Shown here piece after piece: positions 1 to 64,000 of a stretch of DNA of 64,000 nt. Where the stretch lies: the NCBI RefSeq assembly GCF_032854445.1, contig NC_088304.1, forward strand, positions 5,890,001 to 5,954,000, in the 5' to 3' direction. The stretch's first letter is position 1. Each line of letters starts with the position of its first letter. Under the pieces are notes generated by a model. That model was not told the origin of the DNA. It saw only the letters and a program-made list of their open reading frames with translations, and did not search any database. The position numbers were made by a program, and so were the translations under genes. Source of the DNA: Liolophura sinensis. Lineage: Eukaryota > Mollusca > Polyplacophora > Chitonida > Chitonidae.

Positions 1-74
1 CAACCTTCATCATTTTTAATGTTAACATATTTTAAGAGTTTTCCATTTTTTCATGTAAAGAGAATTGTTACTGT

Positions 75-265
75 AATTCTTAAACTTTTTCGCATGTTTG
101 CAAAGTGTTTATTCAAGTTTATTCTGTGTAGACTGATAAATTCATAAATTTTGTGAAGCCCAGGCACTGGTCAATCCAACCGACGTAGTTTCCAAAATCG
201 TATTAAAAACATGCACAAATTACACCAAAAGTTGCTTGTTCCTATGCAAAAAGATTGAAGAATTA
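75..265. mobile_element. MITE-like element, family 'TTCAACCTTTTC' (diverged copy)
   Basis: Imperfect terminal inverted repeats: left AATTCTTAAACTTTTTCGCA, right TGCAAAAAGATTGAAGAATT. The left arm includes GTTTGCAAAGTGTTTATTCA, which is also found, inverted, in the right arms of the copies at 51200 and 54898. No coding capacity. Confidence 0.55.
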
Positions 266-1267
266 GGGTAAATGTTAACACATTTTAACAGTTCTTCAGA
301 TTTTAACGTTAAGAGAAAACAGCTAAGACATCTCTACTATTACATGGTAACTCCACCCCAACAAGCTCTCCACTCTATACAAAGGTCTTGGGAAGACAAA
401 TTTCTCAGTAAAAGAACAAACATCCTTATCATGCTATATAAAGATCTTATTCTTACAAGTCCACAAGATACTTACATCTATAAGGGTCTTATCACTGTCG
501 TTTGAAGTATTTGTATTTACAATATCACTGTAAACAGAAGGAAAAGAAAGTCTGAACACATAGCTGACCAGGGCATCCACAAACTACTGTAGGCTATGAA
601 GTTTACGGTAACTACTGAGGCAGCACATTTTAAAGAGATACATTTGTATGTTTATATGCGACTGTAATTACAATGAACCGAAGTCAATGATCACTGTTCA
701 ATGAACACAGGCACACTTCTCTGGATCCCACATATACAACCAAGTTGCAAATAACATGTAAATAGATGAGTCACAGAAAGAGTTTCAGTTTCTGAGACCC
801 TCAAATGGACATGAGGATAAAACCAGGTACAAAACAGAAACTCTGTTAACAATGGAAACCTCTGTCTTGAGAGTAAACATAAAACATTCCTGTTTGGGCA
901 AATTTTTGTTCATTGTTAAGCTTGTCAAAACTGATCATAAAACTATTCCCGACATGCCTCTCTGCAATATTAAACAGCAGTTAAAGAAAAATCATAAATG
1001 TTTTTGTTTCCAAACTAGTTTTAAAAGACTTTCGGGATTGTTTGAGCAGCACTAAGATACATGTAAAACTGTAAAATAAATGCTTATTTTGAATGATGCT
1101 GAACCATATTTAGCTGTGTCTGGTAGCTCTGTAAGTCATTTGGTCGCTTGGTCTGACGACAAAGTTTTGATATCCTACTTTATAACATGGGTCGTTGAAT
1201 TCATTTTTTTAACACTATCATTCATTTAACAGTGGCTTGTGCGAAAGACAACTTAACTTTCTGCATG

Positions 1268-1533
1268 ATTTATTTATTATTTGATTGGTGTTTTATGCTC
1301 TACTGAAGAATATTTCACTTATACGACGGCGGCCAGCATTATGGTGGGAGGAAACTGGGCAGAGCCAAAGGGAAACCCACGACCATCAGCAGGTTGCTGC
1401 CAGACCTTCCCATGAATGGCCGGAAGGAAAGCCAGCACGAGCTGGACTTGAACTCACAGCGACCGCATCGTTGGGAGGCTCCTGGGTCATTGTGCTGCGC
1501 TAGCCAGCTAACCAACTGAGCCACGGAGGCCCC
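1268..1533 (-). mobile_element. tRNA-derived SINE, family A, full length
   Basis: Read on the minus strand it starts GGGGCCTCCGTGGCTCAGTT, a tRNA-like A box, followed by GAGTTCAAGTCC, a B box. It then has a conserved body (GCTGGCTTTCC, GGAAGGTCTGGCAGCAACC, CATAATGCTGGCCGCC, TGAAATATTCTT) and ends in CACCAATCAAATAATAAATAAATC. It is the best-preserved copy in the window and serves as the reference for the others. Confidence 0.85.
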
Positions 1534-1636
1534 ACTTTCTGTATGATGTTGTTGCTATTGAAAATTTTAACCCGTTTCAGTACCGTGAAACAAACAGCTC
1601 GTCAAGAGAAGAAATATGTAGCATGCCACTACTTAC

Positions 1637-4600
1637 TCGTCTGTAGGGGACCTATACTCCACAAACCCATCCGTGGCAGCCTCGGCTGGGGAACCGTAGT
1701 CTATCTCTGAAAACGCATCAATCAGACAATATTACTGCTACTTGAAACAAGACATGTTGGGTCATGTACAACACCGATAAGCCAGACAGTTCTTTGAATG
1801 GTACCTCTTAACATGTCACAGGTGTGATAAACAAGAGCACATGATCATTTATGTCTATGGCACCACTTTACAGTCTTCGGTGAAAGCCCAGAAATCAACT
1901 CCAATTCAATTTCTAAAAACGTATTTTTCTAAATTTTCGACTAAAACTTTCCTTGAACCCATGTAAAGTCTCAGAAGTCACAATGAGTGGAACAAAACAC
2001 ACTCATTTTGCTGAAATGTGTTGAACTCCAGAGGGTCACAATGCTTTAACACTGTCATGTTGATTTGTTTGTCCCGCATCGATGAAATCTAGATCATGCG
2101 CACTGGAAACAACTATCCTGCTTTTTCTAGTACCAGAAATATGTCTAGACTCCCCCTGGGTCCATTCCAAGAATCCAACTTCCCTCAGCTGTCTAGACCG
2201 TTTGATTAAGATATTTTCCAAAAGTAGACTTTACTACAAACATACATTACCAAGCCTGAAAATAACCCGACAAAATAAATAAAAGGAATTAAAGTCTACA
2301 CATACTCTACGTGTTAAAACTCCTTTTAAGAAATAATTCTCAATTTCTACGCTTTTCCATGAAAGAAATATCACGTTAAATTTATAACTTTTCAAGGTTA
2401 TCCAACTCATGGTGTAACCAACTCATGGTGTAACCAACTCACGGTACAACCAACTCAGTACGGAACCTTAAAAGGGGCAACAGATGAATTATTGAAGAAA
2501 AGAGGTTGTTGTAGGCATCCACACATCTCAGTCACAAACAGTAATGTTGTGGTAACAATCATTTGAACACAAACTATCACTTCCACAAAGGGCATCCACA
2601 CATCTCAGTCACCAACAGTAATGTTGTGGTAAAAATCATTTGAACACAAACTATCACTTCCACAAAGGGCATCCACACATCTCAGTCACAAACAGTAATG
2701 TTGTAGTAAAAATCATTTGAACACAAACTATCACTTCCACAAAGGGCATCCACACATCTCAGTCACAAACAGTAATGTTGTGGTAACAATCATTTGAACA
2801 CAAACTATCACTTCCACAAAGGGCATCCACACATCTCAGTCACCAACAGTAATGTTGTGGTAACAATCATTTGAACACAAACTATCACTTCCACAAAGGG
2901 CATCCACGCATCTCAGTCACCAACAGTAATGTTGTGGCAACAATCATTTAAACACAAACTATCACTTCCACACAGGGTATCCACACATCTCAGTCACAAA
3001 CAGTTATGTTGTGGTAAAAATCATTTGAACACAAACTATCACTTCCACAAAGGCATCCACACATCTCAGTCACCAACAGTAATGTTGTGGTAAAAATCAT
3101 TTGAACACAAACTATCACTTCCACACAGGGTATCCACACATCTCAGTCACCAACAGTAATGTTGCGGTAAAAATCATTTGAACACAAACTATCACTTCCA
3201 CAAAGGCATCCACACATCTCAGTCACCAACAGTTATGTTGTGGTAAAAATCATTTGAACACAAACTATCACTTCCACAAAGGCATCCACACATCTCAGTC
3301 ACCAACAGTAATGTTGTGGTAAAAATCATTTGAACACAAACTATCACTTCCACAAAGGCATCCACACATCTCAGTCACCAACAGTAATGTTGTGGTAAAA
3401 ATCATTTGAACACAAACTATCACTTCCACAAAGGGCATCCACACATCTCTGTCACAAACAGTAATGTTGTGGTAAATTCATACACATTTCACAAAGTAAG
3501 ACATGGTGAAGAACAAAGGTTTACAAAAGGACAGGGTATGAATGGATGAATAAATGAGGAAATAGGGCTGAATTCCACACTGGTTTTAAAGATATCTATA
3601 TTAGATGTACAGAAAATGGTACGGTTTTCCCTGTAAAAATAACCAATCATCTAAAACAAAAAAATTCCAGTCAAAAACCAAAATGAATATTATATGCTAT
3701 GTTTCATCCCTTTGTCTCTGTACTGGCGAGTTTGAGAGTTGGAGAGTTTGACACCTGACGAGAGGTAATGTCAATTTAATTCAACTTCCAATGTCAGCCT
3801 TACATGTAGGTTTACTGATGGTTATTCTTAGAGCATTGTGCTACCTAGGTCAGAGCACCTGAAGCCTCAATGAATCAGGTAAAGTACCCTAAAACAGTAG
3901 CCTTCTAGTAAAGGAACTAGAATATGTCAAAAAGTCACAAGAGTTGCCTACCTTGGTTGCCTTGAAACATCCAATCAGCTGAGATTTCATGAGATCTCGT
4001 GTGACTACAACAGACCCCTGGTACTGACAAAGTGTAAGCAGGGTCAGATAACTCAGGTGCACTAGTACTACATAAAACACTGTTGCTTTTCTTACCATCA
4101 CCACAAAAAAATGAAAAGGCTGACCTGATACGACAAAAAAGATTTCCTGACATTTGAGGTTTGGAGGAGGTATGTAGGGAAGACCGCACCAACGAGTTAC
4201 GATGCTCTGCTAGTCTAACTGAGAAACTGTGGTGCCGAGTCGGCATGGAAACAGGCCTGCTTATGCCAGTCGAAAAACTGGCGTGTCTGCGTGGTTTTAA
4301 GAAAGAATGGTCCGGTGAGCTTGGAGGGGATGGTGTATGAGGAATCTCTAGGATCTGCGACGCTGAGGTGAGGTAACAGTGATTCTGAGGGGGGCTTGGG
4401 ATGGATGGTTTGTGGGTCACAGTGCTAATGGTGTTATCCTCAGAGAAAACAAACTCCGTAACCAGGATTTCAGGTGAGGGGGTGTGAGATGAGTTAGGGG
4501 AAGGAGAATGGGAAACTGGTGATAAGGACATGTATGTGGGACAAGAGAGCTGCCTCTGAGGAGGTGGTACAGGGATAGGCAGAGTGCTGTGGGGGACAGG

Positions 4601-7451
4601 TAACGAGGCAGACAGGTGAGAAGGAAGTTTGCCTGGGCAATGTGATGGGACAGGTAGAGAACAGAGGTCCGATGATGATGATACAATAGCAGGGACAGAT
4701 GACAGAACGATGGGAACAGATGGGACCTGTAGATCACTTGAAGGTAACGACTGAGGTGATGCTATAACATGAGGCTGAAACGTAAAGACAGGCTTTTGAA
4801 GGGTGGGATGGGAGGAAGCATGAATTTCGGGGCTGACAGGGTGCTGAAACGGTGGTGGGAAGGTGGAACTGCTTGTGAGAGGTGCTGGGGAAGTATGTGT
4901 AGGCGTGACAACAGGTGTGACGACAGGTGACTGCTGTGTAGTACCCTCACCTGGGAACTTAAACTGTATCTGCGGGGAAGGGCCCGGTGACGGGGAGGTG
5001 ATACTGGCTGAGGCGGGGAGGCCCGGGGCAGGGGAGGAGGGGGTTGATGAGTTACACGATGACGTGTTCGAGCTCGAGTCCGGTATCTGGAACACTGGCC
5101 GCAGCCCTGAGCTGTCCAGCGTGCTGGCTGAGAAGATCAGGTTAGGGTTGTCCACTCTTCGACCAGCATTTGGTGAACCTGTTGAAGTTTAAGCAACAAA
5201 AGCAATTCATTCTTTAATTATTTATTTCTTTGAAAGCTGAACATAGCTTTCAATTATTTTGGTCTACTTCCCACATATAGCAGGCTCTTCTAAATGGAGA
5301 TACAGGTATATCTTAAAATATCTTGTGATGAGTATCATGATTTCACAATTCCTTTGTTTTTACAATCAAATATCTTAAGAGAACTGAATTACAAATCCAA
5401 GTTTCTTTCCTTACTTCTTCATTTGCTCTCATCTATCACATATTAAATCCCGCTAAAAACTACAAGTAAGTTTCATGCTGTTTTTTTGTCAAAAAATTTC
5501 AGATTTACCTACCTTCCTTTAAACTATTAATAAAAACTTGCACATATTCATTGGGTAGACTACAAGAAGGTGCAGCCTTACTTGCGCAGTCTCGGTGACA
5601 TTTAAACCTGTGGAGAGAAAAAACTATATCATGTAACATGTCACAGTGCTCTGGTTAAGATGCTGAGAAAACTGGGCATAGCATTGGGAAAACTACTAAC
5701 CTTCAGTGGAACTGGTATGTGACATACATATCTAGCTTGTCGAATCAGGAAGAACTGGAAAAACTAGCTCTCAAAGTTACGTTATAAAACATGAAATCTC
5801 TGTAGTTGCAGTTAATTTATTTCTTTGATTGGTTATTAAACGCCCTACTCAAGAATCAGTTTTAATTTTGAAGGGCTGTATTTATTTCAAAGATACAGGA
5901 GAACGTATTCCCTAAATTTAACTTTTGTGGTTTTCTTAGGTACTGAACTGTCCTTTTTTTGTGATTTTTATGGATAAAACATTTGTCTGCTTATCCTTAC
6001 TTGCACTCCTTGCATTTAAAACCCAGGAACATCTGTTTGTGACAATAATCACAGGTGGTTATCTTAAATGTGTGAGTAAACCTGTCAAATCAGGAACAGA
6101 AAAACAGTTGTATTAATATCATTACACAACCACTCAGGTAATACAATTATGCAGAGACATAAGGTAGAGAACACCTGTAAGTTGTTACCTACATTTACTA
6201 ATTAAAAATTACAGGCTCACGGAGGCCTTATTTGCCACCCTATTGTAACCAATCATAAAACAAGACACAATAAAACCAACTGCAGATGTCAATGTTATCC
6301 GACATCCCTCTCAAAATTGTACCTAAAATATTTAGTCATGCACTTTGAACATTATCAATGACAAGACTAACATTTGGCAAGAATGATTGCCTGGTTGAGC
6401 ATTAATACTTCCATGAGAACGAGGACTGTTACTTAAAAAAAAAAAGTGCAGCTCGGCTTAATATGGACTGAAGACAAATCATAAGTCTGTGCCCGTGGTT
6501 GTTTGGCTGGTAATATCAGGTTTTTTTTGCAAACAGAGGCACTTTAATACGGCGAGTCATGTCTACACAATAAGCCAGTCATTCAAGAGTAAAGACAGGA
6601 CTGCCTTGTGGCAATAAATGTGTGCCCTCATTTATGTATTCACTTATTTATCTGACTGTTTTGCAGTGCTCAAGAACAAATTTATCAGTATTATGGTGGG
6701 GGGGAAATCAGGTGAAGCTTGGGGAAAACCTATGAGCATGAGCAGGTTAATTTGTGCCCTCATAGATAAAGGACAAAATCCACCTCTCTGTCCAGTACTC
6801 ACCTGTGATTAATTGCATGCAACATCCTGGAGTGGTATGGTGCTTTTGGAGATCGAGGAACTGTCAAGGTGTCTTTGAGAGAAAACAAAACGACAACAAC
6901 ATGAATATATTATCATGTAGCACTGAATGTTCTTGTACTACATGTCATTACCTTAATAAAGTCACAGCTGTTTAATGCTATAAACAAGTCGTCCCAACGT
7001 ATTNNNNNNNNNNNNNNNNNNNNNNNNNNNNNNNNNNNNNNNNNNNNNNNNNNNNNNNNNNNNNNNNNNNNNNNNNNNNNNNNNNNNNNNNNNNNNNNNN
7101 NNNNNNNNNNNNNNNNNNNNNNNNNNNNNNNNNNNNNNNNNNNNNNNNNNNNNNNNNNNNNNNNNNNNNNNNNNNNNNNNNNNNNNNNNNNNNNNNNNNN
7201 NNNAATTCACCCCCCCCCCCCCCTCCAAAAAAGTGCTAATTTATAACCTTATATAAAAGCTTTACCATGTTTCTACTTGCTTAAGCTCACAATCTAATCA
7301 GTCCTGTTATGGTTAACAGATAATCATGACCATATTTTAAGTAAGAATTTGCAATCAGATTGTCACTGTTTTAAAATACATGTAATACTTTTCTCATCTT
7401 ACCTGGACCCTGCGCAACTTCATGGTTGGGTATTTCCATTCTGTACTTTTG
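1637..7451 (-). CDS. KSR: Kinase suppressor of Ras (KSR), partial: C1 domain and Ser/Pro-rich region
   Basis: KSR is the cytoplasmic scaffold that joins RAF, MEK and ERK. Six exons splice in phase: 7403-7451, 6803-6872, 6001-6081, 5513-5607, 3952-5178 and 1637-1706, all with AG/GT borders. Exons 2 to 4 encode a C1 zinc finger: CDYC, a short loop, CKEC, then KCHRDC and a final Cys, the spacing seen in KSR proteins. The large exon begins with DSSSN, SSTPSSPAP and NPxP-like text as in vertebrate KSR1, followed by FKFP, matching the FxFP ERK-docking motif at the equivalent place. RRHASFS and RHHSFS look like 14-3-3 sites. The pseudokinase/kinase domain must lie left of base 1. The N-terminal CA1 exons were not found between 7452 and the RNF185 promoter. 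Identification is firm; the exact ends are not. Confidence 0.88.
2402..2457. repeat. Short 16-bp tandem repeat
   Basis: About 3.5 copies of a unit reading CCAACTCATGGTGTAA, with substitutions in the later copies. It lies in the last KSR intron visible here, just before a larger array. Confidence 0.85.
2511..3475. repeat. 77-bp minisatellite in KSR intron
   Basis: About 12.5 near-identical copies of a 77-bp unit that contains GCATCCACACATCTCAGTCA, AACAGTAATGTTGTGG and ACAAACTATCACTTCCACA. Copies differ by single bases and by one- or two-base indels (GGGCATCC versus GGCATCC). The array fills much of the intron between the 1227-bp KSR exon and the exon at 1637-1706. No coding or splice-site similarity was seen in the unit. 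Confidence 0.95.
3952..5178 (-). CDS. KSR: KSR exon: 1227-bp Ser/Pro-rich linker with FxFP motif
   Basis: This single exon (phase 2 entry, phase 1 exit) encodes about 409 residues between the C1 and kinase domains. It is dominated by Ser, Pro and Thr with almost no predicted fold, and carries FKFP near its start (about 4947-4958). The clusters RRHASFS and TRHHSFS near 4200-4290 are basophilic phosphorylation or 14-3-3 type sites. The equivalent region of vertebrate KSR is clearly shorter. The acceptor is TTCAACAG before 5178 and the donor is CCAAG/GTAGGC after 3952. Reading through the donor adds only a few codons before a stop, so an intron-retained C-terminus is possible but unlikely. Confidence 0.85.
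5513..6872 (-). CDS. KSR: KSR C1 (cysteine-rich) domain exons
   Basis: Exons 6803-6872, 6001-6081 and 5513-5607 together encode the atypical C1 domain. In order: a lead-in ending LHAINH, the core TTCDYCHKQMFLGFKCKEC, then FKCHRDCASKAAPSC. All zinc-binding Cys and His residues of the KSR type are present. In KSR this domain brings the scaffold to the plasma membrane and does not bind phorbol ester. The two introns are 721 and 393 bp. Confidence 0.9.
6620..6745 (-). mobile_element. SINE family A fragment
   Basis: Degenerate 3' half of the family A SINE in a KSR intron. TTTATTTATCTGACTG, CAGTATTATGGTGGG and AAACCTATGAGCATGAGCAGG are recognisable in order. Confidence 0.6.
7004..7203. other. Assembly gap of 200 N
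   Basis: A run of unknown bases within a KSR intron (between exons 7403-7451 and 6803-6872). Its right edge is a C-rich homopolymer, a likely cause of the break. The exon phases on both sides agree without an extra exon in the gap. Confidence 0.98.
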
Positions 7452-8672
7452 CTATAGGTGACGATAGTAAAGGTACAGACTGAATTTGTATCGAACCATA
7501 AGTCCATAAAGTAAAGTACAGATAATAAGCGCAGGGTTTACTCTTACCACATTTCACTCTCAGATCTTAATTTCGTCATAACAAGGTGTCTCAAGGTGCA
7601 TAAAGGAGTTCTGTTGCTGAACCTGTGCCCATGACTCGTTACCTTTAACATACTTGTGATACTTATGTGTAACAGTGTAATTAGGAGACAGTCTGAGGTT
7701 GTTTTAGTTCACCTGTAATTCTGTTTTCTGTCATTTATAATTTATACTGTATGATACATATACCATTTACATATCCCCTTATAGTAATTCGCTTAACTAT
7801 TGTCATTAAATACTTTTCTTGTTTAACTTTTAATTTTTTTTTTAATTTTTTTCTGATCATATTAAATGTGTGTTCATCTTCTGGGTTCATGTATAAATGT
7901 TTACCATGTGTCTTGTACAGATAATTATGGTGTATGTGTGTGCATGTGAGTGGGACAAGGGAGATCACTGTTGAACCCTCTCTGAGAATAAAGAATTATT
8001 ATTATTATTCCTTTCAAAGACAAAGTAAACACCAATTTGAAGTATATGTTAAATGAAAGCCATTGAACACTGTTCATAACATCAGTGTGATTTATTTTTT
8101 GTAAATTTTGTAAAAATTTAAATGTAGTGAAAATTGGATTTTCTCTGACCATGTTTTGAGACCCGTGACGTCACATCAGGGTTTGCCACTTAACAAACAC
8201 AGACGTCTAGATTTCGATCGTCAAAATGCATGTACACACAGATCTGTGAACACATCTGCGGAATGGACCTTGAAACAATGTATTTCAAGAAAAAATTATT
8301 GATTTGACATCACTGGTACTCTCTGTGGTCTGTACAGACCACCATAGAATTTTAAATTTAGAATTTGAAACCTTTTTTATGCGGTTTAAAATAAAATAAA
8401 AAAAAACAAAAAACAAATCAAATGAGACAGCCTTTCTGACACATACTTTATTTTAGGTTTTCTTTGCCTTTCAAATGGTTAGAAATATCACTGGGACCCT
8501 ATCATGCAAATCACACTTTACAAAAGTGCTCATTTCATTGTGATTTCCATCTTTCTTACATTAATGAGTAAATTAAGAGTAAAATATTTTCTTACTAGTA
8601 CACGGCAGATGACATAGCCAAAGAAGCAAAGAATTCTACCCCCATCCAGCATCTTTGCTTCTTCATTTATTT

Positions 8673-8938
8673 ATGCATGGTTGGTAGAGTGTTCACTTCG
8701 GGAACGGTAGGTCCAGGGTCAATCCTGGGTTGAGTCACACCTAAGACTTTAAAAGAGGAAGTTGAAGCTTCCTCGCTTGGTGTTCAGCATTGAGGGGATA
8801 GTGCAGCGACTGGTTGACCCGGTTGCAACAAAGAGGCACATTACACGTACTTGCACCCTAAGGACTCCTTCGTGGTCATATGACTGAAACGTTAAGTACG
8901 ATGTTAAACCCCAAGCGCTCACTCACTCACTCACTCAT
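8673..8938 (+). mobile_element. tRNA-derived SINE, family B
   Basis: tRNA-like head: A box TGGTTGGTAGAGTG and B box GGGTCAATCCTGG. The body includes TTCCTCGCTTGGTGTTCAGC, GCACCCTAAGGACTCC and GTCATATGACTGAA, ending AAGTACGATGTTAAACCCCA followed by an ACTC simple repeat. Other copies are at 36178, 37337, 40205 and 63073. Confidence 0.8.
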
Positions 8939-10504
8939 TTCTTTTCTTATTTTTAGAGAAAGCCTGTCATATGTTTATTTAGCAATAAATAAACCCTTAT
9001 GTTGCAGTATTTGAATATATCCCAGGAGTCTAACAGTTGAACTGTTAAAAGGCATAAGTAATGTTTAAATTACACAAATAAAACAAGGTTTAAATTAAAA
9101 AAAGATGTTAAAGAAACAAGCAAGTTTCAAAGTAAAGCATTGAAAACCATATCAGAAAATACTTTTACATATTTGTGCAGATTTTTTGAAGTGAATAAAA
9201 AATAAAAATAATAATGTTGCTGAAACCTGATACATTTGCCAAAACAAAGAAAGAAAAATTCACACACAGAAAAGAAACTGTTTTGGAGATACATTTCAGT
9301 TGTCTTTTCTGACAGTAACAGTTAATTCAGTTTTTGTTTTCTTTCATTTCCTCGTTATGCTTCTAGAGCAAACTTTTCAGTGAGATCGCAGAGATTTGTA
9401 GCCATCAGTTCATAGCCTGTTGATTCTTTTCCCAGTCCAAATAATTACCGGTACTGGTTAGCCATGTGTGTCAGATGAAGGTGCTAATCCAACTCCAGTT
9501 TTTTCATTCCATCAGTATATATGTATGCTGCTTACATAACAGATTTCATTTTCTGAATTGTTGAATTTGATGCTCCAGAGTATATTAATATCAAAGTATA
9601 GCTTTAATACATTATCTTACTGTTTTAATTCAGTTTAATTGATGCAATTTTTTTATTCATACAATAAATAATATATATATATACTGCTTATAATTATGAC
9701 AGATTTTATGAATGATGTGTGCCACTTATCGTTCAGAATTATGTTAGTATTTACGTATAGCTTTTATTCATTATCTTTAATTTTTTTAATTCAATGTAAT
9801 GAGTGCAGTATTTATTCAAGCATTATAATGATACATAGACTTAAAACTGCAAGGTGAAGGTTGAATATCATTTTTTTTTTTGAGTGACAGGTAAAAATGG
9901 TAACATACGAGACATGAAGCGCTGAGTTGGTTATACTTTCCACCTTTCACAAGAAAAATATTTATGACATTCAACCTTCACTGTGCAACATTCTATTTGT
10001 TATTTATGTTTTGACAATATCGAGATTTTGTTTTTAGCTGCAGGCCTTCACAGACTTGTGTATGCAATGTGACGTCGCACATGACTTCTTGTATGTTGTG
10101 AGACATAAGAAATGTTAAAGTTGACTGAACTTGTATTATGATGTCATTCCGCTGAGCTCGGATTGGAACGTTATAAAACAAAATGTTTCTTTTGACATCA
10201 CTGGATCGGGGTGTGTAATAACAAAAGTGATCTCTAACTCTGGCCAGTGAGATGCCACTTTCATCAATGAAGGAAGTCCTGACATTTCACCTTTTTATAA
10301 ATAATAAATACATGTACTCTATCTCACCTGTAGTTTGGTGGTGTTCAAGTGACACATTTTTCTTGATTCTGACTGATTTGGCCACCTTATAGGACCACAA
10401 AATGAGTTTTTCGGTAAAGTCTGATTACTTTCTTTAGAATTGGCTGGGTAAGTGTGAAGCCTTTATATGTTTCTGGAAGTGCCTTTTTACAGGTCAAAGT
10501 AGGT

Positions 10505-10690
10505 GAAATTAAGTGCTCTAAATGACCGTAAATTTCGTCCATGACTAACTTGCCCATCTTTCCAGATTCTGAGAGTTCTATAGATTTTAGAAAGATGTTT
10601 TGAGGTTTGCTGGGAAGAAGGGATGATTTTCTGCTGGAAAGTAAATTTTCAGCACCAAAGACACTATTATATGACATTAATTTGCCTCTA
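10505..10690 (-). repeat. Dispersed repeat, family C
   Basis: Shares the order 'GGTGCTGAAAATTT ... CAGCAAACCTCAAAACATC ... GAACTCTCAGAATCTGGAAA ... AGTTAGTCATGGACGAAATT' with copies at 16697, 25040, 28010, 31400 and 62060. The class is unknown. An open frame across it is chance. Confidence 0.7.
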
Positions 10691-11297
10691 AAAGCACACT
10701 TTTATGGGTGAAATATTAGATGGTTTAGGGTGCTTCTGCAAAATTTAATTGTAATTGAAATGGAGTTGTAGTGGAATCATCAGTTGTAATTGTTATCAGT
10801 AACACTGATTCCTTGATATTCCCGCTTCCACTGTTCTTGGGGCCTTAACAATAAGTGGTAGATGGCTTTTACGGCAGCCATTAACATGGCCTTACATGAA
10901 GTTTGTTGTTGATCACAAATGCCTACCTGCAATATGATTTGCAAGTGTATGTCAATAGCTTGTAAGTGGTGTGAATATAGACACTGAATGTGTTATCCTT
11001 AAAATTGCCAATTTGTCTAATGCAACTAAGAGAACCTTAGGCTGTTTTGGCACATGTGGTTTGCAGGTTTGTTTTTTTTTTTACTGGGAAGAATATTTTC
11101 GTTTACGTAAGATCAAAATAAACTGTACTCATTTTCTTACATATTAAACTATGGGGCGTTTCTCTGATGTGATTCTGTGGTTTGTTTGTTCATCTGTAAC
11201 ACAGGGTTGAGTACTGTTACCATTTCCAGCATGCTCATTGACAGCTGATTCCGACCACGCCCACCTCATAACCACAGCTGATTACCTCCCCTGCTTA

Positions 11298-11306
11298 ACC
11301 GGAAGT
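11298..11306 (+). promoter_or_regulatory. ETS-type site in RNF185 promoter
   Basis: ACCGGAAGT, the classic ETS/GABP core, lies 102 bp upstream of the RNF185 start codon in a GC-richer stretch. The same 9-mer occurs, inverted, before POLR2J. Confidence 0.55.
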
Positions 11307-11407
11307 CGGACTACGGATGCGCGATAGCTCGTCAGCGTTGAAGCGGTTTGAAAGCTAGTTAAATTATTTGTTGATACTTGGTGAAATTAAGCCGATTACA
11401 GCGACAG

Positions 11408-14400
11408 ATGAGTGCGGCGGAGACATGGAATAGTTCCCGAGGGTCGGGAGGCTCAAACAATCCCTCTGGAGCGAGTGGCGGAAGTGCGGAACAGCCAAAT
11501 GACCAAGGGTCATACGAATGTAACATCTGTCTGGATACAGCGAAAGACGCAGTTGTCAGTTACTGCGGCCACTTGTTTTGGTAAATGATGAAAGATTTAT
11601 TTCATATGTTATCAGATTTATTGCGGCCAAAGTGTGTACACTGTAACTGAAAACAAAAACTACGATTTACAGTTCTAGTTTTGCCCTGCGGAACACTAGG
11701 CCTATATTATTGTTAGCGACCTTGGTAGTGACTGTTCATGGATATGTGATCATGGATACACTGTCCTCATCATGAGTGATGCTGACACCTGATTTAACGC
11801 TTACTCATATACCGAACAGGTCAGCTTCACCCACTCATCGGATTAAATTGCAGGTGTTACAAGCAGAAAAATTTGCTTCTTGACAGAAAGCTTCAGAAGT
11901 ACATGGGGCTGACCAGGGCCCAATTTCATGAAGCATTCTTAACGTTATGTTCACTTTACTACCAAGGTAACCATTAGTGTAGGCATTATGTCATCATGGT
12001 AGTTGCGAGCTCTTAACATTAAGAGAGCTTCATGGTATATGGTATATTTATATGTCAATGAGGGGATCAAACATTTCTGTGCCTTCGTTTTGTAGATCCC
12101 AGGCTATAAACTGATTATATAAAGTCCATGTGCTTTCACTGCCGGGGTCTCCGTCTCTGGGAACGAAAGCATTGTCTCTATTCCAAAACCCATGCAATCC
12201 CCTGTAATGTCATATGACGTGCTCGCTGGTCTTCCCAGCCTAATTTTGCATACAGAACTCACTGAGGGACAAAGTTGTTCGCAAATGACCAAGTTTGTAA
12301 AGTGGTACTGCGAACAGTTCTATCCGATACACTTCATCCAATACTGGGGTGTCTACAAGTTTTCATGTTTACTATGTTCTTCAAAATAGTCTGAGTTATC
12401 CACAAAATGTTGACACTTGAGAGCGTGTGCTTTTTTTCTTTTTGTGTGTTGTTGTAAGCCACCTACTTGTCTATATCCTGACAGCTGATGATGTCTCATG
12501 GGAATTCACATCACTTTGAGACCAGGCTGCTTAGTCCCGTCGGTTTTTTTCCAGGTTTGGGAGTGGCTCTGTACTGCTTTATATGTTAGTACGTTGTCAG
12601 ATCAGTTCAGACACACATGTGGTGACATACAGGTGCTGTACTCACAGGTTATTGAATGAATATGGGCTGATAGGGATGAGTTCTATTTGTGCCTGGCACC
12701 AAAGCGTGAATGAGCTTATAAGTCAAAATAGAGTAATTCCCGGCAAGCCCATTTTCAGGGAGCAAAATTTATTCGACGAAAATAAAAATTTGACTCAAAA
12801 ATGTCAGATATTAATGTTTCTCCTGTCACTGGATGAAGGCATAGTAACGTCCCATTGCTTTAGCCCATGTGCGTTATGAACTCACATTAAGAGAAAAGCC
12901 ATATGTGGTATGGTCTGCCAGCAACCTACGGATGGCTGTGGGTTTCTCCCAGGCTCTGCCTGGTTTCCTCCCACTATAATGTGCTAACCACTGTAATACA
13001 AATGAAATATTCTTGAGTACGGCATAAAACACCAATCAAATAAATAAATAAATACATTAAAGATAGGCAAACTTGGAAAGTGTATATAACTATAATAAGT
13101 ATATGTCTCATTATAGAATACATATTTGAGTCGAGGAGGTTAGCATGTTAGAGCGGTGCAATGACCTAGCAGACTCACCAATGTGGTCACTATGAGCTAA
13201 TGCTAGCTTCTTCTCTGGACGTACATGGGAAGGTCTTCCAACAACCTGTGGATGGTCCTGGGTTTCCCCCGGGCTCTGCCCGGTGTCCACGAACCATAAT
13301 GCTGGCCACCATCGTATAAGTGAAATATTCTTGAGTACGACATAAAACATGACTCAAGTAAATAAATAAACTGTGTATTAAACAACATTTTATTGCTAAT
13401 GTGTGTACGGAGTATGACCTAACTTTTGAACAGGGAATTTGTGGATCCCCCCGCCCTCACTGCTTGAGGGGCGTTAGTGACAATAAACGTTGGGCATTGC
13501 TTCTGAGACCAGTTGCCTATTTTAATATTTGTTGAGGACCACTTGTCTTCCATCAGTGTGCATCACAGGTTTAGCCAGGGGTGTCGCGATGTGTTTGAAA
13601 TGCCGTATTCTGACAAAATCAACATGAGAGAGAGAGGGAAAATGGAAGATAATTAGAATTTCAATTTCTGGCTAAATCTATGGTGCGCATATCATTATTA
13701 ACTCTGTGTCATGTGTGGGAGAGTTTGTCATTAACTTGTAAAAGGTCAGAAGTTTACCTTGGGCACTCCTGTTTCCTCTACGCACTCCTGTTTCTCCTAT
13801 GCACTCCTGTTTCTCCACCCATAAACCTGGAACTGGTATGTGAAGTATTCTTGAATATCGTGGGAAATAATATCAAATTGTCGCCTGTGCATGTGTGTGT
13901 AAGATTTTATTGTCATCTCTCAGGGGGCCTTCGTGGCAGAGTGGTTAGTGTGCTAACACGTTGCAGTGACTTGGGAGCCTTTTACCAATGTAGTTGCTGT
14001 GAGTTCAAGTTCAGCTCATGCTGGCTTCCTCTGCGGCATTACGTGGGAAGGTCTGCCAGCAGCATGCTGATGGTCTTGGAATCCCCCCAGGCTCTACTCG
14101 GTATCCTCACACCATAACGCTGCCTGCCTACAAGTCAAATATTCTTGTGTAAAACCTCAATCAAATAAATAGTAAATATTGTGATCTCTGCTTGACAGTT
14201 GGCCCTGTTTACACCAGTGGCTGGAAACCAGACCTAACAGACAAGTGTGTCCAGTATGCAAAGCAGGCATTAGTAAAGACAAAGTAGTCCCTATCTACGG
14301 CAGAGGCAGTACCAACCAACAGGACCCAAGGTAGGTTCATAGACTTCGTGGAATGAGAAGGGACTTGGTGGCTCAAACTGTTGAAGTGCTGGCTCACTGC

Positions 14401-17399
14401 TTATTATGCTTTTCCAGCAGCCTTCTGGCAAGTGGTTTGTGAGTACTTCCTTGCCTGTGGGTGGTTGTTTACTGCCTTTTTTTTTGTTTTTGAACTGGAG
14501 TGGTACAAATATTTTGCATGTATAAGATCCTGATCAAAGGGATGTTGTTCCCACAAGAAACAATTCTGGGTAAAGTTACCTTGGAACACTCAGAGCTCCA
14601 GGGTGAAGAGCTATAAATAAATAAATAAATAAAGATATGATTCTAACTATTGAAGAATTTTTACACTGAGAGTCACAATGGGATTTGAACTCCGATCCCC
14701 ACATCTGAAAACCATCAAATGGGCCATAGGGAATTGCCCCCTAGCAAGTGCTAGTACAACTAAGGACAGGAAATCTGCCGGAATTACATGCAGATGAAAA
14801 CCTAGTCTGGTTAATAAATGTGTTTTATTTGTGTTCTGATGCAAGACATTTGATTCTTTTCTCTTTGACAGAGAAAAATTACCACCGAGACCCCCAGGCC
14901 AAAGATCTGAACCCGAATCGCAGAGGGTAAGTGCTAAAACTGGTATAGATAGGGGGATCTTGACATGAGAAAGTAAGACAACCGTATGGCTGGAAACTGT
15001 TCTGTTACATGTATTTGTTTCTTTGATTCCTCTTTTAATGAGCTATCTTCAGGAATGTTTTACCATGTGTGTGCAGTTACAGTTTGGGTTAACACATAAT
15101 GAGAACCAGGCATAGCCCAAAGAAACCACCGCAGTTTGTCAGGTACATCCTGATTTAATGGATACCTGAAAAGGTACTGACAATTGAAGAGGATGGTTTT
15201 AAAGAGATGAAGAAAGATATGCCAAGAAAATTTGCAAAATATTTCATTTTTTGAGGCCTCTTTTAAAATTTTTAATAACCCCTTTATTTTATGCATAATT
15301 TCTGTCAGTTGATTAGAAGATGATATGATCAATGAACATATTGGGAATGCAAGACCAACTTAGTGCTGCCAATTGGAGCGGGTAGTGTGGGGTTCAAACG
15401 CAGTTGATTATTTTTCACTTTTGTCACACTTTTTCTCCATGTTGCCTGTTTTTGTAAATACTGTTACAATTTGTACATGCAGGTTGAATGTGTTGAACAT
15501 GCTGTCTATGCACTTCGGCAGTTGAACAAAGCTATTCATCGTTATGTATTTTAGCGTCCGTTGGTAAACAGATGTTTTCCGAAGCTGAATTTTTCCGATC
15601 AGGGCAAATTAGTTCAGTGCATTACTTTTATAGTGTTGTCTTATTTGATGTTTAATTGGGCCTTGAGGGTTGGCTACCGGTATTGCTGTAAGGACTGAAC
15701 AGCTTCAATTATTATTATTATTACAATTATCAACATGTATGTACATACATGGGAATTTTAACTTGGATATCCACTGTTTGAATCCTCTTATTGTACACCA
15801 ATAACACAAACTGCAGGAAAACAAATAAAAGCTTACATTGTATTAGGTAAATGTAAATTGCAATTTATAAAACAATTTGATTTCGATTAAAAGTAAAAAA
15901 GAATTAAATACCCGATAGTGTTACATTTTTTCATCTTTGTTACGGGGGGGTGGAGGGGTGGGGGGGAGGGGGCATCTGGTAGTAAACCACAGGCAATACT
16001 GTATAGTTGGTGAGCCCTGTTTATGTCCATACATATACATGTGAACGAGGTATAAATTTGCTGTGATTTGTCTGTACAATGTTGGTAGGGCTTTCCTGGG
16101 TTTGGATTTGGTGATGGCGGATTGCAGATGTCATTTGGAATTGGTGCATTTCCCTTTGGATTTTTTGCTTCAACGTTTAATTTCAACGATGGCAGGCCTC
16201 CTCCGCGTGAGTACTCTTGATGCTTAGCTGTAGACTTTCAAATTGTTACATCTGTAAATAAAGAAGTGGAAGATCCTAAGCACATTTACTTGATAAGAGT
16301 GTGGTGAGGATATATTTTTATGTAGTCTTTATGAGCGTTGGTTGCACATGTTAGTAAAACTGAACAATTTTCATATTGTTGCGATTCTGTAAACCTGATG
16401 AGCATAGAATGCTTAAGTACAGCTACAAGGCTCATTACTATCTTTCAATGTCTGTGAATGGTCTGAGGAATTGTGAACAGACAAAAAAAGTCATGCTATT
16501 ATATTTGTTTTCAATTCCAAAACACTGGTGTACAAAATAAAGCAGGAAACAAAAAGACTGCTTTCTGCAAGTTTTGAAATCTGCTAATGTAGAAATCAGT
16601 TGGTATTTCTGAGACGTTCAATTTGGTTTGCTGGACATGATTGTCTATTGCTGTATTTTCTTTTTACACCCCCCTGATGAAATGTATTTTTAGGGGCGGT
16701 TAAAGGTCACAAAATATCACTTTGAGGATGAAAACTCACATTTTCCCATTAGCGTGTCATCCTATCTTCCAGATAAACCTCGAACCAGGTTTCTAAGATG
16801 AATAGAATTCTCAGAAACAGGTAAAATGAGCAACTTCTGAATGGGCAAGATTTGAGGTCAAAAAATGCTGAATGTTTAGTGTGTCAGTGAAAGTTGACAG
16901 AAGAAGCTTTGACCTCTGTGACCTCTATGACCTCTGCCCTGAGATAGGAAGGCTAAGAAACTCCCAATCAATGATCCACATTAGCTCAGTGGTCTCTCAC
17001 ATAGGAATTGGATTGTGCCTTAATTTTGCTTAATTTAAGAAAATGTGCTTGTGTATGCTTTTCCATACAGTTGTTCAGGACCTGTTTATTTTATTTATTT
17101 GATTGATGTTTTATGCCATACTCAAGAATGTTTCACCTAGATGACAGCGGCCAGCATTATGATCAGAGGAAACTGGGCAGAGCCTGAGGGATACCCACGA
17201 CCACGCACAAGCATTATTGTTTTGTGAGAAAACTGTGTATTGTTGCTCATTGGATGACTTTAGTAACATGGTCAAATACAACATGTCCTGTTTTATTTCA
17301 GCTGCTCCTGGGTCTCCACAGCAGGTAGAGGAACAGTTCCTGTCTAAACTATTCCTGTGGGTGGCCATCTTGTTTATCTTCTGGTTGTTGATCGCGTGA
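11408..17399 (+). CDS. RNF185: E3 ubiquitin-protein ligase RNF185 (RNF5 family), complete
   Basis: RNF185 is an ER-membrane RING ligase acting in ERAD. Five exons join in phase: 11408-11580, 14199-14330, 14872-14926, 16089-16206 and 17302-17399, giving 191 aa (human 192). A Gly/Ser-rich N-terminus is followed by a C3HC4 RING with C38, C41, C53, H55, C58, C61, C75 and C78; the codon of C58 is split by intron 1. Next come [15 protein letters not shown]-type text and a Pro/Arg stretch, then GFGFGDGG and two hydrophobic segments, the last ending FWLLIA at the C-terminus, as in the vertebrate protein. The start chosen is the first ATG giving a family-like length. RNF185 rather than RNF5 is preferred from the N-terminal length and [10 protein letters not shown] motif. 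Confidence 0.96.
11928..12033. mobile_element. Small element with CATGAAGC ends
   Basis: Begins GGCCCAATTTCATGAAGC and ends AGAGAGCTTCATG, an imperfect inverted pair around ACCAAGGTAACC and TCATGGTAGTTG. A relative lies at 29600-29742. It is probably a non-autonomous DNA transposon. Confidence 0.45.
12903..13057 (+). mobile_element. SINE family A, 5'-truncated
   Basis: Only the body and tail are present, from GGTCTGCCAGCAACC to CACCAATCAAATAAATAAAT. It is the first of three family A copies within 1.3 kb of RNF185 intron 1. Confidence 0.75.
13130..13371 (+). mobile_element. SINE family A, nearly full length
   Basis: Runs from a diverged tRNA-like head (GAGGAGGTTAGCATGTTAG) through CATGGGAAGGTCTTCCAAC and CCATAATGCTGGCCACC to an AAATAAATAAA tail, in RNF185 intron 1. 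Confidence 0.75.
13924..14175 (+). mobile_element. SINE family A, full length
   Basis: Head GGGGGCCTTCGTGGCAGAGT, B box GAGTTCAAGTTC, body GGGAAGGTCTGCCAGCAGC, tail TCAATCAAATAAATAG. It ends about 25 bp before the acceptor of RNF185 exon 2, so it has moved very close to a functional splice site. Confidence 0.8.
14655..14770 (-). mobile_element. Possible third tRNA-related SINE head
   Basis: Minus-strand text contains GGAGTTCAAATCCCATTGTG, a B-box-like sequence, after GGTTTTCAGATGTGGGG. A similar arrangement is found near 36475-36560. Lies in RNF185 intron 2. Confidence 0.35.
16697..16870 (+). repeat. Dispersed repeat, family C
   Basis: Contains GGTCACAAAATATCACTTTG, CATCCTATCTTCCAG, GAATTCTCAGAAACAGG and AAAATGAGCAACTTC in family order, in RNF185 intron 4. 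Confidence 0.65.
17088..17208 (-). mobile_element. SINE family A fragment
   Basis: Tail and 3' body only (TTTATTTGATTGATG, GCGGCCAGCATTATG, GAAACTGGGCAGAGCC). It lies less than 100 bp upstream of the acceptor region of the last RNF185 exon. Confidence 0.7.
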
Positions 17400-19500
17400 C
17401 GGAGAAGCCCCTCTCCCAAAAATAAGACCCCCCCCCCCCAGGCGTGTTAGGGATAGACTGTACATGGGCATTAGACTGTACATGGGCATACCTGTACTCT
17501 AGTGATGCTTCCTATCTCTGATAGCTGGTTATGTAGACATTACCTGTGATACAAACTGTCCTCTCAACTCACCAGCTCACCATGCTCACCCTAAACCTGC
17601 TCACCTTTTAACGGAATCTGACTTATCATGTGACACACAGGAAGAACTCTGTAGAATTTCGCTCAGCTGCATTTCAGTCAAGTGTGACATTTCTGTGCTA
17701 CATTTTGAGATGTTCATTTCAGGATTGTGTTTTGGCATAAGACATGGAGAAACTGCGAAAATCTGGAAACTGAGAGAAAAAACACCTTTCCCATGTATAT
17801 TAAAAGCTACAGAAATAAATACAGCTACTGTTATTATGTGACTATTCATAGGGAGCGTCCTTGTTGGCCATAGGAATAACACACAACTATTTATGTTGTG
17901 TTTTAAGGGTGAGATGATACTAACAAATCAAAAACTGGAGCAAAAATAAGCTGAAAATCCATTTGTTTATTTTGTCCAATCTAAGTGTTTTTATGATTTT
18001 TCTGGGATTTTTTAAAGCTTTCCCAGTAAATTTTCAAGTAAATTGGTCTAAAACAGAAAATGTGGCTGGGACAGTCTACAATTTTGAGACTCGGGGGTGC
18101 TCCATTTTGCCAGTATATATGTAAGTGTAAACAGGAATGCACAATTTCTCTTTCCTCACATGTTTAGTCCATCTAATGAACAACATAAACGTATCTTTAC
18201 TTTTCCAAAAACACAAAAAGTTTTAGCAAGAGTTAGAAATGTCTTTTTTTTTGGGCTTTCAGCACTACTAAAATCTATCATAAACATTAGAAGAAAATGG
18301 TTTTTAAGTTTCATTGTTACTTATATATCCTCCTCTGCTGTTGTGAAAAAATTTTTCCTACCTGTAGGACAACAATGTAAATCATTATGGCCTAATTAGA
18401 CAGGCAGGTAAATTAAGTACAGAGTATGCTGTGTGTATAGTAATTCATCTATCTGCCTCACATAATATAACGGTACAATTTTAAAGGGACCCCATCAACC
18501 CAGGCTTTCCACAGTTATTCCTTCCTCATTGTTGCAAGATTTTGATTATAAAATGTGTCTGTAGTCAGGTGTGATGATGTAAATTTTCAGGTTGCTCCCT
18601 GATTTCAGTTTATTTTGTCGAGGTTCATAAGTTTAAGTAAATTTCAGTTTGTTTATTTTTGTCCCTCGTTAAACCTCTTGTACAGTATGGAAGCAAGGCT
18701 GTTGCTTGGTCGGACGATATGCAGTTCAGGTATTTTTGCAAATGTGGAGAGTAGTGGCATATTTTCAGCTTTTCATTTCATCTATTTGTCAGTGAAATCT
18801 TTTTTTTTTTTCACATTTATGCCGATGTTTTGTTTTGGCACCTGTATTATGGCATTGTGCTTTAGATAAGGAACAAGGCGACAGAAACAGCCAGTAACCA
18901 TAGCAATGGTAACCCTAACATACACAACGTACTGACATAAGTAGTGTTGATTTATTTATTTATTTGATTGGTGTTTTACGCCGTACTCAAGAATATTTCA
19001 CTTATACAATGGTGGCCAGCATTATGGTGGGACGAAACTGGGCAGAGCCCGGGGTAAACCCACGACCATCCGCAGGTTGCTGACAGACGTTCCCACTTAC
19101 GGCCAGAGAAGTAGTGTTGAGTTTGTTGACCACGTCAGCAGCAATCCTATTCCACCATGTCACGTTTGCAATGGCATACATATCGTAGGACATATTTGTA
19201 ATCAAAAGAGTTGTGGCAGTAATGTCAGTGTATTATACTACAGCACGATGTGTAGCTTTAGAGCTGAGGTGGAATGTTTGACTACTCATAGTATAAACAT
19301 TTGATAACTGTTACCATACTGCAAAGAATCTTCTTTTCTCAGCTATTATGGAAGCCCTGATGCTGCTCAAAAGGTGAAACAGGAACTTTTTATTGTATAT
19401 AAAGAACAGCTCTTATTATATTTAGTACACTAATATTTCAGGACTCCAAGAAATTGCGGGCACACAGCATGGTTTTTCTTTGAAAGGAGATACACATCAC
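17400..19500 (+). other. RNF185 3' UTR and downstream sequence
   Basis: Starts at the RNF185 stop codon with a C homopolymer and a duplicated TAGACTGTACATGGGCAT. Contains AATAAA-like signals near 17812 but no clear end can be set. A family A SINE lies at 18950-19111. No other gene is seen. Confidence 0.4.
18950..19111 (-). mobile_element. SINE family A, 5'-truncated
   Basis: On the plus strand reads TTTATTTATTTATTTGATTGG, then TGGTGGCCAGCATTATGG and AACTGGGCAGAGCC, up to CCACTTACGGCCAGAGA. The tRNA-like head is missing. Confidence 0.8.
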
Positions 19501-19524
19501 CTGTGCATAGCCTCTTTCCCTCAA

Positions 19525-21185
19525 ACCATGTCACAACTATCTCTAATCACCCCTTAAACCATGCCACAACTATCTCCAAAAAACCCTCAAGCCATGTCGC
19601 AACTATCTCCAATCACCCCCTAACCATGCCACAACTATCTCCAATCACCCCCTAACCATGCCACAACCACCTCCAATCACCCCTTAAACCATGTCACCCC
19701 CTAACCATGCCACAACCACCTCCAATCACCCCTTAAACCATGTCACAACTATCTCCAAAAAACCCTCAAACCATGCCACAACTATCTCCAAAAAACCCTC
19801 AAGCCATGCCGCAACTATCTCCAATCACCCCCTAACCATGCCACAACTATCTCCAATCACCCCCTACCCATGCCACAACTATCTCCAAACAACCCTCAAC
19901 CATGCCACAACTATCTCCAATCACTCCTTAAACCATGTCACAACTATCTCCAAAAAACCCTCAAACCATGAAACCATGCCACGACTATCTCCAGACAACC
20001 CTCAACCATGCCACAACTATCTCCAGACCCCTTAAACCATGCCATGGCTATCTCCAATCACCCCCCCCCCCCCCCCCAACCATGCCACGACTATGTACAG
20101 ACAACCCTCAACCATACCACAACCATCTCCAAACACCCCTTAAACCATGCCACAACTATCTCCAGACAACCCTCAAACCATGCCACTACTATCTCCAAAC
20201 AACCCTCAAACCATGCCACTACTATCTCCAAACACCCCCCAACCATGCCACAACTATCTCCAAAAACCCTCAAACCATGCCACAACCATCGCTAAACACC
20301 CCTTAAAGTATCCCACAACTGTCTTTAAACACCCCTCAAACCATGCCCCAAAACACCCTTTCAAACTGTGCCACAGCTATCTTCAAACACCCCTCAAACT
20401 GTGCCACAACTATTTTCAAACACCCCTCAAACTGTGCCACAACTATTTTCAAACACCCCTCAAATTGTGCCACAACTATCTTCAAACACCCCTGAAATTA
20501 TGCCACAACTATCTTCAAACACCCTTAAACTTTGAGACAACTATCTTCAAACACCCATCAAACTGCCACAACTGTCTTCAAACACCCCTCAAAGTGTGCC
20601 ACAACTATCTTCAAGCACGCTTAAACTTTGAGATAACTATCTTCAAACACCGATCAGTCTGCTACATTTGTCTTTAAACACCCGTCAAACCATGCCCCAA
20701 ATGTCTGAAAACACCCTTTCAAACTGTGCCACAGCTATCTTCAAACACCCCTCAAACTGTGCCACAACTATTTTCAAACACCCCTCAAATTGTGCCACAA
20801 CTATCTTCAAGCACCCTTAAACTTTGAGACAACTATCTTCAAACACCCATCAAACTGCCACAACTGTCTTCAAACAGCCATCAAACTGTGCCACAACTAT
20901 CTTTAAACTGTACCGCAGTTATCTTCAAACACACCTCAAACCATGCCATAGCTGTCTTGAAACACCCCTGAAAGTGCGCCACAACTGTCTTCAGGCATCC
21001 CTTAAACTGTGCCACTACTACATGTATCTTTAAGCACCCTTAAACCTTGAGACAACTATTTTCAAACACCCATCAAACTGTGCCACAAACTATCTTCAAA
21101 CTGTACTGCAGTTATCTTCAACCACACCTTAAACCATGCCACAACTATTTTCTAGCACCCCTGAACCCGTGCCACATCTGTCTTC
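19525..21185. repeat. Large minisatellite of ~32-33-bp units
   Basis: About fifty diverged copies of a unit like ACCATGCCACAACTATCTCC plus AAACACCCCTCAA. The left half has CCATGCCAC versions and the right half has CTGTGCCAC and TTTGAGAC versions, so the array holds at least two subfamilies. Because most units are 33 bp, all three frames stay open over long stretches (up to about 176 codons), rich in Thr, Ile, His and Pro. No codon bias, start context or splice signals support a gene. Confidence 0.95.
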
Positions 21186-22317
21186 TATGTGCATCATCTC
21201 TTCCAGTCAGATCTGTCCTTATAAATGTGCCCTGTCCAATTCTGTACACAAAGGACAGAGATCTCCTACGTATTACAGCATGCTGTCAAAATTGTGTGGG
21301 GAATATGATGTCTAGACGATCGTGAATTCCAAATTATTTGATAATTATTGTTGATTGATATGCATTTTGTAAATATAATTGTTTTGAGTACTACTGGAAC
21401 TGAAAGTTCAGAATCAAACTTCCTGTAAATATATACGCCAGTGTAACATACAGATGTGCTGGCATTTGGGCAGCTCAGATCAAGAGTTGGATTTTAATGG
21501 TACTTATTTGATGAGTAAACTTGAATTTTCCAGAGGATGTCACATCAGTTGGATGAACGGAAGCATTTGTCAGCTTTCAGTTGAAAACATGTCCTGAAAT
21601 AAAGTGTGAAGTACCTCATTTCTTAAATCTAAATATTTGAAACATAAAATTAAATTTAGCCCTTAGAGAAAACTTGTTGAGAAAGTAAATTCCTCGAAGA
21701 AATTATGGAAGTATAGAAATATAGGAATAGGTATAGGGAATTTACATGCAGTAGAACTTGGCAAAGTTTCATATGACGTAAAACAGGGTCTTTGTATTCA
21801 TTTGTTGTTTTGTTACATACGTAGCATTGTTTTGCATCCATTTACATCAGTGTTTATCGTTTTTGCCTTTCCTAGTCATATGAAACCTCACAGCCCGAAA
21901 CTGGATAGCATTTTTACCAACATAATTAATTATTTCATGGTTTTTGTTAAGCGTTTCTTATCCTGGAGATAGAATTGTATAATCTTATGTGTTCTTGTGT
22001 TGAAGATAGTGAAATGTCAAATGAAGATACTGACATCTGTATTCAGAGTTAATTGTTCTGATGTGTTTTGCCTTTTGTGTTTGTGCTGATTGATAGATGG
22101 ACACACTTGAGGTTTCATGAAGTTAAAAAGCTGTGTCCATTCTTGCATAGATATTATTTTACCATATGTTATGAACAGGGTGAGTGAATATCCCTGAAAC
22201 ATGTTGTGTATTTTGGAAATCGGATATGTTTCTTCATGTAATAAAATCAGACAGGAGACAATGTTACATACAGATGTGGATTTATGGGATGTCTTTTCCT
22301 GTGCTATGGTAACTCAG

Positions 22318-23205
22318 GTCCAAGCTGGACTGTTGCACTTCTACAATGCAAAAGTAGTTCATCACCAGTTTATCTACAAAACATCCTCTCACAGGAAGGA
22401 AGGACACATCTTTTGCCCGGATTACACAAGGCAGGGTAGGTTCCCATTGGAATGTGAGCTACAAGATACTTCATGATGCGTGCTCAGCTTATGTAAGGCT
22501 ATGGCTGTTTGTTGCTTTGTACAATATGTATATTATATAATAACAGATATAAATCTGGAACAGTGTGATTTTCATTAATTCCTCATTACTGAGGAGTAAA
22601 TTATTAATATATTTCTGTGTTATGTATATTTGTAAAAGTATAAATACAATGACCATAATTGTGAATTCAATTCAATAAACAGGCTGTAATAGGTAGTCAG
22701 TACTCACTCTACCCAAATTTGTTGAGGTTTTCGATCACTGTGAGGAAGGAAGCCAGCATGAGCTGGACTTGAACTCGCAGCAACCGCATTGGTGGGGGGC
22801 TCCTGGGTCATTGCGCCGCATTGGCGTGCTAACCCCCTCACCCAGGGAGAGGTGGGTAATTGCTTTCTTGACTCAGTTAATAGGTTAAACACTCATTGCC
22901 ATGGGACGGAGATTTGAGGGCTGGGCAGGAGTGAAAGTCGTACCAAGGGTGACCTTTTGCCCATTGTCCCGCTGTTAGACAGACAGTTAAGCAGGAATCC
23001 TCTCGCCAAGAAGGTGGCTGTGAACTTCTAACATTGGATAAGGTGTAGTTCATTGCTGTGATGATATGTGCAGTAAAATTTCTGTATTTTAACAGAACCT
23101 TGGGATGAGTATGTCAGCAAAATGATTCCAGCCAAGAATACAAATTGCAATACCTTGGGAGACCATAAGGCCTGCTCTAGCATCTATCACAGCCACCACT
23201 TGTAA
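22318..23205 (+). CDS. Possible two terminal exons of an unrecognised gene
   Basis: Exon 22318-22435 (acceptor AACTCAG, donor CAGG/GTAGGT) and exon 23096-23205 (acceptor after TTTCTGTATTTTAACAG, stop TAA) join in phase 1. The second exon reads EPWDEYVSKMIPAKN, then NCNTLGDHKAC and ends YHSHHL. The reading frame is also open upstream to an ATG at 22201, so the first exon may be a starting exon. The amino-acid text looks protein-like, but no family was recognised and no further upstream exon was found. It could be chance. Confidence 0.35.
22741..22845 (-). mobile_element. SINE family A, 5' fragment
   Basis: Carries GAAGCCAGCATGAGCTGGA, TTGAACTCGCAGCAACCGCA and GGCTCCTGGGTCATTGCG, i.e. the tRNA-like head and early body only. 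Confidence 0.75.
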
Positions 23206-24935
23206 ATTTTGTACAGAAATCATGACTAACGCCAAGGTCACTGATGAGGTGGAATATGGTTTACATATTGTTTATTTGTTTAATACTTCATTGATTTGCT
23301 TTCTTTTTTTGACCAACATATACATTGGGGGCAAAATGTCAACCTTGGCTGATAATGCACTGTGTAACAAGCACTCTATGTGCTGTCATGGAGCTTGCAA
23401 TTGCCCTTGATAAGAGAAGCATGACACTTATTGCCACCACAACACGGAGAAGGCAACACCAGGGAAAACTTGAAAATTCCATCTACATATAACGGTTTTG
23501 AGCCCAATAATGGTTTTTGGCCACCATCTGCAATCATACAGGTTTATGAAACACTAACACAAACAACTGCTGAAACTTGATAAATAATATGATCCATGTT
23601 TATTTATAAACAAATGGTCAATTTAGCATCAGAAAGTCCAAGTGGGATTTCTGCATTATTGTACATGTATGTATAGAGCAGGAGTCTTTACTATAAGACT
23701 GGATGTTTATATGCCGTCTTGGTTATTTAGACCAAGCTCATATCCGTACTAAATACTTAAGTCTTGTAAAACCTGGCAATTATGACTTAACAGGCCATGC
23801 AATCACAACACTGATAGTAAGTAACCACAGGCAATTTCATGTTTTCACATGTACCAGTAAAATGTATAAACATTTTCACACGTTCTGTAACTTATGGGGG
23901 AGACGGCACATTTCGTAATCCCATGTGGTGGCGCTAGTGTGAAAAAGGACTTTGAGTCATTATTACATAAAAAACTGATTATATTTGTAACTTCTACAAT
24001 ATAACAATGTACCGGTACATACTATTTTAAAATAGAAGGAGGGTAACTCTAAATATTGAAATCTATATTTCCCCTACTATTATGTTTGCGCCATCATCAG
24101 GAAATGCAAATAGTAAAGAATACATAGGCTTGTACAGATGTAGTTGTGTAGGTATAAAATGCATGCAGGTAATTAAGACAGCACCATTGAGTTAAACATA
24201 CATGTAGTAGACGACATATATATTGATAATATGACGTCAACGTTCTGAGTTACTTCCCCTCTATTTTATGCAAAACTAATCTGTGGAACCACTGGACATA
24301 TTAATTTCTACTGTAACTTTCTGTCTTTAATGCAGACCCTATGTGCCTTTTTGGCTTGTGCTTTACAATTTGCTACAGATAAAGTACAGTTGAATCTGAG
24401 GGATGTGCAGCTAAGGTCTACTTCAACGTGACATTATGATAAGCTGGGAAAGGCACGCTTGACATAAATATAATGGCATCTACAGTCCTGCCTTGCATTT
24501 GCCAGGCCACCATTCTTCTGTTTATAAGAGTTACACATTTCCAATGGCATGTAACACCTGTATGCATGTGCACAAGTTTCACCAAAAGCATACTTTTGAT
24601 CAGCTTAAAACTCCCGAAAAAAAATGCAAATATAAATTTATGTTCATTGTGGCATAAAGCCATAATAAATCATTCATTCAATGTTTGAAACTGTTACACA
24701 ATACATCCTGTAAACGGTCCTACTGAGCCATTCTTTTGTAAGCTTCAATAAGTACCGTAGTTTTCATATACAGTGTTAATGGTGATTTTTATACAGCTTC
24801 GTTCTCACCTGATTTGGTGTGAACAGATCCTAATTTAAGCACACACCAAATTACAGGCATTGTGCATCGTACATTTACAAAACTGTATTTTGCCTTAAAA
24901 ATTCGACATAAAAATGTATTTTCACAAGCAATTAT

Positions 24936-25015
24936 TTATTTATTTTATTTGTTTGGTGTTTTATGTCATACTCAAGAATATTTCTCTTATATGACGGCAG
25001 CCAGCATTATATGAT
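24936..25015 (-). mobile_element. SINE family A tail fragment
   Basis: TTTATTTTATTTGTTTGGTG, TACTCAAGAATATTTC and GGCAGCCAGCATTAT in family order. It stops abruptly and is followed within about 30 bp by a family C repeat. Confidence 0.7.
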
Positions 25016-25039
25016 ATGATTATGGCCCAGAGACACACG

Positions 25040-25230
25040 CAATTAAATAAAGATCATATAGTATTACTTTCAGTGCTGAAATGTATATTTGTCCTGGAGG
25101 ACACGATCCTACCTTCCACACAAGCCTCAAACCACATTTATAACGTGAAAAGATTTATAACACAACATAATTAGGCGAAATGAGTGACCTGCCGATGGAC
25201 AAAACTTTCTGACAGACACAGTACAGTGTA
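25040..25230 (+). repeat. Dispersed repeat, family C
   Basis: Contains AGTATTACTTTCAGTGCTG, GATCCTACCTTCCACAC, CCTCAAACCACATT and GCGAAATGAGTGACCTGCCG in family order. Confidence 0.6.
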
Positions 25231-25597
25231 ATCTATAGCAGTAGGGTCACACATAACGACATAAATACAAACGCATCAGCACTACCTACAAACTACTCCC
25301 ACATATGTAACAATTATATAAAGCTCTAAATATTTGGATATGGTGGCTTATTCCATTTTTAATGCCTATAGAGGCGGTTATGTTCATAAATAAACGGAAT
25401 GTACAACAAAAATAAAGCTAACAATGTAAATTATTCATAGGGACATGAATGTGTCTTTGCACACAAAATCTGGACACAAAACACTTTAGATTTCTCATTT
25501 GCTTGTTTTCATTTCTCATGGAAGTGAATTCTTATGGACCATCAAGGAATTTTGATCATACCTTTGCACGATTACACCTCTGTTTGTTGGAAACTTT

Positions 25598-26855
25598 ACA
25601 TCTGGGCTCGTATTTATCAAGCAACTTAAGACTTGAGTCTTAAATTTCCAGTCCTTAAAAGGCCTAACTGAGAAGAGGAAGAACTTCAAATACATTTGCT
25701 CTGAATCAGTATTCACATTTCAATCTTTCCAGAGCAAAGAATTTTATTTGTAGCTCTGCTTGAATTTTTCACTTGAGTCTTAAAGTGAAAGACAGCACCT
25801 GACTAATGTTTATCTCCACTCGCTGAAAGACAACCACTGAAAGTATCTTAAATCGGCATTAAATATTTTTTTTAGATTTTTTTCAACCGAGTAAAAGTTT
25901 ATTGAAACTTCGTCTTAACACAGCTTCAGCACATCTCCAATACTGAGAACAAGGTTACCCGGTACTTCACGTTTACTCTAGCTCTCCTAACATCCATGGT
26001 AGCCTACGGCAGATAAAAATTATCAAATTTCGCGATGAAAGCCCAAGTGATAAATATAGTATCTCGGAAACTGGACAAGATGGAAGAATATTGCTTCCAC
26101 TGCTTGAACTGTTGATACTGTAGGCCTACTATATCATTTACAAGGAACAGCAGTGACCCTGTTTTAATATAGCCAAGCTGCAGATAAAAGGCCGGCATAC
26201 AGGTATTCCTGGTTCAGGTCGTAGCCTCTGGTTGTGCTGGTACTAGTGATTTTTAACCCCTATTAGAATGTTTACAAAATTACAGTAGGATTGTTGTACA
26301 GTTAGATTCATGCTCAATACTGAAACAAATGGAAATAAATCCAAGCTCCACTGAGGCTGATCCCAGCATTTGACCGTCGCTGGAGTTTATGCTTCAATTT
26401 TGTAGTTGTGGCTCCCAAGATAAAAGCAGTGCTGACCTAGTTGAATATTACATGGCTTGTAAATCAACTGATTACACGTCTGTGCTGGTCCATAAACGAT
26501 AGGCCTACAGATGTAACTAAATCGTTGTAAACGATCTCAAAATAATGTCTTATGCAGTAGTTCTGTGTTATCGTGTGTCACTTCATGGAGTGAATGGGTA
26601 AAGGCTACTTCACAGCTTAGGCCGCACAATCTGATAGCAACATATTTGAATGGATAAAATTCTCAATATGGCTACCTCGACTCACACCAGCCATTTGTGC
26701 AGTATTGTCATTTTGATCTACATGTTATTCGGTGAAATCTCATTAAAATAATAAAGTGTGATACTTTTTGAAAAGCTTGAGTATCCTGTTCTCAACTGAA
26801 ATATGTTTTAGCCAGGTGCTGTCTGGTCCTTTATGATGTTTGGTAAATATGGGCC
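25598..26855. mobile_element. Putative non-autonomous DNA transposon (~1.25 kb)
   Basis: Left end GGGCTCGTATTTATCAAGCA; right end, read inverted, GGGCCCATATTTACCAAACA. Inside, GACAGCACCTGACTAA near 25790 is matched inverted by TTTAGCCAGGTGCTGTC near 26810. No transposase frame is visible between them. Target-site duplications were not resolved. Confidence 0.4.
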
Positions 26856-27061
26856 CTGGTCTGATGTAGCAGAGAGAAGACTATCGCGTAAGCAGCCAAC
26901 CATACTACACCAGCTATTGATGTAATCGTATTTCAAGAGACTGTAATAAATCCAGTACTAACAGAGGCTATCACACAGATTTTGGGCAAAAAATCAATCT
27001 GCACAAATCCAATCAAATTTTACTATTATTTTAGAACAGCCCAAATTATCAAATTTCATAA

Positions 27062-27190
27062 AATATTTATTTATTTATTTGATTGGTGTTTTACTTATAC
27101 AACAGTGGTCAGCATTACGGTGAGAGGTAACTCAGCAGAGGCCGAGGTAAACCCATCTGCAGATTGCTGGCAGACGTTCTCACAAACATT
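27062..27190 (-). mobile_element. SINE family A, internally deleted
   Basis: TTTATTTATTTGATTGGTGTTTTAC runs directly into CTTATACAACAGTGGTCAGC, lacking the usual TACTCAAGAATATTTC; ends near TGGCAGACGTTCTCAC. Confidence 0.7.
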
Positions 27191-28009
27191 TTCATAAAAT
27201 ACTAGCCTCAGCTGTGAAAGCGTTATCATTCAAAATCAGTGACAAACTTCACATGGCTTTTTCAAACTATAGAATCATTTTAGCACTATAATTAGAACAA
27301 GTTTGAGTCTGATATTTACTGCAAGACAATAATTTGAGGTATTCTTGGTAATACATAAAATCTGATTAGAATACAGAGTATGAATTTTCCCCCCCAAATC
27401 TGTGGCATAGCCGCTTTAGCACCCAGTCCTCGGGGTGATATTACCCGGAATGTTTCGTGACCAGACAAAGCACACAAAGATGTCAATAAGTACAATAACG
27501 CCATTGATAATGTAAGTTAATTACACAAGTTATGTGGTGTTAATAGACAAACATAATACACAACTGGCCTACTTATTAGATATCACACAAATGTTTGAAG
27601 GACGTCAGTTCTGGATAAGACATTTCAGTTTTCCTCCATTATCAGACGTGGATATTCCTCAGGCGGTAATAGAAGCAGCTTTCCACTACTTACACTAGCT
27701 CTAATGGCGGGCTGCTGGATTTACGGGGTGGATATCTGAGGTCAAATGCTAGTGTGGACTTCACTACATAGAAAATTCATTACATTAGAGTCCTTACCAA
27801 GATTCCAAGGTCCATGTACATGCTTTATGAATGGCGAAATCTGCCAGCAAAAATCTGATGTCACCTCACTGGTCCTTGTATCGTCCGAAATGTTTTGTAT
27901 TTTACTAAAATGAAAAAAATTCATCCTATTTTATGCTGGACAGTGTGTTTAATGGTTCTTCATCTGACTTCGCGTTAGTGTTTTCCTTGCCTTTAAAATG
28001 CAAATAAAA

Positions 28010-28185
28010 ATCATAAAGTATTACTTTTAGTCCTTGAACTTACAATTTTACAGTAGTACATCATTCTAACTTAAAAAAATAAGTAAAATAAAAAACTTTT
28101 CAGAGCAATAAAATTCTCAAAATCCGGGAAAATGAATAACTCTGTCATTGATGAAATTTTAGGAGAAATACAGTAAGTCAAATAT
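28010..28185 (+). repeat. Dispersed repeat, family C
   Basis: TCATAAAGTATTACTTTTAG, AATTCTCAAAATCCGGGAAAA and GATGAAATTTTAGGAG follow family order, with a diverged middle. Confidence 0.5.
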
Positions 28186-29599
28186 AGAACAATAAGCATA
28201 CATTGTACAAGCTGGGCTCAAATGCTTAGGATGACAAGTCGACTTACACCTGGCTTTACATATTCTTAATCTATTGGTTGAGATCTGATAAACACGACCT
28301 AAGGTATGTAATCGGGCATTGTTAAAGTCTTCCCATTAAAATACTATGAGAGTTTTATACTTAAAACATGAGGTAAAATTAATATACAGGAAACTAATTA
28401 CAAAGGGTAAAAGAATGACTGCAAACAGAGACAGTATGAGTAAGACGAAACAGTGCGTTAATCAATGAACATGTAAGTAAAATGAGCACAAGCATCATTA
28501 AAATTTGATGATAACAGGATGATATTAAATGAGGTATGTTTCTGACAAGCGACATTTGATTTTCATTAGTGAGGAATCTTTTAAAAAATACAATTATATA
28601 CTGCCAGCATTTGCACTACCTAAAATTATTTCAGCCATTCATCTGCAATGCGAATATCTAACAGTGGGATAAAATCAGTTATATTAAATTCAATTGAAAT
28701 GGCATTAAAAACTTGCCAAAATTCTTCCCAGCTTCCATGGCAACAGATACCACAACAGATACCACAAACACCACCAGGTACACCACAAACAAAATCAACA
28801 ACAGCAGGATTTGAACTTGCATCATTGCATATTTAAATTGGTGAGAGGGTTGCATGTGACAAATATCAACACCAGGGACTGTTTAACCAGATGAGGTAAC
28901 ACTGTTTTTTGGATTGAAATCAGATCAAAAGGCTGTAAAATTCAGCTGAGACTGCTAGTATTTTTCTAACCTCTAGAAGCCAACACACCTCTCGTGCGTC
29001 ACACAGGTGGAAATTACCACCACGAATACGTATACTATCAGCCATGAGCAACAACAATAACTGTATAAAAGTCCACACACATGGACAGTTACAACCAGAA
29101 ATCTGTCAGCACATAAAGTAGATATGCTAAAATATACCATTTCTCCAACATGGAATAAAAAAAATATCTAGTCAGGCAAACTACTTGGAAATGTAAGAAG
29201 GCATATAGATATATAAATATATAACATTGCATATCACAGTATATATGTTCTTGGGCAAACAAGATTTCAAGCTTGGGAGATAACTATGGCATGTGGTTAG
29301 GCCATCCTTAGAATTCTTGGGGTAAGTTGGGTGGGAATTCTTTAAAGAGATAGAGATTTTTAAACAATTAGAATTAAGAGAAATATATGGATATATATAC
29401 ATATATATAAAGAAATCCCAGCGAAAGTCCACTACAAACTTTAATATAGTAGGCTTAGGCCCTTTTTGTTGCAGGGTTGATCGAGTTATCCTCAACAAAT
29501 ATAATTTTTAATGATCGCCTTGCGTGGAACCAGGTGGAACGCAACAACACAGGTAAAATCCCAAATGGCAAATCTGTTTTGTGTTATGATGTTATCAAT

Positions 29600-29742
29600 G
29601 AAAACAGTTAAGTTCCTTAGTTAAGCTTCCTTAGCACTAAGTCACCCTTAGCTAAGTGCAGTTTAAATCTCTACAACATACGTTGTCATGGTAGTTAAGG
29701 GCTTACTTAGCTAAGTGAGCTTCATGAAACTGGTCCTGGGGC
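29600..29742. mobile_element. Small element with CATGAA ends
   Basis: Inverted relation to the element at 11928: TTGTCATGGTAGTTAAGG and GAGCTTCATGAAACTGG at its right end, AGTTAAGCTTCCTTAGC at its left. It is rich in CTTAG/CTAAG palindromes. Confidence 0.4.
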
Positions 29743-29892
29743 AATGATCTAACTACACATACATCTAGCGTGTAGACAACGACAAATAGTAGCTAATAAC
29801 AGCAGGTCTGGCTCCACTATGTGTACATGCATACCATGTATCATGGTATTACATACCAGCTGGGTATGTATTAACATGCACCTACAGTGTTA

Positions 29893-30900
29893 CAAAGGTA
29901 TTACATACCAGCTGGGTATGTATTAACATGCACCTACAGTGTTACAAAGGTATTACATACCAGCTGGGTATGTATTAACATGCACCTACAGTGTTACAAA
30001 GGTATTACATACCAGCTGGGTATGTATTAACATGCACCTACAGTGTTACAAAGGTATTACATACCAGCTGGGATGTATAAACGCCTAGCCTACTGTGGTA
30101 CCCAGGTATTTTGTAACAGCTGGGATGTATAAACGCGTAACCTACTGTGGTACCCAGGTATTTCTTAACAGCTAGGATGTATAAACACGTAGTCTACTGT
30201 GGTACCCATGTATAACATAACAGCTGGGATGTATAAATGCGTAGCCTACTGTGGTACCCAGGTATAACGTAACAGCTGGGATGTATAAACGCCTAGCCTA
30301 CTGTGGTACCAAGGTATAATGTAACAGCTGGGATGTATAAACGCCTAGCCTACTGTGGTACCCAGGTATAACGTAATTGCTGGGATGTATAAATGTGTAG
30401 CCTACTGTGGTACCCAGGTTTAACATAACAGCTGGGATGTATAAACGCGTAGCCTACTGTGGTACCCAGGTATAACGTAACAGCTGGGATGTATAAACGC
30501 GTAGCGTACTGTGGTACCCAGGTATAAGATAACAGCTGGGATGTATAAATGTGTAGCCTACTGTGGTACCCAGGTATAACGTAACAGCTGGGATGTATAA
30601 ACATGTAGCCTACTGTGGTACCGAGGTATAACGTAACAGCTGGGATGTATAAAGGTGTAGCCTACTTTGGTACCCAGGTACAATGTAACAGCAGGGATGT
30701 ATAAACGCGTAGCCTACTTTGGTACCCAGGTACAACGTAACAGCTGGGATGTATAAAGGCGTAGCCTACTGTGGAACCCAGGTATAACGTAACAGCTGGG
30801 ATGTATAAACACATAGTCTACTGTGGTACCCCAGGTATAACGTAACAGCTGGAATGTTTAAACGCGTAGCCTACTGTGGTACCGAGGCATTACGTACCAG
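29893..30900. repeat. 52-bp minisatellite with two subfamilies
   Basis: About 19 tandem copies of a 52-bp unit. The first four or so copies carry CCAGCTGGGTATGTATTAAC and CACCTACAGTGTTACAA; the remainder carry CAGCTGGGATGTATAAACGC and CCTACTGTGGTACCCAGG. Both share the CAGCTGGG core and 52-bp period, so one arose from the other. As 52 is not a multiple of three, any frame rotates between units. Confidence 0.95.
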
Positions 30901-33033
30901 TTGGGAGTATAGGCATGCAGAATCTTAACACAGAGTCAGGTGTGTAGTGTTATAATTCCCAGCACTTAAATGTACATGTAGTCATACAGTGAGAGGTGTA
31001 ACATTTACTTACATGTAAAGTAAACTCACAGATTCAATGTTTAGCAAGAGCCAGCGATTGCAAATAAAAGCAAAAAAATAATGAAAGGTCAAATTCTTCA
31101 GGCTTTGTTTTATTATCTATGATTTTGCATTTCTGGCCCCGCAATCACAAAGCGATCTTAGACTGAAGTCAAAATTGAAATCACTTTAAAATTGTTATTT
31201 CCTACTTAGCGAGGTCAACATATTGCCTGACAACGTAAATTGTGGGTAAGTTATGGGAAATCGAATTTCAGCTATAATAATGGAAAGGAACATACCAAAT
31301 ATAATGACTGAAATTTTGACACTGGGAGTGTAGCCAATCGTACAATGCACTAGATGACCTAAAGATTTGACCACAAAAGAGCAGGTTTGGAGGCAAACAA
31401 ATGTCAAAAGATATTACTTTTGGTGCTCACATTTACATTTTCCCTGTAGGACATCCTCCCACCTTCCAAACACCTCTCAAGGCATCTTTCTAAAATCAAT
31501 TGAACTCCTAGAATCTGGAAAAGTGAGCAACTTAGTCATGGACGACATTTTGTAGGTCGTTTAGGGAAGAATGATCACCATCTAACCTGGAGATGTTATC
31601 GGAAATATGTAAAATAGTTTTTCGCTGATTATCTTAAAAGGGTACACAACAGCACATCAAAGTGTAGCAGTAGTAGAAATCAATGGGGATTTGGGATGGG
31701 TTGGGAACTGTTACTGAGTTCCATCTCTTTTGTCATCAAAGGTAAAAACAGTCCCACTAATGAAAAATGTTAGGCAACCGTCGATATTAATATACCGATC
31801 ATCTCTCACCAGAGGCACAAATAATAACACCTTTTTCACAAATCTTGAACCTCTCAATTCTCTCCATTGTTGGAGTACTCTAAAATACTTCTTGTGAAAC
31901 ACTTTTCAGATGCTCACTTTCAAGCAAATGTGACTGAATATAGTTGCCAAAAATTTCTTACAGGCCACATGATACAATAGCACTTCTGTTACCTTTTTGT
32001 TAACGATAAAAAGAATTCATACTCCGAAGTCCAAACTCCTCTACTGTAGAGAGCTACAAGAATATTGCATAGTTTACAATGTGTGCAGACATATGGTGTA
32101 CTCAGAGCGTGCTAACAGGGAGAAACGTTTAAAAGTGTCAATAGTAACTCAAAAAAACTGACTAACATTTACACATGGTAACGTAACAACCAATAAAGCA
32201 AGGCCTACAGTCAACGCACCATAAAGCTAGGCCAGACCATTTTGTAGTGACTTATGAGAACAAATACCATTGAAACTCCTTAAATGTTACGGATTCAAAA
32301 ATGAGCTGAAAATTGCACGTGCATGCGAACAATGCAACATTTCTCTACACGGGTAAAAATAAACACCGAATTGTGATTATCAAAAACAAGCAGCAGATAA
32401 CAGTTCATAGTGCCCAAGTGACAAGTATCACCGCACCTAAAATATAATCCACAACAACACTGTATTTGGCAAAGCAGATGTAGTCATAACGCATATTGTA
32501 CGCCTGGTTTCTTCTTGTAACTTCACCAACCCAAAAGCATTCCTAATAATTCATATAAATAGATATCTTTGGTGATTAAAACTCAAGGAGACTGATCAAC
32601 TCCAGTATAAAAATATTTTTAAAAATCTTCAGAAGGCTTCACACCTTGAAGTCTTAAAGCAGAGATGTATAACACACACACACACACAGACTGCCCAGAA
32701 AATAACAATACCTCAGTCACGCAGGTAGCCTCAAATTCCAGCCACATCCTGTGGCGTCCCTATCAGCGATATTTTTAAAGGCTTTGTTGTCAAACCTCCA
32801 GCTGCAACAGATGCAGAAGCTTTTCACAGTAGTCCTTTTATCAGCTACTAGAGAAGTTTTCAATAAAATGGCTCTATTTGGGAGTGTTCCCTTCATGTAT
32901 GTATAATTTTTCTTCACTTTTTGCTGAAAGAATATATTCCTTGAGGGTTTGATGTTATTTATCACTGTAAAACACACCTGCTTCTTGTCAGCAATACAGG
33001 GGTGTTTAACGAGAATAAGACAGGTCTAGATGT
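30900..33033. other. Downstream flank of the PKDCC-like gene
   Basis: Includes a family C repeat (31400-31560) and a CA microsatellite near 32678. The part nearest 33034 is presumably 3' UTR of the minus-strand gene. No other coding signal was recognised. Confidence 0.45.
31400..31560 (+). repeat. Dispersed repeat, family C
   Basis: AAAAGATATTACTTTTGGTG, GGACATCCTCCCACCTTCCA, GGCATCTTTCTAAAATCA and GTGAGCAACTTAGTCATGGA follow the family order closely. Confidence 0.7.
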
Positions 33034-36000
33034 CTAATAGAGCACTTCATCCTTGGAGAAGAGCCGGGCGCACTTGTCCATGATGGCCAGAAGACGCGAG
33101 GCAGAATTGTTTATGATGGTTTCCAGTTCCTGTGCCGTCTTGTTCGCAACCTTGGCTTTTACAGAAGACAAGTCACCGGGCCACAAAAGGCCTAATACCT
33201 GAGGATACAGAAAACACTCCTCAGTATCTTATAATGTAAGTAACAGTTTATCATTATTGAGGATTGCACTATCTCGACACAGCACCAATTCTGATAACTG
33301 CTGATAACTGGTTCTCCAACCTCTCAGGATCTGAATCGGTTCTATATACAGAAAGTACCATTACCCAACAATGACAAACCTGTTACTACAAATCCACTTT
33401 CTACATTACATCTACCAACCTGACCTTTAAATTGGTTTCATTATTTTTATATTATTTCTTCACCAGCTTCTAGATGCTTTAAAAGCCATCCTGTACTACT
33501 TTCATTCTATTTGATCATGCTTTCCACAGAGGAAGTCTATGGTCATTTTCAAAGGGTGGAGAAACCGACGTCTAACACCACTGAATCAATGCGGGCCTTC
33601 CATACATTTGATTACTGTTCAATGCAATACTCAAAAATGTTTTATATAAGCAATGATACGCAGTGTATTATGAGTGAAAGAAACCAGAGTGCCATTAGTA
33701 AAGGCAATCAGTACTGTTGGTATTACGTTGTCAAGGTAATTACGTAAACCTAGCAATACGTGTGCTTTGTGAAATGGGGCCATGTCACTTTCATATCACA
33801 CTGGTGGAAGGCAAATGGTTGCCAGCAAACTTTGTGTAACACTACACCAGAGCACCATTTGAAATAATATAGACTTGTATACAACAAGAATATATAAATG
33901 TAATTCTGAACTTCCAAATCTGCTTTCAAGGAATATTTGAATAATATTTTCACGTGGGTTATGCAATGTTTTGTACAAATCTACATAATTTATTTATTTA
34001 TTTGATTGTTCTTGCCAGAATAAATTTTTTTTATTTATTACAATGTCAGTTTTACAAGTGGAGGAAAATGGGGTGCCGAGGGAAACTACTGACCTTTGGC
34101 ACGTTACTTAGGAACCTTCCCACATGTGACATACAGGTATGCTCACCACATTGGTTAGACTGCATAACTGCTTACGGGTCCTGACAAGCTGTTAATGTCA
34201 CAAAGATCACACAAACAGCGTGAGTGCGGGATACAAATTCCCTTTCCAAGGTTAGGTTTGAACCTACATCTCTTAAGCCCTAGCGACTTAAAAGTCAAGC
34301 ACTTTCATGTAAAACAGTACACTATCATCTGACATGTTCTCTAGTTTTAGATTTCCATGATCTGCATGTTGGACAGACGGGATTGTCTCTCACCTCTTGT
34401 CCGAAGGTACAGATGCGGTTGACCTTGCGGGTGCCCTCAACACACCTGAAGCATCCTAGGAGTTGAGCGACAGAGCGTGGGAATTGACAGTTGTAAAAGT
34501 AGTTGAGGATCCAGCTCATGGATAGGTTTAGGAAACCCTGGCTGGTCTCAAAGTGAACCAGGTGACCTGCGAGACAAACACAAACAGGGAAACACTTTAT
34601 ACGTAGACTGATTAATTGGCTGACTGTTCAGCTCTGAGACAGGATCAGGAAACTCTGGCTGGTCTTAAAGTGAACCAGGTGACCTGAGGGGCAAACACAC
34701 ACAGGTAAACACTTTATATGTAGACTGATTAACTGGATGACAGTTCAGCTCTGAGACAGGATCAGGAAACCCTGGCTGGTCTTAAAGTGAACCAGGTGAC
34801 CTGAGGGGCAAACACACACAGGTAAACACCTTATACGTAGACTGATAAATCTGCTGACTGTTCAGCTCTGAGACAGGATCAGGAAACCATGGCTGGTCTC
34901 AAAGTGAACCAGGTGACCTGCGAGACAAACACACACAGGTAAACACTGTATATGTAGACTGATTAATTGGATGACTGTTCAGCTCTGAGACAGGATCAGG
35001 AAACACCGGCTGGTCTTAAAGTGAACCAGGTGACCTGTGAGTCAAACACACACAGGTAAACACCTTATAAGTAGACTGATTAATTGGCTGACTGTTCAGC
35101 CCTGAGACAGGATCAGGAAACCCTGGCTGGTCTCAAAGTGAACCAGGTGACCTGAGGGGCAAACACACACAGGTAAACACTTTATATGTAGACTGATTAA
35201 CTGGATGACTGTTCAGCTCTGAGACAGGATCAGGAAATCCTGGCTGGTCTCAAAGTGAACCAGGTGACCTGAGGGGCAAACACACACAGGTAAACACCTT
35301 ATACCTAGACTGATTAATTGGCTGACTGTTCAGCCCTGAGACAGGATCAGGAAACCCTGGCTGGTCTCAAAATGAACCAGGTGACCTGAGGGGCAAACAC
35401 ACACAGGTAAACACTTTATATGTAGACTGATTAACTGGATGACTGTTCAGCTCTGAGACAGGATCAGGAAACCCTGGCTGGTCTCAAAATGAACCAGGTG
35501 ACCTGAGGGGCAAACACACACAGGTAAACACTTTATATGTAGACTGATTAACTGGATGACAGTTCAGCTCTGAGACAGGATCAGGAAATCCTGGCTGGTC
35601 TCAAAGTGAACCAGGTGACCTGAGGGGCAAACACACACAGGTAAACACCTTATACGTAGACTGATTAATTGGCTGACTGTTCAGCCCTGAGACAGGATCA
35701 AGAAACCCTGGCTGGTCTCAAAATGAACCAGGTGACCTGAGGGACAAACAGATAAACGCAGATTGATTGACTGTCCAGTTCATGGACAGTTTCGCAGTAA
35801 ACCAAGTTACCTGGGCACAAAAATGTAAATTTTATTCAGTTATTTAAACAAATTTAATCATTGTTTAATGCCATACTAAAGAATTTTCCGCTTAAATGAT
35901 GGCTGTCAGTTTTCAGACAATTTGGGACAGATTTCTGCTGTACATGGGGAATTTACTGACCAGTGTGATAATCAAGTCTGGCCAGGATGCCTGTGTTAAA

Positions 36001-39000
36001 CAGAAACAGCCTGGTAAATAGTGGATAATATTTACTTTAAATTATTACAGTGTATTACAATCATCTTTCTTGCATAACAAACAACTGCTCTGTCATTAGT
36101 CTTTAGAGTGGAATAATCCAAACTATCAGTTAATGACTCATAGAGGTACTCATAAGGATTGAATACTTGGGGTTGAATGTCATACTTATCAATTTTCACT
36201 CAACCGACAATGAGGAGTCACTGGATGTGTGTACAGACACTGTGTCTCCTGGTGGCAGGGCGAGTCCATGCCGCCAAAATTTTGCAGCCACTGAAGTATT
36301 GCGCCAAAGACACCAGACATGACACCCCACCCAGTCACATTATACTTACCCCAGGCCGACCAATCCTGTTTCCTTGCTCTAACCTCTAAGCGCTGTATGA
36401 ACATACAGAAGTCACACAGTAATTACACCAGGAGTGTTATTGCATGTTTTGAGTCCTACAGCTGAAAGATTCACACAGTGGGTAACACCGGGTTTGAACT
36501 CAGATTTCCACATCCAAAGTCAGGCGTTCCACAAAGTTAACAGGGAGTTAACAGGGAAATTCCCCTTTAGATACTGCTAGTATAAGTGTTGTATTGTGAA
36601 TGTTAGCAGGCCTTACACATAATCTGTTTTAATCTGGTCTTGCAGTGGAACTGTAGGCTTGGTGACCACCTACTGTTTAATCCACCGCAACGCTGCATAT
36701 CAGGACCAGTCATGTACGTTATTGTTAGAATTATATGTCTGTAAACCTTGTTAAAACTTATTTGTTACTATGCTGTATGTTTTTGTATAAAAATGTACTG
36801 TCACTTGTCAAGTGTACCCAGAGCCCCGGAACCACCGACTCTGCGATACAATTGTGCCATAGCTGAAGTTACACCAGCTAGTGTGAATCTGTCTAATTTA
36901 TATGTGCATGTTTTCCTATCGTTCATGAAGTGTTCAGTAGATAAGTAAATCCTGCCTTGAGTGTTCCTGATTACAAATTGTGACCGGCATCACAATATTG
37001 GGACTATAGACCTGCTGTTGTTGTACATGTGTAACAGCGGATGATACATCGTTGTTCACTACTTACCCTTATAACCGACATGCCCTAGCTTAGGGTGGGG
37101 CATGCGTGTGAGCCACATCACTATGAAGTACTCTAGCTGTATACGCTGTTTCTTGCTGAGAGAGGTGATTTGTCGCACGTAGCTCTCGGGGCGAGGCAGA
37201 ATGACCTCCTGTGGGGTGATGGTCTTTGGCTTGGGGACAGTCATTAGAGCTGTGGAGAGAAAGTTTGCTGTCAGATAACACCAATTTATGGGTACAGGTA
37301 CCTGTTCAGCAGTAAACTAGAAGATTTGTACATATGTATGTATGCCTGGGGTTTTACATTGTACTAAGCAAATTTTCAGTCATATGACAACGAGGAGTCA
37401 TCTGGTGTGGGTACATATACTTTGTCTTCCTGTGGACAGGCGAGTCCACGTGCCACCACTGCACCACTGAAGACACCAGACATGACACACTACCCAGTCA
37501 CACTATACTGACACCTGGCCGAGCAGTCCTATTTCCTTGCTCTAACCTCTCAGTGCTGAGCACAAAATGAGGCAGCAACATGAACCATTTTTAAAGTCTT
37601 CGGTATGACCCACCCAGGTTTGGTCCCAGGTCTCCTTTCTTTGAGGTGGGTGCTCTCAACTGTTAGACTTTAAGAAGATTTGTAAGGTGTCCTGACCAAA
37701 CAATGGTGACCTATGTCTATATAGACATTACAGCAGCACAGGACATTCATAGCTTACAACTTAGAGCTCAACATAAAAGATGCTCATTGTGGAGGTCAAT
37801 CTTAATTGACAGCCACCTTTTTCTGATGTATCTGTTATCAGGTGCACACATACACATTCTTGAATCAATGAATCAATTGAGGTGAATCAATTCTTTGAGC
37901 CGACAATAATATATTACCACTCAAGGATGTCTCTCTTATGAAAGAGAGGCCTACTTCATGGATGTAGGGTGGCGTCCAGAGTAAATCAACACTTCCTGAC
38001 ATCCATTACTGAGGTGAATTTCACATTTATGCAGTACTGAGGTGAATTTTACTGTCAGCCATTACTGTGGTAAATTTTACAGTTATCCATTACCGAGGTG
38101 AATTTTACAGCTATCCATTACTGAGATGAAATTTTCACTTATCCATTACTGAGGTGTATTTTACAGTTATCCATTACTGATGTGAACTCACCTGACAGAT
38201 ATCCATTACTGAGGTGAATCTTACCTGACAGGTATCCATTACTGAGGTGAATCTTACCTGACAGATATCCATTACTGAGGTAAATCTTACCTGACAGATA
38301 TCCATTACTGAGGTGAATCTTACCTGACAGATATCCATTACTAATGTGTGCCTTGTATGGTTTGAACCAGGGTTCTACCCAGGCTGTGGTCAGAGACCTT
38401 GTGGGAAGCTGAACCAGGGTGGTGGGAGGTACGTGGTAAAGCTACAACATCACCACAGCAACATGTATAAGTTACTCTGCCAGTAAACATGACATATTTC
38501 ATTTGATGGATTAGTGTTCAGTACAGAACACAAGAACACACTTTACTATACTGTAGCTTCATAGGATGTCTAAACCCACCAGCCTTCTGGCAAGTAACTG
38601 ACAAACTTAACTACATAACAGGCACAAGTTTTCACCTACCGAACAAGACCACTGCCATATTGTTAAGTTTGTTCCTCACTCAATGTTCCTTCACAATGTC
38701 CAAGTTTAAGAGTAGACATACATAAACTGCTCCATAAACTCCCACTAATGACTTTCTCTTCACTTTTTTTTTGTGTATTCAAGAACACAGTATTCAAGAA
38801 GTACATGTAACATACAGAACATATGTCATTAAAAACTAGTTCAAAAAAATATGTTCATTCAGACCAGAGTTCAGAGTTCAAATTCAAGGTCGTACCAAAG
38901 ACCAACAAGAGTTAACACAACCATGCCACAACAAATGCATTTGTTTGAAATGTATGAAAGAATACCAGCAGCATTGTGGTGAGAACAACCCCTGAGGGGA

Positions 39001-42000
39001 ATCTTCATGGGTGTTGATGATAGGTATGTGGTTACCATGACAACCGTGCAAGTGGACAAATGTGTCCACCACAAATGAAAAATAAGGCGGAACATAGTTG
39101 GAGTTGTAGCCCGGACACGAAATCACTTCTATTTATGTAGTGTATATAAGGAAAACAGCTACCCGGTTACCATGATAACTGCAAAAATGAACAAATGTAA
39201 GTCGTGACACATCATCCTTCGTGTATCTTTGTATCCACCATAAATTAACACTCTATGTGGAAAACTGTTGGAGTTATAGCCCAGACATGAAATCATATCT
39301 ATTTATATACTGTGAAGTATTTAATTTTTGTGTGGAACTAATTTTCGTGGATTTCGCAGTCAATAATTTACCGCAAAAAAATAATTCCAGCAAAATATCT
39401 TGGAAGATTTTAAGATTTGTTTTTCAGTATTCTCTTAAAAAAATTAATTCCTGCGAACATATTTTTGGAGAAAATCCGCGAAAATAAATTCCAGTGAATA
39501 ATAAGTACTTTACAGTAGTATACATGGGGAAAATGGGAATCTGGTAACAATGACAACCGCGTAAATGGACAAATGTCAGTCGCGACACATCCTCATCTGT
39601 TCATGCATGCATCCACCAAAAATGAAAACTCTACGGGAAAAACAGTTGGACCCTGAGCCTGGACAAGAAATTATATCTATAGATAGATATAGTATATACA
39701 AGGAAACTGGCGATCTGGTAACCATGACAACCGTGGAAATGAACACATGTGAGTCGCAATACATCATCATCTGTGTATGTATATATCCACGGAAATGAAA
39801 ACTCTACACAGAAAACAGTTGGAGTTATAGCCCGAACAGGAAATCACATCTATTTATATAGTAAATATAAGGAATATGGCTATCTGGTTACCACGACAAC
39901 CGTGAAAATGGACAAATTTGAGACACAGCATCATCTGTTTATGTATGTAACCACCAAAAACGAGTTATAGCCCGGACACAAAATCATAAATATCTTCATA
40001 GTATATATAGGGAAACTGGTGATCTGGTAACCATGACAACCGTGAAAAATGGACAAATGTGAGTGAAGACATAAAGTCATCTGTGTATCCATGAATCCAA
40101 CAAAAATTAAAACTCTATGTTGAAAACTGTTGGAGTTACAGCCCGGACACGAATATGGACAGACGGACAAAATCACTATAACATAAAACACTCAACCTAT
40201 TGGTGGGATGTATAAAAATGGTTGTTGCCTCGCTTGGTGCTAAGCACTGAGAGGTTAGAACAAGGAAATAGGATTGGTTGGCCCGATGTTAGTATAATGT
40301 GACTGGGTGGGGTATCGTATCTGGTGTCTTTGGCATGACGTGCCTCTTCATCGTCAAATCACTGAAAAACTGTTAAGTGCGATGTTGAGCCCAAGCCTTC
40401 ATTCATTCATTCAAATGGCCAAAATGAGCAGATCTGCAGAAGTCTTTCTCATGCAGCAATTTCCGGCAGAGTTTCTGTACACCAAGCCCAAACTTCAATC
40501 TAAGTTGGCCACTACATGAGAATGGTCTCCAGGCTGAATTAGACAGAAAGTGAGGCTCGGTATACAAATTCACTTCATGCGATTGCTCCTTGAAAAAGGC
40601 CTAAGGGGTGTACAAAAAACATTTAGATAACAAGTTGTTTTATTTCAAACAACCTGGCCAACGTTCTTCTCACCCCTAGAAGTCTGTCAATGTAGAAAGC
40701 GAGGGCCTGAGCAAGATAGTGCTGGTCGGGTCCAGTCTGTGTCATGACCATGGCACTGTCCACTCCGTCCACCCGGTCAGTGTCAAAGGTCACCATGAAC
40801 TGACTGTCCGTATCCAGTAGTGGGTAGGAGCCAGATATCTCACTACCTTTCACCTCGCTCAGCCAGGTCTTCTCATCCACACCTGCGGCACAATTCACAT
40901 CAAATATGCACGTGTAATAAAGAGTACTCAACAATATTACAAAACATTCCATAGGCAGTATACTGTCAGTTCTTTGCTCACGTCCAACAGAGACTGTGTT
41001 TCTTAGCAAAACTTGAATCAAGCGCTGAAATTAAATTTTGTTTGCTTAAACAATACATGAAATGTTTAGTTCTTATTCCCAGTACTGAGGACATGATATG
41101 ATCTAACATATAAAACTACAAATCAGCTTCTCAGCTTACTTCTGGGATTATTAGAGGACTCTACAGTTTTCAAAACAACTTTGTTTGAGCAAGAGCCCGA
41201 ATTGGAGATGCTTAGCTGTTCATGCATTTCCATTATGTTCATCAATGGTGTTATCTTCCGAACTCTGATGCAAAACATACATAAAATATAGGGGTTATTA
41301 AGAAACTAAAAATATGTCTTAAAACCCAAATTTTATATTCTTAATTCTTATTTCTTCATTTTCTTAAAACCACACTCTTAGTTTTATAGCACCTTTTCAT
41401 GTATTCTTTAAACAAAAACAAAAAAAATCATTTAGTTTGGTCCAGAGCGCTCAGTGCAAGACACCAGGCTTTGGCAAGTAACTGAGAAAACAGTCCCACA
41501 CATTTTCACATGTGTTTCATACTAGTGGAAGGTAAGTGATCTCCAACTAGCGTCATGTAAGAATACCTGAACACTTATGCTTTACTGCAACTGAGAAATG
41601 TTGGTACCGGTAGTTTACAAGAAGCAAGTCTTAGTCAGACTGAAGACTTTCGCCTGAATATGCCGACTACTTTGAATGACAGGCTCTTTAGGAATGTAGG
41701 CTACGTTAATGTGAAGAATTGATTTGTTCCAAAACACAAGGTCATGAAGGTGACCATGAAATACCACAAACAAAGGTTACCAATCCTTAAATCTTGTAAC
41801 AGAAAAATTTGAGTTTGCATAGTAATACATCTCGTATGATTTTCCTTCCTCCCAAGATCTTACCTTTCATTCCCAAATGAGTCATCAGTCGTTTCTCAGC
41901 TGACCGCCGTGACTTTTTCTGCTCTCTGAACAATGCCTGGCTACACTGTTTGTGCTCCGCCTGCATCTGTTCTTTCACCGCCACCTCCTCCTCCTCCACA

Positions 42001-42160
42001 ACATCCTCTGGAATAGGCCCCTTCCTTATGTGCATTATGTCATTTTCACTGAGCTTCTGTCCATCACCTGGCGATGAGGTCTCTTTGATGAACAGTGTCA
42101 CACCATCCTGAACCACTGGTTCTGAATGCACGCCACTCTTGAGCACAATTGTAAACAGCC
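33034..42160 (-). CDS. C-terminal part: possible FAM20/GASK-like degenerate kinase fold
   Basis: After the end of PKDCC homology the exon at 41864-42160 continues into a Glu/Lys-rich, probably coiled segment (EEEEVAVKEQMQAEHKQ, REQKKSRRSAEKR) and five further exons. ALAFYIDRLLG resembles the 'AFHLDRVLG' helix of FAM20, FJX1 and GASK proteins. EYFIVMWLTRM followed by HLVHFETSQGF resembles their FLIGNMDRH and DNGRGFG motifs but lacks both Asp residues (Thr761 and Glu781). Later Cys residues and the C-terminal helix (ELETIINNSASRLLAIMDK) also recall FAM20. The similarity is read by eye and weak. An unrelated lineage-specific domain is the alternative. Confidence 0.45.
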
Positions 42161-45100
42161 CTGGATGTGAACGGAAAAACAGACAAAGCTTTACTACATA
42201 GAGGATATACAATGAGTGATCCATTATATTAAATTTATTAAACAAGTGGTGTAATTTTCATTTGTATACAAATGAACTAGATCTACATGTAAAAGACAAC
42301 TTCTTGCTGCTCTACAAAGTTGTAAGGTAAGTTTGTAGGTGTTTAATTTCATGAAAATCTGATACTGAGGCATGCTGCTGCCGTTGACGACTGAACTTAT
42401 GTTTGTGAGTAACTTGTTTTAGGTGTACTGGTACAGCATCAAGCGCTTCTTTTCCTTTTGCCAACCTTTGCTATTTTCACATTTCAAGAAGATAAATTTT
42501 AGGCCTATCCAGCATCCCAAAAACTTAACCATTTGGTTCTAAGAAAGTGCTGTCGCGTTGTAGTAAGTGATGACTGGCTGGCTTTGTTTTTTCTTAATGG
42601 CAACAAAGAACAGAAGTAGTCTCGCGGACAATTGTACTTTCATTGGATAAGCTTGGTGAGTTCAGGTTCAGGTGACCAATCAAAGTTTGGGGTTATTTAT
42701 ATACTGTTATGTGAACAACTGCCGTCAGCTTCTAAATTTAGCTTGCCACTGTTTACATATGCTGAGCTCAGGGCCTGCTGTCTGCCTCTGCCTTAGAATG
42801 TTCCATAATACGCTCAGTTCGGGGCCTGTTTGTTTACAACAAGTCTTCAGTAATTTTCTTATTCTAGAAAACTCCACCAGTCTATATAAGATGTATGAAA
42901 GCAGGTCAAAGAAGGAGAACGGAGAATTATTGAGAGTTTTGGATGCTTTCACTGTGTGTTACTTTAGTAGGCCTTTTGTGCTGAATTTTGGTGTCTTTAT
43001 AGCCTCTGGCTTTGTTATATTTTCACCGAGCACTTGTTCAGTCTGAACTTGTATATTTAATTTGTGTTCTTGTGTACACAGTGCTTATTAGTACACGGAC
43101 CCTGTCTGTGGAATTTTGTGTATATTTCATCATACACTCAGTTATACTGTGGATTTTCCCTCTTATTTGCGCATTTATGCCTGTATTGTTTTCAGCATTG
43201 TGGAATATATGCGTCCGTTTGGACTTGACACCGTTGTACATGTAAGTACTTTAGTATTTGTATAGATACTGCTATCCTTTCTTGTTAAACTTAAGTACTT
43301 TAGTATTTGTAAAAGTTTTGTTATCTGTTCTTGTTAAACCTAATAAACTGTTGTAAAATAAAATCTGCTGGTTTTGGTTACTTTTTTGTGCGGCTAAACT
43401 GTCATGTATTTCGAACAAGCCATCTCTTTATAATGCAGACAGTTTGGGTCGCAACAATATCAAGCAGAATATTGAAAATTATGGGGTAATACATGTATAT
43501 AGTAGATGAAGTGAACAGAACACTATAGATGTTCTAGATGTTCACAAGGCATCACAATCAGGACACAATGCTCAAACAGAGTGGTGTCAAAAACTTGAAA
43601 AACTGTTTGACGGCATGAGTGAGTCTGTCAACATAATTCTTCACATAGAATAATTACAGCCTGAGCGATTCTGACTCAATGAGGAGACAAACTGCACAAC
43701 AAACGAGCAAGGTTTCTGGAAGCATGCGAATATCAACGTTGTCCCAGTAGTAATCTTATAAGACAAAGCCACCTGACTGGCTGATTATTGATATTAAACT
43801 AAACATGCCCTTGTTTTTCATGAAATTTTCATTCCTGTCATGGTTTGAGTGAAAAACATGTATAGTTTATACTTGACCTATTCATGTTATGGGCCATAGG
43901 TTGAAGCAACACGATGATCCTCAGGCTAGTTGTACATGGCTTACATGTACCCTATACACTGTTCACTCTTTTACATAAGATCTTTTACAATGAAATCCGG
44001 CTAACCACTCCTTCCTTTTTTCCATACAGATAACATGGGAACACCTGGCTAAGGACCGAGTCCTGAAAACGTACCAATAAGCTGGTCACTTTTAATGAGA
44101 CCACTCTAAATGTGCTCTCAAGTGACAATCTAAGCGACCGAGTGGGTGGTTTTTATGATAGAAATGAGCAAAAAAAAAAAGAAAATTCAACTTACTGTTG
44201 ACTTCTGGGAACTTTGAGAAGGCAACAAAGGACTTGCACTGAGGTAAAGCATCACACTTTCTCTTAGCATCATCCAGCCCCACAGCATCATAGACACACC
44301 CCCAGGTGACACGAGACTTCGTACACAGGAAGTCAAACATGTTCGGGAAGTTTGACATGTCCACACGTCTGTAACGCGGTCTCGCATGCATCTCACCTTC
44401 GTCTCCCTCCTGATAAAAGTGCAATAATAACACATATATTGGAAAAGATAATAACAAGACTATGTAATAATGCAATATTCAAGGATCCATCAGTTATACA
44501 CAAAAATTAAAGGATACATGGCTTTATTTCGTGACACAGAGCATATGATGTGGCCTAACGTGAAGAAAGTGTAAAATTTCTTCTTGGCAGTGCACAATGT
44601 GTAAAATGCACATATCAAATCTATCAACTAAGTCATCTGTTAAATGTCATTAAACCTGTAACGGAAAGATACCTAGGAATTATCTCAGCAAGACAACAAT
44701 TAACAAGGAAGAGCCCACGAACTTTGAGAAAGCTGGAAAAAGACTGTTTGCTACCTGCATTGGGTGGTGGCCAGGTCGCTCCCCTTGTTCATCTCTTCTG
44801 TTCTCATTGTTTCCATCTCCGACATCCAAATATTCTACATTTTTAACTGTAAACAACAAAATACAAATGATCATTATACAAATTTACAAAGGCCCAGCCA
44901 TGGCCGAATAGGTCAATGAGTAGAATCCAACTGTCAGTGATTTTGCTGTGGCTTTCATTCAGGAAACTTCTCAGACAATAGTTAACATGTGATGGGTTTC
45001 AACCAGTACCCCAAATTACTGCATGTAGCAGTTACTTTTGAGCTCCACACTTCAAAGTCTGCACTTCAATTTGTATCTATTCTCTAGCACTGACTACCGG

Positions 45101-48100
45101 TGAAGTTTATTTATTCATGACAATGCTATAAATACTCTTCTGCAGGGGTTAAAATTATGGGAGGTCGGGTGAGAACGAATGATCACGGCTTAATGCCATT
45201 AAGTAGCTTCAAACTAGCTCTTAAAATGATGTGTGGGTAAGTGGCCTAATCTCTCACCCCTGATGTTGGCCATTCGCTTGACGGTGGTGAGTAATCCCTC
45301 AGGTGTCACTCTCACGGCTTTACAATCCTGTATCAGCTTGGACACATCCTTCGACAACTCTCGGGGAAGGCTCCGTAACAGTGGTCCTATGATCACATCA
45401 TAGATCTTCTTCACGTTGGATCTAGCGTTGAATCCTGTACACTGTCCAGATCCGCAAGGAATACCTGCAACGAAAGTCATCAGTGAAAATACAGTGTCTC
45501 AAGCAAAACAGTGATGTTTTTATTAAAAGATAAAGGAAACAAATAAAATAACTTCAGGAGTTCTTAAGGAAGAGGGGTGGACCTATATACATAAAACCAT
45601 TTTTTCTGAGGTACTTAGTAACTCAAATATATCAAGTTTTAATCCAGAATTCCGATGAGGCCATGGAATGTGCCATGTTACGGCAGCCAGAAACACCATG
45701 TCACTCCACCTACCCCATGCACATATGGTTACAAGGAAAACCACAGTTTGGCTGCCATCAGCTGAAACATCTGCGTTCTCAGATTATGCAGAAAACAGAT
45801 TAATCTCTGATTAATCAAAATTGATAAAGTGGTGCATTAGATTTTTTCAATTTTTGTGTGGTTTTGCTGTGATGTTGCATAGCCAAAATATCACAGTTCA
45901 AAATGGGTTAAGCTTTGTAAACTAATTCATGTTGGATAACTTATGTGCCTTTAGTCAGGTGTTGTTTTTTCTTTTAATATATTTCTGTGATAACACTGTG
46001 AGTACATGTATTTTGGCCAACACCAAATTTAAAAATATATTCCGACAAAGCTCTCAATATAAATAATAAATAGAATTTAAATTTTCTTCCACCTATGGGA
46101 AAAATTATTCTAAATATTTTCAGAGCATATTTTGCTTTGCTTTGAATATTTTCCATTTTCTTAACATTTAGAATTTGGGACATTTCATATCAATGCATTC
46201 TTACTTTATTTACTAGGGGCAAATGATACTTACAACGAGTTTATCATAACTAACATAATAAGGAAATACTGAAATTACCATCAGTCCAGCACGGTTTATT
46301 GAAGTAAAAGATACATTTGAACACACATTACCAATATCAAAACCAGCATAGAAACAATCTTTCTTGTCAGAACACTTCAATTCCCCCAGTCTAAGCTCAT
46401 CCAGGTCAACCAGCTTAACAGTGTCCTTCACACAGACAAAGTCCTTGGAGGTCACCTTAGTCAATCTCAAGTTTCCTAAGGGGGATGACTCTAGGTAGAT
46501 GAGGAGGTTAGCGAGTGACTGAATAATCTAAAAAAAAAAAATAAAGCAACACATTTATTAAAAACTAATGCAACTGATAATGAACACAAAAGATAACCAC
46601 AGCTTGTGCATAGCAGCATGTATATCTGTAAGGAAAAAGTAATTGGTTTCACAAGTCTTTGAATTTTTCCAGAGGTAGTTATGGAGGCTATACTGAAGAC
46701 ATGGAGTAAAAATTCCACACTAGCTAATGAAATCAAATTTTCTTTGCTTGCAAAGAATATGTCAAATTATTGCCATTCAGAATATATGGTAGCATCATAG
46801 GTTTTTCATTCTTTAGACATGGCTGATATTTTGTGAAAGGTAATTATATGGGCTATTCTAACATAGTAGCAAAAATCCATTGGATTTGCTGTTCTGAATT
46901 TTTTCCAAAAATCTCCAATATAGTCTCTTTAACATGTTAGAACTTTAGTGGCATCTGTATCATGATGCAAAATTGATTGACGTTTAATACTGTACTCTGG
47001 AATATTTCACTCATTGCATAGGCAGCTTTACCCTACTCCCTAGAAGGCGCCTCCGTGCTCTAGTGATTAGCCTACTAGAACAGCTCAATGACCCACCAGC
47101 TTCTAGCCAATGCAGTTGCAGTGAGTTCAAGTCCAGCTGGATGCTGAAATCTGCTCCGGTGATACCAGCAACCTGCGGCTGGTTGTGGGTTTCCTCTGGA
47201 GTCTACTAGGTTTCCTCCCACCATAATGCTGGCGACTGTCATGTAAATGAAATATTCTTCAAGAGTATGGAATAAAACACCAATCAAATAAATAAATCGT
47301 ATAACTAGTCATTTTCATTTAATTTGAAATGCCTGAAGTAACCCTCCAGCCTTTGGCCAAGTAACAACTTTCCTGCATATGACAGACAGTGATCAAAATA
47401 TACTGGTCCTACTGAAACTCTAGAGTTTTTCCTACATCCACTATTGCTGTCATTAACCAATGGTTTGTCTTTTTCTCATAACCCAATGTTAATTATCAGG
47501 TGTTCTGATTCTTTCCACACTTTCCAGTTTCACCCTACACTTTCCAGTTTCACCCTACACTTTCCAGTTTCACCCACACTTCCCAGTTTCACCTCACACT
47601 TTCCCCACACGGAAGAGTGGGGATGAATAGACATTACTACCTTTATTGTTTTCTGGCCAATATCAACATTTCACCCTGAATTATTTCAACCACCCTTAAA
47701 AAATTCTTCATCTAGTGTAAACCCAATCCAGTGAGAAAAAACAGGGTCAGCGGGTTGAAAATAATTTTTTTTATTTTATTTTGCTTAATAAATAACATAT
47801 GAATTTTAAAGAAATAATTTTTTTCTATCAGAATTCCGATAAAAAAACTTAGACTAAAGCCTTTTGTGCACTGTTGGTCAGATTACACCCAACTACCTTA
47901 AAAAGTTAATGCTGGCCTTACTGTACCTGTAATTTTTGCTTGACCTTCATTCTGGAGAGGAACTCCGCATGACAGGGCATTCCCATTTCTGTGACCATAA
48001 TAACACCGTTACCACCGATGTAATTCATCACTGCGTCTCCACGGATACAGTATCCTAGCAACTTCGCGATGTTCGCGTGGTGCAATACACTGTGCAGGAG

Positions 48101-48766
48101 TATTTCCCGCACCACCTGGAAGTTCATCTCCGCGGTGCACCGATCAAAATTATTGTGGAACTCCTGCAGGCAGCGGGCTTTTGTTGTGAGGTCTCGCCAT
48201 GGCACCTTCATAGCGACTTCTACCTCGTGATGCAGTCCTTTGTAAACAAGCTTCTTACTGGATGTATCTATCTCTTGATCTACCTGTATGCTATCTATGT
48301 CTCTACAAGAAAGTGGACTTTTCACATCCAAGCCATGCAGCATTTCGGATGTGTCAACAATAAAATCCTCAATGTCCGGAATCAGTGATGACATATGCGG
48401 AGACATCTTAAGCAAAGTGCTTTTGATTTGAACTAGGGCAGATTCAGACAGTAAGGAGTGGCCGATGTGATGTCTTTTCTGGTTGAACATATTATTTCCT
48501 GCCTCCTGTTCGCTCATGTCTTCGTTCAGGTATGGGTCCAGAAGACCGATTTCCCGATCCAGCATGTTAGCTTGCCGGTCAGGATAATGTGGAAATGTGT
48601 CTGACATATCGTCTTCTTGCATAGCTAACTTAGTCTTGCTCTTATCCTCTTTCTGAGAAATGCTGAACAACACATACACAACAAACACGAACACAGTGCC
48701 AATGAGTATCAAGCGCTGTTTGATGCTTAACTTTATACATCTTCTTCTGAATGCCATCGTGTTCAT
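33034..48766 (-). CDS. PKDCC/VLK-like extracellular kinase-fold protein with extra C-terminal domain
   Basis: Eleven exons join in one frame: 47927-48766, 46332-46527, 45258-45464, 44755-44846, 44196-44409, 41864-42160, 40674-40882, 38324-38408, 37067-37249, 34394-34566, 33034-33198; predicted 886 aa. A type II signal anchor spans residues 19-36, so the rest should face the secretory lumen or outside. Residues ~150-542 follow PKDCC (VLK), the secreted tyrosine kinase: Lys in VAMK (187), alphaC Glu (221), SLANLLIYLESSPLGN, DLDE in place of DFG (321), then the C-terminal Cys-rich part (TWGCVYDAV, CDALPQCKSFVAF) ending LFIK where PKDCC itself ends. Residues 543-886 are additional. The catalytic-loop Asp is replaced by Lys304. 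The start could also be Met4. Confidence 0.8.
33986..34130 (-). mobile_element. SINE family A, degenerate
   Basis: TTTATTTATTTATTTGATTG followed by scrambled body text and CACGTTACTTAGGAACCTTC, in the last intron of the PKDCC-like gene. Confidence 0.45.
34567..35815. repeat. 117-bp minisatellite made from an exon's 3' splice site
   Basis: About ten copies of a ~117-bp unit directly upstream (in transcription) of exon 34394-34566. Read on the minus strand, each unit has a pyrimidine-rich tract, CCCCTCAG (or CTCGCAG) and then GTCACCTGGTTCACTTTGAG, identical or nearly so to the first bases of the true exon, plus ACCAGCCAGGGTTTCCT. In every copy the reading frame of the exon meets TGA within about 60 bases, so use of a copy as an exon would truncate the protein. 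A further decayed copy ends near 35815. Confidence 0.9.
36178..36400 (-). mobile_element. SINE family B, partial
   Basis: Reverse complement of the family B body: CGACAATGAGGAGTCACTGG, AGACACCAGACATGACAC, CACCCAGTCACATTATA, CTCTAACCTCTAAGCGCTG. Confidence 0.7.
37337..37672 (-). mobile_element. SINE family B, full length
   Basis: Read on the minus strand it starts with a tRNA-like head (GAGAGCACCCACCTCAAAG, CTGGGACCAAACCTGGG). It runs through GTGCTCAGCACTGAGAGG and GTCATATGACTGAAAAT to CATACATACAT. It inserted next to exon 37067-37249 of the PKDCC-like gene. Confidence 0.75.
37990..38342. repeat. 33-bp minisatellite made from an exon's 5' splice site
   Basis: Begins inside exon 38324-38408 and runs into its intron. 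Minus-strand unit: AGTAATGGATATCTGTCAG plus GTAAGATTCACCTC, 33 bp. Five consecutive units keep a perfect donor, with GT at 38323, 38290, 38257, 38224 and 38191 (first base, minus strand); the fifth reads GTGAG. Further copies to the left have lost the donor (CTGTAAAAT) and vary in length. See findings for the coding consequence. Confidence 0.92.
39020..40150. repeat. Diverged tandem repeat (~140-185 bp) with X-box-like palindromes
   Basis: Six units, each with GGTTACCATGACAACCGTG-like text, then AAATGGACAAATGTGAGTCG, an ATCATCTGTGTATGTATCCA part, AAAACTGTTGGAGTTATAGC and CGGACACGAAATCA. Units two and three are separated by a MITE (39308-39517). The array lies in an intron of the PKDCC-like gene. 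Confidence 0.8.
39308..39517. mobile_element. MITE of ~210 bp with ~50-bp inverted ends
   Basis: Left end TACTGTGAAGTATTTAATTT; right end inverted TACTGTAAAGTACTTATTAT. Further in, GGAACTAATTTTCGTGGATTT pairs with GGAATTTATTTTCGCGGATTT. There is no coding capacity. The target duplication may be TA but flanks are ambiguous. Confidence 0.75.
40205..40415 (+). mobile_element. SINE family B, 5'-truncated
   Basis: TTGCCTCGCTTGGTGCTAAG, GAGGTTAGAACAAGGAAATAG, GTGACTGGGTGGGGTATC and TTAAGTGCGATGTTGAGCCC, ending in CATTCATTCATTC. Confidence 0.75.
41864..48766 (-). CDS. N-terminal part: PKDCC-like kinase domain and Cys-rich tail
   Basis: Six exons. Exon one (280 codons) holds the anchor, a variable acidic stem and the kinase N-lobe; exons two and three hold the C-lobe. 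Exon four is a short polar linker (GDGNNENRRDEQGERPG) and exon five is the Cys-rich module. In human PKDCC the matching strings are SLGRLLHHLAHSPLGS, VTDLDD and CESHAQCRAFVV. The glycine-rich loop is not recognisable: the stretch before VYKG reads EIDTSSKKL. With the Lys at the catalytic-Asp position, this suggests a pseudokinase that may still bind nucleotide. Confidence 0.75.
42549..43403 (+). mobile_element. Possible solo LTR
   Basis: An 850-bp block with a TATA-like TTATTTATATAC near 42692, an AATAAA signal near 43341 followed by a T/G-rich stretch, and an open frame unlike the neighbouring protein genes. It contains an internal direct repeat of about 50 bp (43243-43340, TACTTTAGTATTTGTA). 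Clear TG...CA ends with target duplications could not be shown. It lies in an intron of the PKDCC-like gene. Confidence 0.25.
47044..47297 (+). mobile_element. SINE family A, full length
   Basis: Head GGCGCCTCCGTGCTCTAGTG, B box GAGTTCAAGTCCAGCTGG, body CCATAATGCTGGCGACTGTC and tail CACCAATCAAATAAATAAAT, in intron 1 of the PKDCC-like gene. Confidence 0.8.
47516..47608. repeat. 20-bp tandem repeat
   Basis: About four copies of ACTTTCCAGTTTCACCCTAC, the last ones diverged, in intron 1 of the PKDCC-like gene. Confidence 0.85.
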
Positions 48767-49941
48767 TTCATTCTGTCAACTACACTTCAAGCATGTCAAA
48801 GGGAAGGTTACCCAATCATTCCTGTAGCCACCAGATTAGCACTAGGATTGACAACTAGCTCTTTTTTGGACCATACACATATTAATTCCTGGCTTAGTTG
48901 TGCCCTTATCTGAAACACAGAAAAATGAACATAATACATTTGAAATCTTCTGTTTTCTGTTCAAAAGATACATGTAAATATAATCCAGGGCTCTAAATTA
49001 GAGGAAAATGTTCTTTTTTTTTTTCAATCTGTGCTATTTTCATGGACTATTTTTGGTTAGGCCAACCAAAGAACTGGTTGCTGGTTACTGGGTATGAACA
49101 TTTACTTATGCTAGGTAATATTTAATGCACGTGAGAGCAGCGGTAAATGTTTCTTGTCGCCAGTCTCACATATCTGAGGCGGTTTCCCTTCGTAACTCTC
49201 GCAAATGTTTTGAGAAACACAGGGAAGATAGAGATCTATGTATGAGGAGAAGGTTATGCATGACTGAAATAAAATTATTCAAGAAATCATGAGGTGTACT
49301 TCTTTCAAGTATCAGAGTGCTGTCACACATTTGCTCCTATTTGTTCCTGTCTACCTTGGCAGCAAGTCTGGGTTTAACAAACTGCACAGAATTCTTGGCA
49401 ACAGAAATGATGGTAAAACTTGCCAAAACTTGAACTGAAGTTCAGTTAATGGTCACCAAATAGATCAAGTTGCTCGCAGATTTTGGCGGATTTTGAATAC
49501 ATTTTGAACTCATTCAAAGTGAGTACCTATCTATTTACCCTGTCATTCCTATTGACCAAGAAATGCCTGTCTGCCATTTATTACGGAATGGTGTCACTAT
49601 CGAAGACAACTTTCAAAACAAAGGTGACATAGAACCGCATTTTCGTCTGCTTCCTTCCGATGCCGTTGGTCTATTTTTAGCCACAGGTGCCCTCGTTTTG
49701 GAAGTGTAGGACGCCAATTGTTTTTATTGGTGGAAATATTGTTGATTATTATTCTGGCAAGAAAAGTAGCTACATCAGTAACAAAAGATGAAAATATTTT
49801 CGATAAATATTTTAGTCAGCAATAATTGTGTCGTGCTTTCTGTTACTTCCGGTGTAAGCTAACAAAATTAATGTGTCGAAAAAGAAAGCAAGTATTAAAT
49901 TAATCAGTAAATGCTAGTAAGGACAACGAAACACCTAAGCA
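48767..49941. other. Divergent intergenic/promoter region, PKDCC-like and POLR2J
   Basis: The 1.2 kb between two start codons facing away from each other. It must hold the 5' UTR and promoter of both genes. Only the ETS-type site near POLR2J was recognised. Confidence 0.5.
49845..49853 (-). promoter_or_regulatory. ETS-type site in POLR2J promoter
   Basis: ACTTCCGGT (inverse of ACCGGAAGT), 89 bp upstream of the POLR2J start codon. The same motif stands 102 bp before RNF185. Confidence 0.55.
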
Positions 49942-52900
49942 ATGAATGCGCCGCCTACGTTTGAGAGTTTTCTTCTATTTGAGGGCGAAAATAAGTAAGT
50001 ACTAATACATCAAAGCAGAAGAATTCAACTACGCAGTTTGATCCCGTGTGTAGTTAGGTGTCATCATTGAAAGACCACTTTCCGTGACCTCAACACCTTA
50101 CGTGTTACTCACTATTATCATTCAGCAAAATCGATGGATTTATAAAGATTAGGTGGCTGTTTTCTTTTTGGCCTCCACGTGACTATAGAGGTCATTGTTT
50201 TCCCATATTCACGTGTTTTACTGATTTTTTTTTGTTGATTAAACAAATGAATGTTCAATATCTCCATCTCGCAGGAGCTCTCATGATACACAGTCATATA
50301 TGTTCTACCAACACTAGTCACACATGACCGCTTGGTCCATCTTGGGTGCCATTTTAAAATTCTCACATTCATTGTAATGTTGAGTCCATCCCTGCCTCTC
50401 AAAAGACATGGCACAGATTTCTATGTCATTTTTATGGAATTGAAATTCTGGAATGTCGAATACTGTCATCTTAATTTACTTAATTATTGCCCCACTGACG
50501 AAAGTAATTAACTCTTGCTTTGTGCTTTGTGCCTTGTGCCCTTACAAAGGTGTACTGGAGGTATAGTTCAGCTATACCGGAGGTGTACCATTGTCTAGCT
50601 GGCCACATTAACTGACACCAAGCTCCTTGTCGTGGACAGCCATTTTGAAATGTCACACAGCGTCCTTGTGGTTTCAAAATACAGCTTAATTCTGGCATTG
50701 AAATCCTCCAGATAACTGTCTTCTTTTTGACTATACTTTTATAACAAACTAATATTGTTAGTGCAAGTAAGCTGGGTACCACCAGCACAGACCTCATTGT
50801 AATTCAGAAATTTGTGGTGATTTTTTTGGAGACGTAGTGATTTACTTAGTGTTACGACAAATCAGCATCTATACCAGAAGATGATTGATGATTTAATGTG
50901 GCAGAAAGTGTTTGTTCGACGTAGTTGTGGCCAATGAATGTGGTAAGAGTTAAATGGGGATGTGCATGTGTCACATGCTTCTGTCACGTGCACATTATTT
51001 GAAAAGGGTCTCCTCCAAATTTTTCTTGGTTCGCCTTGAAAAAGTCAGTGAATAATCACAGCAGGCTCCCAGGATATCTCTTCTGTGAATCTATATTATG
51101 GAAACATGCTGAATTGCAGTGCTACCATATGGCTAATTAAAGACTTTGGGACATAGTATTAACAGTGTAACGTTTGAAAATGATTTGTCTAATCTTACTC
51201 TAATTCCTCAACCTTTTCGTGTGTGAAAGAGCATCTTTTAGTGCAGTTTATGCAGACTTATAATTTGATTTTGGAGACAATAGTACATTGATTGAATGGG
51301 CCAATTTCAGGGCTACACAAAAAGTGTAATTTTATCAGTCTGCACAGAATAATGCCTTCAGAATATGCCTGAATAAACACCTTGCAAATCTGTGAAAAGG
51401 TTGAAGAAATACAGTACATTTTTCTGACAGGGATATTTTAGGTGTTTCAGTGGTTTTCCTAAGATTTTATAAACATGTGTGGTTTCTTATTTTTGTTTGC
51501 AGAATAACAATTGAGAAGGATACAAAAGTACCAAATGCAGCTTTATTTACTGTGAATAAAGAAGATCACACCTTGGGCAATATGATTACAACGTAAGTAG
51601 CTTGTTAAGAATACCTTGTTGACACCAGTCAAAAGAAATTAACAAAATTGCCACTTTGAAAAACATGTTTCCTCACCAAGCTGATTCTGGAGGTGAGGTA
51701 CTTTTAAACTTGGTATTAAGATTGGTGTACATAATTTTCAGCTGTTGTTTTTCAGGTTTTTAACATTCTATCTTTGAACATTCACCATTCACTTAATTAG
51801 GGTTCCAAGACAAGACAAACCCCTTTCAGGTCCGGCTTTTTGCAGAATGTTGGAGGTATTGAAAATTTCCGGTTGTGGAACAGTATTTTAACGTCTGTTT
51901 ATTTATGTGATTTATATTTCATTCCTCAAGACAGTAATATTTCACACACAACAGAGCCAACAAGTTAAAGTTGAAGAAACCAGGCTGACCTTGGAGGATT
52001 TACTGTACACAAAATCTTCCCAAGGGCTAACAGTTAGTCTGACACTGCCCATTCTGCTGGGTCTAGATTGGAACACTCCATCAGGGTCATTTCAGGGGGC
52101 AAAATGTGAGACATTTCTAGCTCTTGAGAATCATAACCTCAATAAAAACAGAGGTGATTCATTATGATTTAAAGATGTGAAATACATCAGACTCCATTTA
52201 GAGACATTGTAAAATAACAAGGAAGTGGATAATACAACGTACAATCATTTATGTGACTGAAATTATCATTTTTTACTTGATTCAAAGTCATATCCATGAT
52301 GACCTTGGCTCATTTTGAGGTCATCATGTCTACACCTCAGCCAGTATTGGGCAAGGGGTAAAGTGGGTATTGTCGCAGTGGTAGCCTTCTGTTCATTTTC
52401 TTGTTAACACCCTGAACAGTTTACCTAAAGTTCACCAAACTTACACCAAATGTAACACTTTATCATGAGGCAGAACCCAAAGTTTCAACATCCTTGACTT
52501 ATCTTTCAAAGCCATTATTGTCATTACAGTTAAATTTTATGAAAGGCTTGTTAACTTCGTACCTCTTGAAATTTGTAATCAAAGTTTACAAAACATACAT
52601 ACAAAACCTAGACCTGTAGATAAACCCTATTTACATATGATATCAGTGTTTGCTATCCAGTCATTAGTCATTCCTGTTATTTCCCAGTAAACACAAAGCC
52701 ACAACACACTTTGTCATGAAAATGAACGCACTTGATTTTAAAAACTTCACCTCAGTGTATTGGTCACATGTCCAGTCCTTAAAGGCGCGAGAGTTTTTTT
52801 CCATGCATTGCACTATATTTTCTATCCCAAGCTCTTAAAAACATGGTAATGACCAAGCATTTTGACCCCTGGTAGATGATTAGCTGGTGATCTGAATTGA

Positions 52901-53636
52901 TTGACATCCTGTATAATGAGATGGAATGGTATGTACATGTCTACAGGCAGCTACTGAAAGACCCCCAAGTGGTGTTCGCTGGCTATAAGAACCCCCACCC
53001 GTTGGAGCACAAGTTTGTGGTGAGAATACAGACTACATCAGACTACAATCCTAAGGATGCCATGACAAATGCCATCACAGATCTGATCAGCGAAGTTTCA
53101 CTGCTGGAGGAGAGGTTCAAGGTGTGCAAGAATTCTGGGCCCTTAAGGCCATCATTAAAATGTGTATGTTTGGGGTAACCTCATTTATTTTTTCATTTAA
53201 AAAAATAAATAAATAAAAAAATTAAGTGGGTGTGACCTTAGTGTTAATTATTTTAAAATCCCTACACTAATTTTTCTCTCAGAGGGTTGTGTTACCTCAA
53301 ACAAAGAATTTTTTAAGAATTCCATTGTGTTTATGTATGGACATCAGTGAGGTATCAACGCTGGAAAAGAGGTTCGGTGTTAGTAGAAGGTGTGGGCCTG
53401 TTCGTGTTTTTCCTGTTCATATGTGTTTGCATTACCTGTATTTGTCATAAACATACAGCATGAAGTTTTATTCATTTTTTTTTTTTTGGCAGCGTATCAC
53501 CGTTGAATTTATTACTTACACGTACGTGTATGAAAAAAAGAAAAATTTTCTCCTCATCTGTAAACTTGAGTGTTTCTCTAAATGCCGACTTTAAATTTGA
53601 CAGGAGGCTGTGAAGGAGAAGCAGGAAGGAGAATGA
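49942..53636 (+). CDS. POLR2J: DNA-directed RNA polymerase II subunit RPB11, complete
   Basis: RPB11 pairs with RPB3 to form the alpha-like dimer on which RNA polymerase II is assembled, in the nucleus. Four exons join in phase: 49942-49994, 51503-51592, 52947-53121 and 53604-53636, giving 116 aa (human 117). The N-terminus [18 protein letters not shown], the central [19 protein letters not shown] and the block [20 protein letters not shown] are nearly the vertebrate sequence. The last long helix ([19 protein letters not shown]) and short tail [10 protein letters not shown] complete it. The start is the conserved MNAPP. Identification is essentially certain. Confidence 0.98.
51200..51410. mobile_element. 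MITE-like element, family 'TTCAACCTTTTC'
   Basis: Ends AATTCCTCAACCTTTTCG and, inverted, ATTTCTTCAACCTTTTCAC. The interior has GAAAGAGCATCTTTTAGTGC, GGCCAATTTCAGGG and AATAAACACCTTGCAAAT. In POLR2J intron 1. Confidence 0.6.
53343..53398 (+). pseudogene. Degenerate copy of the end of POLR2J exon 3
   Basis: ATCAGTGAGGTATCAACGCT and GGAAAAGAGGTTC mirror ATCAGCGAAGTTTCACTGCT and GGAGGAGAGGTTC at the end of exon 3, 250 bp upstream. Translated it gives [11 protein letters not shown] against [11 protein letters not shown]. The bases after it (GTGTGGGCCTG) also resemble the true post-exon sequence. No GT donor directly follows, so it is not a usable duplicate exon. Confidence 0.6.
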
Positions 53637-54897
53637 TGGGTTTGTGTGAGCGGAATAATGCCGAGAAACCAACAGTGGTTACGAACACTTCATTCCATAC
53701 CAGGAATGTTCCAACGTGAAGGATCTTCTACGGAATTTCACAGATTGAATTTGTGTCATTATCAGACCAACATGAGGGCCATGCTCGTGGCATTAAACAG
53801 ACAGCTGGGTCATGTGATCCACCTGTTGTGGACAGGCTTTGGCTTGTGAGAAATTGGTGGACATTTATTCAAATTCGAAAATGAAGTACCCCTAGCATAA
53901 TTACACCGTTTTCTAGTGATGCTTTGGATACTTCAGCCTGGACTGTTAGGTCTTTCCGTCGATCATAACTTAACCTGTTGTGGTCATCGTTTAGGTTATG
54001 AGAAATTTGTGCACATTGACAGAAACTCCAAATCAAGTTAACACTCGTATAGTTACCCTGTTTGCCAACGATGTTATGTCAGGTGGCCTTAGACAACATA
54101 TTTCAGCTGAACTGTTTAGTCTTGCTGCAGACCTGACCATGACTTAACATGTTCTGAACATCCATTTGTGGTGAGAAATTTATGGTCACCACTTATTTCT
54201 GTGTGATAATAATTCTCATTTTACTAACGATCTATTTTTTTACCAAAAAAATGTTATTGAAACTTCAGGAGGGCATTTATTTGAACCCCAGGAAACTGCA
54301 TTGAATATGAATTTCTTTGCCATCAGCATTAGTTGCAGCTGCATTTTAGTTGTGTACTTGGAAAATCAGTTTGCGTGATAAGCTTCATTGTACTCTAAAA
54401 GTCGTGTACATGGTTGACAAGGAGCTGGAAGACATACTTTTGTTTTTGTTCTTTTTTTTATGTTCTTATTTAAACATGGGGTAGATGTTAAGGTACTTTA
54501 AATACTAATGCAGGAGTTACGGGTTTGAAATCTTGAGGAGCTGAAAATTTACGAACTTTAGAAGCTCCTGAAGAAAAGAGGTGTCATTTACACATTGAGA
54601 TATATGTAAACTGTTACCTAATTTCAGCAAATGATCCCTAACCTTTTTTTTACAAGACACAAGAGACAGTTTGACCATTTTTACCATCAGTGACAAAAGA
54701 GTTCAAACTCGAAACTCCCCTAGTGTGTTATATTTATTTTTTAAAGAATGGTATTTGTGCTATAGAATAGAAACAGACCCCCTGATAATTTGAATTCCTT
54801 TATCAGAATGTGTACACCTCACTGTCAACCATTTAGTCATTGTCATCATATTTAAAGATCATATAAACATATGCAATGTGTCATTTTATCTGTGTAC

Positions 54898-55062
54898 CCT
54901 AATTCATCAACCTATTTACATATGAAAGAGCAACTTTCAGTGCATTTTATGCACATTTATAATTAGATCAGATCCAACTACATTGGTTCAATTGGCCAAT
55001 TTCAGGCCTTCATAATATGCTTGAATGAACACCTTGCAAACATGCGAAAAGATTGAAGAATA
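54898..55062. mobile_element. MITE-like element, family 'TTCAACCTTTTC'
   Basis: Ends AATTCATCAACCTATTTACA and, inverted, ATTCTTCAATCTTTTCGCAT. Interior AAAGAGCAACTTTCAGTGCA and GGCCAATTTCAGGCC match the copy at 51200. Confidence 0.6.
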
Positions 55063-55736
55063 TTACATATAGGATATGAGTAAACAAAACATATTTTCGT
55101 TTTCTCTCATACTTGTTGTTTTGGCCTTCACTTGTATACAATATCATAATATCTCCAAGTCTTCCTCGTGGTACCATATAGCACGCCCACATTATGCCCA
55201 ATCATCTTCAAGCTAAAGGAATTTAAACAACCATTCAAACCTACATTTTGATTAAAGGACACATGAAACATTTTGGTTTTATTTCTTAATGTGCAGATTA
55301 TCATGCATAATAACACATAACAGTACAAATAAACCGTGTTTATGGAGTAAAAATCAACGATGACGTAATTTCTGAAAAAAAAAAAAGACTTGACAGAAAA
55401 TATGCATAATATAGAGGGGTAATTAAGAGGTATAAAAATACCCATAAAAGGAAAATTTTTAAACAAATTCCCAGGGCATAGTTTTCTTCATTTGACATAG
55501 AAACATAATCCTTGTTTTAAAGTTCCTTTTCATGTATCCTTTAAGTGGAGAAACAAAAGAATATTTCTCTCTGATTTGAATTGTTGCGACCTGTCCTCAG
55601 TGAAACTTTCGTGTGTGGAAACCACAGGATTCATATAATTATTGAAACCTCTACTTACTTCCTTGCAAGTGACAGAACTATTTTCTCATGTTGTGCGTCA
55701 TATTTGGCTTATAACGATATTAAGTGCTGAGCCATG

Positions 55737-55832
55737 GGTTTCTCCGGGCTCTGCCCAGTTTTCTCCCGCCATAATGCTGGCCGCCAAATATTCTTAAGTG
55801 AAATATTCTTGAGTACGGTGTTGAACACCATT
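55737..55832 (+). mobile_element. SINE family A fragment
   Basis: GGGTTTCTCCGGGCTCTGCC, CCATAATGCTGGCCGCC and TGAAATATTCTTGAGTACGG, without head; tail incomplete. Confidence 0.75.
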
Positions 55833-56023
55833 CCAGTCTCAATAATTAAATCTAAAACTGCTCAGCCAAATATAATGATTTCTCACACAGAATCATCACT
55901 CAACCCCATTTTTATTTTTGACCTTTCCCAGGTGAGGTCAAAGTTCACATTTACTTGTTTATTTGATGTACAGAACAGATATACAGAACAGTATTAACTT
56001 TAATGGCTGACAATGCACGATTC

Positions 56024-56196
56024 TTTTATTTATTTGATTGGTGTTATATGCAATACTCATGCAATGTATTACTTATACAATGGCAACCATAATTATAGTG
56101 GGAGGAAACCAGACTGCCTGAGAGAAACCCACGCCATGACCATCCGCAGGTTGCTGACGGACCTTTCCACACACGGCCAGAGAGGAAGCCAGCATA
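56024..56196 (-). mobile_element. SINE family A, 5'-truncated
   Basis: TTTATTTATTTGATTGGTG, ATAGTGGGAGGAAACCAGAC, CCATCCGCAGGTTGCTGAC and CGGCCAGAGAGGAAGCCAG in order. Confidence 0.75.
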
Positions 56197-57481
56197 AGAC
56201 GAGTTCATATTTACCTTGTTACTATCATTCATGTATAGGGACATATCTAGAGTTCCAGAAAATGTTTGTGCTCTAAAACTATTGGATGGTTTATCAACAA
56301 AAAGATCAAGTTTTTCTCATTCACAGACTTAACAGCACTAAGAAAACATCATGTTGAGTTTCATTTAATAATATGCATGGCATAAGACGAGTCAGTTTGT
56401 TCCTAGATATGGCCCTGATGTACCTGCAAAACTACCGAGTCAGAGCAATGGAACTTACGGGTTGGAGTCACCCATTCCTGATCAGATTGGAAACAAATGA
56501 CCTTTGACCCAATTTCTCAGGTTACAAGGTAATATTTGGCTGTTTTGCTAAATATTATGAACACAGATTCCCCAACAGTATGGTGGGCAATAATTGATCC
56601 AATCAGTGGTTTGGGAAGAGTTGTAAATCAGAAGGACTGCTTCGTTACTGGTGTACCTGTAAAACTAGTGATGATCCATTCTGTGCACCAGACAGTGCTG
56701 TTTTCAAATATTAGGCCTACCCAAGATGATTCAGTTTCACAAGGTGACTGCAATGTCAGTTTGTTTGGCACAAGGCTCTGCCAATGTCTCCCTACAGGAT
56801 ATTATATCATTTGCACAAGGACATATTCTGCTGGATGAGTTAAAACAAGCTTATATATAACGGAAGTTACCTCTTTGTGTGTTTGAAAAGTTGTAAATAC
56901 TTGTACTTTAGAATTAATTAATTTCAAAAGTTTACTTTAAGCTGGTTCCCCCAGGGGAAACTGGTTCCAAGGTTTGCTGACATAATTCTCACTGTGATGA
57001 AGTTACCATATCAAGTCAATAAGAGTACACCAAAAGATACACTAACAGCCTTGTGCAAATGACCTACAGTACATTACCACCACTCCCCCCTCCCAAGTAT
57101 CCCAATGTGTGCCTTGTTTTATCCTTCAAGGAGCTAATCTGCTGCGTGCAGGCTAAAGTGGGATGTAGACACGTACACATAAAATCATGGTTGCTTTTAG
57201 CCTCTGATTTATGATATACTCAGGTCTACCACGATTTGTGAGTGGAAGTTACCAGGAGTAAACTATTCCACTCCAGATGTAAAGCTACAGCAAAACCTCG
57301 AGAGCTGGATTTGAACTCAACCTTATAGATAGTAACTGATGGTATTTACTTGATTGGTATTTAATGCCATACTCAACAATTTTCACTTATTTCAAGGTCA
57401 GGTTTATGGATTGAGGACAAATGTCCAGATTTTAAGTCGAAGCCGCAACAGCTGGATGTGAACATGCGACCTCTTTGGTCG

Positions 57482-57705
57482 TTTACTTGATTCAGGTTTT
57501 ATGCCCTATTACAAAATATTTAAATTATGCGATATCAGCCTGCATTATGGTAGGAGGCAGAGCCCAGAGGAATCCCACAACCATCCTCTAGTTTCTGGCA
57601 GACTGTCCCACATACGACCGTAGAGGAAGCCAGCTTGAGCTACACATTAACTCAACTGTGACTGCATTGGTGTGAGGCTCCTGGGTCCTTGTGCTATGCT
57701 AGCAC
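57482..57705 (-). mobile_element. SINE family A, diverged, nearly full length
   Basis: TTTACTTGATTCAGGTTTTATG, CCTGCATTATGGTAGGAGG, ACGACCGTAGAGGAAGCCAG and GAGGCTCCTGGGTCCTTG. A more decayed relative lies just before it (57345-57480). Confidence 0.65.
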
Positions 57706-60303
57706 TTGGGGCACAGTTATCCAAAGAAGCAAGGTATTAACTTTAGTCCTTACTAATATCCGACAGATTTGTATTTGGATGCGGCTGGTATTTAGATTTA
57801 AGACTGGCTGAATTTTAATACTCTTCTGAAAACCTGGCCCCTGAATCTCTCACAAGAAAATTGACAATTCAACCACATTCAGATTTAAACTTATGCTATT
57901 TACAGTGATAAGAAACTGAAAATTGGTGACAATTATAAGAGAAACAACAAAATTATGGATACTACATGTAGGATTTAAATGACTAACATTCATTTGTGTT
58001 TATCCAGAATAATACAATTAAATAAACTATTTAAAATGCTAAAATTTACGCAAAAATTTTACATTTACAAAATGCATAATATATTGACACAGTATGTTTT
58101 TTTTATTTCTCAAGTAACATCTTGAAAATAATCAGCTATTAATAAGAGTTCACCGTCATAACTAAAATTCCAGAATAATTTAAATATAAACAGACATAAA
58201 ATAAAGAGTATCTACAATACCCACTTTTTTTTTTCAACAAAATATTTCCAGTGTATGACTCAAACCCAGTTCGTAAACCCTATATATGCCCTATACCTAT
58301 ATAGCCTCCTACATTTACCACTTCCTATGTGTATGCAGGAAGCTGGTTTATGGCATATATAAAGTTTACAGATTGGATTCAAGCACCTGGGGATGATACA
58401 TAAAAATTGATAAGACCAAAAAGAAATAATAATAAAATACTAAAATCTAAAAAATAAACCTGCCAATAAAAGAAATAAAAGTTAAGGGGATTTTTAAATG
58501 CAAAAATACTACTTATTGTTTAACTCAAGACAATTTTCCTATTATATGATGGTGGTTGCATTTTATGGGTAAAGGAAGAGAGGGTCCATAATAAACCACC
58601 AACCTTTGGCATGTTACTGACAAACCCACATGGATGGATAAATTTCACACCCGCTTCGTTGAAGTTAAGTGATCGTCTACAAATGAAAGATTATACAAAT
58701 GGCCCCAGAAGTGGCTAATGTCACTACGACCCTGCAAACACGGAGAGCAAAAGAATCAATACAGAAATTCTCTTCCCAAGGTTTGAATGAACTTGTTTAA
58801 TTTGCTCCACCATGACCACTGGAGGAGGAAGTGGCCACTGACATTCGTTCCGTTCACCACTGCTGCCACCAAGTCTGACGCCGGTGAATTGGTGGCATGT
58901 ATTGCGGCGCCTTAACTCACACGATTTCCGGAACATTGGGACGTCACACTGTGTCGTCTGATGGCCACTGAATCTGCCACCAGCGACGGTCAGATGGACG
59001 AATGGAACGTACCCGAAGTGAAACATTCCTGAGGATAGCTCAGTAAAACAGGAATCATTTGAACAAATGAGCCATGTCCTGCTCCTTACTTTGTAACGTG
59101 TATTCAGATTCATGCAACATTCATGTTAAACTAAAATACGACATATCTATTTCTACAAACCAACAGTTTCTATGTTTAATACTGTATGAGGCTCAGGGTA
59201 ATAGATTGGCTTATAATGATACCCATTTGCCTGATTAATAGATTGGTTACTACCTGAGTGTAAGTTATAGATCAATGTGTGCAAAAAATCTACAAGAAAA
59301 TCTGACCAACCAACTCATAACATGGCCTGGTCACACATGAAAAAAGGACTTCATCGTTTTTACACCATATCCTTCTTTACAAGTTGTAAAACTTTGAGCA
59401 ATGAGCAGCTCTTTTGCTTGTTCGGTCCGTCAATCTGTTGGATAAATTTCTGACATCCTCTTTTTTAACATGGGCTGTTCACAAAGGGAGCACGAACGCA
59501 AGATGATACAAAATCCTATGCATGGCATATGTCAACTACCTGAACTGCAAATCTGCACTTGTTTCTTAAAGAGATGTTGTTCATTGCAAATATCTGTCTT
59601 GTCACGAACAATCAGAAGAAAATGACACAACTGTACTATGATTTCTTCAGTTACATCATAATTTACAGCAAACAGAACATGCATAATAACATATAAACAA
59701 AATGACCTCTAACATACGTCTAAATTTTAATACACATTTTTTTTCTACAAGTTAAGTTTGCTATTGTACAACCGGTAGAAATGTGTTCAAAATCATTGAT
59801 GAGGACAACAGATGCGCTCGTATCTCCCTGTTATTGCACAATGACAGTCTGACATAAATATATATTATTATTATTAAGATGCTGGAAAATGACTGTACTT
59901 GATGTAAGAATACATGAATAAATGAATGAATCTTCTAATGAGAAGAGTTATTGGCCTTTGTGGCATCAAATTGACATTATGTACATAAATTTACATTTTC
60001 AATAGATTTAAGTTGGCAAGTCCAGTAAATCACCTACAAGTTCATGGAATTTTATTATCCAGTTAATTATCTTGCTGTATGAGTAGTACAGAAGGATGGT
60101 CAGTTTGTGAAAAACCATGTGACATGATGCTATTTACGGTAAAACAATAACATGCCAATTCATATAATTTTTGCATCAACTTTGGTGATTTGTTGGTTGA
60201 AATTCCACAAAATCATGGGTGATCTACTGCGCCAGAGAACTTGAATTTATATTTTGAACTTTATCATTTTATCAAACAATTACAAAGCACAGTCTCTTGC
60301 AAA

Positions 60304-60764
60304 TTAAGGAGTAAATCCCTGGCTGTTGATGAAAGAAGTGGCCGGGCTGGTGGCATTGTTAAATCTGCCCACGGGACTTGGCGACCGCACATTGCGGAAT
60401 TTTTGCTCCAGGATGTTCTGGAAACACAAATGAAGCGGGTCGTCCAAATTAAACGATGCAAGACTTGAGCCTGATCCGTGACGAGCCAGCCTCCTGCGGT
60501 GGACAGGGGTTCTGGCAGGGGTTCCCCCAGGGGATCTGCAGACATAAAGAATGAATGAATGAATGCAATGTTTCAACCATATCGTGGGGAGAACAAGTTG
60601 AAAACATGAGATGGTAATTAGTTTTCAATATCATGGCGAACATCAAAAATGGAATAAAAATGTTCACACATGTTTAAAAGCAGATAAGAAAATTCAAAAC
60701 AGATAAAACTCGAAACCTACAAGGTTTTTAAAACAGTTTATCCAGAAAACTATACATGTATAAA

Positions 60765-60795
<31 letters not shown>

Positions 60796-63758
60796 ATATA
60801 TATATTAAAATTTATATTTTATGATATTGGCCAATGGACGTCAGTATTTTATGACAGCATAGCCAGCTATGCTATGCTATCCAACAGTACATAATATCTT
60901 TACCTCTTTCAATTAGCTTTCTATGATTCCCAAATTTATTATGCTGTATAGACAAAAGGCAGAAGAGTGAGTTACTAGATATCACTGTCTTCTGGGCATG
61001 CCCAGAAGAAATATGATCAGGCCAGGAGTATAGCTCTGGCTTCGGCTGAGAAGATTGAAGTAGAGGTTTGAAGGCGAAGAGAAGAAACTCTCTGTTCCAA
61101 GACAGCCACAGATGCAACTCAGTCCCCATCCTTTGACCCATCAGCATATATAAATTTGTAATCCGGATAATTAGCCTTGATTTCAGCAAAACATTGCTGA
61201 ATTATCAGAGGATTTGTATCTGATTTTTTACGTTTACGTAATCAAATATTAGTTTGGGTTGTGGAAGAAGCACAATATTCCACAATATGGTCGCATATAT
61301 GAAGACCAAACGGAGGAATCTTGTTAGGGCACAAATTTATCTACATATAACGGATTGAAAACACAGTTGTAGGCAGACTTTGTTGGATAAGCTTTAAGCT
61401 TTGTTGCATATTTAAGGCCGAGTTTGATACGTCTGTTATATAAAGAAGGTTTGTTAGCTTCTACGTATAAACTCTTTACTGGCGAGGTTGCTGGCAGACC
61501 TTCCCACTTACGGCCGGAGAGGAAGCCAGCATGAGCTGGAGTTGAACTCACAGTGACCGCATTGGTGAGAGGCTCCTGGGTCATAACGCTGCGCTAGCAC
61601 GCTAACCGACTGAGCCACGGAGGCCCCATGAATGAAGGATGATGACTTTTTATCACACAGCTGAGGCAATGTGACAAAATGAAATCGAGATTAAAAACTG
61701 TCTCAAACCCACAAGATTTAGTAATATAACAGCCATATATCAGCAATAGGAAATTTCTAGTTCATCTTAAAAACTATGCCTGAAAACTGCCTAAAATCCA
61801 CAGGATTAGCAATCAGCAATTTTAGCAACTTCAGAATAGCAGAAGAAAATTTTTCGGTCAACTTAAATCATACATGAATCCTCTTACAGCATTTCTGACA
61901 AAGTCAAACTCACCAGCTGTAATAACAACAAAGTTGCCAAATGACTGATAAATTTATTAAACATGTAAGAAACAAGGCCCTACAGATCAAATCACTGTCA
62001 GAATCTCACAGTATTTACCTTAAAAATTAAACCGAAAAAAAACATGTTACACGCTAATAAAGGTCACAAAATATTACTTTTGGTATTGAAAATTTTTCCA
62101 GTTGCATGTCATCTATCTTTCCAGAACGTCCTAAAAATACCTTGTCATAATCTGGCAATGTGGATAATTTAGCCATGGACAAAATTTTAGGTCAAAGAGT
62201 ACTCACTTATCCAAACCTGTAGCTCTCAGTCGTTTCAGAGGATTGGAGGAGTTGAGTTCACTGTTCAGCGAGGAGAGAGATGAAGTGGAATTCCCACCCA
62301 TATTAGACCTGAAACAATCATGACACTCAAACACTATTCACCTTAAAGGGGTCCAGATTGTCTACGAAATGTCAACAGACCGAGATCTTCTGCTTCTTTC
62401 TAATAGATGAATGGCTGTTTATAAATATAGGTACAGTGACTTGTAACTGAATTAAATGTTGATAAATTACAAGCCAATCAGACCTAAGTTGGCTTAATTC
62501 TACTGGTGCAACCATAATTTCAGTTGCAGCAGTCCAATGTTAAATTTCTATCTCTAACTTTAATACAAACATCAGGGGGAAAAAAACATATCATGTTCGG
62601 TAGAAATTAGGATTTAGCTCCAGGCTTTGAAATTAAGATGTCTCATTTACTTTTCCCTTTTTGTTCACATCCTGTCCAAGTTAAAATATGAACAGAACAG
62701 TTAAATGTACTCATGTAAGACGGTTCCCGACATTGGACTTACCTTAGGGCTCTTGTTACATGGGTTTTCTTTGCTTGACTAGAACTGTTAGAGGAAGCTG
62801 TGCACATCTGAAATCAGACACCCAAAGCATGTCCAGGAACATTTAACCTTATCAATAATCAGATTCACTCACTTTTACTAATCCCAAACGGTTGAGTTTC
62901 ACAAGTTTACCTTTATAAGTAGTACAAAGAATAATGCTCTCATAAACCTGAATGTCTTAAATAATTAGATTATCATTAAAACTGTGTGAAAACGGCCCTC
63001 CTCTTAAAGATTTTGACAGTAGTTTCTTTTCTTTTTTCCTGTCAATGAATGAATAAATTTTTAACAATTAACAATTTTTAAGTCATATGACGAAGAGAAA
63101 TTATTAAGTGTGTGTACATATACTGTGTCTTCTTGTGGTATGGCGAGTCCATGCTGCCAAAGTGCTGACACCACTGATGTATCACGCCGATGACACCACA
63201 CCTGACACCCCACCCAGTCCAGTTTTCTTAGTCTAACCTCTCAGTGCTGAGCACGAGGCAGTAACAAGAACCATTTTTAAAGTCTTTGGTATGATCCACC
63301 CAGGTATGATCCCAGGTCTCCTTTCTTTGAGGTGGGTGCTCTCAACTTTAAGGCTTTAAGAAGATTTATCTTCTTCTTCGACGAGGACACTCCAACCGTT
63401 GGGCCATCGAATTTCCTGTCAATGTTAATTTCTTCACATTCACTATCATTTTTATTACCTAGAATAAAAGGTAAGTTCAACCATGGATTTTTTAAGCAGG
63501 GCCTTACACTGATGAGAAAGCCCCTTACCTGAGCATTTTTGTCTCTGAGGGGTGTCCTAATAAGACGTGATACAGGGGTGAGAGACGGGCTGCCCTCTGG
63601 GAGGCAGGGAGGGGGAGGAGGGGGTGGGGGTGGGACAGGCTGCTGAGTGTTGGTCGGGAAAATGTGAGCTACAGGAATAGGACAATTCTCATCCTGCTGA
63701 ACTCCAGCATGGCCTCGCTTCTCTGCCAGCCGCTTTGATGTCCGACGACCTTTTGTTT
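60304..63758 (-). CDS. Unrecognised Pro/Ser-rich protein, last four exons
   Basis: Four exons join in phase: 63529-63758, 62743-62807, 62207-62308 and 60304-60535 (stop TAA), about 209 codons; the 5' exons lie beyond the window. The first exon reads GRRTSKRLAEKRG, then a run of nine prolines and SRLIRTPLRDKNAQ. The second and third are Ser/Asn-rich (NSTSSLSSLNSELNSS, NPLKRLRATGLDK). The last has GGTPARTPVHRRRLARH, a more ordered piece (LDDPLHLCFQNILEQKF) and SPSPVGRF. Many Ser/Thr-Pro pairs beside basic residues suggest a CDK-type phosphorylated, probably nuclear, disordered tail. No family was recognised. Confidence 0.7.
60768..60806. repeat. Compound microsatellite TCTG/TC/TA
   Basis: (TCTG)n, then CTCTCTCTC, then TATATATATA, within the last intron of the Pro/Ser-rich gene. 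Confidence 0.9.
61489..61627 (-). mobile_element. SINE family A, 5' half
   Basis: GAAGCCAGCATGAGCTGGAG, GGCTCCTGGGTCATAACG and CGACTGAGCCACGGAGGCCCC: intact tRNA-like head, 3' half missing. Confidence 0.8.
62060..62205 (+). repeat. Dispersed repeat, family C
   Basis: GGTCACAAAATATTACTTTTGG, CATCTATCTTTCCAGAACG and TTTAGCCATGGACAAAATTTTAGG, ending directly at the donor of exon 62207-62308. Confidence 0.7.
63073..63352 (-). mobile_element. SINE family B, nearly full length
   Basis: Reverse complement shows the tRNA-like head (GAGCACCCACCTCAAAGAA, GGGATCATACCTGGGTGG), GTGCTCAGCACTGAGAGG and a CATATGACTTAAA end. Confidence 0.75.
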
Positions 63759-63863
63759 CTGAAGTAATAAGGTGATTTCTGACTTAAGGAAAGATTCAGT
63801 GAAAAAAAGTCCATTGATTTTCATTTCATAGATTTTCATGTGGACAGACACAATAATTATTAA

Positions 63864-64000
63864 TATTTATTTGATCGGTGTTTTACGCCATACTCAAGAA
63901 TGTTTCACTTATACGACAGCAGCCAGCATTATGGTGGGAGGAAACTGGGCAAAGCTCAGGGAAACCCATGACCATCTGCAATATGCTGACAGACATTCCC
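63864..64000 (-). mobile_element. SINE family A, cut by window end
   Basis: TATTTATTTGATCGGTGTTT, CAGCCAGCATTATGGTGGG and GAAACTGGGCAAAGCTC, continuing past base 64000. Confidence 0.8.

Follow-up and report, generated by a model that had tools for sequence, protein, structure and literature searches.

On the minus strand of the window (the whole 64,000-nucleotide stretch of Liolophura sinensis DNA analysed here), a single gene is tentatively read as encoding a type II secretory-pathway pseudokinase of the PKDCC/FAM69 type, approximately 845–886 amino acids long, in which the kinase-like domain is followed by a Cys-rich tail, a charged linker, and a C-terminal domain. This best explanation, held with some reserve, gives the protein a role as a regulator or scaffold. 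The sequence itself shows that the first domain matches a kinase domain, that its catalytic aspartate is lost, and that a single exon continues past the PKDCC-like end as far as a strong donor, where the codon signal stops.

Gene structure and the continuation of exon 6

Ten of the eleven exons were placed. They open with an ATG and close with a stop codon, and the internal borders carry AG/GT. Splice scores throughout come from a generic matrix, not one trained on this genome.

Exon 1, 47927..48766, minus strand: start codon (ATG), N-terminal segment resembling a signal anchor, RRRCIKLSIKQR + LILIGTVFVFVVYVLFSI (by eye), stalk, and kinase N-lobe with the VAMK lysine
Exon 2, 46332..46527, minus strand: start of the C-lobe; catalytic loop LTKVTSKDF; DFG equivalent DLD
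Exon 3, 45258..45464, minus strand: C-lobe (PCGSGQCTGFNARSN)
Exon 4, 44755..44846, minus strand: charged linker, which the C6 relative (see below) does not have
Exon 5, 44196..44409, minus strand: Cys-rich tail module, also present in the C6 relative (21 identities over 71 aligned residues)
Exon 6, 41864..42160, minus strand: PKDCC-like end (LFIK), followed by a 73-codon linker, charged and probably coiled, and by a strong donor, AAG|GTAAGA
Exon 7, 40674..40882, minus strand: start of the C-terminal domain, with a helix-C-like motif (AFYIDRLLG) at its end; strong codon signal, weak acceptor
Candidate exon 8 (85 nt), 38324..38408, minus strand: good donor, codon signal absent; unsupported
Exon 9, 37067..37249, minus strand: 5′ border uncertain (acceptor 37316, 37301, 37249, or 37208)
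Exon 10, 34394..34566, minus strand: HLVHFETSQGF..., weakly matching the FAM20/Four-jointed/FAM198 profile in its DFG-region columns
Exon 11, 33034..33198, minus strand: stop codon, preceded by a C-terminal helix that is a weak anchor on the profile; codon signal strong
Tandem array (117 bp × 10.4), 34530..35750, minus strand: upstream of exon 10

The tandem array holds ten additional copies of the exon 10 acceptor together with 17 full codons and an in-frame stop.

Exon phases agree at all junctions except that between exons 7 and 9, which needs an extra exon or a different acceptor, and the codon signal of exons 9 and 10 is weak. A preliminary description had proposed an eleven-exon, phase-matched GT-AG frame of 886 amino acids; ten of those exons stand, but the phases of exons 7 and 9 disagree as placed, and the full model is unsupported because exon 8 is unverified. 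The 886 residues are recovered (887 letters including the stop) if the missing exon is 38408–38324, an identification made in this analysis and absent from the earlier exon list. A search of the intron gave 212 stop-free, frame-compatible AG..GT candidates of 25–400 nt, this segment being one of four with 85 nt. It is single copy by genome search; its donor (7.2) was the top score among all sites tried, and its acceptor (1.2) just exceeds the 90th percentile for background AGs. Against it, the segment and a 33-bp minisatellite overlap at the latter's edge, and the codon score does not rise above background, 49.5% of 400 stop-free intron windows scoring as high. Other candidates among the 212 were rescored and rejected: the best ranked were short or inside the minisatellite, and none appeared kinase-like by eye.

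Exon 8 is in any case dispensable, since alternative exon 9 acceptors at 37316, 37301, and 37208 keep the frame intact without it, yielding 880, 875, and 844 amino acids, respectively. None of the three is clearly correct; the 37301 extension is non-coding by codon score, and the acceptors at 37316 and 37208 are weak (−2.0 and −1.1). Read-through of exon 7 past its donor was considered since AFYIDRLLGVRRTL shares 9 of 14 residues with a FAM198 segment (z 4.85; 0 of 300 shuffles). It was discounted: V-R-R/S is what the donor GTGAGAAG encodes in any case, and no well-placed acceptor was found to fit the later donor.

Exon 6 runs 73 codons beyond the normal PKDCC-like end to its strong donor (7.0). 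This tail scores 0.24 per codon, above all 400 background windows (of up to 30 codons), and reading past the donor gives −0.41 per codon; the signal resumes in exon 7 at 0.31 per codon, again above all 400 background windows. Since the codon signal reaches this strong donor and is absent past it, exon 6 probably splices onward, and exon 7 would be the exon that it joins. The earlier claim that the same exon continues past the PKDCC end towards more coding exons is thus upheld.

It is unlikely that two adjacent genes are present instead, namely a PKDCC-like gene with its own longer tail and a separate downstream gene starting at or upstream of exon 7. Such an arrangement would account for the exon 7 acceptor, which at 0.6 is the weakest of the exons with settled borders (against a 90th percentile of 1.1 for 173 background AGs), and for an open frame upstream of exon 7 with a signal-peptide-like start, MECFVILLSTLYYTCIFDVNCAA, a start passing the hydrophobicity threshold in just 74 of 5000 simulated introns. 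However, the stretch just upstream of exon 7 is non-coding in composition (−0.39 per codon, with 90.7% of 400 background windows as high or higher), and a comparable chance start precedes the internal exon 6, so that two of the gene's nine acceptors pass, those of exons 6 and 7. At the observed hydrophobicity, moreover, 1.2–2.4% of combinations of AG site and frame in the window have such starts. As a gene start the candidate proved uninformative on testing, given the chance starts elsewhere and the non-coding composition. Exon 7 is also in phase with exon 6, itself probably spliced onward.

A PKDCC-type first domain with an altered catalytic loop

Residues 220–395, in the N-terminal part, match the FAM69/PKDCC-type kinase domain (PF12260) with an E value of 2.8e-11 and 43.8 bits against a cut-off of 25.2, which bears out the family originally proposed. 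In tblastn comparisons with nine loci of the same genome, a relative on C12 (L001) matched at E 1e-20 and one on C6 (L002) at E 2e-5; two FAM69/DIA1-like loci (L008 and L009) gave no match up to E 10. The protein therefore appears nearer to the PKDCC-like than to the FAM69/DIA1-like loci of this genome, the PKDCC label of the C12 and C6 relatives being itself presumptive. This comparison used same-genome loci alone, with no named or vertebrate PKDCC sequence in it, and left out a third PF12260 locus (C12:4992139). The N-terminal anchor is hydrophobic by eye; a secretory location is predicted, probably with type II membrane topology.

The C6 relative, a gene model built in this analysis from DNA alone, ends with LFVSEE in the exon homologous to exon 6, and the same phase-1 intron precedes that exon. 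Its termination at the equivalent point agrees with the earlier placing of the end of PKDCC homology at LFIK. Nothing convincing was found downstream of the C12 relative for its tail (L010), and C6 is therefore the sole in-genome relative displaying the normal end; a further locus downstream of C6 (L011) added nothing.

Two marks were used for the PKDCC branch: an end shortly after the Cys-rich module and an aspartate in the catalytic loop. The C6 relative stops at LFVSEE, whereas the window protein continues. In the catalytic loop, the window protein has lysine in place of aspartate (LTKVTSKDF), and the C12 and C6 relatives keep the aspartate (MNDFRRQQF and VPDFKEPHF, respectively). The ATP-binding lysine, the helix-C glutamate, and the DFG aspartate are all retained. 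The first domain is predicted to be a pseudokinase, and the label of 'secretory kinase' given to it previously is unsupported because lysine replaces the catalytic aspartate. POMK, formerly regarded as an inactive kinase, is reported to phosphorylate a mannose (PMC5865150), and the three retained residues would suit a first domain that similarly remains active with an unusual catalytic residue. With the catalytic base changed from aspartate to lysine, and aspartate present in both in-genome relatives, such activity is, however, very improbable.

The C-terminal domain

The C-terminal domain comprises approximately 230–270 amino acids. For this part Pfam gave no match at E ≤ 5 (most of those above 0.1 being removed by filters) and PDB gave none at E ≤ 10, and a 243-aa construct run against Pfam reported neither PF06702 nor PF15051. 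No further genome copy was present among the matches listed, the best outside the locus having an E value of 0.096 and containing stops, and a PF15051 profile search of the genome, run without a positive control, gave no match. With hhalign (single sequence versus a five-paralog profile) the probability was 0.6%, and the score was exceeded by at least 10 of 100 shuffles.

On a profile of FAM20, Four-jointed, and FAM198, tested with the 875-aa model, the domain has three weak collinear anchors (helix C, the DFG region, and the last helix). Their total of 0.9 bits was reached by 30 of 1000 shuffles and, in a second test, by 76 of 3000 and 39 of 3000. The combination of at least 0.9 bits with at least three collinear anchors spanning at least 200 columns, a criterion picked after the anchors had been seen, arose in none of 3000 global and none of 3000 local shuffles. 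When the FAM198 row of the profile is removed, two anchors are left (0.4 bits) and that of the DFG region is lost. A FAM20-only profile gives −0.6 bits for the domain, yet recognises both Four-jointed-like proteins.

At helix C, exon 7 gave a FAM198 Pfam match (E 0.26, below the cut-off), which adds little because it uses bases past the donor and arose in one of the three constructs containing that stretch. Other matches of sub-constructs below the Pfam cut-offs were rejected as chance: NGF (E 0.0044), AEP-TOTE (0.14), and NXPE4_C (0.072). Pairwise scores were mixed over 30 comparisons (five constructs by six proteins): the whole domain gave z 3.88 against L003, 1.92 against FAM198, and −0.96 against L004, exon 11 gave 4.03 against L005, and exons 9–11 gave −0.03 against FAM198.

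A degenerate kinase fold of the Four-jointed/FAM20/FAM198 type is accordingly a lead, not proof. The second folded domain proposed at the outset is plausible. What fold it would have is unproven, and neither Pfam nor PDB gave a family above the cut-off. Those null searches, together with the lack of a second genome copy among the matches listed, the non-significant hhalign result, and a profile score of just 0.9 bits, would also fit a single fused gene whose C-terminal part is not kinase-like, its fold being new or restricted to the lineage, or the tail being disordered in part. Against this stand the three collinear anchors and, with little weight, the FAM198 match at exon 7, and we regard it as rather unlikely. 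Also doubtful is the fullest form of the kinase-like reading—a tandem secretory pseudokinase joining two distinct families of secretory kinases in one chain, a dead PKDCC-type and a dead Four-jointed/FAM20/FAM198-type domain, and regulating extracellular phosphorylation.

Proposed role and comparison with known systems

Under the single-gene reading, the first domain would retain nucleotide binding (Lys, Glu, and DFG Asp being kept) and transfer phosphate inefficiently. The tethered second domain may be a degenerate Four-jointed/FAM20/FAM198-like kinase fold, possibly dead, and both together would serve an active secretory kinase of the Golgi lumen, either as its scaffold or as an allosteric partner, a role modelled on FAM20A acting on FAM20C. 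The protein is a candidate regulator rather than an enzyme because the catalytic residue is apparently lost and the second domain is maybe a remnant of another kinase. Secretory kinases and their pseudokinase partners are, as far as is known, distinct proteins. In the portions of the secretory-kinase and pseudokinase literature covered, no dead PKDCC-type kinase fused to a second domain was found, which does not prove its absence. If true, such a natural fusion would hint at which partners work together and offer a ready-made system for testing allosteric control in the Golgi lumen.

PKDCC (VLK, SgK493), of the RESK/FAM69-DIA1-PKDCC family, resembles the window protein in its N-terminal membrane anchor (by eye), PF12260 kinase domain, and Cys-rich C-terminal module with a short final strand, with intron positions common to the C6 relative. 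The window protein differs in its lysine for the catalytic aspartate, its extra charged exon 4, and the 73-codon linker and further domain beyond the point at which the C6 relative ends. DIPK2B (CXorf36, DIA1R) is a probable pseudokinase of the same wider family, reported to lack the active-site aspartate; it belongs, however, to the DIA1 branch, and the portion of its description consulted mentions no extra C-terminal domain (PMC3696010). FAM20A, described as a secretory pseudokinase and separate partner of FAM20C (PMC5865150), is the template for an allosteric role, but it has the FAM20 fold, to which the relation proposed for the window C-terminal domain is weak, and has lost another active-site residue. 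With the Four-jointed family (FAM198/GASK1, Four-jointed, and FAM20), the window domain aligns weakly and in order at AFYIDRLLG, which resembles helix C, at HLVHFETSQGF, and at its C-terminal helix; the similarity is not significant by Pfam, PDB, or hhalign. Although non-secretory and of other families, JAK and the plant tandem kinases carry kinase-like domains in a single chain, one of them dead.

The PKDCC-type domain and its predicted loss of catalysis

The first domain of the window protein matches the FAM69/PKDCC-type kinase domain PF12260 at residues 220–395 of its 615-aa part (E 2.8e-11; score 43.8 against a cut-off of 25.2 bits). Comparison of this domain with nine fetched loci by tblastn identified two relatives, designated C12 (E 1e-20) and C6 (E 2e-5); the two loci that match PF12260 most strongly were not relatives in this search. 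Over aligned columns, the window protein is identical to the C6 relative at 125/459 positions and to the C12 relative at 94/381. The C6 relative, 505 aa as assembled here (our own gene model, built from DNA), also matches PF12260 (E 1.4e-6) and, as a 438-aa construct, a POMK structure (E 6.8e-4). It has a Cys-rich tail module in common with the window protein. Both genes have a phase 0 intron before exon 2 and a phase 1 intron as the last one ahead of the final PKDCC-like exon; the intron before exon 3 falls at the same residue, with its phase off by one. The comparison was with in-genome loci, and we therefore infer the PKDCC label of the first domain.

The roles of the ATP lysine, helix-C glutamate, DFG aspartate, and catalytic aspartate belong to general kinase biology. 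A three-way alignment of the window protein with both relatives indicates that the first three are kept (VAMK, VVREI, and DLD, respectively), with the catalytic aspartate of the relatives (MNDF, VPDF) replaced by lysine in the window protein (LTKV). The label "secretory kinase" used in the preliminary description is not supported at this residue, and the first domain is predicted to be a pseudokinase with impaired catalysis. Divergent catalytic motifs (GNQDEKHVY, HIDHGLG) occur in the FAM20-like locus L004 (C5:18757000-18766900), possibly another pseudokinase.

Gene model, continuation past exon 6, and minisatellites

The genome searched comprises 609 Mb in 632 contigs, with the window at 5890001-5954000 of contig C10. 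Ten exons were placed on the minus strand from 48766 to 33034, all with AG/GT internal borders. Of the eleven exons, matching phases, and 886 aa described earlier, the borders of these ten and, with one further exon added, the length were reproducible; phases agree at every junction but exon 7–exon 9, where an exon 9 start at 37249 requires one more exon. An 85-nt exon at 38408-38324, which the description did not name, restores 886 aa; it is one among 212 frame-compatible candidates, four of which are 85 nt. Scored with a generic matrix of our own, it has a good donor (7.2, higher than any other scored) and a fair acceptor (1.2), but its codons score no better than background. Exon 9 begun at 37316, 37301, or 37208 stays in frame without exon 8, giving 880, 875, or 844 aa. 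The acceptor at 37301 outscores that at 37249 (3.0 versus 0.9), and the codons it adds score non-coding (95% of 400 background windows equal or exceed them). The 85-nt exon and the alternative acceptors are all candidates for this junction.

The claim that exon 6 runs on past the PKDCC-like end held up. The C6 relative ends in ...RLFVSEE, within the exon homologous to exon 6, whereas the window protein reads ...TLFIK and continues for 73 further codons. For the codon scores, long frames from L001, L006, and L007 (the C12 relative and two Four-jointed-like loci) served as the training set, and 400 intron windows free of stops, each 30 codons long, as background. The 73-codon tail scores 0.24 per codon, above 400/400 of these windows, and read-through past the exon 6 donor falls to -0.41; that donor (AAG|GTAAGA, 7.0) is the strongest among the ten placed exons. 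The C6 stop, the tail's coding score, and this strong donor all support the extension. Exons 7 (0.31) and 11 (0.24) likewise exceed every background window; exons 9 and 10 are weak, the EVIL... part of the former being reached by 10% of windows and the latter by 23%. Against the extension, the exon 7 acceptor is poor (0.6), and the frame upstream of exon 7 opens with a hydrophobic MECF... stretch, a kind of start that only 74/5000 simulated introns yielded. But the stretch scores non-coding, and such starts also occur, at the observed hydrophobicity, at 1.2–2.4% of AG sites × frames in the window; one precedes exon 6 as well, making two of the gene's nine acceptors.

Repeats and an open frame in the window and two FAM20-like loci
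34530-35750, minus strand: tandem array, 117 bp × 10.4, repeating the exon 10 acceptor and first codons
L005 4612-5481: minisatellite, 68 bp × 12.8, repeating an apparent exon end (LLLLDNAK) with GGTAACC
L004 4788-5531: minisatellite, 39 bp × 19.1, unit holding GAAGGTAAGA
Window 2514-3476, 19518-21187, 29845-30911, 38001-38342: further long minisatellites
Window 3935-5188, minus strand: Ser/Pro-rich open frame of 417 aa (no Pfam match at E<=0.01)

CAG|GTCACC is retained in all ten extra copies of the 117-bp array, as are 17 complete open codons and an in-frame stop; splicing to any of them would cut the protein short, which makes every copy a potential decoy acceptor. One 117-bp unit gave 11 genome matches among those listed, all inside the array. 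A donor-like site lies inside the minisatellite unit of both L005 and L004; no minisatellite of that kind was found in L003, also FAM20-like.

The C-terminal domain

No match to the C-terminal domain, encoded from exon 7 onward, came up in Pfam at E<=5 or in the PDB at E<=10, and the genome search returned no second copy, a missing match there being no proof of absence. Sub-constructs produced Pfam matches, all below cut-off: NXPE4_C (E 0.072), FAM198 (E 0.26), NGF (E 0.0044), and AEP-TOTE (E 0.14). The FAM198 match spans the helix-C motif but was set aside because it uses bases beyond the donor, appears in one of three constructs containing that exon 7 and past-donor stretch, and the GTGAGAAG donor alone encodes V-R-R/S.

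A profile of eight sequences combined five FAM20/Four-jointed-like proteins of the same genome, two FAM20 chains from the PDB, and one FAM198 segment, which Pfam confirms at E 1.2e-119. "Four-jointed-like" is our own label for L006 and L007; L006 scores 26.6 bits against PF06702, just below the cut-off of 26.8, and its match to FAM198 likewise falls below that family's own cut-off. On this profile the domain (875-aa model) totals 0.9 bits, with three weak anchors in the correct order, namely AFYIDRLLG at helix C, HLVHFETSQGF at the DFG region (with Glu in place of Asp), and the C-terminal helix. That total was reached by 30/1000 shuffles and, in a second test, by 76/3000 global and 39/3000 local; together with three collinear anchors spread across at least 200 columns—a criterion chosen post hoc—it was reached by 0/3000 in either mode. 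With the FAM198 row removed, two anchors and 0.4 bits are left. The score is -0.6 bits on a profile built from FAM20 sequences only, which nevertheless recovers the two Four-jointed-like proteins at 26.7 and 26.5 bits and the FAM198 segment at 8.1 bits. With hhalign there was no significance, at least 10 of 100 shuffles outscoring the real sequence. A kinase-like fold is given an even chance at best, or marginally less.

Proposed role and known secretory kinases

Most likely, the N-terminal hydrophobic segment would anchor the protein and its two domains would lie in the lumen of the Golgi, nucleotide would be bound without efficient phosphotransfer, and the protein would regulate or scaffold active secretory kinases. 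Sequence matches place FAM20-like and Four-jointed-like proteins in the same genome, and these could be its partners.

A literature search on a PKDCC-type fusion found none among the matches listed, and the portions of PMC7948968, PMC3696010, PMC5896498, and PMC9941534 consulted, which describe VLK/FAM69/DIA1 and Four-jointed/FAM20/FAM198 as secretory kinase groups, do not mention one. CXorf36, a family member lacking the active-site aspartate, is called a probable pseudokinase (PMC3696010), and FAM20C is activated by the pseudokinase FAM20A (PMC5865150). Set beside these groups, the window protein is probably a dead member of the PKDCC branch that carries an extra C-terminal domain of putative fold.
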